Program-made: the position numbers and the translations under genes
DNA from: Clostridia bacterium
Lineage (GTDB): Bacteria; Bacillota; Clostridia; Oscillospirales; CAG-272
Reading direction: 5' to 3'
Length of the DNA: 64,000 nt
Assembly: GCA_017464805.1 (NCBI GenBank)
Contig: JAFTYE010000005.1
Coordinates: 1 to 64,000, forward strand
Part shown: positions 1 to 64,000 of the stretch, piece after piece
Numbering within the stretch: the stretch's first letter is position 1
Layout of the letters: each line of letters begins with the position of its first letter
Notes under the pieces: generated by a model
Database searches by the model: none
What the model was told of the DNA's origin: nothing
Seen by the model: the letters and a program-made list of their open reading frames with translations, nothing else

Positions 1-21
1 AACGCATAAGGAGGAATGAAT

Positions 22-138
22 ATGGAAATCTACGAAATTCCGAGCCTTGAAATTCAGGACTTTGCCGCTTCGGCAGACCCGATCAGCGCATCCCCCGATG
101 CCGATAATCAGATCGGTAAGTGGGACGAGATCGCTTGA
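22..138 (+). CDS. Small acidic 38-residue peptide, function unknown
   Basis: A 38-codon frame starts at ATG 22, preceded by the strong site AAGGAGG at 8-14, and stops at TGA 136-138. The product begins MEIYEIPSLEIQDF, is acidic, has no cysteine and has no membrane segment. Short peptides beginning with a Y-E-x-P-x-L-like pattern are frequent in Clostridia and sometimes lie beside peptide-modifying or transport genes, but I do not recognise a named family. A rho-independent terminator follows 18 bases after the stop. The neighbouring convergent genes are an ABC exporter pair, which is suggestive at best. What lies upstream is outside the window. Confidence 0.55.
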   Translation: MEIYEIPSLEIQDFAASADPISASPDADNQIGKWDEIA

Positions 139-156
139 TCCGCATATAACAAACCA

Positions 157-188
157 AAAAGGGCAACCCGCATGGGTTGCCCTTTTCT
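157..188. terminator. Bidirectional rho-independent terminator
   Basis: Perfect 13-bp stem AAAAGGGCAACCC (157-169) / GGGTTGCCCTTTT (174-186) with a 4-base loop. It separates the small peptide gene from the convergent ABC exporter operon and can serve both. Confidence 0.85.
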
Positions 189-195
189 TTTGTCT

Positions 196-2058
196 TTACG
201 TTGCAATACCCGCAAACTGATTGCGATACAGCTTGCTGTACTCACCGCCGAGGGAAAGCAGCTCATCATGGTTGCCCGCCTCCGCAATCACGCCGTCCCG
301 CATGACCACGATACAGTCCGCGTCGCGGATGGTGGAAAGGCGATGTGCGATCACCAGGCTGGTGCGGTTCTTCATCAGCTGAAGCATCGCTCCCTGAATG
401 TGCATTTCGGTGCGCGTATCGACCGATGATGTTGCCTCATCGAGAATGAGGATCTTCGGATCGGCCAGCACCGCACGCGCGATGGTGAGCAGCTGACGCT
501 GACCCTTGGAGAGGTTCTCACCCGATTCGCTGATTTTCGTCTGGTAGCCGTCGGGCATGCGCTCGATAAAGCCATCGGCATGCGCGTGCCGCGCCGCCTC
601 TCTTACGTCCTCGTCACTTGTCCCCTCGCGTCCGTAGCGGATGTTTTTGTCCACCGTGTCGGCAAACAGGACGGTGTCCTGTAACACAATGCCGATCGCG
701 TGACGGAGCGTTGCCTTGGGTAGCTCGGTAAGGGGTATGCCATCCACGGTGATCTCGCCGCTGTCCGGCTCGTAAAAGCGCATTAGCAGATTGACCACGG
801 TGGTCTTGCCCGATCCGGTCGCGCCCACGATAGCGATCTTTTGTCCCGGCTTCACCGTTAGATTCAGCCCTCGGAGTACCTCTTCGCCCGGAACGTAGGA
901 GAAGTGCACGTTGCGGAATACGATCTCACCACGAATGCTTTCACGTGCGGTTTCGTTTGTGCCCTCGTCGATCTCGGGCTCGGCATCCATGATTTCGAAA
1001 ATGCGCTCTGCGCCCGCCAAGGCGGTCATGATCGCCGAATACTGGTTCGCCACCTGGTTGATCGGGTGGGAGAACTTTTTGGAATACTGGAGCATGGCTT
1101 GAATGGTGCCCACGGTCATGCCCGTGCCGAAGAGCATCAGCGCACCGCCGCAGCCCGCGATCAGCACGTATTGCAGGTTACCGATGAAGTTCATCACAGG
1201 CCCCATCACCGAGCCGAACACGCGTGCGCGGATGGAAACATCACGAAGCTCGTTGCTCACGGCGGAAAAATTCTTAACCGAATCGCTTTCCTTGCCGTAG
1301 GCCATGACGGTGGCGTACGCACTGACCGTTTCCTCCACCTGGCCATTGAGCTGACCAAGTAGCTTCTGCTGGTGCACAAAGTGTCGCTTGGTGAACTTGG
1401 CAAGGAAGGAGGATACCCCCATCGAAAGAGGAATGGTCACCGCGGCAAACAGGGTCATGAGCGGACTGTATGTCAGCATCATCACAACCGCGCCGATGAT
1501 GGTCAAGAGGGAGGAGAGCAGGATGGTGACCGACTGGGACACCGCGTTTGACACATTTTCCACATCGTTGGTCATGCGGGACATCAGGTCGCCGTGACGG
1601 TGGCGGTCGGTATAGGAAATAGGCAGGCGCGACATGTGGGAGAACAGATCCCGCCGCATGGTGTACACTGTATCTTGTGCCAGACGGGCAGAGAGAAGCC
1701 CCTGCACGTAGGACAGAAGTGCCGCGGTGGCGAACAAAATCCCCATGCCGATCAGGGAGGAAAAGAGGGTCGGCAGATCTACTGCAAGGTGATTTTCGTC
1801 AATGGTGATGGCATCGATGGCTGCCTGCTGCAGGCGCGGACCGAACAGATCGGCCAGCGTGACCGCCGTGATCAGCACAAGCAGGGCAAGAAGCAGGAGC
1901 TTGCTTCGTCCGATGTAGCCGAGCAGGCGCGCCAGCGTGCGTTTGGCGTTTTTCGGCTTTTCGGCGCGCAGGCGCGCGCCCATCGGCCCGCCCGGGCCCC
2001 TACCGGGGCGAAGCTCGATTTGTTGAACGGAGGGTGGTGCTTTTCTCGGTTCACTCAT
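196..2058 (-). CDS. ABC exporter subunit with consensus catalytic residues
   Basis: A 620-residue half-transporter with an N-terminal six-helix membrane domain (about residues 45-340) and a C-terminal nucleotide-binding domain. Visible motifs are Walker A GATGSGKT, Walker B ILDEATSS with the catalytic Glu, and the H-loop LVIAHRL. The signature loop reads LSKGQ rather than LSGGQ. It overlaps the upstream partner gene by 8 bases, and its ATG lies just behind the partner's GGAGG. Complementary defects in the two subunits are typical of heterodimeric multidrug-type exporters such as TM287/288 and BmrCD. This is the consensus subunit. Control by the linked MarR protein suggests efflux of a toxic compound; the substrate is unknown. 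Confidence 0.9.
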   Translation of the reverse strand: MSEPRKAPPSVQQIELRPGRGPGGPMGARLRAEKPKNAKRTLARLLGYIGRSKLLLLALLVLITAVTLADLFGPRLQQAAIDAITIDENHLAVDLPTLFSSLIGMGILFATAALLSYVQGLLSARLAQDTVYTMRRDLFSHMSRLPISYTDRHRHGDLMSRMTNDVENVSNAVSQSVTILLSSLLTIIGAVVMMLTYSPLMTLFAAVTIPLSMGVSSFLAKFTKRHFVHQQKLLGQLNGQVEETVSAYATVMAYGKESDSVKNFSAVSNELRDVSIRARVFGSVMGPVMNFIGNLQYVLIAGCGGALMLFGTGMTVGTIQAMLQYSKKFSHPINQVANQYSAIMTALAGAERIFEIMDAEPEIDEGTNETARESIRGEIVFRNVHFSYVPGEEVLRGLNLTVKPGQKIAIVGATGSGKTTVVNLLMRFYEPDSGEITVDGIPLTELPKATLRHAIGIVLQDTVLFADTVDKNIRYGREGTSDEDVREAARHAHADGFIERMPDGYQTKISESGENLSKGQRQLLTIARAVLADPKILILDEATSSVDTRTEMHIQGAMLQLMKNRTSLVIAHRLSTIRDADCIVVMRDGVIAEAGNHDELLSLGGEYSKLYRNQFAGIAT

Positions 2059-3847
2059 GATCCATGTCCTCCTTTCCGCATTGGGAAGCGTAAATATCGC
2101 GATAGGTCGCGCTTACGCGCATCAGCTCATCGTGCGGCGCACAATGCGTAATCGTACCGCCCTCCAGGACCGCGATGCGATCGGCCTCACGAACCGAGGC
2201 AATGCGCTGGGCGATCATGATGACCGTGGTGTCGCGTAGCTCCTCGTTCAGAGCGCGGCGCAAGACCGCCTCGGTGGACAGGTCGAGTGCGGAGGTCGCA
2301 TCGTCCAGGATCATGATTTCGGGGCGGCGCGCCACCGCCCGTGCGATGGAAAGGCGTTGCTTTTGACCGCCCGATAGGGAAGCGCCCTTTTCAGCCACGG
2401 GCGTGTCATAGCCGGCCGCGAAGGAGGATATGTAGCCGTGCGCCTGGGCAATTTCTGCCGCGCGTTGCACCGCCGCCTCGTCCGCCTCGGGATCGCCCCA
2501 ACGGATGTTGTCGGCGATCGTGCCGCTGAACAGCTCGCTCTTCTGTGCCACAAAGCCGATCTTCGCGCGCAGGGCGGAAAGATCGTATTCCTTGATCGGG
2601 CGGCCGTTTACCAGCACCTCGCCTTCTGTCGCGTCGTAAAAACGCGGGATCAGGTTGACAAGCGAGGTCTTGCCGCAGCCTGTTTCACCGATGATGGCTA
2701 CCGTTTCGCCCCGCCGTACGTCCAGGTTGATGTCGTGCAAAACGGGTGCGCCCGAGGTGCTTGGATAACGGAAGCCGACCGAGTGGAAGGAAACAGCGAT
2801 CTCGCCCTCCCCGTCGGTTTCTGTCCCACCACGGATGACCGGCTCGGTCGAAAGCACCTCGCGGATACGCGTGGCAGAGGCCGCCGCGCGGGAAATGGAG
2901 GAGAACATCATCGTCACCATCATCAGGGAGGAAACGACCTGCGTCACGTAGGTAACGCCTGCCATGACCGTACCCGTGCTCATGCCGTCGATCCCCTCGG
3001 CAAGCGACACGCCGCCAAGGTACAAAATGGCGATGACCGAAAAGTTCGACAGGATCGTCAGAACGGGCTGAATGACCGCCGTGAGACGAAGCACCTCACG
3101 GTTCACGTCACGCAGACTGCGGTTTGCCTCGTCAAAGCGACCCGCTTCGTAGTCCTCACGCGTGTAGGCCTTGACCACACGCGCACCGCCCACGTTCTCG
3201 TGCATGACGGTGTTGACGCGATCAAGCCGCTTCTGGATCACGCTGTACAGGGGAATGGTGCGGCGAAGAACAAGGAAGAGGGTCAGGGCCAGGATCGGCA
3301 CCGAGCAAAGGAGTACCGTGCCGAACTTCACGTTCAGCGAAAGGAGCATCACCGTGCCGCCAATCAGGAACATCGGAGAGCGCACGAACATGCGCAGCAG
3401 CATCTCGACGAATTCTACCGTCATGGCAATGTCGTTGGTCAGACGGGTGATCAGCGAGCCGGAGGTGAATTTGTCGGTCTGCTCGGTGGACAGGGCCATG
3501 ACGTGGCGGTAAGCGTCGCACCGCAGATCATGCCCAAAGCCCTGCGCTGCACGTGCGGCAGTGTAGGCACACAGCGTGCCAAAAAAGCCGCCAATCAGTG
3601 TGATGACCAGCATCAGAATGCCAAAGGTCAGAATGATCGAAAAGGGTTCGTACTCCGCCCCCCAGAAGAACTGCATAATGCCCGCAGCCAACGGGGACTT
3701 TGCAATATCCTCGCCGCAAATGCCGTAGTCCACGATAAAGGACATGAAAAACGGCAGGCATAGGTCGGCCGCCACCTCGCAGATCATAAGCAGGGGAGAG
3801 ATGAGGGCAAGCGGCCAATAGGGCTTGATGTAACGCGATAGCTTCAT
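2051..3847 (-). CDS. ABC exporter subunit with degenerate catalytic residues
   Basis: A 598-residue half-transporter with a membrane domain in about residues 15-300 and a C-terminal ATPase domain. Walker A is GETGCGKT and the signature LSGGQ is canonical, but Walker B ends LDDATSALD (Asp where the catalytic Glu should be) and the H-loop reads IAQRI (Gln for His). Loss of both residues marks the degenerate nucleotide site of heterodimeric exporters. Its start overlaps the stop of the MarR gene, and its end overlaps the start of the consensus subunit, so the three are translationally coupled. Confidence 0.9.
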   Translation of the reverse strand: MKLSRYIKPYWPLALISPLLMICEVAADLCLPFFMSFIVDYGICGEDIAKSPLAAGIMQFFWGAEYEPFSIILTFGILMLVITLIGGFFGTLCAYTAARAAQGFGHDLRCDAYRHVMALSTEQTDKFTSGSLITRLTNDIAMTVEFVEMLLRMFVRSPMFLIGGTVMLLSLNVKFGTVLLCSVPILALTLFLVLRRTIPLYSVIQKRLDRVNTVMHENVGGARVVKAYTREDYEAGRFDEANRSLRDVNREVLRLTAVIQPVLTILSNFSVIAILYLGGVSLAEGIDGMSTGTVMAGVTYVTQVVSSLMMVTMMFSSISRAAASATRIREVLSTEPVIRGGTETDGEGEIAVSFHSVGFRYPSTSGAPVLHDINLDVRRGETVAIIGETGCGKTSLVNLIPRFYDATEGEVLVNGRPIKEYDLSALRAKIGFVAQKSELFSGTIADNIRWGDPEADEAAVQRAAEIAQAHGYISSFAAGYDTPVAEKGASLSGGQKQRLSIARAVARRPEIMILDDATSALDLSTEAVLRRALNEELRDTTVIMIAQRIASVREADRIAVLEGGTITHCAPHDELMRVSATYRDIYASQCGKEDMDHE

Positions 3848-4338
3848 ACTTTCTCCTCCTCACTTTGCAGAATGTTGTCCCGAACGCGGAGTAGCATCTC
3901 ACCGAGTGCGCGTCGCTCGTTTTCATCAAAGCCGCGCATCAGCTCCTCGTCAAGAGCCCGCAGGCGGAGTCCGATCTCCTCGTGCGCGGCAAGCCCCTTG
4001 TCCGAGATCTGCACACAGGTCGTGCGCGCATCTCGTTCGTGTGCGAGACGCACAACCAGCCCATCATCCTCCATCTCACGCAGGATCACGCTCACCGTCG
4101 GGGCTTTCAGGTGCGTCACGGTCGCCAGCTCTCGCTGGGAGAGCCATGTCCGTCCCTCCTTTTCCCTTGCGCGGATCAAGGCCATCAGCACCAGCCGACA
4201 CCCATGTTGGGAGAGCACCCCCGGCGGATCGGTCGCACGCATGCGGTCAAAAAACAGGCGCGAAATTTCGTTGATCAGCATTGGCGGCCGTGTGCTGAGC
4301 AGCTCGCGCGACGGCGTACCAAACGATTTTTCCTTCAT
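3844..4338 (-). CDS. MarR family transcriptional regulator
   Basis: A 164-residue winged-helix protein. The recognition region (about residues 65-90) contains SQRELATVTHLKAPTVSVIL, followed by the wing with LVVRLAHERDARTT. It is the first gene of the exporter operon, and a perfect inverted repeat overlaps the -10 of its own promoter. MarR proteins usually repress such operons and release on binding a small hydrophobic or phenolic compound; that role is inferred here. AAAGGAAG upstream supports the ATG at 4338. Confidence 0.9.
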   Translation of the reverse strand: MKEKSFGTPSRELLSTRPPMLINEISRLFFDRMRATDPPGVLSQHGCRLVLMALIRAREKEGRTWLSQRELATVTHLKAPTVSVILREMEDDGLVVRLAHERDARTTCVQISDKGLAAHEEIGLRLRALDEELMRGFDENERRALGEMLLRVRDNILQSEEEKV

Positions 4339-4367
4339 CGTTTTTGCTTCCTTTCGGGTCTTTTTTG

Positions 4368-4418
4368 TAATTAGTTAGTTACCTAACTAATTATACGGAG
4401 AGAAGGGAGAAAAGTCAA
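4368..4418 (-). promoter_or_regulatory. marR-ABC promoter with palindromic operator
   Basis: On the minus strand there is a -35 TTGACT (4413-4418), 17-bp spacing and a -10 TATAAT (4390-4395). The palindrome TAATTAGTTA (4368-4377), six bases, TAACTAATTA (4384-4393) has perfect 10-bp arms and overlaps the -10 box. This arrangement fits autorepression by the adjacent MarR protein. Confidence 0.85.
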
Positions 4419-4498
4419 TGAACAATTCGTGAATTTTGCATAATTGGGCGCAAAAAGGGAAGAGTAAAACAAGAAAAACAAGGAAAGGGAGAGAGCAC

Positions 4499-5914
4499 TT
4501 GGAGAGGATCAGCCGAAATTATGGGGAAAACGTGGCGCATTTCCGCGAACGCCTGCGGGTGGCGGAGAATTTTGATGTCGTGGAGAGGCATCTGTCGGTT
4601 GGGGAGGACGAGTTGACTCTCTTTTATATCGACGGCTTCATCAAGGACGGCGTGATGCTTCGCTTGATGCAGAACTTCTGTTCCATGAAGGGGCTTTACC
4701 GCGGGGAAAAGGACGCCTGCCGCCGCTTTGCCGACTCCAATGTCCCCTATGTGGAGGTCGAGAGAACCTCGGACGCGGCGCACCTGACCATGATGGTCAT
4801 GTCGGGGGCGGCCATGGTGCTTGGCAGTACCTTCGGGGACGAGGCCATCGTCATCGACGCGCGCACCTACCCCGCGCGTACCACACAGGAGCCGGAAAAT
4901 GATCGCGTCATGCAGGGCGCACGGGACGGCTTTGTCGAAACGCTCATTTTCAACACCGCCCTGATCCGCCGCCGTATCCGCGATCCCCATCTGACCATGG
5001 AATACACCACCGTGGGTGGGGAGTCCCAGACCGACGTGGTGCTTTGTTATATGCAAGGCCGCGCGGATGAAAAGCTCCTGTCCCGTTTGCGAAAAAAGCT
5101 GAAGGAGATCGCCCCCACGCATATCACCCTCGGTACCGAGAGCCTGACCGAGGCACTCATTCGCCGCCGTTGGTATAATCCCTTCCCGAAGGTTCGCACC
5201 ACCGAGCGACCGGACACCGCCGCTGCGGAGCTGCTGGAGGGACGGGTGCTGCTCCTTTGCGATACCTCGCCGCAGGTCATGATCCTGCCTACCTCGATTT
5301 TCGACTTCATGCAGGAGACCGACGATTATTATTTCCCGCCCCTCACGGGCTGCTATCTGCGCCTTGTGCGCCACGGCGTGTTTTTTCTTTCGCTTATCAT
5401 CACGCCACTGTGGTATTTGTTTATTCTGTACCCCGACTATGTTCCCGCTTCGCTTCTCTTTCTGTTGCCGAAGGAGACGACCGCCGTTCCTATCCTCCTT
5501 CAGCTCTACCTTGCGGAAATGGCGATTGATGGCCTAAAGCTCGCCTCCATGAACACACCGAACATGCTCGCGGGGTCGCTAAGTATCATCGGCGGCTTGA
5601 TCCTCTCGGACTTCGCCGTCGAGGTCGGCTGGCTCTCGCCGGAGGTCATTCTCTACATGGCGTTTGCCGCGATTGCCAGCTTCACCCAGCAGAATCATGA
5701 GCTGGGCTACGCCTTCAAATTTCTGCGTGTGATCATCCTCACCCTGACTGCCATTTTCGGTATATGGGGCTTTGCCGTGGGGCTTGCGCTGGTGCCCATC
5801 CTGCTTGCCACCAACAAAACGCTGGACGGTGGACACGGCTATCTGTATCCACTGATTCCGTGGAACGGAAAGGCGATGGCGAGGTTGTTTTTCCGATTGA
5901 AAAAAGAAAAATAG
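4499..5914 (+). CDS. GerA-family spore germination protein (GerAA/SpoVAF-like)
   Basis: A membrane protein of about 471 residues. The N-terminal soluble half (to about residue 290) has the family pattern with LFYIDGFIKDG and QVMILPTSIFDFMQETDDYY. The C-terminal half has four to six hydrophobic segments and ends in a basic tail. GerAA/SpoVAF proteins sit in the spore inner membrane and take part in germinant sensing and ion release. I chose the TTG at 4499 because AAGGGAGAG precedes it; an ATG at 4436 would add 21 basic residues. No gerB or gerC partner is adjacent, so SpoVAF-like or an orphan GerA subunit is possible. Confidence 0.85.
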   Translation: MERISRNYGENVAHFRERLRVAENFDVVERHLSVGEDELTLFYIDGFIKDGVMLRLMQNFCSMKGLYRGEKDACRRFADSNVPYVEVERTSDAAHLTMMVMSGAAMVLGSTFGDEAIVIDARTYPARTTQEPENDRVMQGARDGFVETLIFNTALIRRRIRDPHLTMEYTTVGGESQTDVVLCYMQGRADEKLLSRLRKKLKEIAPTHITLGTESLTEALIRRRWYNPFPKVRTTERPDTAAAELLEGRVLLLCDTSPQVMILPTSIFDFMQETDDYYFPPLTGCYLRLVRHGVFFLSLIITPLWYLFILYPDYVPASLLFLLPKETTAVPILLQLYLAEMAIDGLKLASMNTPNMLAGSLSIIGGLILSDFAVEVGWLSPEVILYMAFAAIASFTQQNHELGYAFKFLRVIILTLTAIFGIWGFAVGLALVPILLATNKTLDGGHGYLYPLIPWNGKAMARLFFRLKKEK

Positions 5915-5939
5915 GACTACCTTGTTTTGGCATAACCAA

Positions 5940-5971
5940 AAAAAGCAGAGGGAAAATCCTTCTGCTTTTTT
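5940..5971 (+). terminator. Rho-independent terminator
   Basis: Stem formed by AAAAAGCAGA and TCTGCTTTTT around a short loop, followed by T residues, 25 bases after the germination gene. Confidence 0.75.
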
Positions 5972-6070
5972 ATCGCCGTTTTTGCTCGCTCGCAGTATGT
6001 TATACAGCTTTGGTGCAAGAACGGCAATTTCTTTTCAAAATCCGAAGAGCCATGTTTTTGTAGGTATGTC

Positions 6071-6098
6071 TTGACTTTTTCTCAATCCGTGCTATCAT
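6071..6098 (+). promoter_or_regulatory. Promoter of the GH43 gene
   Basis: TTGACT (6071-6076), 16-bp spacing, TATCAT (6093-6098). The gene starts 33 bases downstream behind GAAAGGGA. Confidence 0.7.
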
Positions 6099-6130
6099 AA
6101 AGAAAAAACCGAAAGGGACTCATATATTTT

Positions 6131-7117
6131 ATGGAAGCTTTTGTTCATGGCGAGATACACGAATTCCCTGATTGGTACGACGAGGACGGTAATGTTATCA
6201 ACGCAAGCGACGGCGGCGTGATCTATGCCGAGGGAAAGTACCATTGGTACGGCCAGGCGTTTCGTCCCATGGGCTTTGCCACCCAGGGTGAGGGCGGACA
6301 GTCCACCACCACGGGTGTGGTTATGTATGCCTCCGAGGATCTGTTGCACTGGACCTATGAGGGCGTGATTCTTGCCTGCTCGACCGACCCCACAAGTCCG
6401 CTTTATGCGCCTATGCGCTTTGAGCGGCCGAAGATCGTCTACAACGAAAAAACAAAGCAATACGTGCTCTGGTGCCACTATGTGAAGCATCCCGGCGACC
6501 ACGGCTTTTTACCCGGCACGGGCGAAGCGGGTGTCGCGTATTGCGACAAGGTCAACGGCAGCTATACTTGGGTCGGCTCCTGTCGCCCGATTAACGAGGA
6601 GGGCATCGTGCGCGACTGTACCCTGTACAAGGACAAAGACGGCACCGCCTATTTTATCTACGACCGCCATCCCATCAAGGATAAGGAAAACAAAAACCGT
6701 TGCTTGCATATCGTCAAGCTGACCGAGGATTACCTTGCCCCCACAAACGAATACAAGCGCATTGAGGCAGGCTTTCTGCGCGAAGCTCCCGCCGTGGTCT
6801 ATCACGACGGATACTATTACATGGTCACCTCGGGACTGACGGGCTGGGCAACCAATCAGGCAAAATACCTGCGTGCCCGCACGCTGCTTGGCGAGTGGAA
6901 AGACATGGGTGACCCCTGCGTGGGGGATGAAACCCATACCACCTTTGAAACGCAAACCACCTACATCTTCCGCGTAGAGGGCACGGATACCTATATCCAC
7001 ATGGCAGAACGGCATAACACGGAAAACTTCCTGCATTGCTCCTACGTCTGGCTCCCCATCGAGTTCGGCGCGGATCATACGCTCTCGCTCATCTACCGCA
7101 AAGAGTGGAAGCTATAA
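6131..7117 (+). CDS. Glycoside hydrolase family 43-like enzyme
   Basis: A 328-residue single-domain protein without a signal peptide, so probably cytoplasmic. It shows the five-bladed propeller repeats of the GH43/GH117 clan: INASDGGVIYAEGKYHWYG near the N-terminus, a blade with RPKIVYNEKTKQYVLW (about 96-112), VRDCTLYKDKDGTAYFIY with a candidate catalytic Asp (about 157-174), and a Glu in LREAPAVVYHDGYYYMVTS (about 218-236). The sequence most resembles the galactan 1,3-beta-galactosidase-like branch. It has its own promoter and terminator. The substrate, probably a galactan or arabinogalactan side chain, is inferred. Confidence 0.8.
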   Translation: MEAFVHGEIHEFPDWYDEDGNVINASDGGVIYAEGKYHWYGQAFRPMGFATQGEGGQSTTTGVVMYASEDLLHWTYEGVILACSTDPTSPLYAPMRFERPKIVYNEKTKQYVLWCHYVKHPGDHGFLPGTGEAGVAYCDKVNGSYTWVGSCRPINEEGIVRDCTLYKDKDGTAYFIYDRHPIKDKENKNRCLHIVKLTEDYLAPTNEYKRIEAGFLREAPAVVYHDGYYYMVTSGLTGWATNQAKYLRARTLLGEWKDMGDPCVGDETHTTFETQTTYIFRVEGTDTYIHMAERHNTENFLHCSYVWLPIEFGADHTLSLIYRKEWKL

Positions 7118-7145
7118 AAAAGACCCCGTACGGGGTCTTTTTTAT
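7117..7145. terminator. Bidirectional terminator
   Basis: Near-perfect stem AAAAAAGACCCC / GGGGTCTTTTTT with loop GTAC between the convergent GH43 and AEC transporter genes. Confidence 0.85.
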
Positions 7146-8080
7146 AGCAGCATTGAAAACAGCGTAAAGGTTAGGGGGATTGTGATGACCGACAACACGT
7201 GAGAGATTAGCGCCATGCCCGCCGCTACCGAGGTGTCCTTGCCGTAGGCACTTGGAATCACGATGGTATTCAGGCCAAGCGGCATTGCCGAGGCCGCGAC
7301 CGCGCACAGGGCCACGTCCTGCGGCACGGGGGACAGGGCTACCACTGTCAGTGCTACTGCGGGGAGCAGGAGCAGACGAATGAGCGAAACCGCGTAGATC
7401 GAGGGAACGCCCAGCATCTTTTTCAGGGGTGTCTTCGCAATGGTCATGCCTGTCAGTAGCATAGCAACGGGGGACATGCAGGAGCCAAGCGAGGAAACGG
7501 CAGAGGAGAAGAAGGTCGGTACCTCGAAGGGGAGAAGTCCCACGATCATACCCACCAGCATCGCGATAAACATGGGATTGACCAGATTTTTCAGACCGCT
7601 TTTGAAGGAGGCACCTTCTTTGACGGGCATCAGCAGATAGGGAACGCCCCACAGGTAGATCAGAACCCAGAAGGGGAGCACGAAAATCAGGTAGTTCATG
7701 AATACGTCGGGGAAAAGCGCGGACACGACCGCGTTGCCCATGAAGCCGAAGTTGGAGAAGGCAAGGCCGTAGGTGTAAATGCCCCGCGTGTAGCTGTCCT
7801 TCGTGCACAGTCGCGCAAAAAGTAGCACCAGCGGCAGACCGCCAAGCACCGTCACCGCGCCGGCGAGGATAAATTTTCCGGCCGTGCCGAACTGTGCCAC
7901 TGTGAAATTATGCATAAAGGTGCCCATGACCAGCGCGGGGATGAATACCCAGCTTTCCAGCTTGGAGAGCACCGCGGTGGCCGTATCGGGAAGGATGGAA
8001 AACCGCGTCAACAGGTAACCGATCACGATCAGAAAGAATAGAAACGCCATCTGTCCCAGCGTGGAAGAAAAAACAGTCAT
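7142..8080 (-). CDS. AEC family (auxin efflux carrier type) transporter
   Basis: About 312 residues with ten hydrophobic segments. It begins MTVFSSTLGQMAFLFFLIVI and shows the family's paired five-helix repeats. The ATG at 8080 is chosen because GAGG lies six bases upstream; longer versions would run through the tRNA promoter region. AEC proteins in bacteria export or exchange small organic acids such as malate or malonate. No neighbour reveals the substrate. Confidence 0.85.
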   Translation of the reverse strand: MTVFSSTLGQMAFLFFLIVIGYLLTRFSILPDTATAVLSKLESWVFIPALVMGTFMHNFTVAQFGTAGKFILAGAVTVLGGLPLVLLFARLCTKDSYTRGIYTYGLAFSNFGFMGNAVVSALFPDVFMNYLIFVLPFWVLIYLWGVPYLLMPVKEGASFKSGLKNLVNPMFIAMLVGMIVGLLPFEVPTFFSSAVSSLGSCMSPVAMLLTGMTIAKTPLKKMLGVPSIYAVSLIRLLLLPAVALTVVALSPVPQDVALCAVAASAMPLGLNTIVIPSAYGKDTSVAAGMALISHVLSVITIPLTFTLFSMLL

Positions 8081-8181
8081 GTGCGCCTCAATTTTTTGTG
8101 AAATCATATACTTCATCTTAACACACACAGGTATAAAAGTCAAGAACGAACCAGATAAAAATGGAGATTTTTGCAATTCCC

Positions 8182-8210
8182 TTGACACCGCGCTCCATTT
8201 GTGATATGAT
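8182..8210 (+). promoter_or_regulatory. Promoter of the disrupted host tRNA-Ser
   Basis: TTGACA (8182-8187), 17-bp spacing, TATGAT (8205-8210); transcription would begin about 8 bases before the tRNA 5' half. It now drives the truncated tRNA and may read on into the intact tRNA-Ser at 8407. Confidence 0.85.
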
Positions 8211-8224
8211 ACAGGGGTAGACAC

Positions 8225-8267
8225 GCAGGCATATCGAAGTGGTCACAACGAGGCGGTCTTGAAAACC
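8225..8267 (+). pseudogene. 5' half of tRNA-Ser(UGA), cut by the element
   Basis: The acceptor 5' strand GCAGGCA (8225-8231) is followed by the D-arm and the anticodon stem-loop GCGGTCTTGAAAACC. After position 8267 the sequence leaves the tRNA (CGCCCGTAGC...). The missing part is at 34463-34519: the acceptor strand GCAGGCA pairs with TGCTTGC there, with one G-U pair. The gene retains its own strong promoter. Confidence 0.9.
8257..8267 (+). repeat. attL core
   Basis: TCTTGAAAACC, identical to the right copy at 34463. The element side continues CGCCCG while the original tRNA continued GTTAGG. Confidence 0.85.
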
Positions 8268-8295
8268 CGCCCGTAGCAGTCCCCTTTGTCCCCTC

Positions 8296-8321
8296 AAAAA
8301 TCCTTGTATTATAAGGGTTTT
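8296..8321. terminator. Stem-loop at the left end of the element
   Basis: AAAAATCCTT / AAGGGTTTT stem with loop GTATTAT. It lies between the split tRNA and the intact tRNA-Ser. Close relatives of this stem-loop occur at 8631-8657 and 34377-34401. It could be a weak terminator or a recombination-related structure. Confidence 0.5.
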
Positions 8322-8351
8322 CGGCATTTTCTAAAACACAAAAATTTCATA

Positions 8352-8621
8352 GTTCTCTCGCGAAATTCTCTCTAAATTACAGAGCATTTCGCAAAAGATA
8401 ACCTACGGAGGGTTATCGAAGTGGTCATAACGAGGCGGTCTTGAAAACCGTTTGCCCTCTGGGCACGTGGGTTCGAATCCCACACCCTCCGCCACATTTT
8501 GCACAATTTTGTGTAGCAAAAAGCACTTGAATTTGGTGATATTCGCTAAAATTCAGGTGTTTTTTTCTATATTTTGCGCCCCTGAAATTTATGCCTTGGA
8601 GAGAACTCGAAAATTCTCTCC
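8352..8621. repeat. Left-end copies of an ATTCTCTCC repeat (candidate integrase arm sites)
   Basis: Copies at 8352-8360 (GTTCTCTCG), 8363-8373 (AAATTCTCTCT) and 8611-8621 (AAATTCTCTCC), with an inverted copy GGAGAGAA at 8598-8605. A further copy, AAATTCTCTCCC, is at 9928-9939 upstream of the integrase gene. The same motif recurs four or five times near the right end. Repeats shared by both ends of an integrase-type element are typical of arm-type binding sites; this is inference. Confidence 0.55.
8407..8494 (+). tRNA. tRNA-Ser(UGA), intact, carried inside the element
   Basis: A class II tRNA with acceptor GGAGGGT (8407-8413) pairing with ACCCTCC (8484-8490), discriminator G and an encoded CCA (8492-8494). 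The anticodon loop CTTGAAA gives UGA, there is a long variable arm, and the T-loop is TTCGAAT. From the D-arm to the anticodon loop it matches the split tRNA 5' half except for one base (GTCATAAC versus GTCACAAC), but the acceptor stem differs, so it is a separate gene. I see no good promoter directly upstream; it may depend on the one at 8182-8210. Confidence 0.95.
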
Positions 8622-8630
8622 TGACCCCCG

Positions 8631-8657
8631 AAAAAGCCTTGTGGCATAAGGCTTTTT
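8631..8657. terminator. Terminator of the integrase gene
   Basis: Perfect 10-bp arms AAAAAGCCTT / AAGGCTTTTT with loop GTGGCAT, reaching the integrase stop codon. Confidence 0.7.
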
Positions 8658-9856
8658 CAGCTCTCCCATTTGCTTGCGATCTGCACGTTTTGGGGTAATT
8701 TTACGGCACTTTCCATGGCTTTTGCGGCATTTTCCTTGCTGCTCCAGTCTAAATGCGTGTAAATATTGAGGGTCACACTCACGGTGGAATGCCCTAAATA
8801 GACCTGCACTTCCTTGGGCGAGAGCCCCATTTTATGCATCAGACTCGCGCAGGTGTGGCGCAGATCGTGAAAACGGATCTTGCGCAATCCGTTGCGCTCA
8901 AGTATCTTCGGGAAAGCGTCCTCGATGTAACGCGGCTTGAAGCGATTGCCCATTTCGTCGGTGAACACGTAGTCAATGTCCTTCATATTGTAGCAATTGC
9001 CGCAGATCTTGCGATTGCGCTTCTGCACCTCGCGCCAAGCAAGCAGCTTTTCTTTCACCGTGTCGGACATGGGAAAGCTCCTATAGCTCGACTTGGTCTT
9101 GGTGCGGTCAGAGGCAATGATAAGTGTTTCGCCGTCCACTCGCGCCTCAGTGACCGTGTGGTTGATGGTGATCTTGTTCTCCTCAAAATCAATGGCTTTC
9201 CATCGAAGTCCGAGCACTTCGCTTCTACGCAGTCCCAGCAGAGCCGTGATGTAGATGAGAAGCCCCAGCTTGTGATCCCAAGATTTCTCGATGAGCAAGG
9301 CAAGCTCCTCCTCGGTGTAAGCCGAGCCTTCAAAGCGCTCCGCGCGGGGCGGGTCAACCTTGTCGGCAGGATTGTTGGGAATGAGATCCATTCGATACGC
9401 GTGCTTGAGGATCTTGTGAAGCAGCGCGTGCTCGTGCCTGACCGTTGTTCCCGACAGCGTTTTCATCTCGTGGAGATAAAAGCTCTGCAGGTCCTTGGCT
9501 TGCACGTTGGCAAGCGCCAAATTCTTTTTCTCAAAGTAAGGAATGAACTTCTTTTCCACCGTGGTCTGATAGCCGCCGAAGGTGGTAGGCACGACCATCG
9601 TTCGCACCACCTCAAGCCAAGCCCGCATAAAATCGGTGAAAAGCATCTCCTCGCTGAAATCATAATAGTCGGCGGGAGCCTTTGGCACAACAAAGCTTTT
9701 GCGAAGATGCGATAGCATTTCCTCGGCGCGCTTCTTGTTTCCTCGCACGGGAAGTCCCGTGGCTTTCCATATTTGTTTTCGTTCGCCTGTGTAATCGGTG
9801 TAGCTGAGTACACAGTAATAATGTCCGTCTTTTTCTCGCAGGTGTCCTGCAATCAT
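8657..9856 (-). CDS. int: Tyrosine recombinase (integrase) of the element
   Basis: A 399-residue integrase of the Tn916/phage type. The N-terminal arm-binding region is about residues 1-55 (GHLREKDGHYYCVLSYTDY), the core-binding SAM-like domain about 70-165, and the catalytic domain about 185-385. Catalytic residues visible are Arg in LLGLRRSEVLGLRW, Lys/Arg in TKSSYRSFPM, His-x-x-Arg in HDLRHTCASL, His in LGHSTVSVT and the nucleophile Tyr in NIYTHLDW. It lies 390 bp from attL, as expected. AAAGGAG precedes ATG 9856. It should act on the anticodon-loop core. Confidence 0.95.
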   Translation of the reverse strand: MIAGHLREKDGHYYCVLSYTDYTGERKQIWKATGLPVRGNKKRAEEMLSHLRKSFVVPKAPADYYDFSEEMLFTDFMRAWLEVVRTMVVPTTFGGYQTTVEKKFIPYFEKKNLALANVQAKDLQSFYLHEMKTLSGTTVRHEHALLHKILKHAYRMDLIPNNPADKVDPPRAERFEGSAYTEEELALLIEKSWDHKLGLLIYITALLGLRRSEVLGLRWKAIDFEENKITINHTVTEARVDGETLIIASDRTKTKSSYRSFPMSDTVKEKLLAWREVQKRNRKICGNCYNMKDIDYVFTDEMGNRFKPRYIEDAFPKILERNGLRKIRFHDLRHTCASLMHKMGLSPKEVQVYLGHSTVSVTLNIYTHLDWSSKENAAKAMESAVKLPQNVQIASKWES

Positions 9857-9997
9857 AAATAACTCCTTTCTGCATTCTGCACATATTTCGGACTTTTCTT
9901 TATTGGAGTGGCTCCATTATACAAGAAAAATTCTCTCCCGTCAAATGTGCGATTCCGCGTTGTGTTTCTTTTTGAGTTCGAATATAGGTTTATATAA

Positions 9998-10219
9998 AAC
10001 TTCGTCCCCGCGTGAGACGAAGTTATTTTCTTATTCAGCCTCGTGCCATCTTGGCACGAAGAAATGTGTCTCCACCGGAGACGAATTAATTGTGCTCCGG
10101 TGGAGCATAATTTTAACTTCTGCACCGCCGGTGCACAAGTGAACCTCTCCACCAATGGAGGAGAAGTGGCAAACTTCCCATCCATTGGCGCGGAAGTGAA
10201 CCTATGTGCCGATGGCACA
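9998..10219. repeat. Hairpin array 1, downstream of the relaxase gene
   Basis: The 367-bp gap between the relaxase and integrase genes holds no credible gene. It has about eight consecutive short palindromes: AACTTCGTC/GACGAAGTT (9998-10024), TCGTGCCA/TGGCACGA (10041-10059), GTCTCC/GGAGAC (10068-10082), TGCTCC/GGAGCA (10093-10107), TGCACC/GGTGCA (10121-10135), CTCCA/TGGAG (10147-10160), a weaker one around 10172-10196, and TGTGCC/GGCACA (10205-10219). Stems differ from one another, loops are mostly 3 bases, and linkers resemble AAGTGAACCT. The spacing is roughly 20-40 bp. Confidence 0.8.
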
Positions 10220-10223
10220 CAAG

Positions 10224-11696
10224 TTATCGGCTTCGATCATCCTTGCGCGCGGGTGCTTTTGCCTGCGGCTCGGACGATTTCGGCTGTGTGTTTTTGAGTT
10301 CTGCTTTTTCTTTTGGTGAGAGAAAATACTCTCGCTCCAGCTTTTCACGGCGCATCTTTTCCTCGGCTTCAACCATTTCGCGCATCACACCTGAGCGTTC
10401 AAGCACGTTCTTGATGTCGGAAATCTGTCGTCGTAACGGTTTCATTTCTGCCGACAAAGCGTAAATTTCCTCCTGCACCTGTAGCTTAATTTCGGGATCG
10501 TTGCAACGGCGAATGCTGTTGTAAAGGTCCTTTCTTTTTCGCTCAAGTGCCATTAGCTCGCGCTCGGTTCGCTCCAAAAACGCATCGGCATCCTCCTTGG
10601 TATTGATGTCCTCTTGCCCCATCAGTACCGCTTGGCGCGAATACATTTCGCATTTTCGAGTCGCTTCTCGCATTTCTGGAGTGATCGGCTGATACTTTGG
10701 CGCGGGATCGTGTGGCGTAATCAGGTCGAGACCGCCCAAGAGATAGACAAAGGTCAGCACAAGCGTGAGCAAAGGTCCGAAGTCTTGCTCAGGCGCGTAC
10801 AACCAATGCTGCCTTGGCGGACGGTTTTGGTTTCGGAAATTGTTGCTTTTGACTTTACCAACGTATGAAGCGTAACCGCAAAGTCCTTTCCAGTAATTCG
10901 CTTCAATGGTTTTGTCGATGGAATCGAGACTATAATCCTCTCCAAGATTATAGATTCTCGTCCATTGTTTTCCGTCCTTCGGCTTGATCTTCGGATATTT
11001 GCCACCTTCGTTGCGGTCAAATTCATATCCCTTGTCCCGTAGATGCAGAATAAAATCCTGCCACGTCGGCGAGACCTTTCGCGCCTCATCAATCGCCCAG
11101 CGCATCAAATTATACCGAGTAGGCTTGCCAGCTTTCTCATCAAAATAGATGTTTCTCGGCGTGTGACCCTTCGGATTTTTGATGACCGACAGACCGTACT
11201 TGCGACAAATCTCATCCGACGTTTCACGCAAACTATAATAATTTGCAAAGCCGCTGTCGATCTTTTTGCCGTCGATAAATGAAATCGGATTCAGAATAAA
11301 ATGGTTGTGGAGGTGTGATCTGTTGAGATGAGTTGCCACCATCACCTGATAACGATCACCCCACAATTTCTCCGCAAGCTCGACACCGATCTTATGGCAC
11401 AGGTCGGGTGTTACCTCACCCGGCTTGAAGCTTTGATACGCGTGGTGAGCAAGAATCGAGCCGCGATCTCCGAAGTGCTCGCGCACCTTCATCATCGCTT
11501 CGTATGGGTCGCCCGTACAGTTGATAGAGCTTACAAGGTAAACCTTTTCATCCTCGACCCACTCGGTTTTATTGTTGTCCGCGATATAATGAAGCTCTCT
11601 TGCAAGGTCATTCAGCTCGGTCTTGTCGGGATTGCGCGCGTACTCGATCACGCGTTTTACCGAATCTTTGATTGCCCAAATCTTCGTTGTCGCCAC
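10224..11696 (-). CDS. Relaxase / mobilization nuclease (MobA/VirD2 type)
   Basis: About 490 residues. The N-terminal relaxase domain has the HHAYQSF segment and the three-histidine metal motif THLNRSHLHNHFILN (about residues 120-135). The C-terminal part is coiled-coil and charged (about 350-480). The start is probably GTG 11696, giving MATTKIWAIKDS, because GAGGTG lies 8 bases upstream; a TTG at 11702 overlapping the mobC stop is the alternative. It would nick oriT and lead the strand during mobilization. It forms an operon with mobC. Confidence 0.92.
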   Translation of the reverse strand: MATTKIWAIKDSVKRVIEYARNPDKTELNDLARELHYIADNNKTEWVEDEKVYLVSSINCTGDPYEAMMKVREHFGDRGSILAHHAYQSFKPGEVTPDLCHKIGVELAEKLWGDRYQVMVATHLNRSHLHNHFILNPISFIDGKKIDSGFANYYSLRETSDEICRKYGLSVIKNPKGHTPRNIYFDEKAGKPTRYNLMRWAIDEARKVSPTWQDFILHLRDKGYEFDRNEGGKYPKIKPKDGKQWTRIYNLGEDYSLDSIDKTIEANYWKGLCGYASYVGKVKSNNFRNQNRPPRQHWLYAPEQDFGPLLTLVLTFVYLLGGLDLITPHDPAPKYQPITPEMREATRKCEMYSRQAVLMGQEDINTKEDADAFLERTERELMALERKRKDLYNSIRRCNDPEIKLQVQEEIYALSAEMKPLRRQISDIKNVLERSGVMREMVEAEEKMRREKLEREYFLSPKEKAELKNTQPKSSEPQAKAPARKDDRSR

Positions 11697-11698
11697 GC

Positions 11699-12112
11699 TC
11701 AAGACACCTCGTTCTCATCAAGATCGCGATAATATTTCTCGAACGCCGCACCGAAAATTCCTTCATCGTAGAACAGTTTGCAGTGCTCGAAGAATGTGTT
11801 CATCATCTTCTGTATCGCCGCAACGTAAGCACGAACCGGCTCGCCCTCAAGACAATACTCTAAAATAATTTCGCGAATTTCCGAAAGCTCTTTGCCGATT
11901 TCGTAAATTTGCGATGGCGGAATTGCTTTGAGATCTGCGCCTTGAATTAACTTTTTGACAAGCTGAGTTTGAGAAAGTTTGCACGCTTTTGCCAATCTTT
12001 TGACGCGTTTTTTCTCGTCGCTTGTCACTCTGATCGTGATAGTTTCTGTAGAATTTCTGTGTGTTTCCTTGAGATCTTTTTTGATTTCTTTGCTAAAGTT
12101 TTTTACGTTCAT
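11699..12112 (-). CDS. MobC-like relaxosome protein
   Basis: A 137-residue, highly basic N-terminus followed by ITIRVTSDEKKRVKRLAKAC, a ribbon-helix-helix-like DNA-binding pattern, then the MobC-type helical C-terminus. It lies directly upstream of the relaxase, with overlapping stop and start regions. In such elements it bends or melts oriT for the relaxase. Confidence 0.8.
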   Translation of the reverse strand: MNVKNFSKEIKKDLKETHRNSTETITIRVTSDEKKRVKRLAKACKLSQTQLVKKLIQGADLKAIPPSQIYEIGKELSEIREIILEYCLEGEPVRAYVAAIQKMMNTFFEHCKLFYDEGIFGAAFEKYYRDLDENEVS

Positions 12113-12326
12113 TGATTTTTCTCCTTAAACATTCTTGATAATATCGTCACTCTCGGCGGGGTTATAGGGGCGCCAAGCCCCAATCGTATCCGTGAGGATA
12201 CGCAGGAAATGGGCGAACGTGCAGTACACCGCTGTAGTACAGCATGCAGTACATTTCCTATGCTCGTTACACTCCAAGACAACGTTTTCACGTTCTCTTG
12301 CACCCCGTGTAAATTTGTGTACCAAA
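12113..12326. other. Candidate oriT region with nested inverted repeats
   Basis: The intergenic segment upstream of mobC and downstream of the RepA-like gene. Inverted repeats are GGGGC/GCCCC (12167-12181), CGTATCC/GGATACG (12184-12201), a wide pair AGGAAAT/ATTTCCT (12204-12210 and 12253-12259), and inside it the near-palindrome GTACAGCATGCAGTAC. oriT normally lies just upstream of the mob genes. I cannot recognise a known nick site, so this is positional inference. The same hairpins could equally be another 3' array. Confidence 0.4.
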
Positions 12327-13424
12327 TCAGCCATCTGTGACGGTAAGTGACGATTGTGTCGGTATTTCTTCCGCAGAATTTTTTTCGTCATTTGCGTCAT
12401 TATCGTCACTCGGTACGAGCGTCAGCTCAAGCCATCGACCGCTACCCGTTCGCCCCGAGTCGTAAAGAATTCCCACTTGCTGTAGGTAATCATACGCCTC
12501 GGTTGAAAGACTTCTCGTCAGCATGTTCGGCTTCACGTTCTCCTCGCCCAATAGAGCAAGCAGCTCACTCGCCGTCCCGCGAAAATGCTTGTGCTCTTTG
12601 ATATACTCGCAGACGGTTTTGACAATGGGAACCAGCGGGCGGTAACAGATCCCGACGTGCGGCGGCACATCTTCAGCGATATGCCAATAGCAATTCGTGA
12701 ACTCAATCGCCATTGCTCTAAACTCAATGTCTCGCCCCGTCAGATACAGAAAGGTCGAGTCTGCTCCTCGGTTCACCTTCTTGAGAAGCAGCACCGTATC
12801 AGCGGCACCCATAAGTCCCGTTGTACCGGAGATCTCGTTGAAGGGATCGTCCTTGTCCTGCGTCTTGCGAAGATGGTGGACGAGCACGATTGCAATGCCA
12901 AGATCATCAGCCAACTTTTTCAGAGAGCCGATGTCGGCATAGTCCTTCCCGTAAGTAGGGCTTCCTGCCTTGGGGTCACATGCGCCGCGTACCTTTTGCA
13001 AGGTGTCGATCACGACCAACTTCGTGTCGGGGTACTGTGTTTTGTGGTTCACCAATTGTTCCTCAAGCTCACCGCCAAGCGTACCCGCTTGCACGGCAAA
13101 GCGCAGATTGGTCGGACACTCCTCGGTCAATCGTGCAACACGATCCTTCACTCTCGCGAAGGTATCCTCAAGTGCCAAGTACAGCACGTCGGAGGAGATA
13201 ATGTTGTGACCAAGAAACATCTTTCCAAGAGCCACGCAAAGACAAAGCTGAAGCACGAACCACGACTTGCCGATCTTGGACGGACCGCAAAGAAGTGTCA
13301 GACCCTCGGGGAGCATATCTGCCACGATAAAGTTTTTCGGAGCGTAGGGCGTTGCCATTAGCTCCTCGGCATCGATGGTATCAAGTTTGTTCAGGAGATA
13401 GGGATTATAGAATCCATAATCCAT
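12327..13424 (-). CDS. RepA-like AAA ATPase / helicase
   Basis: A 365-residue RecA-fold ATPase of the AAA_25/RepA hexameric helicase type. Walker A is GPSKIGKSWF (about residues 47-56), Walker B is KLVVIDTLQKV (about 134-144), and IVLVHHLRKT is the sensor-like strand. A winged-helix-like C-terminal region starts near residue 260. Such proteins unwind DNA for replication of plasmids and of excised elements. The acidic C-terminal tail is probably disordered. Confidence 0.85.
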   Translation of the reverse strand: MDYGFYNPYLLNKLDTIDAEELMATPYAPKNFIVADMLPEGLTLLCGPSKIGKSWFVLQLCLCVALGKMFLGHNIISSDVLYLALEDTFARVKDRVARLTEECPTNLRFAVQAGTLGGELEEQLVNHKTQYPDTKLVVIDTLQKVRGACDPKAGSPTYGKDYADIGSLKKLADDLGIAIVLVHHLRKTQDKDDPFNEISGTTGLMGAADTVLLLKKVNRGADSTFLYLTGRDIEFRAMAIEFTNCYWHIAEDVPPHVGICYRPLVPIVKTVCEYIKEHKHFRGTASELLALLGEENVKPNMLTRSLSTEAYDYLQQVGILYDSGRTGSGRWLELTLVPSDDNDANDEKNSAEEIPTQSSLTVTDG

Positions 13425-13468
13425 TTACATCATTCCTTTCTGTTCCTCACGTCCTTTCTTTTTTGGAT

Positions 13469-13687
13469 TTACGATGCATCAGCGTCACACAGCATATAGC
13501 GAATGACGTTGATTTTGGGAATCCTGAAACGGTTTCCCACGATTACGCCGTGGATCTGCGGATGCTTTGCAAGTTCAAGAGCCGCTTTGCGCCCGATGCC
13601 AAGCATCTTCTGCAGATCACAAATGCCGACGATGTCGGGATAGTCCGCAAACATCATCTGTTCGTAACTGGTCGTTTTTTCACTCAT
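13469..13687 (-). CDS. Small HTH DNA-binding protein (excisionase-like)
   Basis: 72 residues with the pattern DLQKMLGIGRKAALELAKHP...GNRFRIPKINVIRYM, a MerR/Xis-type helix-turn-helix followed by the usual R-I-P-K strand. The ATG at 13687 is selected by AAAGGAG ten bases upstream. It precedes the RepA-like gene by 44 bases and probably shares its transcript. It could be the excisionase for the element or a regulator. Confidence 0.75.
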   Translation of the reverse strand: MSEKTTSYEQMMFADYPDIVGICDLQKMLGIGRKAALELAKHPQIHGVIVGNRFRIPKINVIRYMLCDADAS

Positions 13688-13724
13688 AAACGATTCTCCT
13701 TTCATTACGTAATGTAAAGGCGTA

Positions 13725-14056
13725 ATCGTTTCGCAGGTGCACGGTTCGCTACTCCGTGCATACTCCCACACCTCTCTCACCGCATCGCAGGGTGTGACAA
13801 GGTCTATAGCAGCGAACTGCGGATTTTGCAAATGAAACTTGTCCGCAGTGTATATGAACACCGCCAAACGGCGTGTGTTTTCAAAAATAAAAAGGTGAGC
13901 ATCAGAATAAGACAGAGCTCGGCTCTGTGATAAATCTGATACTCCCCCGTGCTATTTAAGATACCTTGGGCAATTTGCCACGCAAATTGCGTGGGCGTCC
14001 CGGCTATCTTCATCCGTGATGTTCTTCACGGACGCCCGTTTTCACTGACGGGAGGA
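13725..14056. repeat. Hairpin array 2, downstream of the antitoxin gene
   Basis: A 390-bp stretch without a credible gene. Palindromes include GCACG/CGTGC (about 13739-13764), CACCGCC/GGCGTGTG (about 13858-13874), a nested pair ATCAGA/TCTGAT enclosing CAGAGC/GCTCTG (13897-13943), CAATTTGC/GCAAATTG (13971-13988), and GGGCGTCC/GGACGCCC enclosing TCCGTGA/TCACGGA (13993-14037). It ends about 25 bases from the antitoxin stop codon. Confidence 0.65.
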
Positions 14057-14079
14057 TGGCTCACTTTCGATTGTATAAA

Positions 14080-14748
14080 TTATTTTTCGCTGTCGTCGAT
14101 CTCACTGCTATCATATTCAAGCAGGTCTTCCACACGGCAACCGAGAACCTTGGATAGTGCAAGCAAAGTTGTTCCCGCAGCTTTGTTGATGTCCTTGGCG
14201 CGGATCTCATACTGTTGCAGAGTCCGTAGATTAACGCCAACCTTTTCGGCAAGCTCTTTCTGTGTGTAGCCACTGATCTTACGTTGCGCTTGCAAGCGCG
14301 TCGGAGGATTTTTCTTGCGAATGATACGATTGACGGTGTCTACAAACTTCTTTTCGGAGGCTTCATGCAGAGTAGGATAAAGCTTCGCGATCTCTTGCAT
14401 CGTGATATACTTCGCGATCTCCTTAAAGCTTCGACCGCTGTACCATTGATAATAGGCTAAGACCCAACCGCACCAATACTCGGTGGAATAGTCGTAATCG
14501 ACCTGTGCATCGGGAAATTGAATGTCCGCGTTGGCTTTGGCGATAACGTCCATGACAAGCTCTGTGCCCGATAGTCCCGAAACGATCTTCGGAACACCAA
14601 CGGCAAATTGCTCGGCATAACCCGTGCCGATGAACAGATCAAGGAAACGATCCATATCCATCGCACACGCGTTTGCGGCGTAGTCAAACGCTTCGCCCAA
14701 ACATTTCATTGCATCGTCGAGATATTGATTATCGTAAGCGTGGATCAT
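14080..14748 (-). CDS. HTH antitoxin/regulator paired with the DUF3990 protein
   Basis: 222 residues. The N-terminal part (about 1-140) is a DUF3791-like helical region containing YWCGWVLAYYQWYSGRSFKEI. The C-terminal part (about 150-215) is a Xre-type helix-turn-helix, SGYTQKELAEKVGVNLRTLQQYE. The start overlaps the end of the DUF3990 gene by 20 bases. This order, with toxin-like DUF3990 first and the HTH protein second, recurs in Clostridia and is believed to be a toxin-antitoxin module. It probably binds the operator at 15421-15466. Confidence 0.75.
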   Translation of the reverse strand: MIHAYDNQYLDDAMKCLGEAFDYAANACAMDMDRFLDLFIGTGYAEQFAVGVPKIVSGLSGTELVMDVIAKANADIQFPDAQVDYDYSTEYWCGWVLAYYQWYSGRSFKEIAKYITMQEIAKLYPTLHEASEKKFVDTVNRIIRKKNPPTRLQAQRKISGYTQKELAEKVGVNLRTLQQYEIRAKDINKAAGTTLLALSKVLGCRVEDLLEYDSSEIDDSEK

Positions 14749-15412
14749 CAGGCTTTACCTCCTCACGAATAATATCTCTCATATACAGACCGTTTAAATC
14801 GTCTTTTTCAAGCTCAGCGCGGAACGCGGCTCTCGCTTCATCGTCGCGCGCTTTTCTCTTTGCATAATATTTAGTGTTATCGGCAACCTCGTAAGAAACA
14901 AACTGAATTTTCTCAAAGGCTGCAGGGCTCTTCAAAACGAACTGTTCACCAAGCTTGCCGAGGCGCATCGCGCAGGAAAGCTGTGCAAGAGAAATTTCGT
15001 TGTTGACAAACGCTCTTGCAAAAGAAAAATAGGAATCGTCGGCGCGATAACCAATGACAACGTCATAGGGTTCAAGATCGATCAAAAAATGTTCCTCAAG
15101 CCAATCGATGCCTCGCTTCATTACGGGAGTTGAGACACGTAACTTGCGATATTTCATCAAAAGGGCAAGCCAATGCAAAATGGTGTATTCGTCGGAAGAA
15201 AGATTCAGCACGGAAAGACCGTCGGTGTTAATCTCATATTTATTGGCATATCCGTCGGTATTTTCGGTGCAAGCCCATTCCTTTGCCAGCTCGAGGTGCT
15301 CGGTGCAATAAAAGCCGCGTCCGTAGTCGTTATATGCTTTTCCTTTTCCGAACACGGGAGCTTTAATAATTTCAGGCGAACCGTGATATAGAATTAGTTT
15401 ACTCACTTTCAT
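14729..15412 (-). CDS. DUF3990 protein, putative ADP-ribosyltransferase toxin
   Basis: About 228 residues beginning KLILYHGSPEIIKAPVFGKG and continuing YNDYGRGFYCTEHLELAKEW. The LYHGS strand and G-FY-T pattern are those of DUF3990, which is related to the ADP-ribosyltransferase fold (R/H-x-T-like NAD-binding strand). The start could be ATG 15412 or a GTG at 15406, since AGAGG lies very close to the ATG. Toxin activity is inferred from the family and the paired HTH gene, not shown. Confidence 0.75.
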   Translation of the reverse strand: MKVSKLILYHGSPEIIKAPVFGKGKAYNDYGRGFYCTEHLELAKEWACTENTDGYANKYEINTDGLSVLNLSSDEYTILHWLALLMKYRKLRVSTPVMKRGIDWLEEHFLIDLEPYDVVIGYRADDSYFSFARAFVNNEISLAQLSCAMRLGKLGEQFVLKSPAAFEKIQFVSYEVADNTKYYAKRKARDDEARAAFRAELEKDDLNGLYMRDIIREEVKPDDPRLR

Positions 15413-15420
15413 CACCTCTA

Positions 15421-15475
15421 TACTTCTTTGGAGTTAGTTCTATTATATTATACTTCTAAAGAAGTACTTTGTCAA
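15421..15475 (-). promoter_or_regulatory. Toxin-antitoxin promoter with operator in the spacer
   Basis: Minus-strand TTGACA (15470-15475), 17-bp spacing, TATAAT (15447-15452). The spacer and -10 contain the palindrome TACTTCTAAAGAAGTA (15451-15466). A second half-site TACTTCTTT begins at 15421, 30 bp away (three helical turns). This suggests cooperative autorepression. Confidence 0.8.
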
Positions 15476-15511
15476 TCATTTCTCGCGAAAATTCATAAAC
15501 TTTTTAGAATT

Positions 15512-15754
15512 TTAAGCGTTAGCCGCAATGACCGGCAGGGCAACATATCCCGCTGCAACCTTTGGCTTCTCAATTACAACAAGCATCTTCTTGCATCGGG
15601 GGCACATAAATGTAGGACCTTCGTAGTTCGGCGTAGCCATGCGCACGGTTACGTTACGCTTTTCACGCGGATTGTTACTATAGAGAATAGAACAACCGCA
15701 TTCCGGGTTCGCACACTTTGCAATCGGTATCTTATCTTGTGTAGCCTTACGCAA
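15512..15754 (-). CDS. Small zinc-ribbon protein
   Basis: About 80 residues with two cysteine pairs, CANPECGC and CPRCKK, separated by about 35 residues, consistent with one zinc ribbon. AGGAGG lies 8 bases before a TTG at 15754, giving MRKATQDKIPIAKC; a GTG at 15763 is the alternative. Similar short ribbon proteins are common on Firmicute conjugative and mobilizable elements. Function unknown. Confidence 0.65.
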   Translation of the reverse strand: MRKATQDKIPIAKCANPECGCSILYSNNPREKRNVTVRMATPNYEGPTFMCPRCKKMLVVIEKPKVAAGYVALPVIAANA

Positions 15755-15784
15755 TAGATTCACCTCCTAAAAATAGTATGCAAG

Positions 15785-16240
15785 TCAATGTAGATGTTCT
15801 AAGATCGTATTAAAATCACTCCACAAACGACTATCCTCTTCAATGTTAAAGTTAGCATAATGACGTTTGTCTCTAAGGTTTTTGTAAAAACTATTTTCTT
15901 TGGCTATATAAACCTCATCAGAAAAACCAGCACAATATTTAAATTGTGTTCCAGTTATATCAATTACAGTTCCGTTTTCCATAACAAGCCATGCGTGGTT
16001 TGTAGTATTTTCAGGATTCTCATCCTCGTACACTCCGTTGCCTTGCTTGGTTTTGATTTTATAGTTTTGATACAAATAATATCCTAACAAGTCACAAGAG
16101 TCATCGCAACACCCATATGGAAAATTACTCATTCTATCTCCACGTTCAAATTCACGATTGTTTTTTGCTTCTATAATCGCGTGTCTAAAATCGGAGACTA
16201 TTTGAAACAGTTCTTCATAGTTAATATCTTTTTTCAACAA
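15785..16240 (-). CDS. Transglutaminase-like cysteine protein, function unknown
   Basis: 151 residues. The order of a cysteine cluster (FPYGCCDDSCDLLGYYL, about 45-61), a histidine (TTNHAWLVMENGT, about 88-100) and an aspartate (VIDITGTQF) fits the Cys-His-Asp triad of transglutaminase/NlpC-like folds. Translation likely starts at TTG 16240 or 16237 behind AAGGAG. It lies 10 bases downstream of the LexA-like repressor, so it is probably in its transcript. No substrate can be suggested. Confidence 0.6.
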   Translation of the reverse strand: MLKKDINYEELFQIVSDFRHAIIEAKNNREFERGDRMSNFPYGCCDDSCDLLGYYLYQNYKIKTKQGNGVYEDENPENTTNHAWLVMENGTVIDITGTQFKYCAGFSDEVYIAKENSFYKNLRDKRHYANFNIEEDSRLWSDFNTILEHLH

Positions 16241-16249
16241 AAAAACTCC

Positions 16250-16864
16250 TTATTTTATATCTTTTATAACCTTCAGGGCAATGCCTTGTATCTCAATCTT
16301 GCTCGGCTTCAGCTCGCGGCGCTCCTTGGGATAGCTCTTGTTCTCTGCAAATAGCCAGGGACGCCCATTTTCACGCTTCATAAAGCGTTTGAGCGTCGTG
16401 CCCTCATCTGTGAGCACAGCAACCACTTGCCCGTCATAAGCCTCCTGAGCGCGTTTAATGAGGACAAGATCACCGTCATCAATGCCGATGTCGATCATCG
16501 AGTCACCCGACGTACGAAGCAAATAACAATCTCCGTCAAGCCACTCCTCGGGAATGGCAACGTAGCCTTGTATCTCCTGTCGGTTGTCCTCGGGAGAGCC
16601 GCACACTATCGAGCCAACAATGGCAACGCGGCGGAACGCGGTCTTCATAGATTCCTGCCCTTTAACGGAGAGCGTGTCCTTGCCGTTGTACTTAACAATG
16701 CCACGGTCGCGCAAGGTAGTCAGATAGCGGTAGCCAACTGAGTTGCTCATCTCCATATATTCAAGGATGTCCTTGAACTTAGGTGACTCACCGTTGTTCT
16801 CCCTTACGTAGCGGTGAATGAACTCCGCCATTTGATTCAGTTTTTCTTCATTCATCCGCTTCAT
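16250..16864 (-). CDS. LexA/CI-like S24 self-cleaving repressor
   Basis: 204 residues. The N-terminal winged helix (about 1-70, KFKDILEYMEMSNSVGYRYLTTL) is followed by an S24 peptidase domain with the catalytic Ser in RTSGDSMID and the Lys in EGTTLKRF. The cleavage dipeptide appears to be Cys-Gly (IVCGSPEDN) rather than Ala-Gly. The ATG at 16864 fits the N-terminus of LexA-like proteins; a longer frame upstream would run through the operator. In mobile elements such proteins keep excision or transfer genes off until DNA damage. Confidence 0.85.
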   Translation of the reverse strand: MKRMNEEKLNQMAEFIHRYVRENNGESPKFKDILEYMEMSNSVGYRYLTTLRDRGIVKYNGKDTLSVKGQESMKTAFRRVAIVGSIVCGSPEDNRQEIQGYVAIPEEWLDGDCYLLRTSGDSMIDIGIDDGDLVLIKRAQEAYDGQVVAVLTDEGTTLKRFMKRENGRPWLFAENKSYPKERRELKPSKIEIQGIALKVIKDIK

Positions 16865-16890
16865 AAATGCCTCACAAATTTCGATCAAGA

Positions 16891-16920
16891 ATAAAAGAAC
16901 TTGAACTTCTTTTATAAAAG
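16891..16920 (-). promoter_or_regulatory. Candidate operator of the LexA-like repressor
   Basis: 16891-16915 is a 25-bp imperfect palindrome, symmetrical at 22 of 25 positions, with arms ATAAAAGAA and TTCTTTTAT. It overlaps a perfect 12-bp palindrome CTTTTATAAAAG at 16909-16920. It lies 27 bases upstream of the repressor start. It does not match the usual Firmicute LexA box (CGAAC...GTTCG). Confidence 0.6.
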
Positions 16921-16968
16921 TATAACACAGCGGTCGGATTTTGTCAATAGGTTTTTTCGAAAAAAATA

Positions 16969-17119
16969 CGAGGTGGTGCTTTTGAGTGCCACCTCGTCGC
17001 AACCTGCGATAAAGTTTATAACCTCGCGCCATTCTGGCACGAAGTGGTGTGGTTGGTTTTCAACCAGACCAAAGGCTCTTTTTGCCCCTTTGGTTTCAGT
17101 GGTCCAATTTGGCCCACTG
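16969..17119. repeat. Hairpin array 3, downstream of the 402-residue protein gene
   Basis: Six consecutive palindromes: CGAGGTGG/CCACCTCG (16969-16996), TCGCA/TGCGA (16997-17009), CGCGCCA/TGGCACG (17025-17041, one mismatch), TGGTTG/CAACCA (17050-17066), CCAAAGG/CCTTTGG (17069-17093) and CAGTGG/CCACTG (17097-17119). The third unit resembles one in array 1. There is no gene in the 295-bp gap. Confidence 0.75.
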
Positions 17120-17159
17120 ATTTTTAGGATTAATCAAATTATTACGGTTATTTGCGCTA

Positions 17160-18368
17160 CTATGCGGACGCCGCCTCTGACAAACTGAAATATACGTTCT
17201 CGTTATCAAAGAGTAAATCTACAGACTCGTTGTAAATTCTATTCACAGCATTGATATTATCTACAAACGGACGAACGCAAGTACAATGCTCGTGAGCAAA
17301 AAGCTCCATGGTGTTTTCAGTACGCTTTTCGCTAAAGCTCTGGACTTTATCTCCAGCCTCAATAAGGTTTTCGTCCACTTGACCGTCGCTTATTTTCGGA
17401 ATTTTTGCGATTGTCTTGCCGAGCGCTCTGTTTAAGCCTGCAACACCTTTCAATGCGTATGCTTCTATTGAGGTTTTGGAATCTCCCTCAATCATTTGAT
17501 AGCACTTTTCATGCAAATCGTGATATTGTCCTGCGTAGAGTTGAATTTTGCTCGTTACCGCATTTAAGTATCCCGCATCAAAATTCTCAAGCAACATTAC
17601 CTCAAGGAAAGACGAAAACGAGAATATGTACATTGCAAGCTCATAATCCTTAAATTCATACTGAACTTTTTGGATTTTGGATTTTACATCTCGGTCGCTG
17701 TGTAATAAACCTTTCTTGCTGACCTTCTTTTCAATCTGATCTCGGCAGAAAATGATGCTCTGCTCGGCATCACGCTTGATTTCCTGAACTTGAATATGCT
17801 TATTGTTCTTATATTTTTCGTTATCCCAATTATACTTGTATTCATCAAGGATTTCCTGCAGAACGGCAATATTACCTTTCAGCATAGCTTTTTCTTTCAA
17901 CTGTAGAAACTCGATAATATCTTTTTGTGCTTCTTCAATTTGGTCGAGTTTTTTTGTAATGGTTGATATGGCTATAGCCATTAACATAATAGCTGGGTTG
18001 ATTTGAGCAACGGTTCCGGCAGCCCCTTGTACTGCTTCAAAACGTGCTCTTTGTGTTATCTTTCCGCTTGTATCCACAACGTTTCCAAGCAAACCACCAT
18101 CTTTTGCAAATTGCAGACTCTCGCCCAACCCAAGACCTTTCGGAATGCGCATACTGTATAATTGTTGTCCTACTCCTGAGTTTTGAACACCGTTAAAAAT
18201 GTTCTTCAATGCAGGTGCAACCGAAGCAAAGGTCGCTCCCATTGCAGAAAGCTGCCCGAGGGGAACTTTAGTATATTCTTGTATAGCAATTTCTTCTTGG
18301 ATGACGGGATAACATTCAATTTCCGTCATTGCACGAACAATCGCATTTTTCTTAGTTATTTCATCCAT
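17160..18368 (-). CDS. Unknown 402-residue protein, last gene of the defence operon region
   Basis: Not recognised. Glycine-rich and hydrophobic stretches occupy about residues 37-140, including PAIMLMAIAISTITK (about 125-139), which could be one membrane segment. A predicted coiled coil (about 139-200, KKLDQIEEAQKDIIEFL) and a helical C-terminal half follow. There is no signal peptide. AGGAGG precedes ATG 18368. It lies 69 bases behind the YjbR gene on the same strand. Its place at the end of a defence operon and its helix-plus-coil layout would suit a membrane-acting effector, but this is speculation. Confidence 0.6.
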   Translation of the reverse strand: MDEITKKNAIVRAMTEIECYPVIQEEIAIQEYTKVPLGQLSAMGATFASVAPALKNIFNGVQNSGVGQQLYSMRIPKGLGLGESLQFAKDGGLLGNVVDTSGKITQRARFEAVQGAAGTVAQINPAIMLMAIAISTITKKLDQIEEAQKDIIEFLQLKEKAMLKGNIAVLQEILDEYKYNWDNEKYKNNKHIQVQEIKRDAEQSIIFCRDQIEKKVSKKGLLHSDRDVKSKIQKVQYEFKDYELAMYIFSFSSFLEVMLLENFDAGYLNAVTSKIQLYAGQYHDLHEKCYQMIEGDSKTSIEAYALKGVAGLNRALGKTIAKIPKISDGQVDENLIEAGDKVQSFSEKRTENTMELFAHEHCTCVRPFVDNINAVNRIYNESVDLLFDNENVYFSLSEAASA

Positions 18369-18436
18369 AGCTGATGACCTCCTGATTGTTTTTCACAATA
18401 GGTTTTGTAATTTTCGCGAAAGTATTTAATCGTAGG

Positions 18437-18823
18437 TTAATGTTTGTCAGAAATGATCTTTAGTTTGCGCTTGTTTTTCGTAGCTTCAAAACTTACGTTT
18501 ACAAGGAATTGCACTACATCCTCGGGAGCGTCGGGAAGAAGTACCGATATCCAATGGAGCTTGTTCATATGATATGCGGGATATACACCGTCAGCTGCTC
18601 CAAAAGAGCCGAACATATCCGTCGGTAGCTTGAGGTTCACAACGTCAATAACCTCGTCACTTTCAAGCCCAAACTTACGTCGGGATACGCGCATTACTAT
18701 CGCATACCACTTTCGATTATCTCCGTGCCTAAGCACCGCCGTCTCAAAATCTTCGTCAAACGGATAGTCCGGCGATGTGCTGTATGTATAGAAGCAATAT
18801 TCAAGGAAAGATTGCTTTGTCAT
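18437..18823 (-). CDS. MmcQ/YjbR family protein
   Basis: 128 residues with the family hallmarks DNRKWYAIVMRV and YPAYHMNKLHWISV near the C-terminus. YjbR proteins have a CyaY-like fold and have been proposed to bind DNA, but their role is unknown. GGAGG precedes ATG 18823, 25 bases downstream of the DGQHR gene, so it is probably co-transcribed with the defence genes. It could be an accessory subunit or a passenger. Confidence 0.8.
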   Translation of the reverse strand: MTKQSFLEYCFYTYSTSPDYPFDEDFETAVLRHGDNRKWYAIVMRVSRRKFGLESDEVIDVVNLKLPTDMFGSFGAADGVYPAYHMNKLHWISVLLPDAPEDVVQFLVNVSFEATKNKRKLKIISDKH

Positions 18824-18847
18824 CGCCAGACCTCCAAATCTTTAGTA

Positions 18848-21154
18848 TCAAAAGATCAATATCCCCATCAACCAATCATATATGCTCTTTACATATGTGT
18901 ACTCATCAACGGGAACACTATAGCTTTCCTTTGAGAGCTTGTTTGATATAGAATTGACCTTGAGTAACCAATCCGTTTTTACATCTTTGCCCCCTATGAG
19001 ATTAGCTTCTTCGGGACGGACAAATGTGTCTTCGAAAAACAGAGACCAGTTTTTGCCGTTGAGTACGATCTGCTTACACTCGGGGAGTGTAACATAATCC
19101 CAAACAGGGATATCAATTTCTTCTCCTGTGTTGGTTACATGGATATACATGGCTTCGTCAGCCTCGCCTTTTGCACGAGTATAAATGTTTTTGGGAAGGC
19201 CTTTAATTAACCAACTCTCTCCAAAATAATCGTTCAAACGCTCAGAGATCAACAGTTTAACCTTGGTCACAATTTCCTGAATCATAGAAACTGTCTCATC
19301 GTTGTACATCTTTGTCTCATTTTGCCAAAACTCTTCCAATCCCTCGGGAGTGAAATCGGGACGCATATCAGCAATCGCCTTTTGATATGCTCTCCAGAAA
19401 CGTGTATCAGCACCGCCACCAAAATATCCACGAAGATCTTTGCGCTGCTCGGCGTTCAAATTGTTTATATAGTCAGTGAGAGGCTTGAGATAATATTGAA
19501 TAAGGCCAAACATATCGTCCAATGCTTGAGTCTTCGGATTGATCATTCCTTTCTCAACAAGCATGTTTACGACATCATCGATAACACGAACCACGGCTTG
19601 TATACCACGGTTCATAGTGAGCATTCCGTTGTCGCTGTCACCCTTATCCCATTCTTCCAAACATGTCTCTCTGATATAGAGTAAACATTTTTCGATAAAT
19701 GGATAGAACAGATCGCAGGTCTCTTGGTTATCTTTACAATCAAAAGTTCCTTCTTTTTGAAGAGCATTCTTCTTTCCGTAACTATCGAAGAATCTACACT
19801 TCTTTAGAGCCGCTTGCAAAGCCTCGACTGTAATGCATCGAGTAGGAGTAGACTCGTTTTCACCAATTACAATTCTTGAGTTAAGAGGAGATGTCGCTTC
19901 TTCTCCAAGCATCTGTGCAATCTTAGAACGAAGAGCTTGACGCTGTTCACCAAGGTCTGGAGATTCCCAAAGCATGTCCGCATTTAATGTTACGCGGAGG
20001 GACTTGGGAACAGCCTTTTGGTTTTCGTTGATATCCATAAAGAGTTTGATTTGCTCTGTACGATCCAAATCTACAAACGCAACAACAGGAACAGTATTGG
20101 TTGCAGCATAGAGAGAATCCGAATATCCGTACAAACGATGCTGACCGTCAATAATATAGGCAGATCTATATCTCTTGGGAATGTGTAAGATACCAATTTT
20201 CGAAATAGTACTATCCACTTTCGAAGAAGATTGGTCGAATGAAAGCCCCTTGCCATTGGTATCAATGCTAATGATGATGGAGTTGGGAAAATATCCGCCA
20301 TCATTAATGAACGAACGCACTTCCTGAAGACGCTTCTTTTTGATTAAACGCTGATATGTAGGCATCATGTTTTTGTTCGCCTCAGAACGATGTAAAACAT
20401 ATCCAATCTTCAGTAATTTTTCAGGCTCAATGGAAAACGAATAATATGTATAGCCTCCCATTTTACCTTGAATGGCAGGAACTCTATCATCCATATTCTT
20501 AATTTCTTGGTTGGCGAAAAGGCTTCCCAAAAGTTGATATCTCGAACATGAGCCGAGGTGCTTTGCCAAATCGGAATAGTATTCGATCGTTGTATCGCTG
20601 AAATAGGCAATCCCTGCCTTATCCAAAAGTGCGAGATCACGACGATTCATAATGAAATTATGCGATGCCCAAATGAATTTGGTCTTTCTGCCAGGATACT
20701 GCTTGAGGACTTCTTTTCTTATCCCTGCAATCTTGCTGCTAAAATCATTGATTTCAGTAACAAAACTACGTTCGACCATCGTTTCAGATGCGTGACACAG
20801 AACGATTAGAACAGTTTCTTCATCGACCGCAACAACACCGATGCGCTCTTTCAAGTCATCGTTGTTAAAGTCATAAGATATTTGTATTCCATTTTCTTCG
20901 TTAAGACCGCTAAATCCCATACTTGTAAACAACAACCAAACGCGATCTTCAAACTGTTCGCTTATGGGCTTTTCCTTTGACACACCAACAAGTTTAGGGC
21001 TCTTATAATCTTTGCTCTTTTCCCATCCGGCATCAATGTACTCTGGAAGTTCCGAAGCCGGAATTTTCTGTGAAACAAATATTTTTTTGTGATTGCTTTT
21101 GGCAGTAGCCAATTGTTTATCGAATACTATTTGTCCCCAATCTGTTCTTCCCAT
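18848..21154 (-). CDS. DGQHR-domain protein of the defence operon
   Basis: 768 residues. The diagnostic motif IIDGQHRLYGY is at about 334-344 and is followed by VPVVAFVDLDRTEQIKLFMDIN with NENQKAV, the ParB/DndB-like nucleotide-binding fold. The N-terminal 220 residues look like a separate alpha/beta domain. DGQHR proteins include DndB, the regulator of DNA phosphorothioation, and related proteins in DNA-modification islands. Its start codon overlaps the stop of the methyltransferase gene by one base (TAATG), so translation is coupled. A role as DNA sensor or regulator is inferred. Confidence 0.85.
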   Translation of the reverse strand: MGRTDWGQIVFDKQLATAKSNHKKIFVSQKIPASELPEYIDAGWEKSKDYKSPKLVGVSKEKPISEQFEDRVWLLFTSMGFSGLNEENGIQISYDFNNDDLKERIGVVAVDEETVLIVLCHASETMVERSFVTEINDFSSKIAGIRKEVLKQYPGRKTKFIWASHNFIMNRRDLALLDKAGIAYFSDTTIEYYSDLAKHLGSCSRYQLLGSLFANQEIKNMDDRVPAIQGKMGGYTYYSFSIEPEKLLKIGYVLHRSEANKNMMPTYQRLIKKKRLQEVRSFINDGGYFPNSIIISIDTNGKGLSFDQSSSKVDSTISKIGILHIPKRYRSAYIIDGQHRLYGYSDSLYAATNTVPVVAFVDLDRTEQIKLFMDINENQKAVPKSLRVTLNADMLWESPDLGEQRQALRSKIAQMLGEEATSPLNSRIVIGENESTPTRCITVEALQAALKKCRFFDSYGKKNALQKEGTFDCKDNQETCDLFYPFIEKCLLYIRETCLEEWDKGDSDNGMLTMNRGIQAVVRVIDDVVNMLVEKGMINPKTQALDDMFGLIQYYLKPLTDYINNLNAEQRKDLRGYFGGGADTRFWRAYQKAIADMRPDFTPEGLEEFWQNETKMYNDETVSMIQEIVTKVKLLISERLNDYFGESWLIKGLPKNIYTRAKGEADEAMYIHVTNTGEEIDIPVWDYVTLPECKQIVLNGKNWSLFFEDTFVRPEEANLIGGKDVKTDWLLKVNSISNKLSKESYSVPVDEYTYVKSIYDWLMGILIF

Positions 21155-21972
21155 TAGACATCTCTCCTTTCGGGTATGTTAGTGAAAATGTATTCTTGAA
21201 CTTTTCCTCTAAAGGATTTTTTGCCGCCAATCAAACTATTTCGTTCAAGAGTTATCATACGTCCTTTTCCTTTGAAAATTTCCAAGATGGTCGGATGAAA
21301 TGCATTCGTCATAATGTAATATGCACCTATGTTGTTGATGTGGTCTATCAAAGCTGCTAATCTTCTTTGGTCGTCAAGCGAAAACCATGTGGAGTTATAA
21401 CCCACAAATCCAGTATCTTCTTTTGATACAGTATATGGGGGATCCAAAAATACTAAATCTCCAGCTACAAGTTGAGGTTGGATGGCTGCAAAGTCCTGAC
21501 ACGTAATATTAATGCCGTTAAGCTTTACTCCAACATCTAAAATTCTTTGACAATTAAGGGTTACTTCTTTTTTTCCATACGGAACGTTATACTTTCCGTT
21601 TTTGTTTACCCTATATATACCGTTAAACGAAGTGGCATTCAAATACAAAAATCTTGCGGCTTTTTGATGTTTCTCTGTCGGTTCAGTAGCTCGAACTGCA
21701 TAATAACTTTTTTCGTCGGTTTTATATTCTTTAAGGTGTTCAATAATTTGTTGAGGATTATCTCTCACCGTACAGAAAGCATCAACCAATTCAGCATTCA
21801 GATCCGATAAATATCCGTTGTGAGGAATATCCAGTGAGAAGAAAATCGATGCACCACCCATAAATGGTTCGTAGTAATTGTTATAGTCAAGCCCTTGAAT
21901 AAGTTGGGATACATAGGGAACAAGCCATGACTTGCCTCCCGCCCAACGTATAAATGATGTTATTGATGCCAT
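21154..21972 (-). CDS. D12-class DNA N6-adenine methyltransferase (Dam-like)
   Basis: 272 residues. The SAM-binding motif FIRWAGGKSWLVPYV is at 7-21 and the catalytic motif LDPPYTVS is at about 175-182, both typical of Dam/DpnIIA enzymes that methylate adenine in short sequences such as GATC. The length is normal for the family. It is coupled to the genes on both sides through TAATG overlaps. In this operon it most likely marks host DNA as self. That differs from DISARM, whose methylases are DrmMI or the 5-methylcytosine enzyme DrmMII. Confidence 0.92.
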   Translation of the reverse strand: MASITSFIRWAGGKSWLVPYVSQLIQGLDYNNYYEPFMGGASIFFSLDIPHNGYLSDLNAELVDAFCTVRDNPQQIIEHLKEYKTDEKSYYAVRATEPTEKHQKAARFLYLNATSFNGIYRVNKNGKYNVPYGKKEVTLNCQRILDVGVKLNGINITCQDFAAIQPQLVAGDLVFLDPPYTVSKEDTGFVGYNSTWFSLDDQRRLAALIDHINNIGAYYIMTNAFHPTILEIFKGKGRMITLERNSLIGGKKSFRGKVQEYIFTNIPERRDV

Positions 21973-23561
21973 TAGAAATTCCTCACCAACTCTATAAGAT
22001 AATATTTCGCTCTTGTATATGCGATGTAATTCATATTTTCCGTTGCAGTTGTATCATGTATGTAAATTACCATGTTGGATTCCAAGCCTTTGTATTCTTC
22101 GATAGAATACACCCCTATTTCGGTTTCGCTACAAGGAGATCCATCAACGAATTTCCATTTTGCTATACCATCCGGGAACTCGCACAGAAGTTTTTCTTTG
22201 TTGTCGGATATGATAACCAGACAATCATTCTTTAAGTATTCTTCTTCAAGATAACGTCTGAAAAGCGTTTCAAGAAGTAGAATCAGCTGACCTCGCTCGG
22301 ATACCATCTCTGTAATAGGAGTAGGTCCTTCAACCGGATTGGCAATCATGTCGGTTCCAAGATTGGTTTTATCAGCAACCCAATTGTATATATTTGCTGT
22401 GTTTCTAATGTTCTCTCGTAGCAAATATGGCGCTTCATCAATTCCAAAACCACCGCCAAAGCTATCTTCTCTCAGTACTTGAACATCATCAAAGAATACG
22501 CCGAGACGAGAATTCTTCTCATCAACCAATAGATTTTTTACTATAGTTGCCCACTCCGAAGTGAAATCCTGTGCTTCATCTACAAATATAGCGTCATATT
22601 TCGAGCAATCCTCAATCATATTATTGCTTAATCCAATGAATGTTGGCTCACGGAAAGTCTCAAAATCGCGTATTACATTTTGAAACAGCGAACGAATATC
22701 TTTTACGTCAACTGTATCACCAATATGGGAACGTACCATTTCAGCGAGTGGCTTGGAAGCACACACAAACAACACCTTTTGCCCAGATGTCTCAGCTGCA
22801 TTTTTTGCCATTTTCATAGCAATCCACGTTTTACCTGTACCTGCGCCTCCGCGCATATAAAACTGTTTTACGTTTGAAAGCAAATATATGTAGTTGTCCT
22901 GTACACGATTGATCACGTTCAGTTGTTGGTCTTTATATCGAACAAGTGCCCCTGCAGCGGCGGATATCGCGAGTCTATCACGAATCAATTCGAGAAATGC
23001 ACGGTGTTGACTTATTGGATAGAAGCGTCTACCGTATGAAGCTCCTCCCCATAAACGAAACATCTTTTTGATACGATCATAGAGGTTATTGAGATCGTTA
23101 CTATCTATTGTGCATTCACGATCTCGATTACTGAGTTCCACGTCTTCACCTATAGGATAGAATGGGAAAATAACACCCGCACCAAAGGTTCCGGAATACC
23201 TCATGTTGTACTTGTTAGAAAAGACCTTGTTAAAATAATACATATTCTTTTCTGCTTGATCGTACGGAGACATATTAAGCTTCCGCTCTCCGTGGACTGC
23301 ATCCGAAAGATACCAAACATTATCCTCGATTCGAACACTGCTTCCGCCTTTTACCTCAAGACAAAGAAAACCATAATCCGGGCTGGCAACAACAAAATCA
23401 GCTTCTGATTTTACCAATCGTCCGGCATTGTAGCTTGTCCAACTAACAGAATAGAACACATCAAAGGAATCGGGAAGTTGATTTTTTAGTTCCTGATACA
23501 CAATTCGTTCTGAATCTGTAGGCATATATTCGTTGATATTTTTCGGATACATATTTGCCAT
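21972..23561 (-). CDS. NERD nuclease-SF1 (UvrD-like) helicase
   Basis: About 529 residues. The N-terminal NERD-type nuclease domain contains the PD-(D/E)xK pattern ADFVVASPDYG...LCLEVKGG (about 55-76). Then comes an SF1 helicase core with Walker A GGAGTGKTW (about 242) and Walker B IFVDEAQDF (about 325), and the C-terminus carries YTRAKYYLI. The ATG at 23561 is preferred over TTG 23576, since GGGAG lies 8 bases ahead and the DrmB-like stop is two bases upstream. It is the only gene in the operon with intact nuclease-like residues that I can point to, so it may cut invading DNA. Confidence 0.85.
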   Translation of the reverse strand: MANMYPKNINEYMPTDSERIVYQELKNQLPDSFDVFYSVSWTSYNAGRLVKSEADFVVASPDYGFLCLEVKGGSSVRIEDNVWYLSDAVHGERKLNMSPYDQAEKNMYYFNKVFSNKYNMRYSGTFGAGVIFPFYPIGEDVELSNRDRECTIDSNDLNNLYDRIKKMFRLWGGASYGRRFYPISQHRAFLELIRDRLAISAAAGALVRYKDQQLNVINRVQDNYIYLLSNVKQFYMRGGAGTGKTWIAMKMAKNAAETSGQKVLFVCASKPLAEMVRSHIGDTVDVKDIRSLFQNVIRDFETFREPTFIGLSNNMIEDCSKYDAIFVDEAQDFTSEWATIVKNLLVDEKNSRLGVFFDDVQVLREDSFGGGFGIDEAPYLLRENIRNTANIYNWVADKTNLGTDMIANPVEGPTPITEMVSERGQLILLLETLFRRYLEEEYLKNDCLVIISDNKEKLLCEFPDGIAKWKFVDGSPCSETEIGVYSIEEYKGLESNMVIYIHDTTATENMNYIAYTRAKYYLIELVRNF

Positions 23562-23563
23562 AA

Positions 23564-25474
23564 TTACATCTCCCAAAAACCAATAGTTGGTGTTTCAGCA
23601 CCGTCTATTGAATACAGATATTTTCTTCCAAGTTCTGCGTTAAAGTGATTGCACGAGATCTCCGGAATGATTAAACAAGCGCTACAAGCAGTATCGTCTC
23701 TCTTCGTACAAATCGGATCAAACACGCAATTCTTGGTTTCGTCAAATGCTTTTTTCAAGAAATAAGCATAGTTGGTTTCAGCCATACCAGACAATGCACC
23801 AAGAGGGATGCCCTGACTGGTCTGAGCATAAATGAATATGCTTGCCGTTTCGACAATGATTATTTCCGTCAAGGAATTACTGGAAAGACCACTTAATTCA
23901 CCGGCTGCATTCATAAATGCATGTGACATTGAATGGAGCAACGCAAAAACATTCTTTGTGATTACTTCGCTCTCATCAATTTCTCCGAACATAGAAATCA
24001 CATCACTATGAACATACTCCGCAAACCATTTTTTTACGGATACTTCATCATCAAGGTCCGGTAGTTGCTCTTCCAGGATAATATCATTATCATACAGCCA
24101 CTCAATGATTTTGCGTCGATCAATCTCAAAGAGGATACCCTCTGTATCCAATTTTGCACCGTACACAAGATTTGCAGTTCCGTCACGTGTTTTGTCATAG
24201 GCATTGAGCTTTAATCTACAACGAGGGTTATTGCTGGCAGCAATTTTAGGATCCGCGCTTCTTCGAGTAAAGCCATAAGTGCAGTTAAGGATTTGAATAT
24301 CACAAGAAACTTGCATATTTTTGATTCCTAACTTGGCATTCAACTCATGTACCTCATCAGCGGAATCAATAAACTCCATTTCAAGTTGACGCTGAATTGC
24401 TTCCTCCAAAGTTACAATTCTCTTCGCATACTTAAGAGTATCATATTGCATCAATTTGAAGGAAAAATGACCAAGCCACTCAGTATACCCAACAGGATCT
24501 TCTGATTTCCGCTTTGAAAACAAATCGTCACACTGTGCAACATATGTTTCAACGCTTTTTGTGTTGGGATTATCCTGCATAAGTTTATTAACAGCACTTT
24601 CAAACTGGTCCGCTGGTATTAAACCGATATCTATCAAAGAACGCACCTGTTGCTCGAACTGGAGCCTTTGGCCATCGCTTCTAAACGCATCGCTGAACGC
24701 TAATTCTATATTGTTCAGAATCTCTTCGTAGTCATCAGCAGATATCTTATCAAACCAACGGGATACGATCGTTTTTTGAGCGTCCAAGCCTTTTTTATAA
24801 AACCGTCCACAACGCTCGTCCACCAAATTTATTACTCTCAGAGTAAAAGGCTTGTAATTCCGTCCGGAATTTGCGTTGTCAGGAACAAGTCTTGAATTGC
24901 ATGTGGGACACGGCAATACAAACTCTGCAGGCTTGTCGACATTACCACTTTTATAAAACATTTTATACTGTGTTTCATTTGGACGATACTTAAAATCCTT
25001 AACTCCTGGCACATATGGAATTTTAATCGGCTGTGCATGACCACACTCACATGCATAAATCATCTGAAGCTGTTTTACAGCCAATTTGCCACATTCTTTG
25101 CATTTCCAGGTATACTTGTCCACGTCCGATGGATTTCTAACATCAAAAACTTTTCCGCACGAGCTACAATAGAAAACCAATGGAGACATTTCGCCAATAA
25201 TATCTGGAATGCCCTCATTACATGCAGTTTCGACAACCGAAAAAGTATGTGTACCAGGAGTAATATCAAATGCAGTAATATCGCCTCCGCGATCTCCAAA
25301 CAACTTTATTTGCCGTTTTATTTCTTCCTCTATAAAGTCTTCGTAGATATCGGACATCTTAATATAGTTCCAATTCTTAATCCTTGCAGAAATGGCACGA
25401 CCAGAATCATCTTTTTCGGATATCCACATATCAGGTAAAAACCTATATACCGCTTGTGTTTTACTTCTTTTCAT
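23564..25474 (-). CDS. DrmB-like DUF1998 protein
   Basis: About 636 residues. The N-terminal third has zinc-ribbon pairs (FYCSSCGKVF, WKCKECGKLA, CECGH, CPTCNS) and the C-terminal DUF1998 domain ends with the cysteine cluster DDTACSACLIIPEISCNHFN. This architecture and its position beside a DrmA-like helicase match DrmB of DISARM, which forms a complex with DrmA to recognise unmodified phage DNA. The start is ATG 25474 behind GAGGTG; the stop of the DrmA-like gene overlaps this ribosome site. Confidence 0.85.
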   Translation of the reverse strand: MKRSKTQAVYRFLPDMWISEKDDSGRAISARIKNWNYIKMSDIYEDFIEEEIKRQIKLFGDRGGDITAFDITPGTHTFSVVETACNEGIPDIIGEMSPLVFYCSSCGKVFDVRNPSDVDKYTWKCKECGKLAVKQLQMIYACECGHAQPIKIPYVPGVKDFKYRPNETQYKMFYKSGNVDKPAEFVLPCPTCNSRLVPDNANSGRNYKPFTLRVINLVDERCGRFYKKGLDAQKTIVSRWFDKISADDYEEILNNIELAFSDAFRSDGQRLQFEQQVRSLIDIGLIPADQFESAVNKLMQDNPNTKSVETYVAQCDDLFSKRKSEDPVGYTEWLGHFSFKLMQYDTLKYAKRIVTLEEAIQRQLEMEFIDSADEVHELNAKLGIKNMQVSCDIQILNCTYGFTRRSADPKIAASNNPRCRLKLNAYDKTRDGTANLVYGAKLDTEGILFEIDRRKIIEWLYDNDIILEEQLPDLDDEVSVKKWFAEYVHSDVISMFGEIDESEVITKNVFALLHSMSHAFMNAAGELSGLSSNSLTEIIIVETASIFIYAQTSQGIPLGALSGMAETNYAYFLKKAFDETKNCVFDPICTKRDDTACSACLIIPEISCNHFNAELGRKYLYSIDGAETPTIGFWEM

Positions 25475-25484
25475 TTTTCTCACC

Positions 25485-28400
25485 TCAGATCTTTATCTCA
25501 ATCTGTTCTTCTGTATCGCGCAAGCTTGTCATAGGCATTTTCTTTCCGCGCGAGAATTTTCCGATAGCATCGGAAAGAGAAAATTCGTTTGTGAAATTAC
25601 CATTTTTTATTCCAGAAAGGATGTTGTTTGTTTCTTCGGCTATAATTTCTTTGTAAGCCAGCGACATCTTTTCTTGGTTGTTGCAGCCATATGCGTTTAT
25701 CAATTTTACGATAACATCGTCGATGTCGATATCTCCAGAGCGCAACATCTTTTGTACTTTTATAGCTTGGTGCAAACTATCGGCGCCTGTAGTGATTGTA
25801 TAGTGTTGTCTAATTAATCCGGACAGCAATCCCGGCAAGGTACTATAAATAGCGTTCTTCGCCCAACGATTAATTGGAACTGCTTCAACCAAATCGTCTC
25901 TGTTTTGATGGAAAACCACAAAATTCTTCAAGTATGAGCGGTCACGTACTCGCATCAAACGAATAATATCAACGACTATACCCGTATGCTTACGTCCAGT
26001 ACGAGAATATGCTTGAATATACTCTGCATTATTGTTAGGCATGCCAAAGAAATACATAATATTGAACGAATCCTCGTCCACACCATGCGAGATTGTGCTG
26101 GTTGCCAACAACAAGTTGGTGCTATCAAAATTTCTTCTATTTGCATGGATATCAAACAACGTTTTTCTTACAGTTTGAAAATCTACATCACTGGTCATTT
26201 GCTCAATAACATATTTGGGAACCCCCTTTGCTTCCAGATAGTTATTTGCCTGGTTTTGAAATGCGTTTTCAAGTTCCATTGCATCTTGCTTACGGTTGTT
26301 GTAAACCAGTTCGATCCAATAATCATATAACATTTCCTTATACTCAGCGATGCTTCCAACAAATCCAGCATCACATAGAGCGGCATAACTCTCGTCTATG
26401 AATTGAATCATTCTGTAGACAATGAGCCTCATAATATATACAGATTCCCACATACCGTCTGTAATAGACCTTCCGTAAGGCGCATAACCGATCAATATAC
26501 GAGTTATGTCATTTTCATCAGTATGCGAATAAAAATCCTCTCCGGATTTAGCAGAAGGATATTCACACGGGAAACGCCGTCCCTCCATATGATACAAGTT
26601 TCTTATGTGAGATTCATACATAGAAATCGTCGCGGTGGCGCCCACAAATCGAATAAGTTTTCGATGGGCTTCAGGAACAAGTTCTTTGGCATAATAACTC
26701 AAAAAAGACTCATAGTGTGCGTCAAATGTTCCCAAACTCTCCTTTACCAAGTGCATCTCGTCTTGAATAAACAAAGTGGGGATAGGATCTTTCAGCAGTC
26801 CTACATTTTCCAGAAAATTATTGTTACAAGCAGAGCAAGAACATCTCGTGGTGCTTGTAAATCCATGCACAGGACATTTTTTCTTTACCTGCCCAAATAG
26901 CATCTTGAAATCATTGCTTGTTCCAAGCATAGCCATTTTATCTATCGTGCTAACCACAATAGAGGGAAGATATCGATATATTTCATTATCAACGATCATT
27001 AGCGGGAGCACCGTTATAGGACAATCGGGATTGTCGCAAACATGCTCCAATTTCCAATTGTCACGGTTAAAACGAAGATTAACCTGTTTTTTGCCACAGA
27101 ATGGGCAAGTGTCGATAAAGCGATAATAATCGTTCAGGGTTTCCTGATCGCTTTCAAGAATGAGATCTTTCGATTTATTTTTTTCTCCGCGTTCGCTCAA
27201 ACGCTCATAAGCATCAATCTTATTAGGAGTATTTCCTTTTCCAACAAAAAAACCAACTTGGAATGGTGTCTTGTGAGCAAGCTCGGGAATGGATTCGCGC
27301 ACAACATTTGCCTTCATAACAATTGTCAGCACACGATCCAACTGCTGTACAGCGAGCAATCTCAGAGGATATTTGAGAAAAGCCGTGATGCCTTCATTTT
27401 TGCCACGCAAACGATCAAAAAACATATTGAAAACACACGCGCCAAGGAAAGCTTCTGTCTTACCACCACCAGTAGGAAAATAAAGGAGGTTTGCAACTTC
27501 AATATCCGCATCTGCAATAGCACGATCATTCTTATATTCACTTCTTATCATTTCGCATATAAGCGAAACGACAAAAACAATTTGGAACAGACGCCAACCA
27601 TCGTATACTCTACTATGCGGAGACAATTGAATCATGAACGTTTTGTTCATATAGATAAAAGCTTTCCTTACATAGTCTCTGTACTCAATTTGCTCTATAC
27701 CTTTTTTAAACCGATCTATTTCACGTTCGTAATCGTCTAAAGCTACTCTGAATTTATCTTTTGCGACAACACTGGCAAATCTGGTAGTATTGAATTCGTT
27801 CAAGCATTGTTCGTAATCAGCCTTCATTTCTCTGTAAATGCAATTCAAATTGCCAACAGGATCTTGAATAAGCTTTTCAAATTTTACGTATTCGGTTAAT
27901 CCGTCTTTGGTTATCAAGCGCTTTTGGTAGTACCGAGGAATATTGTCAGTGCGTATAGCATTCTCTTCAGGGCAGTAAGATGCGGATGTGTTTTCGGCAA
28001 TAGCATATACCAAAGAACGAGATTTGTAACTGCTCTTGAAGTAGTCCAAATCTATATTTTTGAACTTAACAGCTCTGTTGCCGATGATATCCATCCCAGC
28101 ATTGAATACTTTAGGCAGATATCCAATATTGCTTTTTCCGTTTACAGGGGTCTTATTAACCATCTGCATCAAGAAGTGGTAGGAGTCCCCCTCGTCAATA
28201 ACCGTACAATATATATCGATAATCCAACGAGGATATACAGGCTCTTCGCTTCCACCAGTCACCAGATAAAAGCGTTCTTTATCCACCAAGTCAAACAAAG
28301 ATACGCGATCACTTTTGATCACCTTAATTTCGTTGCTAATTTTATCGGCAAGTTCAGAAAGACGTTCGTTTATCTGTTGTTCCAAATGAAATTTGGATTC

Positions 28401-28883
28401 TTGAAGAGATATTAGCGGTACAGATATTCCACCTTTCATTTCATCTTCGATCTTAATTTTTTTATATGTCAAAGGGAGATAGAACTTGTCTTCGGGGTGG
28501 GCATCGCAAAGTTGCTGAATGTTGGTGTATCGAACGTTATCCTTTTCAGAATACTTTTGTATCAAAAAAGCAACTGTCTTATCATAGTCAGGTTCTACTG
28601 TATAAAACAGGAGACCTTTTGGAATAACCTTAAGCACACCCAACGGATTCTTTTTCACAGCAAAAGAAACGCTTATAGACGGAACGCTTTCGAAACGAGT
28701 GGTACTATTTTCTGCGTAGCCACCGTCAAATCGCTGCTCCATTCTGTTTTCGGCTAACATACCGACCATAACACGATCAGCAGGAGAATCATCTACAAAA
28801 GTCTCCGCAATATCTTCTCCGGAGATTCTTTCGATGTATTTGGATACTATGTAATCTGCTAAAATGTTATAATTATTTGCCAT
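25485..28883 (-). CDS. DrmA-like SF2 helicase
   Basis: About 1132 residues. Walker A is FPTGGGKTEAF (about 470), a zinc-binding insertion has CPFCGKK and CSCSACNN (about 590-685), and Walker B is IQDEMHLV (about 708). Motif III is GATATI, and the C-terminal RecA lobe has STISHGVDEDSFN and QAYSRTGR (about 960-1020). Length and motifs match DrmA of DISARM. I use ATG 28883 because AGGAGG lies directly ahead; an in-frame start at 28943 would overlap the previous gene. It should translocate on DNA and deliver it to partner proteins. Confidence 0.87.
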   Translation of the reverse strand: MANNYNILADYIVSKYIERISGEDIAETFVDDSPADRVMVGMLAENRMEQRFDGGYAENSTTRFESVPSISVSFAVKKNPLGVLKVIPKGLLFYTVEPDYDKTVAFLIQKYSEKDNVRYTNIQQLCDAHPEDKFYLPLTYKKIKIEDEMKGGISVPLISLQESKFHLEQQINERLSELADKISNEIKVIKSDRVSLFDLVDKERFYLVTGGSEEPVYPRWIIDIYCTVIDEGDSYHFLMQMVNKTPVNGKSNIGYLPKVFNAGMDIIGNRAVKFKNIDLDYFKSSYKSRSLVYAIAENTSASYCPEENAIRTDNIPRYYQKRLITKDGLTEYVKFEKLIQDPVGNLNCIYREMKADYEQCLNEFNTTRFASVVAKDKFRVALDDYEREIDRFKKGIEQIEYRDYVRKAFIYMNKTFMIQLSPHSRVYDGWRLFQIVFVVSLICEMIRSEYKNDRAIADADIEVANLLYFPTGGGKTEAFLGACVFNMFFDRLRGKNEGITAFLKYPLRLLAVQQLDRVLTIVMKANVVRESIPELAHKTPFQVGFFVGKGNTPNKIDAYERLSERGEKNKSKDLILESDQETLNDYYRFIDTCPFCGKKQVNLRFNRDNWKLEHVCDNPDCPITVLPLMIVDNEIYRYLPSIVVSTIDKMAMLGTSNDFKMLFGQVKKKCPVHGFTSTTRCSCSACNNNFLENVGLLKDPIPTLFIQDEMHLVKESLGTFDAHYESFLSYYAKELVPEAHRKLIRFVGATATISMYESHIRNLYHMEGRRFPCEYPSAKSGEDFYSHTDENDITRILIGYAPYGRSITDGMWESVYIMRLIVYRMIQFIDESYAALCDAGFVGSIAEYKEMLYDYWIELVYNNRKQDAMELENAFQNQANNYLEAKGVPKYVIEQMTSDVDFQTVRKTLFDIHANRRNFDSTNLLLATSTISHGVDEDSFNIMYFFGMPNNNAEYIQAYSRTGRKHTGIVVDIIRLMRVRDRSYLKNFVVFHQNRDDLVEAVPINRWAKNAIYSTLPGLLSGLIRQHYTITTGADSLHQAIKVQKMLRSGDIDIDDVIVKLINAYGCNNQEKMSLAYKEIIAEETNNILSGIKNGNFTNEFSLSDAIGKFSRGKKMPMTSLRDTEEQIEIKI

Positions 28884-28918
28884 ATTATGATCCTCCTGTT
28901 GAGTACCAAGATTGTTGT

Positions 28919-31483
28919 TTATTTGTTCGATTTTGTCCACCATGCAGGTTTATAGTTGGACTGTTTGCCTGAGCCATAAGCGCCGGTAGCGCCATATAAC
29001 TTCATAGCTTCCTTTACATATGGTTCTAATTTCTTTTGATCTCCAAGAACCCAAAGGCATCCGTTCCATCCACGACAATCTATTGTGAAAAAGCCTTTAC
29101 TTTCAAAGTATTCTTTTAGAGAAAGCTTTTTCTCGGTTGGTGGAGGATTTTTTGCAACAGGCTTAGCCTCCATAGGTTTTGTTGATACCAGAGATGCTTT
29201 TTCAGACTTAGGAGGTTCGGGAGAAATGATTTTATCTATTTTGTAGGTTAAGGGAATACCGACAAACTTAAATGTTTCCCCGACCTTTTTCCCAATAATG
29301 CTTTTCTGCTTCGGGTATTTTGCAACATCAACCGTAATAGTAGTAGGTTTCTTAGACTCTTGAATCGTTGCTTGAACCGTAACATGGTCAGTGACCTCTT
29401 GTACTAAATACTCTTTAGTTGTTGCAAAAGAATTGTTGCTTGTCGTTCTTGAGCTGATATTGCTGTTGGTCTTGGCAGGTGTTGGTGAAGTGCGTACAGT
29501 TGATGTTGATGCACTGCTCCTATCAGATTGCTTCTTTATGATTTCTTCCATTGGAGAACCGGGTTTCAAATCACTTATAACATACAACAGATCACGCGCT
29601 CTTGAACATGCAGTATATACAGCTCGCATTTGGCTTTGAACAGCAGTTTGTTGATTTTCAGGCATATTCTTAATGCTGGTCCATGTTTTGATATCTCCGA
29701 CAACCTCGCCGTCCACATTGACATAACTATAGGGATATAGACCTGCTAAAATAACAGCCTTAAAGTCCAATCCGAGTGAAGATTCAATCGTGGATACAAC
29801 TACTCCAGAAATATCACCTTGTCTCACTTTCATATGACTACTTTCGTGTTCGTTAATGATCATCGAATAAGGAATTCCTTCTTCGTCAAGTCCTTGCTGA
29901 AGCCAATATAGAAAATAGTATTTATGATACGGAACTTGTCTATATGGGAATAGCACCGCAATATCCGAATAACTGATTTTATGTTTTGTGGATATTTCTC
30001 TAATCGCAGCGATTACTTGGTTTTTTATATCAAAGCGCGATACTCCGGTTTGAACTTTTAAAGCTATAGTTGGATTAGTACCTATCTTGAACGAGTTATA
30101 CTCATATTCAAGTGAATTGATCAAATCCAACATGGATAGACGCGTATTCATATGCTGCAACATATGGGAAATATATTCACCGATTTCCTTGCTGTTCCTA
30201 TAGTTCTTTTCGATGTAACGAACACGCCCAGTAAAGTCCAAATGGACACCATTCATACGTTTCCACGGCGCATCACCCTTTCGGCTCAATGCTCGAACAG
30301 CCTGATTCAAGTCGCCAGCCATCAAGAAGACTCGATCTTCGTCTTCTTCAAGTAAGCTATAGCACAATTCAAGGTAGAGAGGATCAAAAATTTGAACTTC
30401 GTCTATGAAAATCGCCTTGAAATTAAGATTAACCTTTCCTTGTTTCACCAAATCTATGCACTTTTGAATCTCTTCATCGGTTGCAATGTTGGTTTCACAG
30501 TGCGAATGGAGACATTCCTCATAAATTTTTTTGACGAGCTTATGGAAAGTCATAATAAACAAATTATTATTTTCGCCAAAATTCGCGCAGTTACGCTTAA
30601 AATTATAAGAATCTGCCAAATTGTTATTATAGCAAGTCAACAAGACATTGGAACCTTTATAAAGACTTGCGTATTTGAAAGCTTTCGACAATAACAATAC
30701 ACTTTTTCCTGCACCAGGGTTCGCAAGGATTACACGATGTCCTTTACCCATATCGTTAACGACACCAACCTGATATTCATCAAGGAAAAAGGTTTTGTAT
30801 TCTACCTCTCGACCGGTTATTCGAAGATCTTTTTCTGTAACAAGAGCTTTCTTTTCGGTAATTTTAACGTTTTCGGTTTCATTCATTACGACGGTGTATT
30901 CTTCCGCCAAACGTTCAAATATTGCTCTGCATTCTGCATCAGACAAAGACTTGAATGTTTTGTCGTACGCTTTCCTGATTCCACCGAATATCATCAAATC
31001 CTCTATTCTTTTTTCCTTGCCTTGAGATGTAATCGGTCTGAAGGATTCAAAGGTGGCATAGTGCAATAACTTGTTAAGATCTTGCATAGACAACGCTGTC
31101 TTTCCTGCAATCTCATCCGCAAAAATTATAATGTGTTTATAGGGGAATTTGAGTGCCTTGTGTTGACCGTTTCTGACGATCAACATTTTAGAATCCAAAA
31201 GGCGCTCATATATTTTCGTCTCAACCATTTCAACGTAACTGATATAGTGAGGAACCAATAAAGCATTAATATTTCCTGTATATATGGAGAATGTAACAAG
31301 TCCTTCGTTAGGTGAAATGTACATTCCCATTCGAACTTTATCGGTACTCAATCCTATGGGGTCAATACCTATCACCATATGACCATTCTGAAAGTTGCGA
31401 GAAGCATACCTTAAAAGAGCCTTTTCGGCTTTTGTAATATGATCTTTGCGTTCAAAGTCTTGCGGCCATAATCTAATCGACAT
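28919..31483 (-). CDS. SF1 helicase with degenerate NERD-like N-terminus and GreA-C-like domain
   Basis: 854 residues. The N-terminal part (about 1-130) resembles a NERD domain but has KVRMGMYISPNEGLVTFSIY where the nuclease residues should be. An SF1 helicase core follows with Walker A ANPGAGKSVLL (about 252), IFIDEVQIFDP (about 368) and YTACSRARDLLYV (about 635). Then come a low-complexity Ser/Thr linker (about 660-700), a GreA/GreB C-terminal-like domain (KSIIGKKVGETFKFVG, about 745), and a final module with WNGCLWVLGDQKKLEPYV...PAWWTK. It is the first large gene of the defence operon. The two helicases may work as a pair. Confidence 0.8.
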   Translation of the reverse strand: MSIRLWPQDFERKDHITKAEKALLRYASRNFQNGHMVIGIDPIGLSTDKVRMGMYISPNEGLVTFSIYTGNINALLVPHYISYVEMVETKIYERLLDSKMLIVRNGQHKALKFPYKHIIIFADEIAGKTALSMQDLNKLLHYATFESFRPITSQGKEKRIEDLMIFGGIRKAYDKTFKSLSDAECRAIFERLAEEYTVVMNETENVKITEKKALVTEKDLRITGREVEYKTFFLDEYQVGVVNDMGKGHRVILANPGAGKSVLLLSKAFKYASLYKGSNVLLTCYNNNLADSYNFKRNCANFGENNNLFIMTFHKLVKKIYEECLHSHCETNIATDEEIQKCIDLVKQGKVNLNFKAIFIDEVQIFDPLYLELCYSLLEEDEDRVFLMAGDLNQAVRALSRKGDAPWKRMNGVHLDFTGRVRYIEKNYRNSKEIGEYISHMLQHMNTRLSMLDLINSLEYEYNSFKIGTNPTIALKVQTGVSRFDIKNQVIAAIREISTKHKISYSDIAVLFPYRQVPYHKYYFLYWLQQGLDEEGIPYSMIINEHESSHMKVRQGDISGVVVSTIESSLGLDFKAVILAGLYPYSYVNVDGEVVGDIKTWTSIKNMPENQQTAVQSQMRAVYTACSRARDLLYVISDLKPGSPMEEIIKKQSDRSSASTSTVRTSPTPAKTNSNISSRTTSNNSFATTKEYLVQEVTDHVTVQATIQESKKPTTITVDVAKYPKQKSIIGKKVGETFKFVGIPLTYKIDKIISPEPPKSEKASLVSTKPMEAKPVAKNPPPTEKKLSLKEYFESKGFFTIDCRGWNGCLWVLGDQKKLEPYVKEAMKLYGATGAYGSGKQSNYKPAWWTKSNK

Positions 31484-31508
31484 TTTTTACCTCTTGCCCT
31501 TCAGTATA

Positions 31509-31702
31509 TTATTCTGCTGCTTTACCACTCTTGATCCACTCATCGACCTCGCTGGGCTTATACTTCCAGCCGCGGCCGACCTTATGAGCAGGCATACTTT
31601 TTCGTTTATCCAAGTGAGCAGAGTATCACGTGTTACGCCGAGGTAGGCACACATTTCTTTGGTAGAATACCAACGTTCAGGGATCTGATTCATTTCTTGC
31701 AT
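31509..31702 (-). pseudogene. Frameshifted small HTH (MerR/Xis-type) gene at the head of the defence operon
   Basis: Read from ATG 31702 the frame gives MQEMNQIPERWYSTKEMCAY and an HTH up to LLTWINEK, then runs into an unrelated tail. One base further on, the other frame supplies the expected C-terminus MPAHKVGRGWKYKPSEVDEW and stops at TAA 31511-31509. The break is at a run of five A on the coding strand (31598-31602), where six A would restore a full product of about 64 residues. It could be a real mutation, a slippage switch or an assembly error. The intact protein would be a regulator or excisionase-like DNA binder. Confidence 0.75.
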
Positions 31703-31740
31703 TTTTATGACTCTCCTGATAGATATAATAATACAATTTT

Positions 31741-31749
31741 AGTATATCA
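31741..31749 (-). promoter_or_regulatory. Possible extended -10 promoter of the defence operon
   Basis: Minus-strand TGATATACT, an extended -10 element without a convincing -35, about 40 bases upstream of the HTH start (31702), which itself has GGAGAG. This is the only plausible promoter I see ahead of the operon. Confidence 0.35.
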
Positions 31750-31838
31750 TAAATTTTGACAAAAATCGAGTGTTATTGCAGAATAGTGCGGAAAAGCGAC
31801 AAAAATCTGATCTGTTCATTGGGATTTGCTCCTGCTAT

Positions 31839-31910
31839 CGGAACTTTATTCGGAACAATATGCGGAACAATATGCGGAACTATACCAGAGACTTTTTTGG
31901 TATTGTTCCG
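31839..31910. repeat. Iteron-like 12-bp direct repeats
   Basis: CGGAAC begins at 31839, 31851, 31863 and 31875, an exact 12-bp period; the best-matching copies read CGGAACAATATG. An inverted copy ATTGTTCCG follows at 31902-31910 and can pair with them. More copies, CGGAACAATGTCG at 32060 and 32081 and inverted copies at 32107 and 32121, lie 200 bp away. They could be binding sites for a replication or partition protein, or part of the hairpin array. Confidence 0.65.
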
Positions 31911-31951
31911 CAAGAAAATCAAGTGGTCATTTTGACCCATTGATTTTGGGG

Positions 31952-32311
31952 TGGGTCTCTGCGACCCAGCCCACATAGCTTTGCCGATCAAGTGCGCAAA
32001 ATGAGCACATGAAATCAAGTTATCTATTTGATAACTTGAAAATCCAAAAAATATGCTTTCGGAACAATGTCGAAAAGTTTCGGAACAATGTCGGTATTTC
32101 TTTGATATTGTTCCGAAGTGTTGTTCCGAAAGGCAAACATGGTGGTGGTCGCAGCGACCACCACCAAAACCAAGGGGCTAATTTCGCCCCTTGAAAAGTG
32201 AAAATAGGCTGGACACCGCGTGTCCAGCCTACAATCGTAGCGCGTTATACCCATTATACCCCTTTGCAAAGGGTATAACGGAGATGGTGCGGGTCTTTGC
32301 GACCCACACCA
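31952..32311. repeat. Hairpin array 4, downstream of the DUF6809 gene
   Basis: The 31703-32318 gap has no credible gene. Stems include TGGGTC/GACCCA (31952-31968), CAAGTTATC/GATAACTTG (32016-32038), TGGTGGTGGTC/GACCACCACCA (32140-32166), CAAGGGGC/GCCCCTTG (32171-32193), AGGCTGGACAC/GTGTCCAGCCT (32206-32230), CGTTATACCC/GGGTATAACG (32243-32280) and TGGTG-GGGTC/GACCC-CACCA (32285-32311). Arms are up to 11-12 bp and perfect, and no two stems are alike except the repeated GGGTC/GACCC core. The last ends 8 bases from the DUF6809 stop. Confidence 0.8.
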
Positions 32312-32318
32312 AAATGGT

Positions 32319-32597
32319 TTATTTCATTTCGTCCTCGCTCATAACTTCTACCATGAGTCTCGCGCCGAGCTTGAAAGCATACTCAAATATGGCAGCCTCG
32401 CCGAGGCTCATATACTCGCTCCAGCAATCGTGGAACTTTTCGAAGATCTCCTTCTGCTCATCGGTGAAGCTTTTTTTGAGCTCCTCGTGGTGCCGTGACA
32501 TATAGCCGAGAAGTTCTTTCATCTCTTTTGAATTGGTTCTGCTATCCTCTTGAGGGATAATGTTTCCGTGCCAAAGTTCTTGAATGATTGATCTCAT
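32319..32597 (-). CDS. DUF6809-type small protein
   Basis: 92 residues, MRSIIQELWHGNIIPQEDSR then EQKEIFEKFHDCWSEYMSL and FEYAFKLGARL. This helical family is common on Clostridial mobile elements and I recall it as DUF6809; its function is unknown. Its ATG overlaps the stop of the TnpV-like gene (ATGA), so the two are coupled. Confidence 0.75.
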   Translation of the reverse strand: MRSIIQELWHGNIIPQEDSRTNSKEMKELLGYMSRHHEELKKSFTDEQKEIFEKFHDCWSEYMSLGEAAIFEYAFKLGARLMVEVMSEDEMK

Positions 32598-32965
32598 TTG
32601 TACACAACCTCCTTCAGCACGATTTCCTCGGCACTCGCTTTGACGTTATTCATCATCTGCACCCAGCGCATCGGATCGGAGGCTTTGAGTTCCTCGGTCA
32701 CGTCCATTTGCTTTGCCATCTGAGCGGTGAGCAGGTCGATCTGTTCGTGTGCCCGCTCGTCAATGTTGTGGAGATGTTCGTTCAAGCGCCCTTCGGTCAG
32801 CAGGGTGGTGTACGTGCCTCTGCGGTGTTGTTTTATAAATGCAAGGTGCAATTTGCCGTACTTGCCGATCTCATAGCTTGTCTGTTCGCCAAGGTCAAGC
32901 AGAGGATAATATTGCTCGCCTCTGCGCTCGTATTCAATTCCGTTCTGCATCATTCTATCCTTCAT
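32594..32965 (-). CDS. TnpV-like transposon-encoded protein
   Basis: About 123 residues with YGKLHLAFIKQHRRGTYTTL, LTEGRLNEHLHNID and AEEIVLKEVVY, the conserved blocks of TnpV proteins from Tn4451-like elements. The start at ATG 32965 gives MKDRMMQNGIEYERRG, which aligns with the family N-terminus. The exact function is not known. No large serine recombinase (TnpX) is present in this window. Confidence 0.8.
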   Translation of the reverse strand: MKDRMMQNGIEYERRGEQYYPLLDLGEQTSYEIGKYGKLHLAFIKQHRRGTYTTLLTEGRLNEHLHNIDERAHEQIDLLTAQMAKQMDVTEELKASDPMRWVQMMNNVKASAEEIVLKEVVYK

Positions 32966-32969
32966 AATT

Positions 32970-33584
32970 TTAGCCTCCTCTGTGAATCTTTCTGTAGATC
33001 TCGTGAATATCGTCAAGATGTGTTTGCGATTTGCGCATAATGCTGTTGTACTCTTCGGAGCAGAGAAACGAAAGCATGTCCTTCTTTTTCACCCAAATGC
33101 GAGAGTCGAGCATGATACAATGGAGTTTATCTTCCACGCACCAGCGACGAACTACCTTCCGGGGATATCCGATCAAGGTTTCGATGTCCGGCGGGTTCAG
33201 CATATCACGACACTTCTCCAATCTCTTTTGATAATATTTTTTGAGTGTGGAGGATTTGAGGTCTTTTTCGGGCAGACAGTTGATGGCGAGTATCCGCTGT
33301 TCCACCATCATTTTCAGCGCTTCTTGCCGCTGCCGCTTTTCATCGTTGAGTGCCTTCGGGATGGCAAATTTGCAGGGCTGTCTTTGGTATTCCTTGAGCG
33401 CGTCCAGCAGATCTTGTTTCCTGATTGTGTAGCAGTGTGTCTTCTTATCGCTGATCTCACAAGGAATCAGACCGGCTCGTAGGTAGTATCTTGCGGTTCG
33501 TTTACTGATGTGACAAACCACCCGTAAATCCTCAAGGAAGAAGGTGTCGGGAAGATTGGCAACTTCGTTCAGATCGTATATCAT
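32970..33584 (-). CDS. HTH DNA-binding protein, paralogue 1
   Basis: 204 residues. The N-terminus YDLNEVANLPDTFFLEDLRV leads into an HTH (VCHISKRTARYYLRAGLIPC). A second HTH-like segment, IGYPRKVVRRWCVEDKLHCI, lies near the C-terminus (about 140-160). The start overlaps the upstream paralogue's stop (ATGA) behind GGAGGG. It probably binds DNA of the element, as a regulator or directionality factor. Confidence 0.7.
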   Translation of the reverse strand: MIYDLNEVANLPDTFFLEDLRVVCHISKRTARYYLRAGLIPCEISDKKTHCYTIRKQDLLDALKEYQRQPCKFAIPKALNDEKRQRQEALKMMVEQRILAINCLPEKDLKSSTLKKYYQKRLEKCRDMLNPPDIETLIGYPRKVVRRWCVEDKLHCIMLDSRIWVKKKDMLSFLCSEEYNSIMRKSQTHLDDIHEIYRKIHRGG

Positions 33585-34183
33585 TTTTCGCCCTCCTTCG
33601 TCGGATGGATCAGGTCATAAATAGCTCTGATGTCGGCAATATGCTGGGGCGATTTTACGTTGATATCGTTGTAGGTAAAAGACGTTAAAAACCTTATGGC
33701 TTCTGCCTTTGCGATCCATAGGCGGGCGGTTTTCGCGTGTGCGATGAGCTTCTTTTTCTTGCACCACCGTGTTATGGTTGGCGGGCGGTATCCCGTAATG
33801 CGCACAAGGTCGGCAACACAGATTAGCTCGGAGGCATCGGCAAGCTTATTTCGGTAATATTCGGTCGCTACGTCCGACGCGAGATCCTGCGTTGGGAGGT
33901 ATATTGTTTCGCTTTTACGGATTGTGTTTAGGTGTTGTTTTTCTCTCCAAATTCCCGGAATTTTGTATTTCTCGGGGTTTTCACTATAGTCTTCAATGCA
34001 CCTCAACAGGGCGGTTTTTTGCACCAAATAACACCGCGTTTTCTTCCCGGTTGTCTCATAGGGAATGAGTCCGCTTTTGAGATAGTACCGCGCATCCAAA
34101 TGGCTCAAATGGCAGGCGCGGCAAAGGTCTGCGAGGGATAAGACATCCGGCAAGCGTTGAATTTCGTCTAAATCGTAACGCAT
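33581..34183 (-). CDS. HTH DNA-binding protein, paralogue 2
   Basis: 200 residues from ATG 34183, with AGGAG twelve bases upstream. It aligns with its downstream neighbour through YDLDEIQRLPDVLSLADL, ACHLSHLDARYYLKSGLIPY and TGYRPPTITRWCKKKKLIAH, so the pair arose by tandem duplication and then diverged strongly. It is the gene nearest the right end, with the candidate arm sites directly upstream. Confidence 0.7.
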   Translation of the reverse strand: MRYDLDEIQRLPDVLSLADLCRACHLSHLDARYYLKSGLIPYETTGKKTRCYLVQKTALLRCIEDYSENPEKYKIPGIWREKQHLNTIRKSETIYLPTQDLASDVATEYYRNKLADASELICVADLVRITGYRPPTITRWCKKKKLIAHAKTARLWIAKAEAIRFLTSFTYNDINVKSPQHIADIRAIYDLIHPTKEGEK

Positions 34184-34190
34184 AAAAAAG

Positions 34191-34289
34191 TTCTCTCCTA
34201 AATCGTTAAAAATTCTCTCCAAAAAAAGAAAAATCTCGATGTACTGCAGTTGCAATTTTTCTCTCGCGAATTCTCTCCAAATTCTCTCC
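34191..34289. repeat. Right-end copies of the ATTCTCTCC repeat (candidate integrase arm sites)
   Basis: TTCTCTCC at 34191-34198, AATTCTCTCC at 34211-34220, TTTTCTCTCG near 34257, TTCTCTCC at 34271-34278 and ATTCTCTCC at 34281-34289. The same motif occurs near attL. Dense, same-direction copies 200 bp from attR fit arm-type integrase sites. Confidence 0.6.
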
Positions 34290-34376
34290 AAAATGCAAAA
34301 AATTCCTCAAAAAACGATCAATTCATATCGATTCCGATTAATTCGTTTTGGTTCAGATCAGTTCCAAACAGTCCCG

Positions 34377-34401
34377 AAAAGCCTTGTGGAATAAGGATTT
34401 T
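34377..34401. terminator. Stem-loop at the right end of the element
   Basis: AAAAGCCTT / AAGGATTTT with loop GTGGAAT, nearly the same sequence as the integrase terminator at 8631-8657. It may be a terminator protecting the element from host transcripts, or an end-specific structure. Confidence 0.5.
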
Positions 34402-34462
34402 GGCGAATCGTTTTAGCACAAACTGCACTGAACTAAGCGGAAACGGTATTCTTTGGTTGTCT

Positions 34463-34473
34463 TCTTGAAAACC
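34463..34473 (+). repeat. attR core
   Basis: TCTTGAAAACC, identical to the attL core. The host side continues GTTAGGG, the variable arm of the split tRNA. Confidence 0.85.
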
Positions 34474-34519
34474 GTTAGGGAGAAATCTCACGGGGGTTCG
34501 AATCCCTCTGCTTGCGCCA
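34463..34519 (+). pseudogene. 3' half of the split tRNA-Ser(UGA)
   Basis: Begins in the anticodon loop and includes the anticodon stem 3' strand ACCGT, a variable arm, the T-arm GGGGG-TTCGAAT-CCCTC, the acceptor strand TGCTTGC (34509-34515), discriminator G and CCA (34517-34519). It pairs correctly only with the 5' half at 8225, not with the intact tRNA at 8407. It has no promoter here, so it is not expected to make a tRNA. Confidence 0.9.
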
Positions 34520-34526
34520 AAAAAGA

Positions 34527-34553
34527 CAGCACCCGAGAGGGTGTTGTTTTTTT
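34527..34553 (+). terminator. Terminator of the split host tRNA-Ser
   Basis: CAGCACCC / GGGTGTTG with loop GAGA, followed by seven T. Confidence 0.8.
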
Positions 34554-34756
34554 GCAAGGCTATCAAACGGGATTCGAACGCAGTGAAAAAAGGCTCCGGT
34601 GGAGCGTTTTTGAACGGTGACCGAAGCCTTTTGCGGAGCATAACGACAATGAGAAGGGAGATGCTTCGCAAAAGGCAAGAACGAATCCCTCTGCCTTCGC
34701 CGGAGAAAGCACTTGCATCCGCAAGTACTTTTTTATTCGACGGTCGGCGGCTTTCA
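34554..34756. other. Structured intergenic segment with a degraded tRNA-like tail
   Basis: No gene seen. An inverted pair CTTTTGCGGAGC (34630-34641) / GCTTCGCAAAAG (about 34664-34675) and a pair GGCTCCGGT/ACCGAAGCC precede GAACGAATCCCTCTGCCTTC (34679-34698), which resembles the 3' end of the split tRNA-Ser. A terminator with arms ACTTGC/GCAAGT and a T-run lies at 34707-34734. This may be the remains of another tRNA or of an earlier insertion. Confidence 0.4.
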
Positions 34757-34785
34757 TTGACAAACCTGCGGGGGTGTGCTATAAT
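34757..34785 (+). promoter_or_regulatory. Promoter of the esterase lipoprotein gene
   Basis: TTGACA (34757-34762), 17-bp spacing, TATAAT (34780-34785). Confidence 0.85.
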
Positions 34786-34848
34786 GGGAACAAGAGGCTG
34801 CCGAGGAATTTCTTGGCACCGTAAAATCAGAAAAAAGGATGAAATTCT

Positions 34849-35823
34849 ATGAAAAAAGGGTTTATCTTGATGCTTATTGCGGCACTTCTTCTGACGATGA
34901 CCTTCGGCACGCTCCTGATGGGATGCGATACGCCCGGTGACGACCCCGTGCCCCCTTCCGGCGGTGATGACGGTGATAAATGCCCCACCTGCGGCAAGAA
35001 TCCCTGCGAATGTCCTGCCGATGAGGGTACAAGCATCGACCTCGTTCTCTTTATCGGTCAGTCGAACATGGCAGGCCGCGGCGATGCCACTACCGCCACG
35101 CAGGTTGCAGAGGGTCACGCGTACGAGTTCCGTGCGATCTCCGACCCCACCAAGCTCTATCACCTTGCAGAGCCCTTCGGCGTGAACGAAAATAATGAAA
35201 CGAGCGGCATCACGGAAACCACCAAGACCGGCTCGATGGTTTCCGCCTTCTGTGAGGCCTACTACGCGGTCACGAATACCCCCATCGTGGGCGTTTCCTG
35301 CTCCAAGGGCGGGCAGAAGATCAGCGTCTTTGACACCGATGGCGCGGCCTATGCCGATGCCGTTGCGCGCGTCAACAGTGCCAAGGATTTCATCGCACAG
35401 GAATATGCAAACGGCAACTCCGATATGAAGGTCAGAAACACCTACGTCGTGTGGCTCCAGGGTGAGTCGGACGGCGATGTCGGCACCACCGCGGCCGATT
35501 ATACCGCTACGCTTGACCGCATCGTCAAGGGCTTTAAGCAGGACATCGGTGCCGCACAGACCTTTATCATTCCGATCGGCGTGTACAACGGTAAGGACGA
35601 TGCCCGCAATGCGAACTATACCGCCATCCGTGACGCGCAGAAGGCCTACTGTGAGGGCAACGCCGATGCCACCGTCATCAGCAACCTGCTCGTCGACTTC
35701 TTGGATCTGGGATACATGAAGGATCAGTTCCACTTCACCCAGGAGGGCTATGAGCTTGTCGGCTATGAGGCAGGCACCAATATGGCCCATTTCGTGACCA
35801 CGGGAACGAAGCCCGAATGCTGA
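34849..35823 (+). CDS. Secreted lipoprotein, SGNH esterase (CE6-like carbohydrate esterase)
   Basis: 324 residues. The signal peptide (1-25) ends in a lipobox LLMGC, so it is likely lipid-anchored outside the membrane. An acidic linker contains the cysteine-rich KCPTCGKNPCEC (about 43-55). The SGNH domain begins with LVLFIGQSNMAGRG (catalytic Ser, about 66-79), has TYVVWLQGESDG (about 198-209), and ends with Asp-x-x-His in KDQFHFTQEGY (about 293-303). This is the pattern of family 6 acetyl-xylan esterases and sialate O-acetylesterases. It probably removes acetyl groups from plant or host glycans. Confidence 0.85.
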   Translation: MKKGFILMLIAALLLTMTFGTLLMGCDTPGDDPVPPSGGDDGDKCPTCGKNPCECPADEGTSIDLVLFIGQSNMAGRGDATTATQVAEGHAYEFRAISDPTKLYHLAEPFGVNENNETSGITETTKTGSMVSAFCEAYYAVTNTPIVGVSCSKGGQKISVFDTDGAAYADAVARVNSAKDFIAQEYANGNSDMKVRNTYVVWLQGESDGDVGTTAADYTATLDRIVKGFKQDIGAAQTFIIPIGVYNGKDDARNANYTAIRDAQKAYCEGNADATVISNLLVDFLDLGYMKDQFHFTQEGYELVGYEAGTNMAHFVTTGTKPEC

Positions 35824-35825
35824 TA

Positions 35826-35871
35826 AAACAGCAAAACCGCAAGCCCCAAGGGGCTTGCGGTTTTGCTGTTT
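35826..35871. terminator. Long rho-independent terminator
   Basis: 22-bp perfect stem from AAACAGCAAAACCG to CGGTTTTGCTGTTT around AA. Its 3' arm contains TTGCGG (35855), which with TATAAT at 35878-35883 (17 bp away) can form the promoter of the next gene. Confidence 0.85.
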
Positions 35872-35909
35872 ATATGGTATAATGGGGTATCAATTTGGGA
35901 GAGGGCAAT

Positions 35910-36740
35910 ATGGGAAAATTTCAAGGAATCCTGATCTGCACGGATCTGGACGGCACGCTTTTGCGCGCCGATAAATCCGTATCCGAGGAAAATCTGGCCG
36001 CCATCGACTACTTCCGCGCCGAGGAGGGCGCGTTTACCTTCGTCACGGGGCGCATGCCCTTTTATGCGACCGACATCTGTCGTGCCGTGCGTTCGGACGT
36101 GCCGTTCGGGTGCATCAACGGCGGTGGCATCTACGACCCAAGGGAGGGGAAGTATCTGTGGCAGCACACGCCTCTCTCTCCCTCGGTCTGTGAGCTGCTT
36201 GAGCATGTGGACCGCCACATGCCCGGCATCGGCTTTCAGCTCAACACCTTTGAGAAGCTCTATACCTGCAAAAACACCCCTGCTCTCGAGAACTTCCGCC
36301 GCGTCACGAAGATGCCCTATGTCCCCTGCCATCACCGGGACGTGCCGGGACCGCTGGCAAAGGCGGTGCTCGCCGACTTCGATCCCGACAACATCACGCG
36401 CCTGCATCAGCTTCTGGCCGTGCATCCGCTTGCATCGGAATTTGATCTCGTGCGCTCGGAGCGCACCCTGTTTGAGATCCTGCCGAACCATACGCACAAG
36501 GGGCTTCTGATCCCCAAAATGGCCGAGGTGTTCGGCACGACGGTGGAAAAAACGGTTGCCGTCGGAGACTACTACAACGATATCCCGATGCTCCGCGAAG
36601 CTGGCGTGGGCGTGGCGGTTGCCAACGCCCTGCCCGAGGTAAAGGCGGCAGCCGATTACGTTCTTGCTGCTACAAACGAGGAGCATGCCATCGCCGCCAT
36701 CATCCGCGATATTGAGAATGGCGGGCTTCTTGTAAAATGA
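35910..36740 (+). CDS. HAD superfamily phosphatase (Cof/YidA type)
   Basis: 276 residues. Motif I is CTDLDGTLL (about 10-18), motif II is TFVTGR, a cap domain lies between about 85 and 185, and motifs III/IV are HKGLLIPK and VAVGDYYNDIPML. The family dephosphorylates sugar phosphates and similar metabolites. The ATG at 35910 follows GGGAGAGGG. A fragment matching its last 20 codons is found at 37866-37928. Confidence 0.9.
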   Translation: MGKFQGILICTDLDGTLLRADKSVSEENLAAIDYFRAEEGAFTFVTGRMPFYATDICRAVRSDVPFGCINGGGIYDPREGKYLWQHTPLSPSVCELLEHVDRHMPGIGFQLNTFEKLYTCKNTPALENFRRVTKMPYVPCHHRDVPGPLAKAVLADFDPDNITRLHQLLAVHPLASEFDLVRSERTLFEILPNHTHKGLLIPKMAEVFGTTVEKTVAVGDYYNDIPMLREAGVGVAVANALPEVKAAADYVLAATNEEHAIAAIIRDIENGGLLVK

Positions 36741-36828
36741 AAATCCCGCGATAGTTGCAGGGCTCAAAAGAATTATAACGGAGAGAAATGTAAGGAGCTA
36801 TTAAGGATCATTCAATCTAAAGTGGGCC

Positions 36829-36975
36829 TGCTCAAGCCTTCCCCGGTGGGGGAAGGGGGACCGCGTAGCGGAGGATGAGGCGTTTGACCGGCAGAGAAGA
36901 GGTTTTTTGCAAGACCTCCTCATCCGCCTCGCATATGCTCGGCACCTTCTCCCGCAGGAGAAGGCAAAAAGCACA
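36829..36975. repeat. REP-like palindromic intergenic repeat
   Basis: Two half-elements in inverted order: CAAGCCTTCCCCGGTGGGG...GGATGAGG (36833-36880) and CCTCATCCGCCTCGC...CTTCTCCCGCAGGAGAAGG (36917-36963), separated by a GAAGAGGTTTT-type centre. CCTCATCCG...CCTTCTCC palindromes of this kind are dispersed repeats in many Clostridial genomes. The rest of 36741-37025 holds nothing I can name. Confidence 0.65.
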
Positions 36976-37025
36976 TTGCAGCCCTTTACGGGTAGCAGGC
37001 AACATTTAAGGCTATACTTAAAAAT

Positions 37026-37058
37026 AAAAAATCCACCCGCTATATGGGTGGATTTTTT
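37026..37058. terminator. Rho-independent terminator
   Basis: 13-bp perfect stem AAAAAATCCACCC / GGGTGGATTTTTT with loop GCTATAT. Confidence 0.8.
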
Positions 37059-37078
37059 ATTGAATTTTAGAAAAGGTA

Positions 37079-37107
37079 TTTACAATTTCAAAGTTTTATT
37101 GTATAAT
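37079..37107 (+). promoter_or_regulatory. Promoter of a structured RNA and membrane protein gene
   Basis: TTTACA (37079-37084), 17-bp spacing, TATAAT (37102-37107). Transcription should start near 37114, the first base of a long stem. Confidence 0.75.
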
Positions 37108-37113
37108 GAAGGG

Positions 37114-37284
37114 GCCAAACAAAATTCAATATTTTTCCAAAAGGGATACGTGTTTTTATTTTTAGGTAAAAATGCATATGCCTGCTTTTTCCGTATTCTT
37201 ATTGGAAAAATGAATTTTGTTTGGCGACAATTGGGGCTATGCGTTTTTCAGTGCGCGCAGCTTCGGTTGTGCGCACTTTTTTGT
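37114..37284 (+). ncRNA. Candidate structured small RNA or attenuator leader (about 170 nt)
   Basis: The stretch between a good promoter and a rho-independent terminator forms a long rod. GCCAAACAAAATTCA (37114-37128) pairs with the segment ending TTTGTTTGGC (37211-37225) over 15 bp; after a 3-base bulge TTTTTCCAA pairs with TTGGAAAAA over 9 bp, and a further short stem (ATACG/CGTAT) continues inward. The terminator is AGTGCGCGCA / TTGTGCGCACT followed by T6 (37250-37284). The membrane protein gene begins 26 bases later. It does not match a riboswitch class that I know. Confidence 0.6.
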
Positions 37285-37309
37285 TTTGCAATATGAAGGG
37301 AGAAAACAA

Positions 37310-37867
37310 ATGGAACCTAATTTTTTTCAAAAACTGCTTGCATTGCTTGTGCAGATTCTTATGCTACCGGTAAGTGCTTTGGTTCAAGCATTTACCTGCT
37401 TTACAATTTGGGGAATCGCGGAATTTGTTAGAGCTATTTTTATCGGAGATGGCTATGATTGGCTAATTGGAATAATTGGGATCTTTATGGGATTGGCGTT
37501 CGATAGCCTTCTTGGACGTCTTGTGGCAATTCCTTATGCCAAAATTATGTATTGGCTTAAAGGGCTCTGCTTTGAAGGTGGTTGGATTGCAGAAAAATTT
37601 GGAACAGTAAAAAGGGATATTATGGATAAATTCGGAGATAAGATTGGATCGTATGAAACGGAGGGAACTTATACCGAAAGCGGAATGAGCGGAGATGAAG
37701 TGGCAGCAATTGTGAGAGGTGCATTGGCACTCCCTTGCCGCATTGTTTCCATTCTTGCCGCATTTGTCGCTTTGTTTACGAATAGCTTTTATGTCCACAT
37801 TCGCGAAACGGATGACTCGTTTTTACACGAAAAGCTCCACTTGTGGTTAGACATTATTGTGCCCTAA
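37310..37867 (+). CDS. Small membrane protein of unknown function, AT-rich
   Basis: 185 residues with about four hydrophobic segments (VQILMLPVSALVQAFTCFTI, WLIGIIGIFMGLAFDSLLGR, RGALALPCRIVSILAAFVAL and neighbours) and a cytoplasmic-type middle section. GGGAG lies 7 bases before ATG 37310. Base composition is far more AT-rich than the surrounding host genes, and it is followed directly by a fragment of a HAD gene, so it looks like a recent insert. No family recognised. Confidence 0.65.
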   Translation: MEPNFFQKLLALLVQILMLPVSALVQAFTCFTIWGIAEFVRAIFIGDGYDWLIGIIGIFMGLAFDSLLGRLVAIPYAKIMYWLKGLCFEGGWIAEKFGTVKRDIMDKFGDKIGSYETEGTYTESGMSGDEVAAIVRGALALPCRIVSILAAFVALFTNSFYVHIRETDDSFLHEKLHLWLDIIVP

Positions 37868-37928
37868 CGAGCAGCATGCCATCGCCGCGATCATTCGGGA
37901 TATCGAGGAAGGTTGGATCAGACTGTAA
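37866..37928 (+). pseudogene. 3' remnant of a second HAD phosphatase gene
   Basis: The reading NEQHAIAAIIRDIEEGWIRL followed by TAA matches the C-terminus NEEHAIAAIIRDIENGGLLVK of the intact HAD gene ending at 36740. Only these 20 codons remain, and they start exactly at the stop of the membrane protein gene. It shows that an older HAD paralogue lost everything but its tail, probably by recombination with the intact copy or by insertion. Confidence 0.8.
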
Positions 37929-37945
37929 CAAAAAGTCCCTTTGTC

Positions 37946-38108
37946 CGTGTCATCCTGAGCGAAGCGAAGCAGAGTCGAACTGCGAAGCAGCACCGAGCGA
38001 AGCGAAGGTGGGATCTCGGACGGGACAAGCAGCCCCCCGTAGATCCCGATGCGGTGCATTGTCCTGCGGGTTCGACTTCGGGCTGCGCCCTACGCTCAGG
38101 ATGACACG
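37946..38108. repeat. Palindromic TCATCCTGAGCG repeat element
   Basis: Perfect 16-bp terminal inverted repeats CGTGTCATCCTGAGCG (37946-37961) and CGCTCAGGATGACACG (38093-38108) enclose a GC-rich, self-complementary centre (GTCGAACTGCG, GATCTCGG, GTTCGAC). This type of dispersed intergenic repeat is widespread in bacteria. Confidence 0.8.
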
Positions 38109-38124
38109 AGGGGGAACCCTGTGT

Positions 38125-38153
38125 AAAAAAAGCCGCGACATCGCGGCTTTTTT
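38125..38153. terminator. Rho-independent terminator
   Basis: GCCGCGA / TCGCGGC stem with loop CA, flanked by A and T runs. Confidence 0.8.
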
Positions 38154-38163
38154 GTTTTCCCCC

Positions 38164-38192
38164 TTGATTTTTTTGTTGCGATTTCGTATAAT
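38164..38192 (+). promoter_or_regulatory. Promoter of the permease gene
   Basis: TTGATT (38164-38169), 17-bp spacing, TATAAT (38187-38192). Confidence 0.75.
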
Positions 38193-38220
38193 ATTGTCGG
38201 CAATTTGAGAAAGGGGGCGC

Positions 38221-39330
38221 ATGATGAAACGACTGCTTGCCGTTATAAAAGCAAATATCGTGACCTTTATTGCCATGCTGCTTGCCTGCGTGACGATGCT
38301 TTTCGTGCCGCCGGATGAGGCCTACCTTTCCTATTTTGACTTCAAAACGCTCACCTGCCTGTTCACCGTGCTGGCTGTGGTCTGCGCGCTCCGAAACGTG
38401 CGTTTTTTCTACACGGTGGCGGAGAAGATCATCCGCGTGTTCAAAAACACCCGCGCCGCAGTTATTGCGCTGGTCTACATCACCTTTCTCGGCTCGATGC
38501 TGATCGCCAATGACATGGCCCTTCTGACCTTTCTACCCCTCGGTTACTTCGTCCTGATGCGCGCGCGGCAGGAAAAGTACATGTGCGTGACCTTCATTCT
38601 GCAAAATATTGCCGCCAACCTCGGCGGCATGCTGACCCCGTTCGGCAACCCCCAGAATTTGTACTTATACAACAAATTCGAGATCCCTGACGGGGAATTC
38701 GTCCTCATCATGCTCCCGCTTTTTCTGCTTTCGGTAGCACTCATCACGCTCGCCTGCGTGATCTTCGTCAAGCCGGAGCCGATCGACTTCGTCGGCATTG
38801 AAAAGAAGCTCCCGCGCGTGCGCGTGGCGATCTACCTTCTTCTGTTCGCACTCTCGGTCGTGTGTGTTTTCCGCTTTATTCCATATCAGGTGGCACTCAT
38901 CGTCGTACCGCTTGTTATCCTCATCATGGATTATCGCGCCCTTGCCCATGTGGACTACGGTCTTTTGCTGACCTTCGTCTTTTTCTTCATCTTCTCGGGG
39001 AATCTGTCCCGCATCGAGCCTGTGCGAGAATTTTTCTCGTTATTGCTGGACAAAAGCACCCTCGCGGTCAGCACCCTTTGCTGTCAGTTTATGAGCAATG
39101 TCCCCTCGGCCATTCTGCTCTCACAGTTCACAGACAACTACCGCGAGCTGCTGATGGGCGTGAACATCGGCGGCTGCGGCACGATTATTTCCTCGCTTGC
39201 CAGCCTGATCACCTTTCGTGAATATACCCTGCACAACCCGGGCAAGGCAGGGAAGTACCTTGCCGTCTTTTCGGCCTTCAACTTCGCCTTTCTCGGCATT
39301 TTGCTCGCGGTTGCGTTTTTGCTTACATAA
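38221..39330 (+). CDS. Ion transporter-superfamily permease (ArsB/NhaD/CitM-like)
   Basis: 369 residues with 10-11 membrane segments. The duplicated half-site motifs NDMALLTFLPLG (about 99-110) and SNVPSAILLSQF (about 290-300) and the loop GGMLTPFGNPQNLYLY are typical of IT-superfamily anion or Na+/H+ transporters. GGGGGCGC precedes ATG 38221 (or 38224). Likely substrates are dicarboxylate, citrate, arsenite or Na+. No neighbour decides between them. Confidence 0.85.
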   Translation: MMKRLLAVIKANIVTFIAMLLACVTMLFVPPDEAYLSYFDFKTLTCLFTVLAVVCALRNVRFFYTVAEKIIRVFKNTRAAVIALVYITFLGSMLIANDMALLTFLPLGYFVLMRARQEKYMCVTFILQNIAANLGGMLTPFGNPQNLYLYNKFEIPDGEFVLIMLPLFLLSVALITLACVIFVKPEPIDFVGIEKKLPRVRVAIYLLLFALSVVCVFRFIPYQVALIVVPLVILIMDYRALAHVDYGLLLTFVFFFIFSGNLSRIEPVREFFSLLLDKSTLAVSTLCCQFMSNVPSAILLSQFTDNYRELLMGVNIGGCGTIISSLASLITFREYTLHNPGKAGKYLAVFSAFNFAFLGILLAVAFLLT

Positions 39331-39358
39331 AAAAGGGAGAGCACCGTTCTCCCTTTTT
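39331..39358. terminator. Bidirectional terminator
   Basis: AAAAAGGGAGA / TCTCCCTTTTT stem between the permease and the convergent DeoR gene. Confidence 0.8.
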
Positions 39359-39363
39359 GTGTT

Positions 39364-40125
39364 TTATGCCAGCACGACCTCCACGCCCAAGAGACCGATC
39401 TCCTCAAGAACCGCCTTGTCTGCCGACGCGTTGGTCACGATGCAGTCGGCCACCGCCACGTCCGAGATCTTGACGAAGGCATTGTGCCCGAATTTGGAAT
39501 AATCCGCCGCCACGATGCACACGTCCGACTGCGCGATCATGGCCGCGTCGATGTCGGATTCCTTGTCGTAGTAGGTGGAAAAGCCTTGTGCAAGATCAAT
39601 GCCGTCCACCGACAAAATCAGCTTGTCCGCGTGGTAGTTTTGCAGCTGCTTGACCGCATCCGCACCGAAGGTGAACTGATACTTCGTGTTCACCGAGCCG
39701 CCCACAAGAATGACGTTGTAGTTCGGATTTCCCGAGGCCTCCAGTGCGATGGAGATGGAGTTTGTCACGATGTTGAGGTTGTATTCCGAGGGGAACTTAC
39801 GGAAGGCGAGTAGGGTCGTGGTTCCCGAGTTCAGCATCACCGTGTCGTTCGGCTTGATCAGGGAGGCAACCTTTTCGGCAATGTCCACCTTCTCGTGTTG
39901 GTTGGTTTCCAGACGCTGGGTCAGGTTCATGCTGTAATAGGGCTTATAGGAGCTGACAGCCCCTCCGTGTACGCGGGTCAGCAGTCCCTTTTTTTCCATA
40001 TCGGCCAGATAGTTTCGGACCGTTACCTCCGACACGTCAAACAGCTCGCTTAACTCCGTCACACGCACGCTGTCGTTCTGCTTGAGAAGCTCGGAGATTT
40101 TTTGTTTTCGATGCTCTGCTACCAT
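39364..40125 (-). CDS. DeoR family sugar regulator
   Basis: 253 residues. The N-terminal winged HTH is VTELSELFDVSEVTVRNYL (about 22-40), and the C-terminal DeoR sensor domain has VMLNSGTTTLLAF, VTNSISIALEA and LSVDGIDLAQGFSTY. DeoR proteins respond to phosphorylated sugars. It is divergent from the six-gene sugar operon at 40331 and shares its control region, so that operon is its likely target. Confidence 0.9.
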   Translation of the reverse strand: MVAEHRKQKISELLKQNDSVRVTELSELFDVSEVTVRNYLADMEKKGLLTRVHGGAVSSYKPYYSMNLTQRLETNQHEKVDIAEKVASLIKPNDTVMLNSGTTTLLAFRKFPSEYNLNIVTNSISIALEASGNPNYNVILVGGSVNTKYQFTFGADAVKQLQNYHADKLILSVDGIDLAQGFSTYYDKESDIDAAMIAQSDVCIVAADYSKFGHNAFVKISDVAVADCIVTNASADKAVLEEIGLLGVEVVLA

Positions 40126-40157
40126 GAAAGTCCCATCCTTTTATCTTTGGTTTCATA

Positions 40158-40230
40158 CGAAAGATTATACCATGTTTTTCCACTTTTGTCAACTCTTTTT
40201 CTTTCGTTCTTTCTTTCGTTTTTGTTTTGC
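40158..40230 (-). promoter_or_regulatory. DeoR gene promoter and CTTTCG repeat operators
   Basis: Minus-strand TTGACA (40187-40192), 17-bp spacing, TATAAT (40164-40169). Inverted and direct copies of a CGAAAG/CTTTCG hexamer occur at 40158-40163 (ACGAAAG) and twice in 40201-40220 (CTTTCGTTC, CTTTCGTT). They flank this promoter and lie upstream of the operon promoter, a usual layout for DeoR operators. Confidence 0.7.
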
Positions 40231-40264
40231 GTTTTTGGAAAGGGCAAGAAAATCGAAAAAGATA

Positions 40265-40293
40265 TTGACATTTTTCCCCGCCCGTTGTATAAT
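40265..40293 (+). promoter_or_regulatory. Promoter of the six-gene sugar operon
   Basis: TTGACA (40265-40270), 17-bp spacing, TATAAT (40288-40293). Confidence 0.85.
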
Positions 40294-40330
40294 TTAGTCA
40301 AAGAATATTTATATAGGAGAGGTATCCGAC

Positions 40331-41035
40331 ATGTATAAGGAACTTAAAATCAAGGCCCCCTTCTTCGAGATCGGTCCGAAGGCGTACCTGTACGGGGAAG
40401 CCATGCTGAAGCTGGCCAAGGTCATCGACAAGACTGCCGCCAAGTATGATGTGGATGTCATCGTCACCCCCCAGTATACCGACATCAAGCTGCTGGCCGA
40501 CAACACCGAGAGAATTCTGGTGTTCGCCCAGCACATGGATTATCTGCCCGTCGGTCGCGGACTCGGCTCCGTGCTGCCCGAGGCGGTGAAGGCCGCAGGA
40601 GCGGTGGGCGTTATGCTCAATCATGCCGAAAAGCCCCTGACCATGGAAGAGATCGAGAAAACCATCGCCCGCGCGGATGAGGTAGGGCTGGGCACCATCG
40701 TGTGCGCCAACACTGTCGAGGACGTGAAGGCGATCGCGAAGATGTCCCCTAACCTGATCGTGGCAGAGCCCACCGACCTGATCGGCACGGGCGTGACCAG
40801 CGACAGCAACTATGTGCTCGAAACCATCAAGACCGTGCGCGAGATCAACCCTGACATCATGGTGCTGCAAGGCGCGGGCATCTCGAACGGTAACGACGTG
40901 TACAACACCATTAAGCTGGGCGCGCAGGCAACCGGCTCCACCAGCGGCATCATCAAGGCCGCCGATCCCTACGCCATGGTTGAGGAAATGCTCTTTAACC
41001 TGCGCCGCGCATGGGATGAAGTGAACGGTAAGTGA
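40331..41035 (+). CDS. Triosephosphate-isomerase-like sugar phosphate isomerase
   Basis: 234 residues of the TIM family but not a housekeeping TpiA. The electrophile His is in GVMLNHAEK (about 98) and the base Glu in IVAEPTDLIGTG (about 156), while the lysine region reads IKAPFFEIGPKAY instead of N-x-K. Related paralogues act on tetrulose or pentulose phosphates (for example EryH and LerI in tetritol pathways). It is the first gene behind the DeoR-type promoter, with AGGAGAGG upstream of ATG 40331. Confidence 0.8.
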   Translation: MYKELKIKAPFFEIGPKAYLYGEAMLKLAKVIDKTAAKYDVDVIVTPQYTDIKLLADNTERILVFAQHMDYLPVGRGLGSVLPEAVKAAGAVGVMLNHAEKPLTMEEIEKTIARADEVGLGTIVCANTVEDVKAIAKMSPNLIVAEPTDLIGTGVTSDSNYVLETIKTVREINPDIMVLQGAGISNGNDVYNTIKLGAQATGSTSGIIKAADPYAMVEEMLFNLRRAWDEVNGK

Positions 41036-41045
41036 GAGGGCGGAC

Positions 41046-41642
41046 ATGAAAAAACAAGCTCTTGAAATGGCCCGTGCGGCATACGCGATCGAAAGCGAAT
41101 GTATCGCCAAAATGCTTGACTACTTTGACGAGGATGCCTTCGCGGCGGCCGTCGAGCTACTCAAAAACGCGCCTCGCATCGGCACCTCTGGCTGCGGTCA
41201 CAGCGGCATCATCTGCCAGCACTTCGCGCATCTGTTGTGCTGCATCGAGCAGCCCGCGCGCTTCATCTCTCCCGCCGAGGCCGTACACGGCGCGACCGGC
41301 TTCCTTACGAAGGGCGACGTGATGGTCTTTGCCTCCCGTGGCGGCAAGACCAAGGAGCTGCTTCCCATCCTCGACATTTGTAAGAAGAAGGGCGTTTCGG
41401 TCATCACCGTGACCGAGAACCTGGAATCCCCCCTTGCCGAAGGCGCGGACGTCGTGCTGAAACAGTACGTGAACCGCGAAACCGATAAATACAACTGCCA
41501 GGGAACGACCTCGACCACCGCGCTGTGCATGATCTTCCACGCCTTGCAGACCGCACTCATTGAGGAGACCGATTTCCAAAATGAGCAGTTTGCCGTGGTA
41601 CATCCGGGCGGAGCCGTTGGCGAACGCCTCAACAAACACTAA
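41046..41642 (+). CDS. SIS-domain sugar phosphate isomerase (KpsF/GutQ-like)
   Basis: 198 residues of one SIS domain: RIGTSGCGHSGIICQHFAHL (about 43-62), VFASRGGKTKELLP with the Ser-x-Gly-like loop, and the C-terminal family block FAVVHPGGAVGERLNKH. KpsF/GutQ proteins interconvert ribulose 5-phosphate and arabinose 5-phosphate, but here the CBS domains are missing and the context is catabolic, so another ketose/aldose phosphate pair is likely. It lies 10 bases behind the preceding gene. Confidence 0.8.
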   Translation: MKKQALEMARAAYAIESECIAKMLDYFDEDAFAAAVELLKNAPRIGTSGCGHSGIICQHFAHLLCCIEQPARFISPAEAVHGATGFLTKGDVMVFASRGGKTKELLPILDICKKKGVSVITVTENLESPLAEGADVVLKQYVNRETDKYNCQGTTSTTALCMIFHALQTALIEETDFQNEQFAVVHPGGAVGERLNKH

Positions 41643-41681
41643 ACAAAAAATAAAAATTTTATACCAAAGGAGAAAACAATT

Positions 41682-42302
41682 ATGGAATTCAAGGTTTATC
41701 AGAAAGAGCTCGAGCTGCAATCCAGAGGCTGGATCCCCACCTTCCACGACATCCGCAAGGAGATCCTCGAAATGGTAGAGGATTCCGGTGTACAGAACGG
41801 TACCGTTGCCATCGTATCCCACCACACCACCTGCTCCGTTATGGTTCAGGAGTGCTCGCACGATATCGATTCCTTCGATCTCGAATTCTTGCAGCATGAC
41901 CTGCTCGACATCATGAGAAAAATGATCCCCGACTTTGCAGAGGAGCATCAGTACCGTCACCCCGGCCCGATCCACGCACAGTACGGCAGATACGTCAACG
42001 AGCCCGGTGACTATTCCAGCATGAACACCGACGGTCACCTTCGTTCCTGCTTCTTCGGCAGAAGCGAGACCCTGACCATCAAGGACGGCAAGCTCGACCT
42101 TGGTCTGTTCGCCCACATCTACTTCATCGACTGGGACCACGTTATCGCCCGTCGCCGTCAGGTAAACATCACCATCATGGGTACCACCGAGTCCGTTAAC
42201 GACAGAAAGTGGAACGACGGCAAGGTCATCGATACCAAGCACAAGTTCACCGACGAGGAAAAGGCTTACGACATCCACTACGATCTCCAACAGCAGAGAT
42301 AA
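41682..42302 (+). CDS. YjbQ (UPF0047) family protein with extra segments
   Basis: 206 residues, longer than the usual 130-140. Conserved blocks are SHHTTCSVMVQE (about 46-57), NTDGHLRSCFFG (about 114-125) and DHVIARRRQVNITIMG (about 152-167). There is an extra stretch around residues 70-112 and a C-terminal tail. The family has been linked to thiamine phosphate synthase activity in vitro, but its real role is unclear. It is embedded in a sugar operon with AAAGGAG upstream, which points to a catabolic role. Confidence 0.8.
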   Translation: MEFKVYQKELELQSRGWIPTFHDIRKEILEMVEDSGVQNGTVAIVSHHTTCSVMVQECSHDIDSFDLEFLQHDLLDIMRKMIPDFAEEHQYRHPGPIHAQYGRYVNEPGDYSSMNTDGHLRSCFFGRSETLTIKDGKLDLGLFAHIYFIDWDHVIARRRQVNITIMGTTESVNDRKWNDGKVIDTKHKFTDEEKAYDIHYDLQQQR

Positions 42303-42306
42303 GTCT

Positions 42307-43716
42307 ATGAACTGTTTAGGAATGGACTACGGCACCACCTCCGTCAAGGCGATCCTCTTTGACGGAGAGGGCCGTGAGATGATCTCCGTTACCAAGGACT
42401 ATACCGTGAACGCCGCAGGCAATACCGTAGAGCTGCCTGCCGAGAAGTACCTCGAACTTCTCTTTGACATTCTTGCCGAGATCGGACGCGAGCACAAGAT
42501 CGACGCCTTGGCGATCGATACGCAGTGCGAAACGCTGATCATGACCGACGAGAATGGCAAGCCCGTGCGCGACGCGATCGTGTGGCTCGATAACCGCGCC
42601 ACCGAGGAGGCCGCCATGATCGAGGCGCGCTTCGGCCGCAAGACGGTGTACGAGATCACGGGTCAGCCCGAGATCACCGCCACCTGGCCTGCCTGTAAGC
42701 TCCTGTGGGTGAAGCGCAACGAGCCCGAGGTCTTTGCCAAGACCAAAAGGATCTTCCTTCTCGAAGACTACCTGCTCTATGCGCTGACGGGTAAATTCGT
42801 CACCGAAAAGACCCTGCAATCCTCGACGATCTATTTTGATATTCAAAAGGATGCGTACTGGGGTGAGATGCTGGACTTTATCGGTGTGCGCGAGGAGCAG
42901 CTGCCCACCCTTATGGACAGCGGCAAATATGTGGGCGACTGGAACGGCGTGAAGGTCGTGACCTCGGCAATGGATCAGGTCGCAGGCGCGATCGGCGCAG
43001 GTGTGATCCGTCCCGGTATCATCAGCGAGATGACCGGCACGACCATGGCGATCTACGTGCCTACCGACAAGATGCCCCCGTTTGACGAAAACAGCTTCGT
43101 GCCCTGTCATTACAGCTATGACGGCGGCTTTGCGCTGCTTTCTTGGAGCCCGACGGCAGGCATGGCGCTGAAATGGTTCCGCGAGGCGTTCCTCTCGGAA
43201 ACGTCCTTCCGCGAGCTTGACGAAATGGCAGAGAAGATCTCCGTCGGCTCGGACGGCGTGACCTTCCTTCCTTATCTGTGCGGCTCTACCATGCCGAAAT
43301 ACAATCCCGATGCGCGCGGCAGCTTTACAGGGCTGACGCCCGAGCATACCCCCGCACACTTCGTGCGCGCCATTATGGAGTCGGTTTCCTGTATGCTGAA
43401 AAGCAACCTCGACTACCTCGGTGTGCCGTGCGAGGAGATCCGTGTGATGGGCGGCGGTGCCAAAAGCCCCCTGTGGTGCGGCATGAAGGCCGATCTCACA
43501 GGCAAGCGTCTCTTTACCCTCAAAAATAAGGAAACCGCCTGCCTTGGCTCTGCGATCCTTGCAGGCGTGGGTGCGGGCGTGTTCGCATCCGTGGAAGCGG
43601 CGTGTGACGCCTTCGTGGCGACCGATCGAGAGTACGTCCCCTCGGGCGCGGATTATACCGCCGTGTACGAGGCTTTCCAAAAATATGATGCTATTCTGAA
43701 CGTAAAAGGAGAATAA
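42307..43716 (+). CDS. FGGY-family carbohydrate kinase (xylulokinase-like)
   Basis: 469 residues, normal length. The N-terminal phosphate loop is MDYGTTSVKAILFD (6-19), the substrate loop is IVWLDNRAT (about 90-98), the C-terminal adenosine motif is MGGGAKSPLW, and TACLGSAILAG follows. FGGY kinases phosphorylate ketopentoses, polyols or related sugars. It starts 4 bases after the YjbQ stop. Sequence alone does not fix the substrate. Confidence 0.87.
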   Translation: MNCLGMDYGTTSVKAILFDGEGREMISVTKDYTVNAAGNTVELPAEKYLELLFDILAEIGREHKIDALAIDTQCETLIMTDENGKPVRDAIVWLDNRATEEAAMIEARFGRKTVYEITGQPEITATWPACKLLWVKRNEPEVFAKTKRIFLLEDYLLYALTGKFVTEKTLQSSTIYFDIQKDAYWGEMLDFIGVREEQLPTLMDSGKYVGDWNGVKVVTSAMDQVAGAIGAGVIRPGIISEMTGTTMAIYVPTDKMPPFDENSFVPCHYSYDGGFALLSWSPTAGMALKWFREAFLSETSFRELDEMAEKISVGSDGVTFLPYLCGSTMPKYNPDARGSFTGLTPEHTPAHFVRAIMESVSCMLKSNLDYLGVPCEEIRVMGGGAKSPLWCGMKADLTGKRLFTLKNKETACLGSAILAGVGAGVFASVEAACDAFVATDREYVPSGADYTAVYEAFQKYDAILNVKGE

Positions 43717-43717
43717 C

Positions 43718-45067
43718 ATGACGAAAGTTGCATTTGTAGGCTTCGGCGAGGTCAACACCCCCGCCGAGATCATCTTGAAAAAATGCGCTGATGCCGAGGC
43801 TTCTCTCAAAAAAGAGGGGCTTGACCTCATCAGTGTTTATCCCGTTACCGACGATTATGAGGAAAAGGATATCAAAAAGGCGATTGCCGCTCTCGAAGGC
43901 AAGAGCTTTGATGTGCTGGTCTGCTGCATCGCAGGCTGGATCCCCACTCACGCCGTCGTGAAGGTAACCGAGCATTTCCGCGATAAGCCCATGGTTCTGT
44001 GGGGTCTTTGCGGTTGGGTAGAGGGCGACCGCCTCGTGACCACCGCCGATCAGGCAGGTACCACCGCTATCCGCAAAACCTTCTTTGATCTGGGCTACGA
44101 TTTCACCTACATCTATGATATCATCGGCCTGCCGTCCAAGACCAAGCAGGTCAAGGAGTATGCCGTGGCTGCTGCCGCAGCCGCAAAGCTCCGCCACGCC
44201 CGCGCGGGTATGGCAGGCTATCGCGACATGAACCTGTACGGCACCCAGTTTGACGGCGGCTCGCTCAAACGTGTGGTCGGCCCCGAAATCGAGACCTTTG
44301 AGATGCTCGAAATCCAACAGAGATACGAGAAGCTTGCCGACGCGGACATCCAGGCTGTCATTGACAGTGCCATGTCCAAGTGGAGCTTCGTGAAGCCCGC
44401 CAACCCCGAAAGCATGAAAAAGGCAGCCGGCTACTACCTGGCGATCAAGAGCCTGTGCGACGAGCGCGGCTACGACGCCATCTCGCTCAAAGACGTGGAC
44501 GGCATGAAGAAGCTGCTCGGCTTCCCGCCTGCCCCGATCTTCATGCTGCTTGCCGATGAGGCAGGTCTGTGCACCATTCCCGAAAACGACTCCCTTGGCT
44601 GCATTACCCAGCTGATGGTGAAGTACCTGACGGGTCAGTGCGCCTTCTACCTTGAATTCTATGAATTCTTTACCGACCGCGTGCTGGCAGGCGTGCCCGA
44701 TTACGTGCCTGCCGAGGTCGTGGACGGCAAGGTAACCGTCATGCCTGCCGCCTTCGGTGAGCTGAGCGAGGGTATCCTCAACGTCAGCCGCGTCAAGCCC
44801 GGCAAGCTGACGATGTGCCGCCTGACCTATGCGGACGGCGAGTACTATATGCACATGGTGACCGGTGAGGGTATCACCCCCCGCAAGTGGGAAGAAGCAG
44901 GCTGGACCCAGCCCGCACCCCAGCTGCCCGGTCTTGAAATCCTGCTCGATGACGTAGAGAGCTTCGCGCAGAACGTCATGTGCCAGCACTACATCATTTC
45001 CTACGGCGATAACACTGCCCTGATCGAGAATCTGTGCGATCAGCTCGGCATCCACGTGATCAGATAA
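43718..45067 (+). CDS. L-fucose/arabinose isomerase-fold protein
   Basis: 449 residues. The N-terminal Rossmann-like domain (VAFVGFGEVN... and VCCIAGWIPTHAVV) and the C-terminal isomerase domain (ADEAGLCTIPENDSLG, GEGITPRKWEEAGW, MCQHYIISYGD) follow the FucI/AraA plan, with candidate metal ligands Glu/Asp in the ENDSLG region and His in QHYIIS. It begins 2 bases after the kinase stop. It most likely turns an aldose into the ketose used by the kinase. Confidence 0.75.
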   Translation: MTKVAFVGFGEVNTPAEIILKKCADAEASLKKEGLDLISVYPVTDDYEEKDIKKAIAALEGKSFDVLVCCIAGWIPTHAVVKVTEHFRDKPMVLWGLCGWVEGDRLVTTADQAGTTAIRKTFFDLGYDFTYIYDIIGLPSKTKQVKEYAVAAAAAAKLRHARAGMAGYRDMNLYGTQFDGGSLKRVVGPEIETFEMLEIQQRYEKLADADIQAVIDSAMSKWSFVKPANPESMKKAAGYYLAIKSLCDERGYDAISLKDVDGMKKLLGFPPAPIFMLLADEAGLCTIPENDSLGCITQLMVKYLTGQCAFYLEFYEFFTDRVLAGVPDYVPAEVVDGKVTVMPAAFGELSEGILNVSRVKPGKLTMCRLTYADGEYYMHMVTGEGITPRKWEEAGWTQPAPQLPGLEILLDDVESFAQNVMCQHYIISYGDNTALIENLCDQLGIHVIR

Positions 45068-45092
45068 ATCAGATAAGGAGAAAGGAAACACA

Positions 45093-46592
45093 ATGGGAAC
45101 CGTTAAGATCGGTTGGGCAGAGGAAAGCATTCTGCCCCCAAACAAAAAGGTAAGCTTGGCAGGTCAGTTTTTTGAAAGAATTTCCGAGTATGTGGAGTCG
45201 GATATCACCGCTACCGCCATGGCGATTGAGGGTGATGGTGAGCAGGCGATCATCGTGTCTGCGGATATCATCGGTCTGACCGTGGAAGGCTTGGAGATCA
45301 TCCGTGAGAAGTTTGCCCGTCTGACAGATGAGGTCACTCCCGATAAGCTGATCGTGGGTGCGACGCACACGCACACCTCGCTGCGTCTTGCAAACCCCAA
45401 AAAGAATGCCGGTGCTCGCGATACCAAGGGAATTTTGAAGGAGTTTTTGCCGGCAGGCAAGGAATACGTGCCGCTCGTCACCCGTGATGAAAGCGTGATC
45501 ACGGATGAGGAAGCGCTGGAATTTGCAACCGATAAGGTTGCCCGTGCCGCCCTTGCCGCATGGCAGAACAGAAAGCCCGCTTCCTTTACCAACGAGTTTG
45601 GCAGAGCCGTTGTAGGTATGTGCCGCCGTGTATCTTACGATGATGGCAGCGCCCAGATGTGGGGCGATACCAACACCGCCAACTTCGTGGCACTGGAAGG
45701 CGGCAACGACTCGGGCATCGAGCTGCTCTACACCTTTGATGAGAACAAAAATCTCATGGGTGTGGTCGCCAATATCGCTTGCCCCGCGCAGATTTTGGAG
45801 CAGAGAAGCTTTATTTCTGCCGACTACTGGGGACGCGCCAGAGCCATGCTGCGCGAAAAGCTGGGTGAGCACGTGTTCCTGCTCGGTCTTTGCGGTGCCG
45901 GTGGCGACCAGTGCCCCCGCGACCTTGTTCGCTGGGTAGAGCCCGAAACGCCCATCGATGACCCGAACGTTCGCCGCCCCAATCCCATCAAGCATAAGGG
46001 TGATCCCTCTATGTATGATATCAGCGGTTGTAACCGTGCAGGCAAGCGTATCGCAAACGAGATCGCATCGGTTTATGAGGAAATTACCGAGCTGCAAAGT
46101 GAGGGTGCGTTCCGTCATAAGGTCATCCATCTGGATCTGCCCCTGCGTAAGGCTACTATGGCAGAGTATAACAATGCCGTGCGTGAGCTGGAACACTACA
46201 TCGAAAAGAACAAGGATAAGGAAAAGTTCGACTTCGAGGACAATGCCCGTATGCACGTATACGCCGGTACGATCGCGCGCTACCGCTATCAGCAGACGCA
46301 CGAGGTTGTAAACGTGGAATATCACGTTTTGCGCCTTGGCAATATTGCCATCGTTACCAACCCCTTTGAGCTGTTCCTTGATTACGGTAACCGCATCAAG
46401 GCGCGCAGCTATGCAGAGCAGACCTTCATCATTCAGCTCTGCTGCGGCTCGCAGGGATACCTTCCCACCGAAAAGGCAGAAAAGGCAGGCCACTATTCCG
46501 CCTACATTTCCAGCGGTTGGGTAGGACACGAGGCAGGCGACCTCTTCACCCGTGAGAACATCAACGAGATCAATAAGATGTTTGCTGAATAA
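45093..46592 (+). CDS. Neutral/alkaline ceramidase-like hydrolase
   Basis: 499 residues of the neutral ceramidase-like N-terminal domain family. The metal-binding segment LIVGATHTHTSL (about 87-98), VVANIACPAQILEQ and FLLGLCGAGGDQCPRD (about 266-281) are visible. There is no signal peptide and no C-terminal Ig-like domain, so it is cytoplasmic and not a true ceramidase. It has AAGGAG before the ATG and closes the sugar operon. Related proteins in carbohydrate loci are thought to cleave glycoside-like or amide substrates. What it cuts is unknown. Confidence 0.75.
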   Translation: MGTVKIGWAEESILPPNKKVSLAGQFFERISEYVESDITATAMAIEGDGEQAIIVSADIIGLTVEGLEIIREKFARLTDEVTPDKLIVGATHTHTSLRLANPKKNAGARDTKGILKEFLPAGKEYVPLVTRDESVITDEEALEFATDKVARAALAAWQNRKPASFTNEFGRAVVGMCRRVSYDDGSAQMWGDTNTANFVALEGGNDSGIELLYTFDENKNLMGVVANIACPAQILEQRSFISADYWGRARAMLREKLGEHVFLLGLCGAGGDQCPRDLVRWVEPETPIDDPNVRRPNPIKHKGDPSMYDISGCNRAGKRIANEIASVYEEITELQSEGAFRHKVIHLDLPLRKATMAEYNNAVRELEHYIEKNKDKEKFDFEDNARMHVYAGTIARYRYQQTHEVVNVEYHVLRLGNIAIVTNPFELFLDYGNRIKARSYAEQTFIIQLCCGSQGYLPTEKAEKAGHYSAYISSGWVGHEAGDLFTRENINEINKMFAE

Positions 46593-46596
46593 GCAC

Positions 46597-46626
46597 GAAA
46601 AGGACGGATTTTTCCGTCCTTTTTTG
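46597..46626 (+). terminator. Terminator of the sugar operon
   Basis: AAAAGGACGG / CCGTCCTTTT stem with loop ATTTTT and a T-run. Confidence 0.85.
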
Positions 46627-46655
46627 TTGCTTTTTCTGCCCCCTTGGAGTATAAT
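46627..46655 (+). promoter_or_regulatory. Promoter of the SulP gene
   Basis: TTGCTT (46627-46632), 17-bp spacing, TATAAT (46650-46655). Confidence 0.65.
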
Positions 46656-46702
46656 AATGTATGTTAAAGACAGAAAACCGAGAGGAGCGCGGGTTCTCCC
46701 GC

Positions 46703-48346
46703 ATGACTATGAAGATCTTTGAACCAAAGTTGATCCTATCCCTGAAACAGTATAGCGGCAAGCAACTGGCTGCCGACCTAATTGCCGGCGTGATCGTGGC
46801 GATCATCGCCCTGCCGCTTTCCATTGCTCTGGCCATCGCCTCTGGCGTGTCTCCCGAAAAGGGACTGTATACCGCTATCGTCGCGGGCTTTGTCATCGCC
46901 CTGTTCGGCGGCAGCCGCGTGAATATTTCCGGCCCCACAGCCGCCTTTGCCACCATCGTGGCAGGCATTGTGGCCTCCTACGGCATCGGTGGTCTCGCCC
47001 ATGCTACCGTGATGGCGGGCATTTTGCTCATTTTGATGGGCCTTTTGCGCTTCGGCTCGCTGATCAAGTACATCCCTCTGACCATCACCACGGGCTTTAC
47101 CTCGGGTATCGCCCTGACCATCGTCATCGGACAGATCAAGGACTTTCTGGGCCTTACCTTTGCCCCCGGCACCCACGCCGTGGAAACGGTGGAGAAGATC
47201 GAGGCCATTGTCGCATCTATCACCACCTTCAACTGGCAGGCTTTGGTTGTCGGTCTTGTATCGCTTACCGTCCTGATCCTGTTTCCGCGGATCACCAAAA
47301 AGATTCCCGCATCCCTCGTTGCCGTGGTGGTCGGGGTGCTGATGGTAAAGCTCCTGCCGCTTGAGGTCAACACCATCGGCGATCTCTATACCATCACCAA
47401 CACGCCCCCGACCTTCGCCCTGCCGAATTTCAGCATGGATGCGATCATCGAGCTGTTTCCCTCGGCCGTGACCATTGCCGTGCTGGCCGCCATTGAGTCG
47501 CTTCTTTCCTGCGTGGTGTCGGACGGCATGATCGGCGACCGCCACAATTCCAATACGGAGCTGATCGCGCAGGGCCTTGGCAACGTGGCCTCCGGTCTGT
47601 TGGGCGGCATTCCCGCCACGGGTGCGATCGCGCGTACCGCCGCCAACGTCAACAACGGCGGCCGTTCACCCATCTCGGGCATGGTGCATGCGGTCGTTCT
47701 GTTCCTCATTCTCGTGCTGCTGATGCCCTTTGCGGCCTGGATTCCCATGCCCACTATTGCCGCTGTCTTGTTTATCGTCGCCTATAACATGTGCGAATGG
47801 CGTCGTTTTGTGTCCATCTGCAAAAAGGCTCCTGCCTCGGACATTCTGGTGCTGGTGCTCACTTTCCTCTTGACCGTCATTTTTGACCTGGTCGTGGCCA
47901 TCGAGGTTGGCCTGATCGTGACCGCCTTCCTGTTCATGAAGCGTATGGCGGATGCCGCCCATCTGCGCGAATGGAAGAGAAACGAAGGGGACACTCGTGA
48001 GAAGCCCATCCCGCCGCAGACCGTGGTTTACGAAATGGACGGCCCGATGTTCTTCGCCGCTACCGACCGCTTTGCCGATATCCACACGAATGGCGAGGTG
48101 CGTACCGTGATCCTGCGGATGCGGAGCGTGCCGTCGCTGGATATTTCCGCCCTGCGGGCACTCGAGGGCGCGTGGGAAACGCTCCGTACCGAGGGCGTGA
48201 CGGTGATCTTCTCCCACGTCGGCGAGGGGCCGCTTGCCGTGATGCGGCATGCGGGCTTTGTCGAGAGGGTGGGCGAGGAATGTTTTGTGGAAAACATTGA
48301 CGAAGCCCTTGCCATCGCAGAGAAAAATGCTGCGGAAACAACATAA
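46703..48346 (+). CDS. SulP family anion permease with STAS domain
   Basis: About 547 residues. The membrane part (about 15-420) starts LAADLIAGVIVAIIALPLSI and has the SulP signature with SGPTAAFATIVAG and GSRVNISGPTAA. The C-terminal STAS domain (about 435-540) contains RMRSVPSLDISALRAL. SulP proteins carry sulfate, bicarbonate or dicarboxylates. I chose ATG 46703 (GAGGAG upstream, with a small GCGGG/CCCGC hairpin between); ATG 46661 lies only 6 bases behind the -10 and is unlikely. Confidence 0.88.
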   Translation: MTMKIFEPKLILSLKQYSGKQLAADLIAGVIVAIIALPLSIALAIASGVSPEKGLYTAIVAGFVIALFGGSRVNISGPTAAFATIVAGIVASYGIGGLAHATVMAGILLILMGLLRFGSLIKYIPLTITTGFTSGIALTIVIGQIKDFLGLTFAPGTHAVETVEKIEAIVASITTFNWQALVVGLVSLTVLILFPRITKKIPASLVAVVVGVLMVKLLPLEVNTIGDLYTITNTPPTFALPNFSMDAIIELFPSAVTIAVLAAIESLLSCVVSDGMIGDRHNSNTELIAQGLGNVASGLLGGIPATGAIARTAANVNNGGRSPISGMVHAVVLFLILVLLMPFAAWIPMPTIAAVLFIVAYNMCEWRRFVSICKKAPASDILVLVLTFLLTVIFDLVVAIEVGLIVTAFLFMKRMADAAHLREWKRNEGDTREKPIPPQTVVYEMDGPMFFAATDRFADIHTNGEVRTVILRMRSVPSLDISALRALEGAWETLRTEGVTVIFSHVGEGPLAVMRHAGFVERVGEECFVENIDEALAIAEKNAAETT

Positions 48347-48371
48347 TTTCTCGCTTTTTTTACTGAACTTA

Positions 48372-48400
48372 TTGCAAAAAAACATCCTCTTTGATATAAT
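48372..48400 (+). promoter_or_regulatory. Promoter of the pectin/galacturonate operon
   Basis: TTGCAA (48372-48377), 17-bp spacing, TATAAT (48395-48400), then AAAGGAG before ATG 48431. Confidence 0.8.
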
Positions 48401-48430
48401 AGTGAAAAATGATCCTCAAAGGAGAATATT

Positions 48431-49885
48431 ATGAGCGTTATCGTAAATGTAAAAGATCGCGGGGTGATTGCCGACGGCGTGACCATCGTCAGCCCGGACG
48501 TGCAAAGGATCGTTGACGAGCTGGCCGCCTGTGGCGGCGGCACTGTCCTGTTCTCCGCAGGGCAATACGTTCTGGCTACCGTTATGCTCAAATCCAATAT
48601 TCGCATAGAGCTTGAAAAGGGGGCTGTCTTGCTCGGCGCTCTCAACGCAAGTGACTACCGCCCGGCCGAGCCCCTGGATTTTCCGTTGTATCAGGATGCC
48701 TCGCACTGTTATTTCGAGCCCTCCATGTTCGCCGCCATCGATTGTGACAACGTCGCCATCGTCGGCCCGGGGCTCATCGACATGCGTTCGGTCTGGGATC
48801 CCGAGGATGCCAAGGATTGCTCCTACCGTGCAGCCAAGCCCATCGCGTTCAAGAATTGCAAGAACGTGGAGTTCGCGGATTTCCGCATTGAAAATGCCAC
48901 TGACCTGGCCGTCTACTTTGCGGGCTGCGAGAATGTGGATATTCACGGACTCTCCATGCGCGTGTACATCGACGGTATCAGCCCGGACAACTCCAAACAG
49001 GTTCGCATCCGCGACTGTGACATCGAGGCAGGGGACGACGGTATCGTGCTCAAATCCTCCTACACCCTTAACCGCACCGACGTCTGTAAGGATATTGACA
49101 TCCGCAATTGCCGCATAAAGACCCGTTGCAACGCGCTGAAATTCGGCACCGAGTCCAACGGCGGCTTCATCAACATCCACGCTGAAAATCTGGAGATTTA
49201 TGATACCCGCATTTCCGCTATTGCGCTGGAAAGCGTGGACGGTGCGCTGATTGAGAACGTTACCGTGAAGAATGTGACCATGATCAATGTCAACGGCCCC
49301 ATCTTTATCCACATCGGCCGCCGCATGCGCGGACCGAAGCACCTCGAAATCGGTCAGATTCGCAACATCACCCTGGAAAACATCACCGTGAAGGGCCCCT
49401 ACAAGCCCTACGATATTGTCCCCTGCTACTACTGGACCTGGCAGCAGAACGACTGGCGGCAGTATCCCTGGTACTACGAGGGCATTCACAAGAGCTTGAC
49501 CTGCGAGGCGGATGTCGAAAACCCCTCCGAGGATAACGCCGAGGGCCTTATCTGGCAGTTCACCTCCAACATCTGCGGTCTGCCTGAGAGCCACCTCGAG
49601 AACATTACGCTTCGCAACATCCAAATGGAGCTGGACGGCGGCGTGCAGGAATATGCCACCGACGTGCCCGAGGATCCCCAGACCTATCCCGAGATTTTTA
49701 CCTACGGCAGAGTTCTCCCCGCCAAGGGCATCTTCTTCCGCTACCTCGACGGCCTGACGCTGGACAACGTTACCGTGAGGACCTACCGCCCCGACGCGCG
49801 CCCCGATTTTGAATTCCGCGGCGTGACCAACCTAACAAGGAGCGTAGCTCCCGACTTCGCATCCGAAACCGTAAAAATGAAATAA
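48431..49885 (+). CDS. GH28-like (polygalacturonase-type) beta-helix enzyme
   Basis: 484 residues, no signal peptide. The right-handed beta-helix of the pectinase clan shows as repeated N-V/I-x-I strands. IDGISPDN (about 178-185) matches the family's first motif and EAGDDGIVLKSS (about 199-210) the catalytic Asp pair, but the usual Gly-His-Gly is replaced by FGTESNGGF (about 238-246). This variant is common in bacterial GH28-like proteins acting on oligogalacturonides or rhamnogalacturonan pieces. The following genes use galacturonate, so it probably makes their substrate inside the cell. Confidence 0.8.
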   Translation: MSVIVNVKDRGVIADGVTIVSPDVQRIVDELAACGGGTVLFSAGQYVLATVMLKSNIRIELEKGAVLLGALNASDYRPAEPLDFPLYQDASHCYFEPSMFAAIDCDNVAIVGPGLIDMRSVWDPEDAKDCSYRAAKPIAFKNCKNVEFADFRIENATDLAVYFAGCENVDIHGLSMRVYIDGISPDNSKQVRIRDCDIEAGDDGIVLKSSYTLNRTDVCKDIDIRNCRIKTRCNALKFGTESNGGFINIHAENLEIYDTRISAIALESVDGALIENVTVKNVTMINVNGPIFIHIGRRMRGPKHLEIGQIRNITLENITVKGPYKPYDIVPCYYWTWQQNDWRQYPWYYEGIHKSLTCEADVENPSEDNAEGLIWQFTSNICGLPESHLENITLRNIQMELDGGVQEYATDVPEDPQTYPEIFTYGRVLPAKGIFFRYLDGLTLDNVTVRTYRPDARPDFEFRGVTNLTRSVAPDFASETVKMK

Positions 49886-49898
49886 AGAGGAAAAAGAC

Positions 49899-51272
49899 AT
49901 GATCAAAGTTATGCAATACGGCGAGGGCAACTTCCTTCGCACCTTTGTGGATGCTTACTTCAACGCCTTGAACAAGGAGGGTGGGGAGTACGCCGTTTCG
50001 ATCGTCAAGCCGATCACCTTCGGCACGCTTGACAATTTCAAAAAACAGAACAACCGCTATCACATCGTGCTCCGTGGTGTCGAAGACGGCCGCGACGTGG
50101 AGAACGTCTATCCCATCAACGTTCTCTCTGCTGTCATTGACCCCTTCGCCGATCCCGAGACGTACTACGCGCTCGCAGAGGATGCGGAGCTGAAGATCAT
50201 CGTCTCCAACACTACCGAGGCAGGTATCTGTTACCACGATACCGACAACTTCTCGGATTTTGAGGGCATCACCTACCCCGCCAAGCTCACCAAGTTCCTG
50301 TATAAGAGATTTGAGGCAGGCCTTTCCGGCCTCTACCTGCTTCCCGTTGAGTTGATCGAAAACAACGCCGACGAGCTGAAACGTTGCGTGGATGCTTACA
50401 TCAAGCTCTGGGATCTGCCCGCCGACTTTGCGGAATGGAACGAAAAGGAAAACTTCTACTGCAACACCCTGGTTGACCGCATCGTGTCGGGTCATCCGCG
50501 CGACGAACAGACCAAGGCGCACCTCACCGCCCTGATCGGTCATGAGGACGCGCTGGTATCGATCGGCGAGCCCTTCGGTCTGTGGGCCGTCGAGCGCAAG
50601 GGTGACATTGCGAAGTATATTGCCGAGGGGCATCACAACATCGACGTGGTGCTGACAAACGACATCGGTTACTACAAGAAGCGCAAGGTGCGTGTGCTCA
50701 ACGGCAGCCACACCAACCTCGTTCCCGCAGGTCTGATGTTGGGCAAGGAAACCGTCTACGATTGCATGAAGGACAAGGCACTCTGCGCCTTCGTGCAGGA
50801 CACGCTGCGTGAGGAGATCAACCCCTTCGTGTCGGATGACCTCGCCGCCACCACCGTTTTTGCCGAGAGCGTGACCGACCGCTTCCTCAACCCCTTCCTC
50901 AACCACCGGCTCACCAGCATCGCACTCAACAGCATCTCCAAATGGAAGGCAAGAAACCTACCTTCCTTCAAGGATTACTACAAGGCAAACGGCAAGATCC
51001 CCCCACACATGACGGTCGGTTTCTCCTATCTCATGGCTCTGTACAGCCGTATTGTGGAAAAGGATGGCAAGTATGTTGCCGCCGTCCCCGGCCGCGAGAT
51101 CGAGATGAAGGACGACGCACCCTACCTTGTGTACTTCGCCGAGAAGAAGCCGATTGCCGACTTTATGCGTGATCCCGCCGTCTGGGGTGAGGACCTCTCC
51201 GCCTACTGTGGCTTTGTGGACGCCGTTCTTGCGAACGTCGAGGCCATCAACGGGGGCAAGGCACTGGTATGA
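49899..51272 (+). CDS. uxaB: Altronate oxidoreductase (tagaturonate reductase)
   Basis: 457 residues of the mannitol dehydrogenase family. The N-terminal NAD-binding part begins MQYGEGNFLRTFVDAYF, and the C-terminal domain has KVRVLNGSHTNLVPAGLM with the catalytic Lys/Asn/His pattern of UxaB. It reduces tagaturonate to altronate with NADH in galacturonate breakdown. It sits 13 bases behind the GH28-like gene and overlaps uxaA by 4 bases. Confidence 0.9.
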   Translation: MIKVMQYGEGNFLRTFVDAYFNALNKEGGEYAVSIVKPITFGTLDNFKKQNNRYHIVLRGVEDGRDVENVYPINVLSAVIDPFADPETYYALAEDAELKIIVSNTTEAGICYHDTDNFSDFEGITYPAKLTKFLYKRFEAGLSGLYLLPVELIENNADELKRCVDAYIKLWDLPADFAEWNEKENFYCNTLVDRIVSGHPRDEQTKAHLTALIGHEDALVSIGEPFGLWAVERKGDIAKYIAEGHHNIDVVLTNDIGYYKKRKVRVLNGSHTNLVPAGLMLGKETVYDCMKDKALCAFVQDTLREEINPFVSDDLAATTVFAESVTDRFLNPFLNHRLTSIALNSISKWKARNLPSFKDYYKANGKIPPHMTVGFSYLMALYSRIVEKDGKYVAAVPGREIEMKDDAPYLVYFAEKKPIADFMRDPAVWGEDLSAYCGFVDAVLANVEAINGGKALV

Positions 51273-52672
51273 AGGACACCGTTATCATCAACGAAAAGGA
51301 CAACGTCATCATCTCGCTGACGGGTACCGACAAAATCCCCCCCGCGCACAAGATTGCCCGCCGCCCTATTAAAAAGGGCGAGTACGTCATCAAATATGGC
51401 GAGATCATCGGTCGGGCGACCGAGGACATTGCCGAGGGCGAATGGGTACACACGCATAATGTGCGCTCCCACCTCGACGAGGATGTTTCCTATACCTACG
51501 ACTACCATACCGAGCCGCTTGGAACGGGCAAGGCTACCTTTATGGGCTTTCCCCGCAAGCAGGGGCGCGCGGGTATCCGTAACGAGATCTACATCATCCC
51601 CACTGTCGGCTGTGTGAACAACGTGTGCATGCGTCTGGAAAAAATGGCACAGAAGCTGATTGACGACTCCATCGACGGTATTTACGCCCTGCCGCACCAG
51701 TTCGGGTGCAGTCAGCTTGGCGGCGATAACGAGAACATCAAAAAATTGCTCTGTGGCATCGCCCTCAACCCCAACGCCAGCTTCGTTCTGTTCGTTGGCT
51801 TGGGATGCGAGAACAACGGCATGGACGGTATCCGCGAATACCTCGCGCCCTATGGCCGCGACAACATCGCCTATTTCAACTGCCAGGACGTGGAGGATGA
51901 GTTGGCCTACGGCATGGAAATCCTCTCCGGCTTTGCCGCACAAGCAAAGGTGCTTGTGCGCGAGGAAGTGGATGTGCGGGAGCTGTGCATCGGCCTCAAA
52001 TGCGGCGGTAGCGATGGCTATTCGGGCTTGACGGCCAACCCCCTCGTCGGTCAAGTGACCGATCGCCTCGTTTCCTGCGGCGGCAGTGCCATCCTCACCG
52101 AGGTGCCCGAAATGTTCGGAGCGGAGCAGCTGCTGATGAACAAGTGCAAAAACCAAGAGGTCTTTGCACGGTACAAGAAGATGATTGAGGATTTCAAGCG
52201 CTTCTACACCGATCAGGGCTTCCCAGTTTACGAAAACCCCAGCCCCGGCAACAAAAAGGGCGGCATCACGACCCTGGAGGAAAAGTCGCTCGGTTGTGTG
52301 GAAAAGGCAGGCACAAGCGACATCGTGGACGTGCTCGCCTACGGCGAGCAGGTGAAGGAGCAGGGCGTTACCGCCCTCAACGCCCCCGGCAATGACCTCA
52401 TCGCTGCCACGGCCCTGGCCGCTTCGGGTTGCCAGATGGTGTTGTTCACCACGGGTCGCGGCACGCCGTTCTCCACCTTCGTACCCACCATGAAGATTTC
52501 CACCAACAACACCCTCGCTGCGAAAAAGGATCATTGGATCGACTTCAACGCCTATCCGATGGATGCCGATGCGCTCTTTGACCTCGTTTTGGATACGGCA
52601 AGCGGCCGCTATACCTGTAAGAGTGAGGATATCCGCGAGATTGCATTTTATAAGACAGGCGTTACCCTTTAA
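51269..52672 (+). CDS. uxaA: Altronate dehydratase, full length
   Basis: 467 residues. The N-terminal SAF domain (about 1-95: AHKIARRPIKKGEYVIKYGE) is fused to the large catalytic part with GFPRKQGRAGIRNEIYIIPT, HQFGCSQLGGDNENIKK and KCGGSDGYSGLTANPLVG. It converts altronate to 2-keto-3-deoxygluconate. Translation is coupled to uxaB (ATGA overlap). Uronate isomerase (uxaC) and the KDG enzymes are not in this window. Confidence 0.92.
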   Translation: MKDTVIINEKDNVIISLTGTDKIPPAHKIARRPIKKGEYVIKYGEIIGRATEDIAEGEWVHTHNVRSHLDEDVSYTYDYHTEPLGTGKATFMGFPRKQGRAGIRNEIYIIPTVGCVNNVCMRLEKMAQKLIDDSIDGIYALPHQFGCSQLGGDNENIKKLLCGIALNPNASFVLFVGLGCENNGMDGIREYLAPYGRDNIAYFNCQDVEDELAYGMEILSGFAAQAKVLVREEVDVRELCIGLKCGGSDGYSGLTANPLVGQVTDRLVSCGGSAILTEVPEMFGAEQLLMNKCKNQEVFARYKKMIEDFKRFYTDQGFPVYENPSPGNKKGGITTLEEKSLGCVEKAGTSDIVDVLAYGEQVKEQGVTALNAPGNDLIAATALAASGCQMVLFTTGRGTPFSTFVPTMKISTNNTLAAKKDHWIDFNAYPMDADALFDLVLDTASGRYTCKSEDIREIAFYKTGVTL

Positions 52673-52696
52673 GGGCTGTCAAATGTAGGCATAAAC

Positions 52697-52728
52697 AAAA
52701 AAACACAGGCGAAAGCCTGTGTTTTTTT
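52697..52728. terminator. Bidirectional terminator
   Basis: 14-bp stem AAAAAAACACAGGC / GCCTGTGTTTTTTT with loop GAAA. Confidence 0.9.
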
Positions 52729-52776
52729 GTCTTTCAATGATCGTAGGACCGGTGTCCTCAATGGCCCGCGTTGGTT

Positions 52777-54111
52777 TTACATATCCTTTTTATCAAGCAG
52801 CCGCTTTCTGCTCGCATCCGCATCGCGGCGGACAAGGAGCAGGGTTGGCAGGGCGAGGATCGCCACCACTGTGGCCGCGAGGAAGATCGCGTAGGGGGGA
52901 GAGAAATCCGCGCCGTTGAGACCCATGGCATCCAGGCCGATGCATAGCGAGATGATCGGGCCGACGATCATGGGAACGAGCACCGTAAAGCACATCCGCA
53001 CTCCTTGAAAACGTCCCTCGCATCCCGCGGGTATGTAGTCCTGGAAGGCGGCTGAGAGCGTCGCGCCGAGCGAAAGTACCGAGCCGAGCATCAATACGCC
53101 CCCGATATATAGAACGGCCGTCTGCGCCGCACCCGTGAGGAATTGCAGGCAGTAAAGCGAGAACGTGCCAAGGATCGCCCCAATGAGAAGAGGCAGAAAG
53201 AAGCCGCGCCGCCCCTTGCGATCGGTCAGAACGCCTACAATGCCGGTCATAGCGGCTGCACCCAGAATGATCACCGCCACGGGAAGGATAAAGCCGTCGC
53301 CGTATCCGAGCGTCTTGATGACGAAGTTCATCAGATAGGAGAAGAATGTCTGTTGGGAGATGCCCACAATACACGCGGTGCCAAGGACTACGTACATCAT
53401 GCGGTTTCCCTTGATCACCGAGGGGCGGAAGCCGTAAAAGGTGTCTTGCAGATAACGCGTGTTTTGGGTGCCTATAAGACCCTTCTTGTCACGCAAGAAG
53501 AACAGGGCGAACACGCCCGCCGCCGTCGGGATCGCACCCAGGATCAGAAAGAAGGTCGCGTTGCTTTCGTTCTCGGCACTGTACAGTGAGCCGAGGCCGA
53601 TAAAGATAATGATGACCGCGGCCACGGGCAAAATGGACAACACACCATTGACCTTGCCACGGTTGGTGGTGTCGGTGTTGTCCGCCACGAAGGCATTGAA
53701 GGCGGCATCGTTGGCGGTCGAGCCCGCCAGCGTCATCAGGCAGTCAAACACGACCAGAAGGGTTGCCACGGCAAGGAGCAAGGTCTCCTCGACCTGCATG
53801 GGAATAAAGGCAAAAACCGCGATGGTCAGCCCCCACAGAATGTAGCCCCAGGCGATAAAGGGCTTGCGCTTACCAAGACGGTCGCATAAACCGCCCGCAA
53901 AAATAGTCGTAACAGTGGCCGTTAGGGCTGAAAAAATGACCATCAGCGTGGTGACGATATAGGAAAGATCCTGTCTGCCCGAGGCAGCAAAAATATCCTG
54001 CGAGAGCGTGGCGAAGTACATGTTCTCCACCACCCACGCGATCTGTCCGACCAGTCCGAACACAAGAAACGAGGCCCAAAGACGTGCCCCTACCTTTGTA
54101 CAGCTTTTCAT
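52777..54111 (-). CDS. MFS transporter
   Basis: 444 residues and 12 membrane segments. GGLCDRLGKRKPFIAWG between helices 2 and 3 is the MFS loop motif, and GVLTDRKGRRGFFLP is the equivalent in the second half. It resembles sugar/cation symporter-like permeases. AAAGGAG precedes ATG 54111, and the gene starts 12 bases after the trkH stop, so it is the last gene of the trk transcript. The substrate is not evident. Confidence 0.85.
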   Translation of the reverse strand: MKSCTKVGARLWASFLVFGLVGQIAWVVENMYFATLSQDIFAASGRQDLSYIVTTLMVIFSALTATVTTIFAGGLCDRLGKRKPFIAWGYILWGLTIAVFAFIPMQVEETLLLAVATLLVVFDCLMTLAGSTANDAAFNAFVADNTDTTNRGKVNGVLSILPVAAVIIIFIGLGSLYSAENESNATFFLILGAIPTAAGVFALFFLRDKKGLIGTQNTRYLQDTFYGFRPSVIKGNRMMYVVLGTACIVGISQQTFFSYLMNFVIKTLGYGDGFILPVAVIILGAAAMTGIVGVLTDRKGRRGFFLPLLIGAILGTFSLYCLQFLTGAAQTAVLYIGGVLMLGSVLSLGATLSAAFQDYIPAGCEGRFQGVRMCFTVLVPMIVGPIISLCIGLDAMGLNGADFSPPYAIFLAATVVAILALPTLLLVRRDADASRKRLLDKKDM

Positions 54112-54123
54112 ACAATACTCCTT

Positions 54124-55563
54124 TTATCCACGTTTTTTCCACGTAGAGGGAGAAAACAGAATGAACAGGGGAATGATCTCCAAACGACCAAGCAGCATGA
54201 GAAAGGACAGCATCAGCGTCGAAAGATCCGAATAGATACCGAAATTGCCAAGCGGCCCAACAAGACCCAGACCGGGTCCCACATTGTTGATGCAGGTCAG
54301 CGTCGCGGTGAGGTTGGTGGTCAGATCGTATCCGTCCAGCGACAAAATCAGCGTGCAGATTGCGATCAGGCCGAGATACAGGGAAAAGTAGTTGGCGGCG
54401 GTGCGGCAGGTCTCGTCTGAGATCGGCTCGCCATCCAGTCGCGTCACCATCACCGAGCGTGGATGCAGAATGTGCTTCAGCTCGCGCCACACATTCTTGC
54501 AAAGGAGTAGCGCGCGGGAGATCTTAAGGCCGCCCGCCGTCGAGCCGGCGCAAGCCCCCAGCATGATCAGAATGACCAAGATTGTTTTGGAAAATTCCGG
54601 CCACAGGTTGAAGTCCACGGTGGAAAAGCCCGTGGTGGACATGATCGAGGTGACCTGGAAAAAGGCGATGCGCAGCGTGTCACCCACGTTTTTGTACACG
54701 TGGAAAACATTGGCCGCGATCAGCAGGGTAGAGGTGCCGCACAGCAGGATATATGCGCGCAGCTCCTCGCTCCTCCACACGTCGCGGAAGCGACGGATGA
54801 GCAAAAAGAAATATAGGTTGAAGTTGACACCGCACAGGAACATAAAGATGGCGATGATCCATTCCGCTGCGGGATTGGCATAGGCGGCAATGGAGGTGTT
54901 TTTGAGGGCGAAACCACCTGTTCCCGCCGTGGCAAAGGAGTTGACAAGGGCATCGTAGAAGGGCATGCCTGCGATGCAAAGTGCCACCGTTTCCGCTACG
55001 GTCAAAAGGACGTAAATACCGTACAGGATCAGGGCGGTCTGGCGCATACGGGGAACCAGCTTGCCCTTGGTAGGGCCGGGCACCTCCGCGCGCATCAAAT
55101 GGATGGCGCGTCCGTCCGCCGGTACGATGGCCAGCATAAAGACCAGAACTCCCATGCCACCAACCCAGTGCGTAAAGGAACGCCAGAACAGAATGCCCTT
55201 GTGCAAATGCTCCACCGCCGAAAGGACAGTCGCGCCCGTGGTGGTGAAGCCGGATGCCGTTTCAAAGAAGGCATCGACGTAGTTCGTGATCGCACCGTCA
55301 AAAACGAAGGGCAGGGCACCGAAGGCAGAGAGCAGAATCCAAGCTGCTGCCACGCAAACGAAGCCCTCCTTCGCATAGATGCGTGTGTTCTTTGGCTTCA
55401 ACAGCATCAGCAAAACGGACGCTACCGCTAATATCAGAATGGTCAGAAGATAAGGAGCCATCGACTCGCCGTAGATGAGGGCAACCAGAAGCGGGAAGAG
55501 AAGAAGCGCCGCTTCGATCGCAAGGATCACGCCGAGCAGATAGCCGATCATACGGTAATTCAT
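54124..55563 (-). CDS. trkH: TrkH potassium uptake channel subunit
   Basis: 479 residues with the four M1-P-M2 repeats of the Trk/Ktr family. Selectivity-loop sequences are visible in ASGFTTTGATVL, FATAGTGGFALKN, STTGFSTVD and NNVGPGLGLVGP. It conducts K+ together with the TrkA subunit encoded just upstream (1-base overlap, coupled). Confidence 0.93.
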   Translation of the reverse strand: MNYRMIGYLLGVILAIEAALLLFPLLVALIYGESMAPYLLTILILAVASVLLMLLKPKNTRIYAKEGFVCVAAAWILLSAFGALPFVFDGAITNYVDAFFETASGFTTTGATVLSAVEHLHKGILFWRSFTHWVGGMGVLVFMLAIVPADGRAIHLMRAEVPGPTKGKLVPRMRQTALILYGIYVLLTVAETVALCIAGMPFYDALVNSFATAGTGGFALKNTSIAAYANPAAEWIIAIFMFLCGVNFNLYFFLLIRRFRDVWRSEELRAYILLCGTSTLLIAANVFHVYKNVGDTLRIAFFQVTSIMSTTGFSTVDFNLWPEFSKTILVILIMLGACAGSTAGGLKISRALLLCKNVWRELKHILHPRSVMVTRLDGEPISDETCRTAANYFSLYLGLIAICTLILSLDGYDLTTNLTATLTCINNVGPGLGLVGPLGNFGIYSDLSTLMLSFLMLLGRLEIIPLFILFSPSTWKKRG

Positions 55564-56921
55564 TATTCCAAAATATCCTTCATGCTGTTCATTTGACCGC
55601 CCGTGGTGACCACGATCACCGTGTCGCCCGAGTGTATTTCGTCATTGCCGGCAGGGAAGATCATCGCATCGCCGCGCAAAATACAGGCGATTAGCACGCC
55701 GCGGCGGGACCGCAGCTCCCGTAGGGGCACGTTCGTCAGTCCGTCGATATCCTCCTTCACCACAAACTCTAATGCCTCCGCACCGCCGTTCAGAATGGCG
55801 TGCAGGGACTCCATTTCAGAGGAATCGCGCGTGTTGGCCATGGCGCGCACATAGCGTAGGATGTGCGAGGTCGTGGAGGATTTGGGAGAGACGATGCTTT
55901 CCAGTCCCACGCCCTTGAAGAAATCAATGTAGGGCATACCGCGTATCAGCGTCACGACCTTGCGTACGTGCTTGGTTCGTGCGAACATGGAAACAATGGC
56001 ATTTTCTTCATCTGTGTCCGTAAGGGCCAGGAATGCGTCCGCGCGCTCCAGCCCCTCTTCCAGCAAAAGATCCTGCTTGGTGCCGTTGTCGCACACCACG
56101 GTGCAGGCGTGAGCCTGCGCCAGCTCACGGCAAAGCTCCCTGTCCTTTTCGATAACGGTCGAGGATATCTTGCCCGCGCGGAGCAACTCCTCCAGATAAT
56201 AGGTGATGCGGCCGCCGCCCACAATCAGCACGTCGCGCACGGGCTGCTTGTAAACGCCGATCGCCTTAAAGAGACGCGTCAGCTCCTCGTCCGAGGCGGT
56301 GATGCAGATCTCGTCTCCGTCCTCGATCACAAAATCGCCCGAGGGGATGTATACGCGCTCGCCGCGGCGAACGCCGCAAACAAGGAACTTGATGTTCCAT
56401 TTGTTACGCAAGTCAAACAGCGATGTACCGCAAAGGGGCGAGCCGCCCGTTACGGCAAACTCCACCAGCTCCACACGCCCGTGACAGCAGGTGCCGATCT
56501 TGGCGGCGGCAGGGAAGCGAAGCATGCGATAGATCTCGCGTGCTGCGGCCAGCTCGGGGTTCACGGTCAGGGAAAGGCTCATTTCCTCGCGCATCAAGTG
56601 CATCAGCTCCGAATACTCGGGGTTGCGCACGCGCGCGATGGTGTGTCCCGTGCCAAGCTTCTTGGCGGCGGCACAGCACAGAATATTGATCTCGTCCTCG
56701 CAGGTGATGGCGATCAGTAGGTCGGCCTTCTCTGCCCCCGCCTTGCGAAGCACGGAAATGTCCGCCCCGTTACCCTGTATGGCACCCACATCATAGGCGT
56801 TGGCAAGCTCGGTAAGCGCACCTTCATCGGTGTCCACCACCGTCACGGCGTGACCTTCCTTCACCAACTGCGCGCTGACGGCGGCTCCCACCGTGCCGCA
56901 TCCGATGACAACAATGTTCAT
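55563..56921 (-). CDS. trkA: TrkA potassium uptake regulatory subunit
   Basis: 452 residues with two RCK units. The first nucleotide-binding motif is VVIGCGTVGAAVSAQL (about 3-18) with its acidic VVDTDEG. A TrkA-C domain follows (about 140-220). The second unit starts with DVLIVGGGRITYYLEELL (about 227), with a final TrkA-C. It gates TrkH in response to nucleotides. ATG 56921 follows AAGGAG. Confidence 0.92.
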   Translation of the reverse strand: MNIVVIGCGTVGAAVSAQLVKEGHAVTVVDTDEGALTELANAYDVGAIQGNGADISVLRKAGAEKADLLIAITCEDEINILCCAAAKKLGTGHTIARVRNPEYSELMHLMREEMSLSLTVNPELAAAREIYRMLRFPAAAKIGTCCHGRVELVEFAVTGGSPLCGTSLFDLRNKWNIKFLVCGVRRGERVYIPSGDFVIEDGDEICITASDEELTRLFKAIGVYKQPVRDVLIVGGGRITYYLEELLRAGKISSTVIEKDRELCRELAQAHACTVVCDNGTKQDLLLEEGLERADAFLALTDTDEENAIVSMFARTKHVRKVVTLIRGMPYIDFFKGVGLESIVSPKSSTTSHILRYVRAMANTRDSSEMESLHAILNGGAEALEFVVKEDIDGLTNVPLRELRSRRGVLIACILRGDAMIFPAGNDEIHSGDTVIVVTTGGQMNSMKDILE

Positions 56922-56955
56922 GGATAGCTCCTTTTTCAAAAAAATCCTTTCCTGT

Positions 56956-56984
56956 ATTATATACCATTTTTTTCAAAAATGCAA
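56956..56984 (-). promoter_or_regulatory. Promoter of trkA-trkH-MFS
   Basis: Minus-strand TTGCAT (56979-56984), 17-bp spacing, TATAAT (56956-56961). Confidence 0.75.
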
Positions 56985-57069
56985 GAGGAGGGAAAAAAAG
57001 ACATCGCGCCGTGTGCAGGAGCGGGCTGTCGGAGACATCGGTTGTCCTTACAACGCTTTTGTAAAGAAA

Positions 57070-57096
57070 AAAACCGCCCGTAGGCGGTTTTTTCTT
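57070..57096. terminator. Rho-independent terminator
   Basis: AAAAACCGCC / GGCGGTTTTT with loop CGTA, just downstream of the alcohol dehydrogenase gene. Confidence 0.85.
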
Positions 57097-57110
57097 GTAT
57101 AGAAGCACTC

Positions 57111-58256
57111 TTACATCAGGGAGCGATACAGAGCCTTGATGTCCTCAAGGGTTGGATTCTTCGGGTTGCCGGGACGGCAAGCATCGGCCATGGCACTTTC
57201 GGACAGGAAGTCTACGTCCTCGTCCTTGACGATCGCCTTCAGGTCGGCCGGGATGCCCACGTCGGCGGAAAGCTTACGCACGGCGTCCACGGCCGCTTTG
57301 CGGTACTCGGCCTGGGTCATCTTCTCAACGCCCTCTACGCCCATGGCGATGGCGATGTACTTGTACTTGTCGCCGGTTGCCTCGGCGTTGTATTCCATGA
57401 CGGTAGGAAGCAGGATGGCGTTGCCGACACCGTGGGGCGTGTCATAGACAGCACCCAGCGCGTGTGCCATGGAGTGCACGATACCAAGGCCCACGTTGCT
57501 AAAGCCCATACCGGCGATGTACTGGCCAAGAGCCATGCCCTCGCGGCCCTCTTTTTCGCCTGCTACGGCAGAGCGCAGGGAGCGTGCGATGATCTCGATG
57601 GCCTTGAGGTGGAACATATCGGTCATCTCCCAAGCACCCTTGGTGGTGTAGCCCTCGATGGCGTGGGTCAGGGCATCCATACCCGTGGCGGCCGTCAGGC
57701 CCTTGGGCATGGTGCTCATCATGTCGGAGTCAACAAAGGCAACCACGGGAATGTCGTGGGTGTCCACGCAAACGAACTTGCGCTTCTTCTCCACGTCGGT
57801 GATGACGTAGTTGATGGTCACCTCGGCGGCGGTGCCGGCGGTGGTGGGAACGGCAAAGGTGGGAACGCAGGGTTTCTTCGTGGGGGCAACGCCCTCCAGC
57901 GACCGAACATCCTCAAATTCAGGGTTACGGATGATGATACCCACGGCCTTGGCGGTGTCCATGGAGGAACCGCCGCCGATGGCGATGATGTAGTCCGCGC
58001 CGCTTGCTTTGAATGCGGCAACGCCGTTCTGTACGTTTTCAATGGTGGGGTTCGGCTTGATGTCGGTGAACAGGGTGTAGGTCAGAGCGGCACCGTCCAG
58101 CACGTCCAGTACTTTCTTGGTTACGCCGAATTTTACCAGATCGGGGTCGGAGCATACGAACGCGTGGGAGAAGCCTCTGTTCTTTGCTTCGGTTGCGATC
58201 TCGGCGATGCAGCCCGCGCCGTGGTAGCTGGTTTCGTTGAGTACGATTCTTGCCAT
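57111..58256 (-). CDS. Iron-containing alcohol dehydrogenase (FucO-like)
   Basis: 381 residues, group III alcohol dehydrogenase. The nucleotide motif is GGGSSMDTAK (about 95-104). The iron ligands include Asp in VDSDMM and His in MDALTHAIEGY and HSMAHALGAVYDTPHG. It most resembles 1,2-propanediol oxidoreductase (lactaldehyde reductase), used to dispose of electrons during fucose or rhamnose fermentation, but butanol- or ethanol-type activity is also possible. AGGAGG precedes ATG 58256. Confidence 0.9.
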   Translation of the reverse strand: MARIVLNETSYHGAGCIAEIATEAKNRGFSHAFVCSDPDLVKFGVTKKVLDVLDGAALTYTLFTDIKPNPTIENVQNGVAAFKASGADYIIAIGGGSSMDTAKAVGIIIRNPEFEDVRSLEGVAPTKKPCVPTFAVPTTAGTAAEVTINYVITDVEKKRKFVCVDTHDIPVVAFVDSDMMSTMPKGLTAATGMDALTHAIEGYTTKGAWEMTDMFHLKAIEIIARSLRSAVAGEKEGREGMALGQYIAGMGFSNVGLGIVHSMAHALGAVYDTPHGVGNAILLPTVMEYNAEATGDKYKYIAIAMGVEGVEKMTQAEYRKAAVDAVRKLSADVGIPADLKAIVKDEDVDFLSESAMADACRPGNPKNPTLEDIKALYRSLM

Positions 58257-58295
58257 GGTAAGCCTCCTGAAAATTTAAATTATTCTTCCTCTATT

Positions 58296-58323
58296 ATCAT
58301 ACCACAAAAATGCTCTTTGTCAA
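58296..58323 (-). promoter_or_regulatory. Promoter of the alcohol dehydrogenase gene
   Basis: Minus-strand TTGACA (58318-58323), 16-bp spacing, TATGAT (58296-58301). Confidence 0.8.
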
Positions 58324-58372
58324 GAACTTAACAAGGAATTTGCGGCATTTGCCGATAGAAAAGAAAGGATCA

Positions 58373-58401
58373 TTGACTTTTTCGGGAGATTTCTGTATAA
58401 T
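58373..58401 (+). promoter_or_regulatory. Promoter of the pseudouridine synthase gene
   Basis: TTGACT (58373-58378), 17-bp spacing, TATAAT (58396-58401). Confidence 0.8.
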
Positions 58402-58425
58402 GGAGAAAAAAGGATGGGGGAGACC

Positions 58426-59085
58426 ATGCGGATTTTGTATGAGGACGGGGAGATCGTGGTGTGCGTAAAGGACGCAGGGGTCCTTTCGCAACCGAATGAC
58501 AAAGGCAGTGAAACAGATATGACCGCCCTTCTTGCCGCGCATTTTGAGGAAAACGGCGAGTGCGCCACTCCCTTTGTTGTGCATCGGCTGGACAGGGGCA
58601 CGGCGGGCGTGATGGTGTACGCGAAAAACGGAAGATCTGCCGCCGTACTCTCTGCCGCCGCATCGGGAGAGGGCATGAAAAAGACCTACCTTGCCGTGGT
58701 TGAAGGCAAACCGACCGACGCGTCGGGCGAGTTGACCGACCTCTTGTTCTTTGACCGCGCGAGGGATAAGACCTATGTGGTCGACCGCCCTCGCCGCGGT
58801 GTCAAGGAAGCGCGGCTTTCCTATGAGGTGAAGGGAAGCACAGTGCAGGACGGCAGGGAGCTGGCGCTTGTCCGCGTGACACTGTACACAGGGCGCACCC
58901 ACCAGATCCGCGCGCAATTCGCCTCGCGCCGCCTACCCCTCTACGGCGACGCGCGCTACGGCGCGAAAACGCGCGGCGCACTGGGTCTCTTTGCCTGCTC
59001 GCTGAGCTTTTCGCACCCCAAAACGGGAGAAGAGCTGACCTTCTCGGCAGAGCCGTGCGGCGCGCCGTTTGAATTTTACCAATAA
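58426..59085 (+). CDS. RluA-family RNA pseudouridine synthase
   Basis: About 219 residues. The catalytic Asp is in VVHRLDRGTAGVMVYAK (about 52-68), and the C-terminal YTGRTHQIRAQFA and YGDARYG motifs are present. There is no N-terminal S4 domain, so it is the short RluA type, acting on tRNA or rRNA. GGGGGAG supports ATG 58426 over the ATG at 58414. Confidence 0.9.
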   Translation: MRILYEDGEIVVCVKDAGVLSQPNDKGSETDMTALLAAHFEENGECATPFVVHRLDRGTAGVMVYAKNGRSAAVLSAAASGEGMKKTYLAVVEGKPTDASGELTDLLFFDRARDKTYVVDRPRRGVKEARLSYEVKGSTVQDGRELALVRVTLYTGRTHQIRAQFASRRLPLYGDARYGAKTRGALGLFACSLSFSHPKTGEELTFSAEPCGAPFEFYQ

Positions 59086-59113
59086 AAAAGAGGCGAAAAA
59101 CGCCTCTTTTTTA
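59084..59113. terminator. Bidirectional terminator
   Basis: AAAAAAGAGGCG / CGCCTCTTTTTT with loop AAAAA, between convergent genes. Confidence 0.85.
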
Positions 59114-59842
59114 ATGCTTACCTACATAAAACGGCTTGCCAAAAGCGCCGTTATAGGAATAAATCTCATAAGTATCGCCGATCTTATGCTCCCGGTAAAC
59201 GTAGCTTGGCACGTTGATCCTTCGCTCCTCTCCGTTCAGCTCGAAGATGAAGCGGTATTCGTCCATGCCTTTCATATGGTTAATACGATCCTTTTCTACG
59301 ATCACGATCTCATAGGTCGAGGGCTCCTCGGTGTCCAGCAAATAGTTGAGATGCATAGGGATCGGATTGAATAGAATCACAATGCACAAAATCGCACCAA
59401 GGAAGGAGAGAACGGTGTGAAAGAGCTTGACCTCGTCCTTTTTGTAAACCGTTGTCACCACAGCGGCAATGGCGAAAGCAAAGGCAAGCGTCCACCCAAG
59501 GAAGGGGAAGCTTTCACCCGGATACAGATACATTCTTCCCTCATCCATAAGGTAAAGAAAGGAAATAACCGCCGGTACGGTCGCCTCGCGCGCCAGATGG
59601 GGCAGGATGCGGTGCGCCTCGCGAAAACGGTACAGGAGCAGAGCAAGCACAGTGCTTGCTGCGCCGACCGCGCACAGCAAAAGTGTCCGCTCGTGAAAGG
59701 AAAATTGCTTTTCAAGAAAGCTGAACAGAAAAAGTAACGCAATCGCCGTGACGATCGTGGGAAGCCCCCATAACAGCCTGCGCCGCTTGCTGTTCGGCAC
59801 CTCGGTCGGCTGCTTTTCAATTTTTTTAATGCTGTATTTCAT
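59111..59842 (-). CDS. Unknown membrane protein with five to six helices
   Basis: 243 residues. The basic N-terminus (SKRRRLLWG) is followed by hydrophobic segments (TIVTAIALLFLFSFL, LLLCAVGAASTVLALLLY, FPFLGWTLAFAFAIAAVVTT, HTVLSFLGAILCIVILF) and a C-terminal soluble domain of about 75 residues rich in beta strands (YEIVIVEKDRINHMKG...RRINVPSYVY). No family recognised. The gene begins one base downstream of the RNase III stop codon and is probably co-transcribed with it. Confidence 0.65.
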   Translation of the reverse strand: MKYSIKKIEKQPTEVPNSKRRRLLWGLPTIVTAIALLFLFSFLEKQFSFHERTLLLCAVGAASTVLALLLYRFREAHRILPHLAREATVPAVISFLYLMDEGRMYLYPGESFPFLGWTLAFAFAIAAVVTTVYKKDEVKLFHTVLSFLGAILCIVILFNPIPMHLNYLLDTEEPSTYEIVIVEKDRINHMKGMDEYRFIFELNGEERRINVPSYVYREHKIGDTYEIYSYNGAFGKPFYVGKH

Positions 59843-60592
59843 TTATTTGTATTTCTTTTCAAGGATCGGCAACGCCGCCGTGGCTGCCGCCGCCTTTGCC
59901 TTTGCGCCGCTCTGACCCTTGCCGCTCGCGATCGGCTTGCCGTCTACCAAACAGGTGTATGTGTAGGTCGGCTGATGCTCGGGACCTACTTGCCCCGTCT
60001 TCTCAAAGGAGAAGGCGAGACCTCTCGCCTGGCAAAATTCCTGCAGGGCGTTGTAGGGGCTGGCCGCCTGTCGGACGGCATGCTTTTCGAGGTACTCGTC
60101 GGTGTCCAGCAGCTTCTCAATCATGTCGATGATCAGGGGCAGGTTTCGGTCGCTGTCAAAGTAGACCGCGCCGACGATACTTTCAAACAGGTCCTCCATC
60201 ACCGAGGGCTGACGGTGGATCTCGGTCTTGGCATCTCCTCGCCCGACAAGCAGATGCTGCGCGAGCCCGATTTCCTCCATTTTGCGGCTGAGCATGGACT
60301 TGTTGGTCAGGTTGCTTTTGATGACCGTGAAATCCCCCTCGTCTAGCTTGGTGATCATGCCGAACTCGTTCCGGCGGGAGCATTTTTCCATCAAAATCGT
60401 AATGATCGCGGTACTGAGCACACTGTCCCCGCAAAACTCCAGCACCTCGTTGCTCTGGATGCCGCGATCGCCGCGCTGGCGCGCCTCATTGCAGTAGGAT
60501 TTGCGCGTAAAGGCTTGCCGCAAAAGAGCCTTGTCATGGAAGGTATAGCCGATGACCTCCTCGATCCTCGGCATGATCTGTTCAAATTTCAT
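59843..60592 (-). CDS. rnc: Ribonuclease III
   Basis: 249 residues. The RNase III signature reads SNEVLEFCGDSVLS (usually NERLEFLGDA), and the second acidic pair is in VMEDLFESIVGAVYFD, so all four metal-binding acidic residues are kept. A double-stranded RNA-binding domain occupies the C-terminal 75 residues (PYNALQEFCQARG...KAKAAAATAALPIL). The more divergent signature and the absence of smc or ftsY beside it suggest either the relocated housekeeping enzyme or an extra copy. Confidence 0.87.
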   Translation of the reverse strand: MKFEQIMPRIEEVIGYTFHDKALLRQAFTRKSYCNEARQRGDRGIQSNEVLEFCGDSVLSTAIITILMEKCSRRNEFGMITKLDEGDFTVIKSNLTNKSMLSRKMEEIGLAQHLLVGRGDAKTEIHRQPSVMEDLFESIVGAVYFDSDRNLPLIIDMIEKLLDTDEYLEKHAVRQAASPYNALQEFCQARGLAFSFEKTGQVGPEHQPTYTYTCLVDGKPIASGKGQSGAKAKAAAATAALPILEKKYK

Positions 60593-60625
60593 CGTAAAAG
60601 CCGCCTGTTTTTTCTTGATGCTTTT

Positions 60626-60654
60626 ATTATAGCATGGGGGCAAAATCATGTCAA
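60626..60654 (-). promoter_or_regulatory. Promoter of the RNase III gene
   Basis: Minus-strand TTGACA (60649-60654), 17-bp spacing, TATAAT (60626-60631). Confidence 0.85.
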
Positions 60655-60738
60655 GGGCAGACGGACAAAAGAGGGGGTTGGCACGACGCTGTCGGCATTT
60701 TGAACAAAAAAACGGGACAAACTTTGTCTATTTTGAAA

Positions 60739-60789
60739 ACACAATATCTTGATAAAACGCCTTGACAAACACACAATATATGGTATAAT
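60739..60789 (+). promoter_or_regulatory. nrdD promoter with two NrdR-like boxes
   Basis: TTGACA (60762-60767), 16-bp spacing, TATAAT (60784-60789). ACACAATATCTTGATA (60739-60754) and ACACAATATATGGTAT (60771-60786) resemble NrdR boxes, begin 32 bp (three helical turns) apart, and flank or overlap the promoter. NrdR represses ribonucleotide reductase genes according to ATP/dATP level. Confidence 0.8.
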
Positions 60790-60854
60790 AATGGTACGCG
60801 ACCATTTTTGCGCCCTGTCGGGCGAGACGATAAAGACGAAGAAGGAGAAGACGT

Positions 60855-63029
60855 ATGAAGATCATCAAGAGAAGCGGCGCCGAGGTGCCGTTTGACATCA
60901 CCAAAATCATTTCCGCGATCACCCGCGCCAACGAAACCGTAGCAGAGGAGGACAGAATGACCCCCCTGCAGGTTCGCCGCATCGCCGAGAGCGTGGAGCT
61001 TTCCTGCCAGAAAATGAACCGCGCCTTGAGCGTGGAGGAGATCCAGGAGCTGGTGGAGACCCACATCATGGCACACGGCGCGTACGAGGTTGCCAAGCGG
61101 TACATCACCTACCGATACAACCGTTCGCTTGTCCGTAAGGCCAACACCACCGACGAACAGATCCTGTCCCTTATCGAATGCAATAACGAAGAGGTCAAGC
61201 AGGAGAACTCCAACAAAAACCCCACCGTCAACTCGGTGCAGCGTGACTACATGGCAGGCGAGGTCAGCAAGGACATCACCCGCCGTATCCTGCTCCCCAA
61301 GGATATTGTGGAGGCACACGACAACGGCATCATCCACTTCCACGATGCCGACTATTTTGCCCAGCACATGCACAACTGCGACCTTGTGAACCTCGAGGAT
61401 ATGCTGCAAAACGGTACGGTCATCAGCGGAACGATGATCGAGAAGCCGCATTCCTTCTCCACCGCCTGCAACATCGCCACCCAGATCATCGCGCAGGTCG
61501 CCTCCAATCAGTACGGCGGCCAGAGCATCAGTCTGACCCATCTCGCTCCCTTCGTGCAGATCAGCCGTGAAAAGCTGCGTCGCGAGGTCGAGGAGGAGAT
61601 GATGGGTATTGAGGGTGTGGATGCCGCCATGATCGACAGCATCACCGAAAAGCGCGTTTTGGATGAAATCCGCCGCGGTGTACAAACTATTCAGTATCAG
61701 GTCGTGACCCTCTTGACCACCAACGGACAGGCTCCCTTTGTGACCGTGTTTATGTATCTGGGCGAGGCAAGAAACGAGCAGGAAAAGCGTGACCTTGCCC
61801 TCATCATCGAGGAGGTTCTGCTTCAGCGTTACAAGGGCGTGAAGAATGAAAAGGGCGTGTGGGTGACCCCCGCTTTCCCGAAGCTTATTTATGTCTTGGA
61901 GGAGGACAACATCCACGACGACAGCCCCTACTACTACCTCACCGAGCTGGCCGCCAAGTGTACCGCGCGCCGTATGGTGCCCGACTACATCTCCGAGAAG
62001 ATGATGCTCAAGCTCAAGGTCGATAAGAACGGCGAGGGCCATTGCTATACCTGCATGGGCTGCCGCTCTTTCCTGACCCCCTACGTTGACGAAAACGGTC
62101 AGCCGAAGTACTACGGCCGTTTCAATCAGGGCGTCGTTACCCTGAATCTGGTAGATGTGGCACTTTCCTCGGGCGGCAATATCGAGAAGTTCTGGAAGAT
62201 CTTTGACGAGCGTCTGGATCTCTGCTACCGTGCCCTGATGTGCCGTCACAATCGCCTCATGGGCACGCTCTCCGATGCCGCACCCATTCTGTGGCAGCAC
62301 GGCGCGTTGGCCAGACTGCAGAAGGGAGAGACGATCGATAAGCTGCTCTTTGGCGGCTACTCGACCATCTCGCTCGGCTACGCCGGTCTTTACGAGTGCG
62401 TTCGCTATATGACGGGCAAATCGCACACCGATCCCTCGGCTACTCCCTTTGCGCTGGAGGTCATGGAGTATATGAACGCCGCTTGCCGTCGCTGGAAGGC
62501 ACAGGAGAACATGGATTTCAGTCTGTACGGTACGCCGCTGGAATCCACCACCTACAAGTTTGCCAAGTGCCTGCAAAAGCGCTTCGGCATCGTCGAGGGC
62601 GTGACCGACAAGAACTATATCACCAACAGCTACCACATCCACGTGACCGAGGACATCAACGCCTTCGACAAGCTGGCCTTTGAGGCACAGTTCCAGGCTC
62701 TGTCCCCCGGCGGCGCGATTAGCTACGTCGAGGTTCCCAATATGCAGGACAACCTACCCGCGGTCATGGAAGTGATGAAGTTCATCTACGATCACATCAT
62801 GTACGCGGAGCTTAACACCAAATCCGACTACTGTCAGGAGTGCGGCTTTGACGGCGAGATTGCCATCAAGACCGACGAGGACGGCAAACTGGTTTGGGAG
62901 TGCCCCGAGTGCCACAATCGTGATCAAAGTAAAATGAATGTCGCTCGCCGTACTTGCGGCTATATCGGTACTCAGTACTGGAACCAGGGCCGCACACAGG
63001 AGATCAAGGAGCGCGTACTCCACTTGTAA
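60855..63029 (+). CDS. nrdD: Anaerobic ribonucleoside-triphosphate reductase
   Basis: 724 residues, class III reductase. The N-terminal ATP-cone (about 1-95: KIIKRSGAEVPFDITKI) is followed by the ten-stranded barrel with the active-site cysteine region (CYTCMGCRSFL). The C-terminal zinc site has CQECGFDG and CPECHNRD, and the glycyl-radical loop is RRTCGYIGTQYWN (about 700-712). It makes deoxynucleotides without oxygen. The activase gene nrdG is not next to it; a small membrane protein gene follows instead. Confidence 0.95.
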   Translation: MKIIKRSGAEVPFDITKIISAITRANETVAEEDRMTPLQVRRIAESVELSCQKMNRALSVEEIQELVETHIMAHGAYEVAKRYITYRYNRSLVRKANTTDEQILSLIECNNEEVKQENSNKNPTVNSVQRDYMAGEVSKDITRRILLPKDIVEAHDNGIIHFHDADYFAQHMHNCDLVNLEDMLQNGTVISGTMIEKPHSFSTACNIATQIIAQVASNQYGGQSISLTHLAPFVQISREKLRREVEEEMMGIEGVDAAMIDSITEKRVLDEIRRGVQTIQYQVVTLLTTNGQAPFVTVFMYLGEARNEQEKRDLALIIEEVLLQRYKGVKNEKGVWVTPAFPKLIYVLEEDNIHDDSPYYYLTELAAKCTARRMVPDYISEKMMLKLKVDKNGEGHCYTCMGCRSFLTPYVDENGQPKYYGRFNQGVVTLNLVDVALSSGGNIEKFWKIFDERLDLCYRALMCRHNRLMGTLSDAAPILWQHGALARLQKGETIDKLLFGGYSTISLGYAGLYECVRYMTGKSHTDPSATPFALEVMEYMNAACRRWKAQENMDFSLYGTPLESTTYKFAKCLQKRFGIVEGVTDKNYITNSYHIHVTEDINAFDKLAFEAQFQALSPGGAISYVEVPNMQDNLPAVMEVMKFIYDHIMYAELNTKSDYCQECGFDGEIAIKTDEDGKLVWECPECHNRDQSKMNVARRTCGYIGTQYWNQGRTQEIKERVLHL

Positions 63030-63038
63030 GGAGAAAAC

Positions 63039-63428
63039 ATGGAAGAACAGAAACCCCGAGCGGACAGCCGTGCTCGCTTCGTTGTTGGCACCGTCGTTCA
63101 TTCTCTGGCTTTTGTTGCTTTCCTTGCCGCCATGCTTTTCGGCATCACCGCTATCTTCACCTATGCGCAGGGAAGTGTATCCGAAGAACCGTTTGAGGGC
63201 TTCGGCACCGCATTCGGTGCCGTGATCCTCTTTATCGTCTTTTTGATATCCGGGGGGATACACCAGATACTTGGCTACATCGGTATTCCGATCCTCTTTC
63301 CCTGTCGCGTAACCGAGAGCCGCGTCCGCCGTACGGCGGCGCGCGTGCTTATAATCTCGCAGGCAGTCGCGCTTGCTTTGGACTTCGTCCTTTTCGCCGC
63401 GATCCTGCTCATCTTCCGCGCATCATAA
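63039..63428 (+). CDS. Small unknown membrane protein
   Basis: 129 residues with three hydrophobic segments (VVHSLAFVAFLAAMLFGITA, AFGAVILFIVFLISGGIHQI, ALALDFVLFAAILLIF) and a basic loop. AAGGAG precedes the ATG, 9 bases after the nrdD stop, so it is in the nrdD transcript. No family recognised. Confidence 0.65.
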   Translation: MEEQKPRADSRARFVVGTVVHSLAFVAFLAAMLFGITAIFTYAQGSVSEEPFEGFGTAFGAVILFIVFLISGGIHQILGYIGIPILFPCRVTESRVRRTAARVLIISQAVALALDFVLFAAILLIFRAS

Positions 63429-63466
63429 ACAAAACAGGCAACCCATGCGGGTTGCCTGTTTTGTTA
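63428..63466. terminator. Bidirectional terminator
   Basis: ACAAAACAGGCAACC / GGGTTGCCTGTTTTGT with loop CATGC between the convergent nrdD-side gene and the CorC-like gene. Confidence 0.85.
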
Positions 63467-63483
63467 TATGGAGAGAGGTGGGA

Positions 63484-64000
63484 TCAATCCTCACCATCAT
63501 CGTCCTCATTTTCATCCTCATCCTCCTCATCGGGGGCGATGACGGTGACGATGGCGGTGTCCATCTGGTGATCGACCACGTTTGTGACACGGATCTGCAG
63601 CTTGTCGGTCGTGACCTCGCAGGTCGTGCCGTCCTCGGGGATCTGACCCAGCGCAGCGAATACCAGACCGCCGAAGGTGTCGAAATCGTCATCCGACAGC
63701 TCCACGCCCAATGTCTCCTCCACCTCGCCGATGGTCGCGGTTCCGCGGATCTGCCAGGTGCCGTCCTCAAGGGCGAGGATCTGCTCGACCTTTTCCTCGG
63801 TCGCCGCCTCCTCGTCGTCTACGTTGCCGACAAGGCGCTCGACCAAGTCGTTGACCGTGACGATGCCCAGTACGCCGCCGTATTCATCCAGCACGATGGC
63901 AATGCGGTTGCGGGTTTTTTTCATGTTGCGGAACAAAAGATCCGCCTTGACTCCCTCGGGTACGAAGTAGGCAGGGCGCACCGCCTCGCGCATCACCGTT
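63484..64000 (-). CDS. CorC/HlyC-like CBS-domain protein, C-terminal part only
   Basis: The coding frame runs off the right edge, so only about 172 C-terminal residues are seen. A CBS motif (RIAIVLDEYGGVLGIVTVND) is followed by the CorC_HlyC transporter-associated domain (WQIRGTATIGEVEETLGVEL...DFDTFGGLVF) and an acidic Asp/Glu tail. Family members are membrane proteins with an N-terminal DUF21 domain, involved in magnesium or cobalt efflux. The DUF21 part would lie beyond 64000. Confidence 0.88.
   Translation of the reverse strand, partial: TVMREAVRPAYFVPEGVKADLLFRNMKKTRNRIAIVLDEYGGVLGIVTVNDLVERLVGNVDDEEAATEEKVEQILALEDGTWQIRGTATIGEVEETLGVELSDDDFDTFGGLVFAALGQIPEDGTTCEVTTDKLQIRVTNVVDHQMDTAIVTVIAPDEEDEDENEDDDGED

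Follow-up and report, generated by a model that had tools for sequence, protein, structure and literature searches.

A divergent DISARM-related operon with a Dam-like methylase and a long DGQHR protein on a putative mobilisable element in a Clostridia bacterium

Introduction

DISARM loci encode the helicase DrmA and, in an adjacent and separate gene, the DUF1998 protein DrmB. Class 1 loci also carry DrmD and the PglX-type methylase DrmMI, and class 2 loci carry DrmE and the m5C methylase DrmMII. DrmAB is described as autoinhibited and opened by 5′-tailed DNA, and the PLD nuclease DrmC as non-essential for DISARM (PMC9142583).

Related systems have been set out in a preprint (Bell et al., 2025; PMC12458937). 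In that account, ARMADA combines YprA-type, GajB-like UvrD (ArmD), and BrxHII-like helicases with a PglX-like methylase, and its OB-CON-DUF1998 module is typically fused to a helicase and a Vsr nuclease. TALON, which is rare and largely confined to Chloroflexota, joins a YprA-type helicase with a NERD nuclease, a TPR-cold-shock (TPR-CSD) protein, and a TATA-binding protein, and its DUF1998 domain is fused. BRIGADE includes a 7-deazaguanine cluster, usually has two YprA helicases, and is described from halophilic archaea. For proteins of the DGQHR/DndB/DpdB kind, binding of ATP and GTP is reported for a ParB-fold protein resembling DndB (PMC12704722), DpdB is presented as an ATPase of ParB-like type that serves base insertion (PMC12839542), and GmrS has been likened to the DGQHR domain (PMC4619093). 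In the literature searched on DISARM, DGQHR, DndB, DpdB, and NERD, a scope mostly outside subscription journals, no description was found of the gene set reported here or of a D12-DGQHR system.

Results and Discussion

Gene organization of the operon

The window is the whole stretch of DNA analyzed, namely the first 64,000 nucleotides of contig JAFTYE010000005.1 from a Clostridia bacterium (assembly GCA_017464805.1). Six genes on its minus strand form an operon (positions 18848-31483) that is transcribed in the order SF1, DrmA, DrmB, NERD-SF1, D12, DGQHR. These genes and a co-directional neighbor are as follows, with the main evidence in parentheses.

28919..31483, minus strand, SF1 (UvrD/GajB-like) helicase, 854 aa (ORF and profiles)
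25485..28943, minus strand, DrmA-type SF2 helicase, 1152 aa (PADLOC, PDB 7s9v, tree)
23564..25483, minus strand, DrmB-type DUF1998 protein, 639 aa, gene separate from the helicase (PADLOC, PDB 7s9v)
21972..23576, minus strand, NERD [PD-(D/E)xK] nuclease-SF1 helicase fusion, 534 aa (Pfam NERD, PADLOC)
21154..21972, minus strand, D12/Dam-family N6-adenine methyltransferase, 272 aa (Pfam, NCBIfam, 2dpm)
18848..21154, minus strand, long DGQHR (DndB/DpdB-like) protein, 768 aa (NCBIfam DGQHR)
18437..18823, minus strand, YjbR/MmcQ protein, co-directional neighbor (Pfam, 3.1e-15)

The initial annotation described a tightly packed run of genes, and the ORF coordinates bear this out. SF1 and DrmA overlap by 25 nt, DrmA and DrmB are separated by 1 nt, DrmB and NERD-SF1 overlap by 13 nt (given a TTG start), and the NERD-SF1/D12 and D12/DGQHR junctions are 1-nt overlaps. 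A 24-nt gap separates DGQHR from YjbR. Promoter-like sites are not in excess (40 observed, compared with 40.5 in shuffles), and terminator-like sites number 13 (10.0 in shuffles, sd 2.8).

DrmA and DrmB

The DrmA and DrmB assignments made initially are upheld by both profile searches and phylogeny. The two proteins match their PADLOC profiles at 8.5e-132 and 1.2e-53, respectively. Against the solved Serratia structure (PDB 7s9v), DrmA matches at 6e-45, confined to residues 449-1046, and DrmB at 3.2e-5. Since both score below the curated NCBIfam thresholds (DrmA 358.5 of 950 bits with model DrmAS; DrmB 87.6 of 240 bits), they are considered divergent members. The DrmA segments GGGKT, DExH, ATAT, SHGVD, and QAYSR-GR are kept in all 14 rows of an alignment that includes the more distant loci L057 and L068, and the DUF1998 cysteines of DrmB in 12/12 rows of a corresponding alignment. 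PADLOC and Pfam gave no nuclease match on DrmA.

Comparison with described systems

As in DISARM, DrmA is encoded next to DrmB, a DUF1998 protein with its own gene, and the two genes have the same order. However, profile searches confirm the absence, noted initially, of the other DISARM components. DrmC is not found in the operon (PADLOC, Pfam), and among eight proteins PADLOC gave no match to DrmD and DrmMI of class 1 or to DrmE and DrmMII of class 2. Class 1 DrmD and DrmMI genes were recognized in the comparison loci L070 and L072. In their stead, the operon has the SF1 and NERD-SF1 helicases, the D12 methylase, and the DGQHR protein. Because the class-specific genes were looked for and not found, we file the locus as a DISARM-related variant outside classes 1 and 2. 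That the SF1 helicase could be a diverged DrmE was considered and rejected (hhalign probability 0.2%).

The initial annotation also raised the prospect that such an array already has a name. ARMADA, as published, is a different system. The operon shares with it a YprA-type helicase, a GajB-like UvrD helicase, and a methylase, but PADLOC and Pfam found neither the BrxHII-like helicase nor the PglX-like methylase in the operon, and DUF1998 is separate here. The pairing of a YprA-type helicase with a NERD nuclease recalls TALON, but Pfam gave no match to a TPR-CSD or TATA-binding protein among the eight proteins, and DUF1998 is unfused. In comparison with BRIGADE, the host is bacterial, its genome has one DrmA-type match, and the operon has no match to Dpd biosynthesis genes. 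Membership in ARMADA, TALON, or BRIGADE was rejected, as their defining features were not found.

The DGQHR/DndB/DpdB domain protein gives the operon a likeness to Dpd and Dnd systems. However, the operon proteins include no match to DpdA, DpdC, or a 7-deazaguanine gene (a D12 methylase is present instead), and from Dnd only the DndB-type domain is represented, with no match to DndA, C, D, or E. A further likeness is to type II restriction-modification (R-M) of the DpnII kind. By solved structures, the D12 protein is closest to DpnM, and in Pseudobutyrivibrio (G595) a set comprising D12, an N6_N4 methylase, and DpnII lies directly before a long DGQHR gene. The operon in the window differs in having no DpnII-type endonuclease.

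Helicases and the candidate nuclease

In the window and three relatives, the SF1 helicase is longer by about 200 aa at its C terminus; the shorter members are without this stretch. Its Walker A and B motifs are kept in 12/12 rows examined, including L057 and L068, and Pfam does not support a NERD assignment for its N-terminal domain. The NERD-SF1 protein matches Pfam NERD (8.4e-9) and PADLOC RTasNERD-Hel (9.5e-46). Both its D...ExK motif, made up of D60, E74, and K76, and its two Walker motifs are kept in 11/11 rows of an alignment that includes L068, and it is probably the DNA-cutting enzyme of the operon. At E<=1e-50, a search of 398 genomes of the phylum found this helicase in the host's own genome only.

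PLD matches in the host genome (91.66% complete) are limited to two proteins with two matches each. These are unlike the single-PLD DrmC, and the arrangement fits cardiolipin synthases.

Relatives, rarity, and conservation

A two-row DrmA alignment and two short peptide patterns were used to scan a collection of 84,980 species, which gave 14 loci. Eleven (L046-L056) have 59-96% identity, and a Neobacillus locus (L057) has 34%. The remaining two (L058 and L059) are generic DISARM-type loci with 27% identity. Searching 397 genomes in the family to which G595 belongs added two relatives, L067 (genome G960, 59%) and L068 (genome G1037, 37%). The clade as defined here comprises 13 loci including the window.

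Seven loci (the window, L046, L047, L049, L051, L055, and L056) have the order DrmA-DrmB-NERD-D12-DGQHR with SF1 in front, although SF1 is partial in L049 and interrupted in L055. The recurrence of this order in six other loci, all from Bacillota MAGs, indicates that the gene set is not a chance assembly, and the gene order noted initially is thus found in other genomes. Three members, L053 (genome G926), L054 (genome G595, Pseudobutyrivibrio sp. YE44), and L067, have the SF1-DrmA-DrmB-NERD core and no DGQHR in the operon, so DGQHR is not essential to every version. In two of these three genomes, DGQHR is absent genome-wide. Their D12 genes belong to another branch (30-39% identity) and lie upstream, upstream, and downstream of the core, respectively. 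Two genes separate D12 from SF1 in L054, one of them type II endonuclease-like and the other an AIPR gene. For L048, L050, and L052, the contig edge comes before the NERD gene. A D12 gene is present in 10/10 clade loci readable beyond the NERD gene, in two positions and not as one lineage.

YjbR, which the initial annotation counted with the operon, is a neighbor and not part of the core of the conserved system; the other six genes of that set stand by profile and by recurrent order. The stretch shared with L046 (18861-31495) covers the operon, and L046 also has YjbR (86% over 122 aa). In the 11 remaining clade loci, several of them truncated at contig edges, no YjbR match has an E-value below 0.06. 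L056 is uninformative on this point, as its contig stops 78 bases past DGQHR.

The clade DrmA is rare, being present in 1/295 genomes of the order (the host's own only), 2/391 of the class (own included), and 3/397 of the family of G595. Phage records gave no DrmA match, and no viral contig was confirmed for DrmA or for the clade's own DGQHR alignment. Between the window and its closest relative, L046, dN/dS is low, at 0.031-0.072 for all six operon genes; against L047 and L051, dS is saturated except for D12 of L047.

DrmA phylogeny and order of assembly

The DrmA tree has 38 rows, 12 of them from the clade; according to a program warning, parts of it are affected by long branches and odd composition. 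The 12 clade rows form one branch (support 100/100), and so does the clade together with L057 and L068 (100/100), two loci that likewise encode an SF1 helicase ahead of DrmA. The branch setting L068 with the clade has support of 94/88. The next group, joined at 100/98, consists of four haloarchaeal class-2-like loci, all four with a PLD gene and three with a recognized DrmE. A long branch separates the rows with DrmD from these groups. The simplest reading of these patterns is that the SF1 helicase was gained first, the NERD helicase second (as seen in L068 and the clade), and D12-DGQHR last. Gene content and tree disagree in places, given that L057 also has a DrmD-like gene.

L068 has radical-SAM and HATPase genes after its NERD helicase. 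These are 40% and 36% identical, respectively, to genes beside a long DGQHR on an Agrobacterium plasmid (L083), so the same partner genes occur both with a DrmAB-NERD core and with DGQHR. G1037, the genome of L068, has no DGQHR match. PADLOC has no model for these partner genes.

The D12 methylase and the long DGQHR protein

The YjbR, DndB, D12, and NERD matches of the operon region are all above the Pfam cut-offs. D12 matches its Pfam profile at 2e-40, a PADLOC type II methyltransferase at 3.9e-77, and NCBIfam dam at 198 bits (above cut-off), and its closest solved structure is DpnM (2dpm, 6.5e-48). A DPPY motif is kept in 10/10 rows. From the likeness to DpnM, GATC is possibly its target.

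The DGQHR protein matches NCBIfam DGQHR (170.6 bits, 5.6e-50, above cut-off) and PADLOC DpdB (8.8e-26), and has no match among solved structures. It consists of an N-terminal nuclease-like domain, the DGQHR domain (residues 227-528), which is nearly invariant in the clade alignment, and a C-terminal part that matches no named kind. Its 768 aa are about twice the 355 positions of the DndB profile.

Ten full-length copies from outside the clade were compared, in viral contigs (L108-L113), plasmids (L082 and L083), and two genomes of one genus (L103 in G595 and L107 in G816). D12 lies beside or two genes from the long DGQHR gene in 7/10 of these loci by raw count. The two genes directly adjoin in L108 and L110-L113, and L103 and L107 have the set D12, N6_N4 methylase, DpnII endonuclease, and DGQHR (DpnII by Pfam at 1.1e-109 in L103 and by 87% likeness in L107). 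In L109, DGQHR is beside a radical-SAM gene, not D12; in L082 and L083, it is near a second DGQHR gene and radical-SAM and ATP-binding genes, again not D12. The stretches around the ten copies have no DrmA, DrmB, SF1, or NERD match. G595, which hosts the L103 copy, encodes a DrmAB core elsewhere, on a different contig.

At about residues 105-121 of the N-terminal domain, all seven D12-linked copies without DrmA/DrmB nearby have D...ECK, a count that includes two loci of one genus (L103 and L107) and hence fewer than seven independent cases. L082, L083, and L109 have ECR or ECT, and L109 has N for D. In the seven DrmAB-linked copies, E is replaced by V, L, T, or S and K by H (7/7), and D is lost in 6/7; the loss of E/K may be one event, as these copies form one clade. 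The nuclease of the operon DGQHR thus seems to have been silenced by loss of its catalytic residues. The L103 copy has a weak, under cut-off match to Hjc (resolvase), which agrees with a PD-(D/E)xK-like fold of this domain.

The closest relative of the window group is the viral contig L108 in both the DGQHR tree (support 96/96) and the D12 tree (100/99). This agreement suggests that the two genes were captured together. Without DrmA/DrmB, the pair is a candidate for a small R-M-like defense system. The initial proposal that D12, NERD, and a DndB-like protein take the places of the DISARM components is supported with one correction. All three are present, but DGQHR as a stand-in for DrmC is not upheld; it is better regarded as half of a D12-DGQHR pair.

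The same observations bear on two other explanations. The operon may be an ordinary class-2-like DISARM with swapped accessory genes, in which DGQHR is a DndB-like transcription regulator and D12 a plain self-mark. The DrmA branch adjoins class-2-like loci, DrmC is described as dispensable (PMC9142583), and the dnd operon is reported to be repressed by DndB in an ATP-dependent manner (PMC12704722). However, the protein is about twice as long as DndB, its relatives keep a nuclease-like motif, and in most contexts it goes with D12 rather than DrmAB, which makes this explanation unlikely, though worth serious consideration. Alternatively, two independent systems may share one transcript, with a D12-DGQHR module inserted by chance behind a DrmAB-SF1-NERD defense. 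The core without DGQHR (L053, L054, and L067) and the D12-DGQHR pair alone (L108) both occur in nature. Such independence appears improbable given the 1-nt overlaps on either side of D12 in the window, the fixed order in seven loci, and the loss of nuclease residues in DrmAB-linked copies, as would be predicted for a pair that had come to depend on the core.

Mobile element context

The operon lies within a putative mobilisable element, with the following features.

8464..34519, putative mobilisable element carrying the operon, ends tentative, about 26 kb
8407-8494, tRNA-Ser
8657-9856, tyrosine integrase
10224-11702, MobA-type relaxase
11699-12112, NikA-like protein
12327-13424, AAA protein
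34489-34519, 31-base copy of the tRNA-Ser 3′ end, 81%

No empty integration site was found among 60 genomes of the genus, whose flanks are too diverged. It is plausible, as claimed initially, that the operon is cargo of a mobilisable element, in view of the genes for an integrase, a MobA-type relaxase, and a NikA-like protein next to tRNA-Ser; the element would span about 26 kb. Such carriage, and the repair roles of some YprA-type helicases (MrfAB; PMC12458937), would also suit a DNA-processing or maintenance cassette of the element, with a role in repair, in replication, or in keeping out rival elements and not in phage defense. We regard this explanation as very improbable. Clade relatives occupy differing surroundings with the block kept, and the operon methylase, together with the stand-alone D12-DGQHR or DpnII contexts, points to self/non-self discrimination. 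The function of the operon is probably anti-phage defense.

Proposed mechanism and implications

We favor, with a probability of roughly 0.55, the reading that this operon is a mobile anti-phage variant of DISARM into which an R-M-like D12-DGQHR pair was captured, with the nuclease of the pair since silenced, and in which the NERD helicase probably cuts. By homology to DISARM, DrmA-DrmB would sense and translocate on single-stranded or 5′-tailed foreign DNA. The NERD-SF1 helicase, with its active-site residues kept, would replace DrmC as the DNA-degrading enzyme and may be assisted by the second SF1 helicase. The Dam-like D12 methylase would mark host DNA as self, possibly at GATC. The long DGQHR and D12 may stem from a two-gene R-M-like module. 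DGQHR is probably a DNA reader, since by alignment its PD-(D/E)xK-like domain lost the catalytic residues; it would survive in a nucleotide-dependent form that ties activation of DrmAB and NERD to the methylation state.

A bolder extension, for which we hold somewhat less than even odds, is that the operon represents a third DrmAB class, in which an m6A-reading, NTP-driven DGQHR gatekeeper licenses DrmAB and NERD, and the stand-alone D12-DGQHR pair is an undescribed R-M system.

As far as the accounts consulted go, two questions about DISARM are unsettled, namely how methylation is coupled to DrmAB and, with DrmC dispensable, which enzyme does the cutting. The natural series of core only, pair only, and core with an apparently nuclease-dead pair offers clean material for both questions. 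If the extension is true, the stand-alone D12-DGQHR pair, which also occurs in viral contigs, would be an R-M system in itself, and we highlight it as a candidate stand-alone R-M-like system.

Genes Beside the Operon and a Clade Contig in a Planctomycetota Bin

The putative mobilisable element that carries the operon has the following genes on either side of it in the window:

14080-15415, minus strand: DUF3990 protein and adjoining HTH_3 protein (Pfam)
16250-17032, minus strand: LexA-like repressor (Peptidase_S24) on the downstream side of the operon
17160-18368, minus strand: 402-aa protein without a profile match (none at E<=0.01 in Pfam, NCBIfam, or PADLOC)
31508-31701, minus strand: small HTH-like gene, immediately ahead of the operon (by-eye reading)

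The DUF3990 and HTH_3 genes likely form a toxin-antitoxin-like pair. The small HTH-like gene apparently has a broken frame, and three clade loci (L051, L067, and L048) have another, different small HTH-like gene at the equivalent position. One contig with the clade operon (L052) was binned to a MAG of Thermoguttaceae (Planctomycetota), a placement that may be explained by either lateral transfer or mis-binning.

Variant Gene Sets and the D12-DGQHR Pair

Other gene sets with DrmA and DrmB, or with pieces resembling them, are:

L068 (genome G1037) 876-16274: SF1-orf332-DrmA-DrmB-NERD helicase, two HATPase genes, and a radical-SAM gene
L057 (Neobacillus) 141-15289: DrmD-like helicase and TmtA-like protein ahead of SF1-DrmA-DrmB
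L081 (Burkholderia plasmid) 13959-19605: NERD helicase facing DrmB- and DrmA-like pieces in convergent orientation, with an m5C methylase close by

The partner genes of L068 are also found at long DGQHR loci of Alphaproteobacteria. The Burkholderia plasmid provides a second co-occurrence of the NERD helicase, DrmA, and DrmB families.

Outside the clade, the loci at which long DGQHR genes accompany methylase genes include:

L103 (G595) 5447-10224: DpnII-type restriction-modification genes, followed directly by a long DGQHR gene
L107 (G816, same genus) 463-5266: the same arrangement
L108 (viral contig, IMG/VR) 7176-10280: D12-DGQHR pair

In L103 and L107, the nuclease-like D...ECK motif of the long DGQHR protein is intact. 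Neither DrmA nor DrmB is present near the viral pair, which is the nearest relative of the D12-DGQHR pair in the window.
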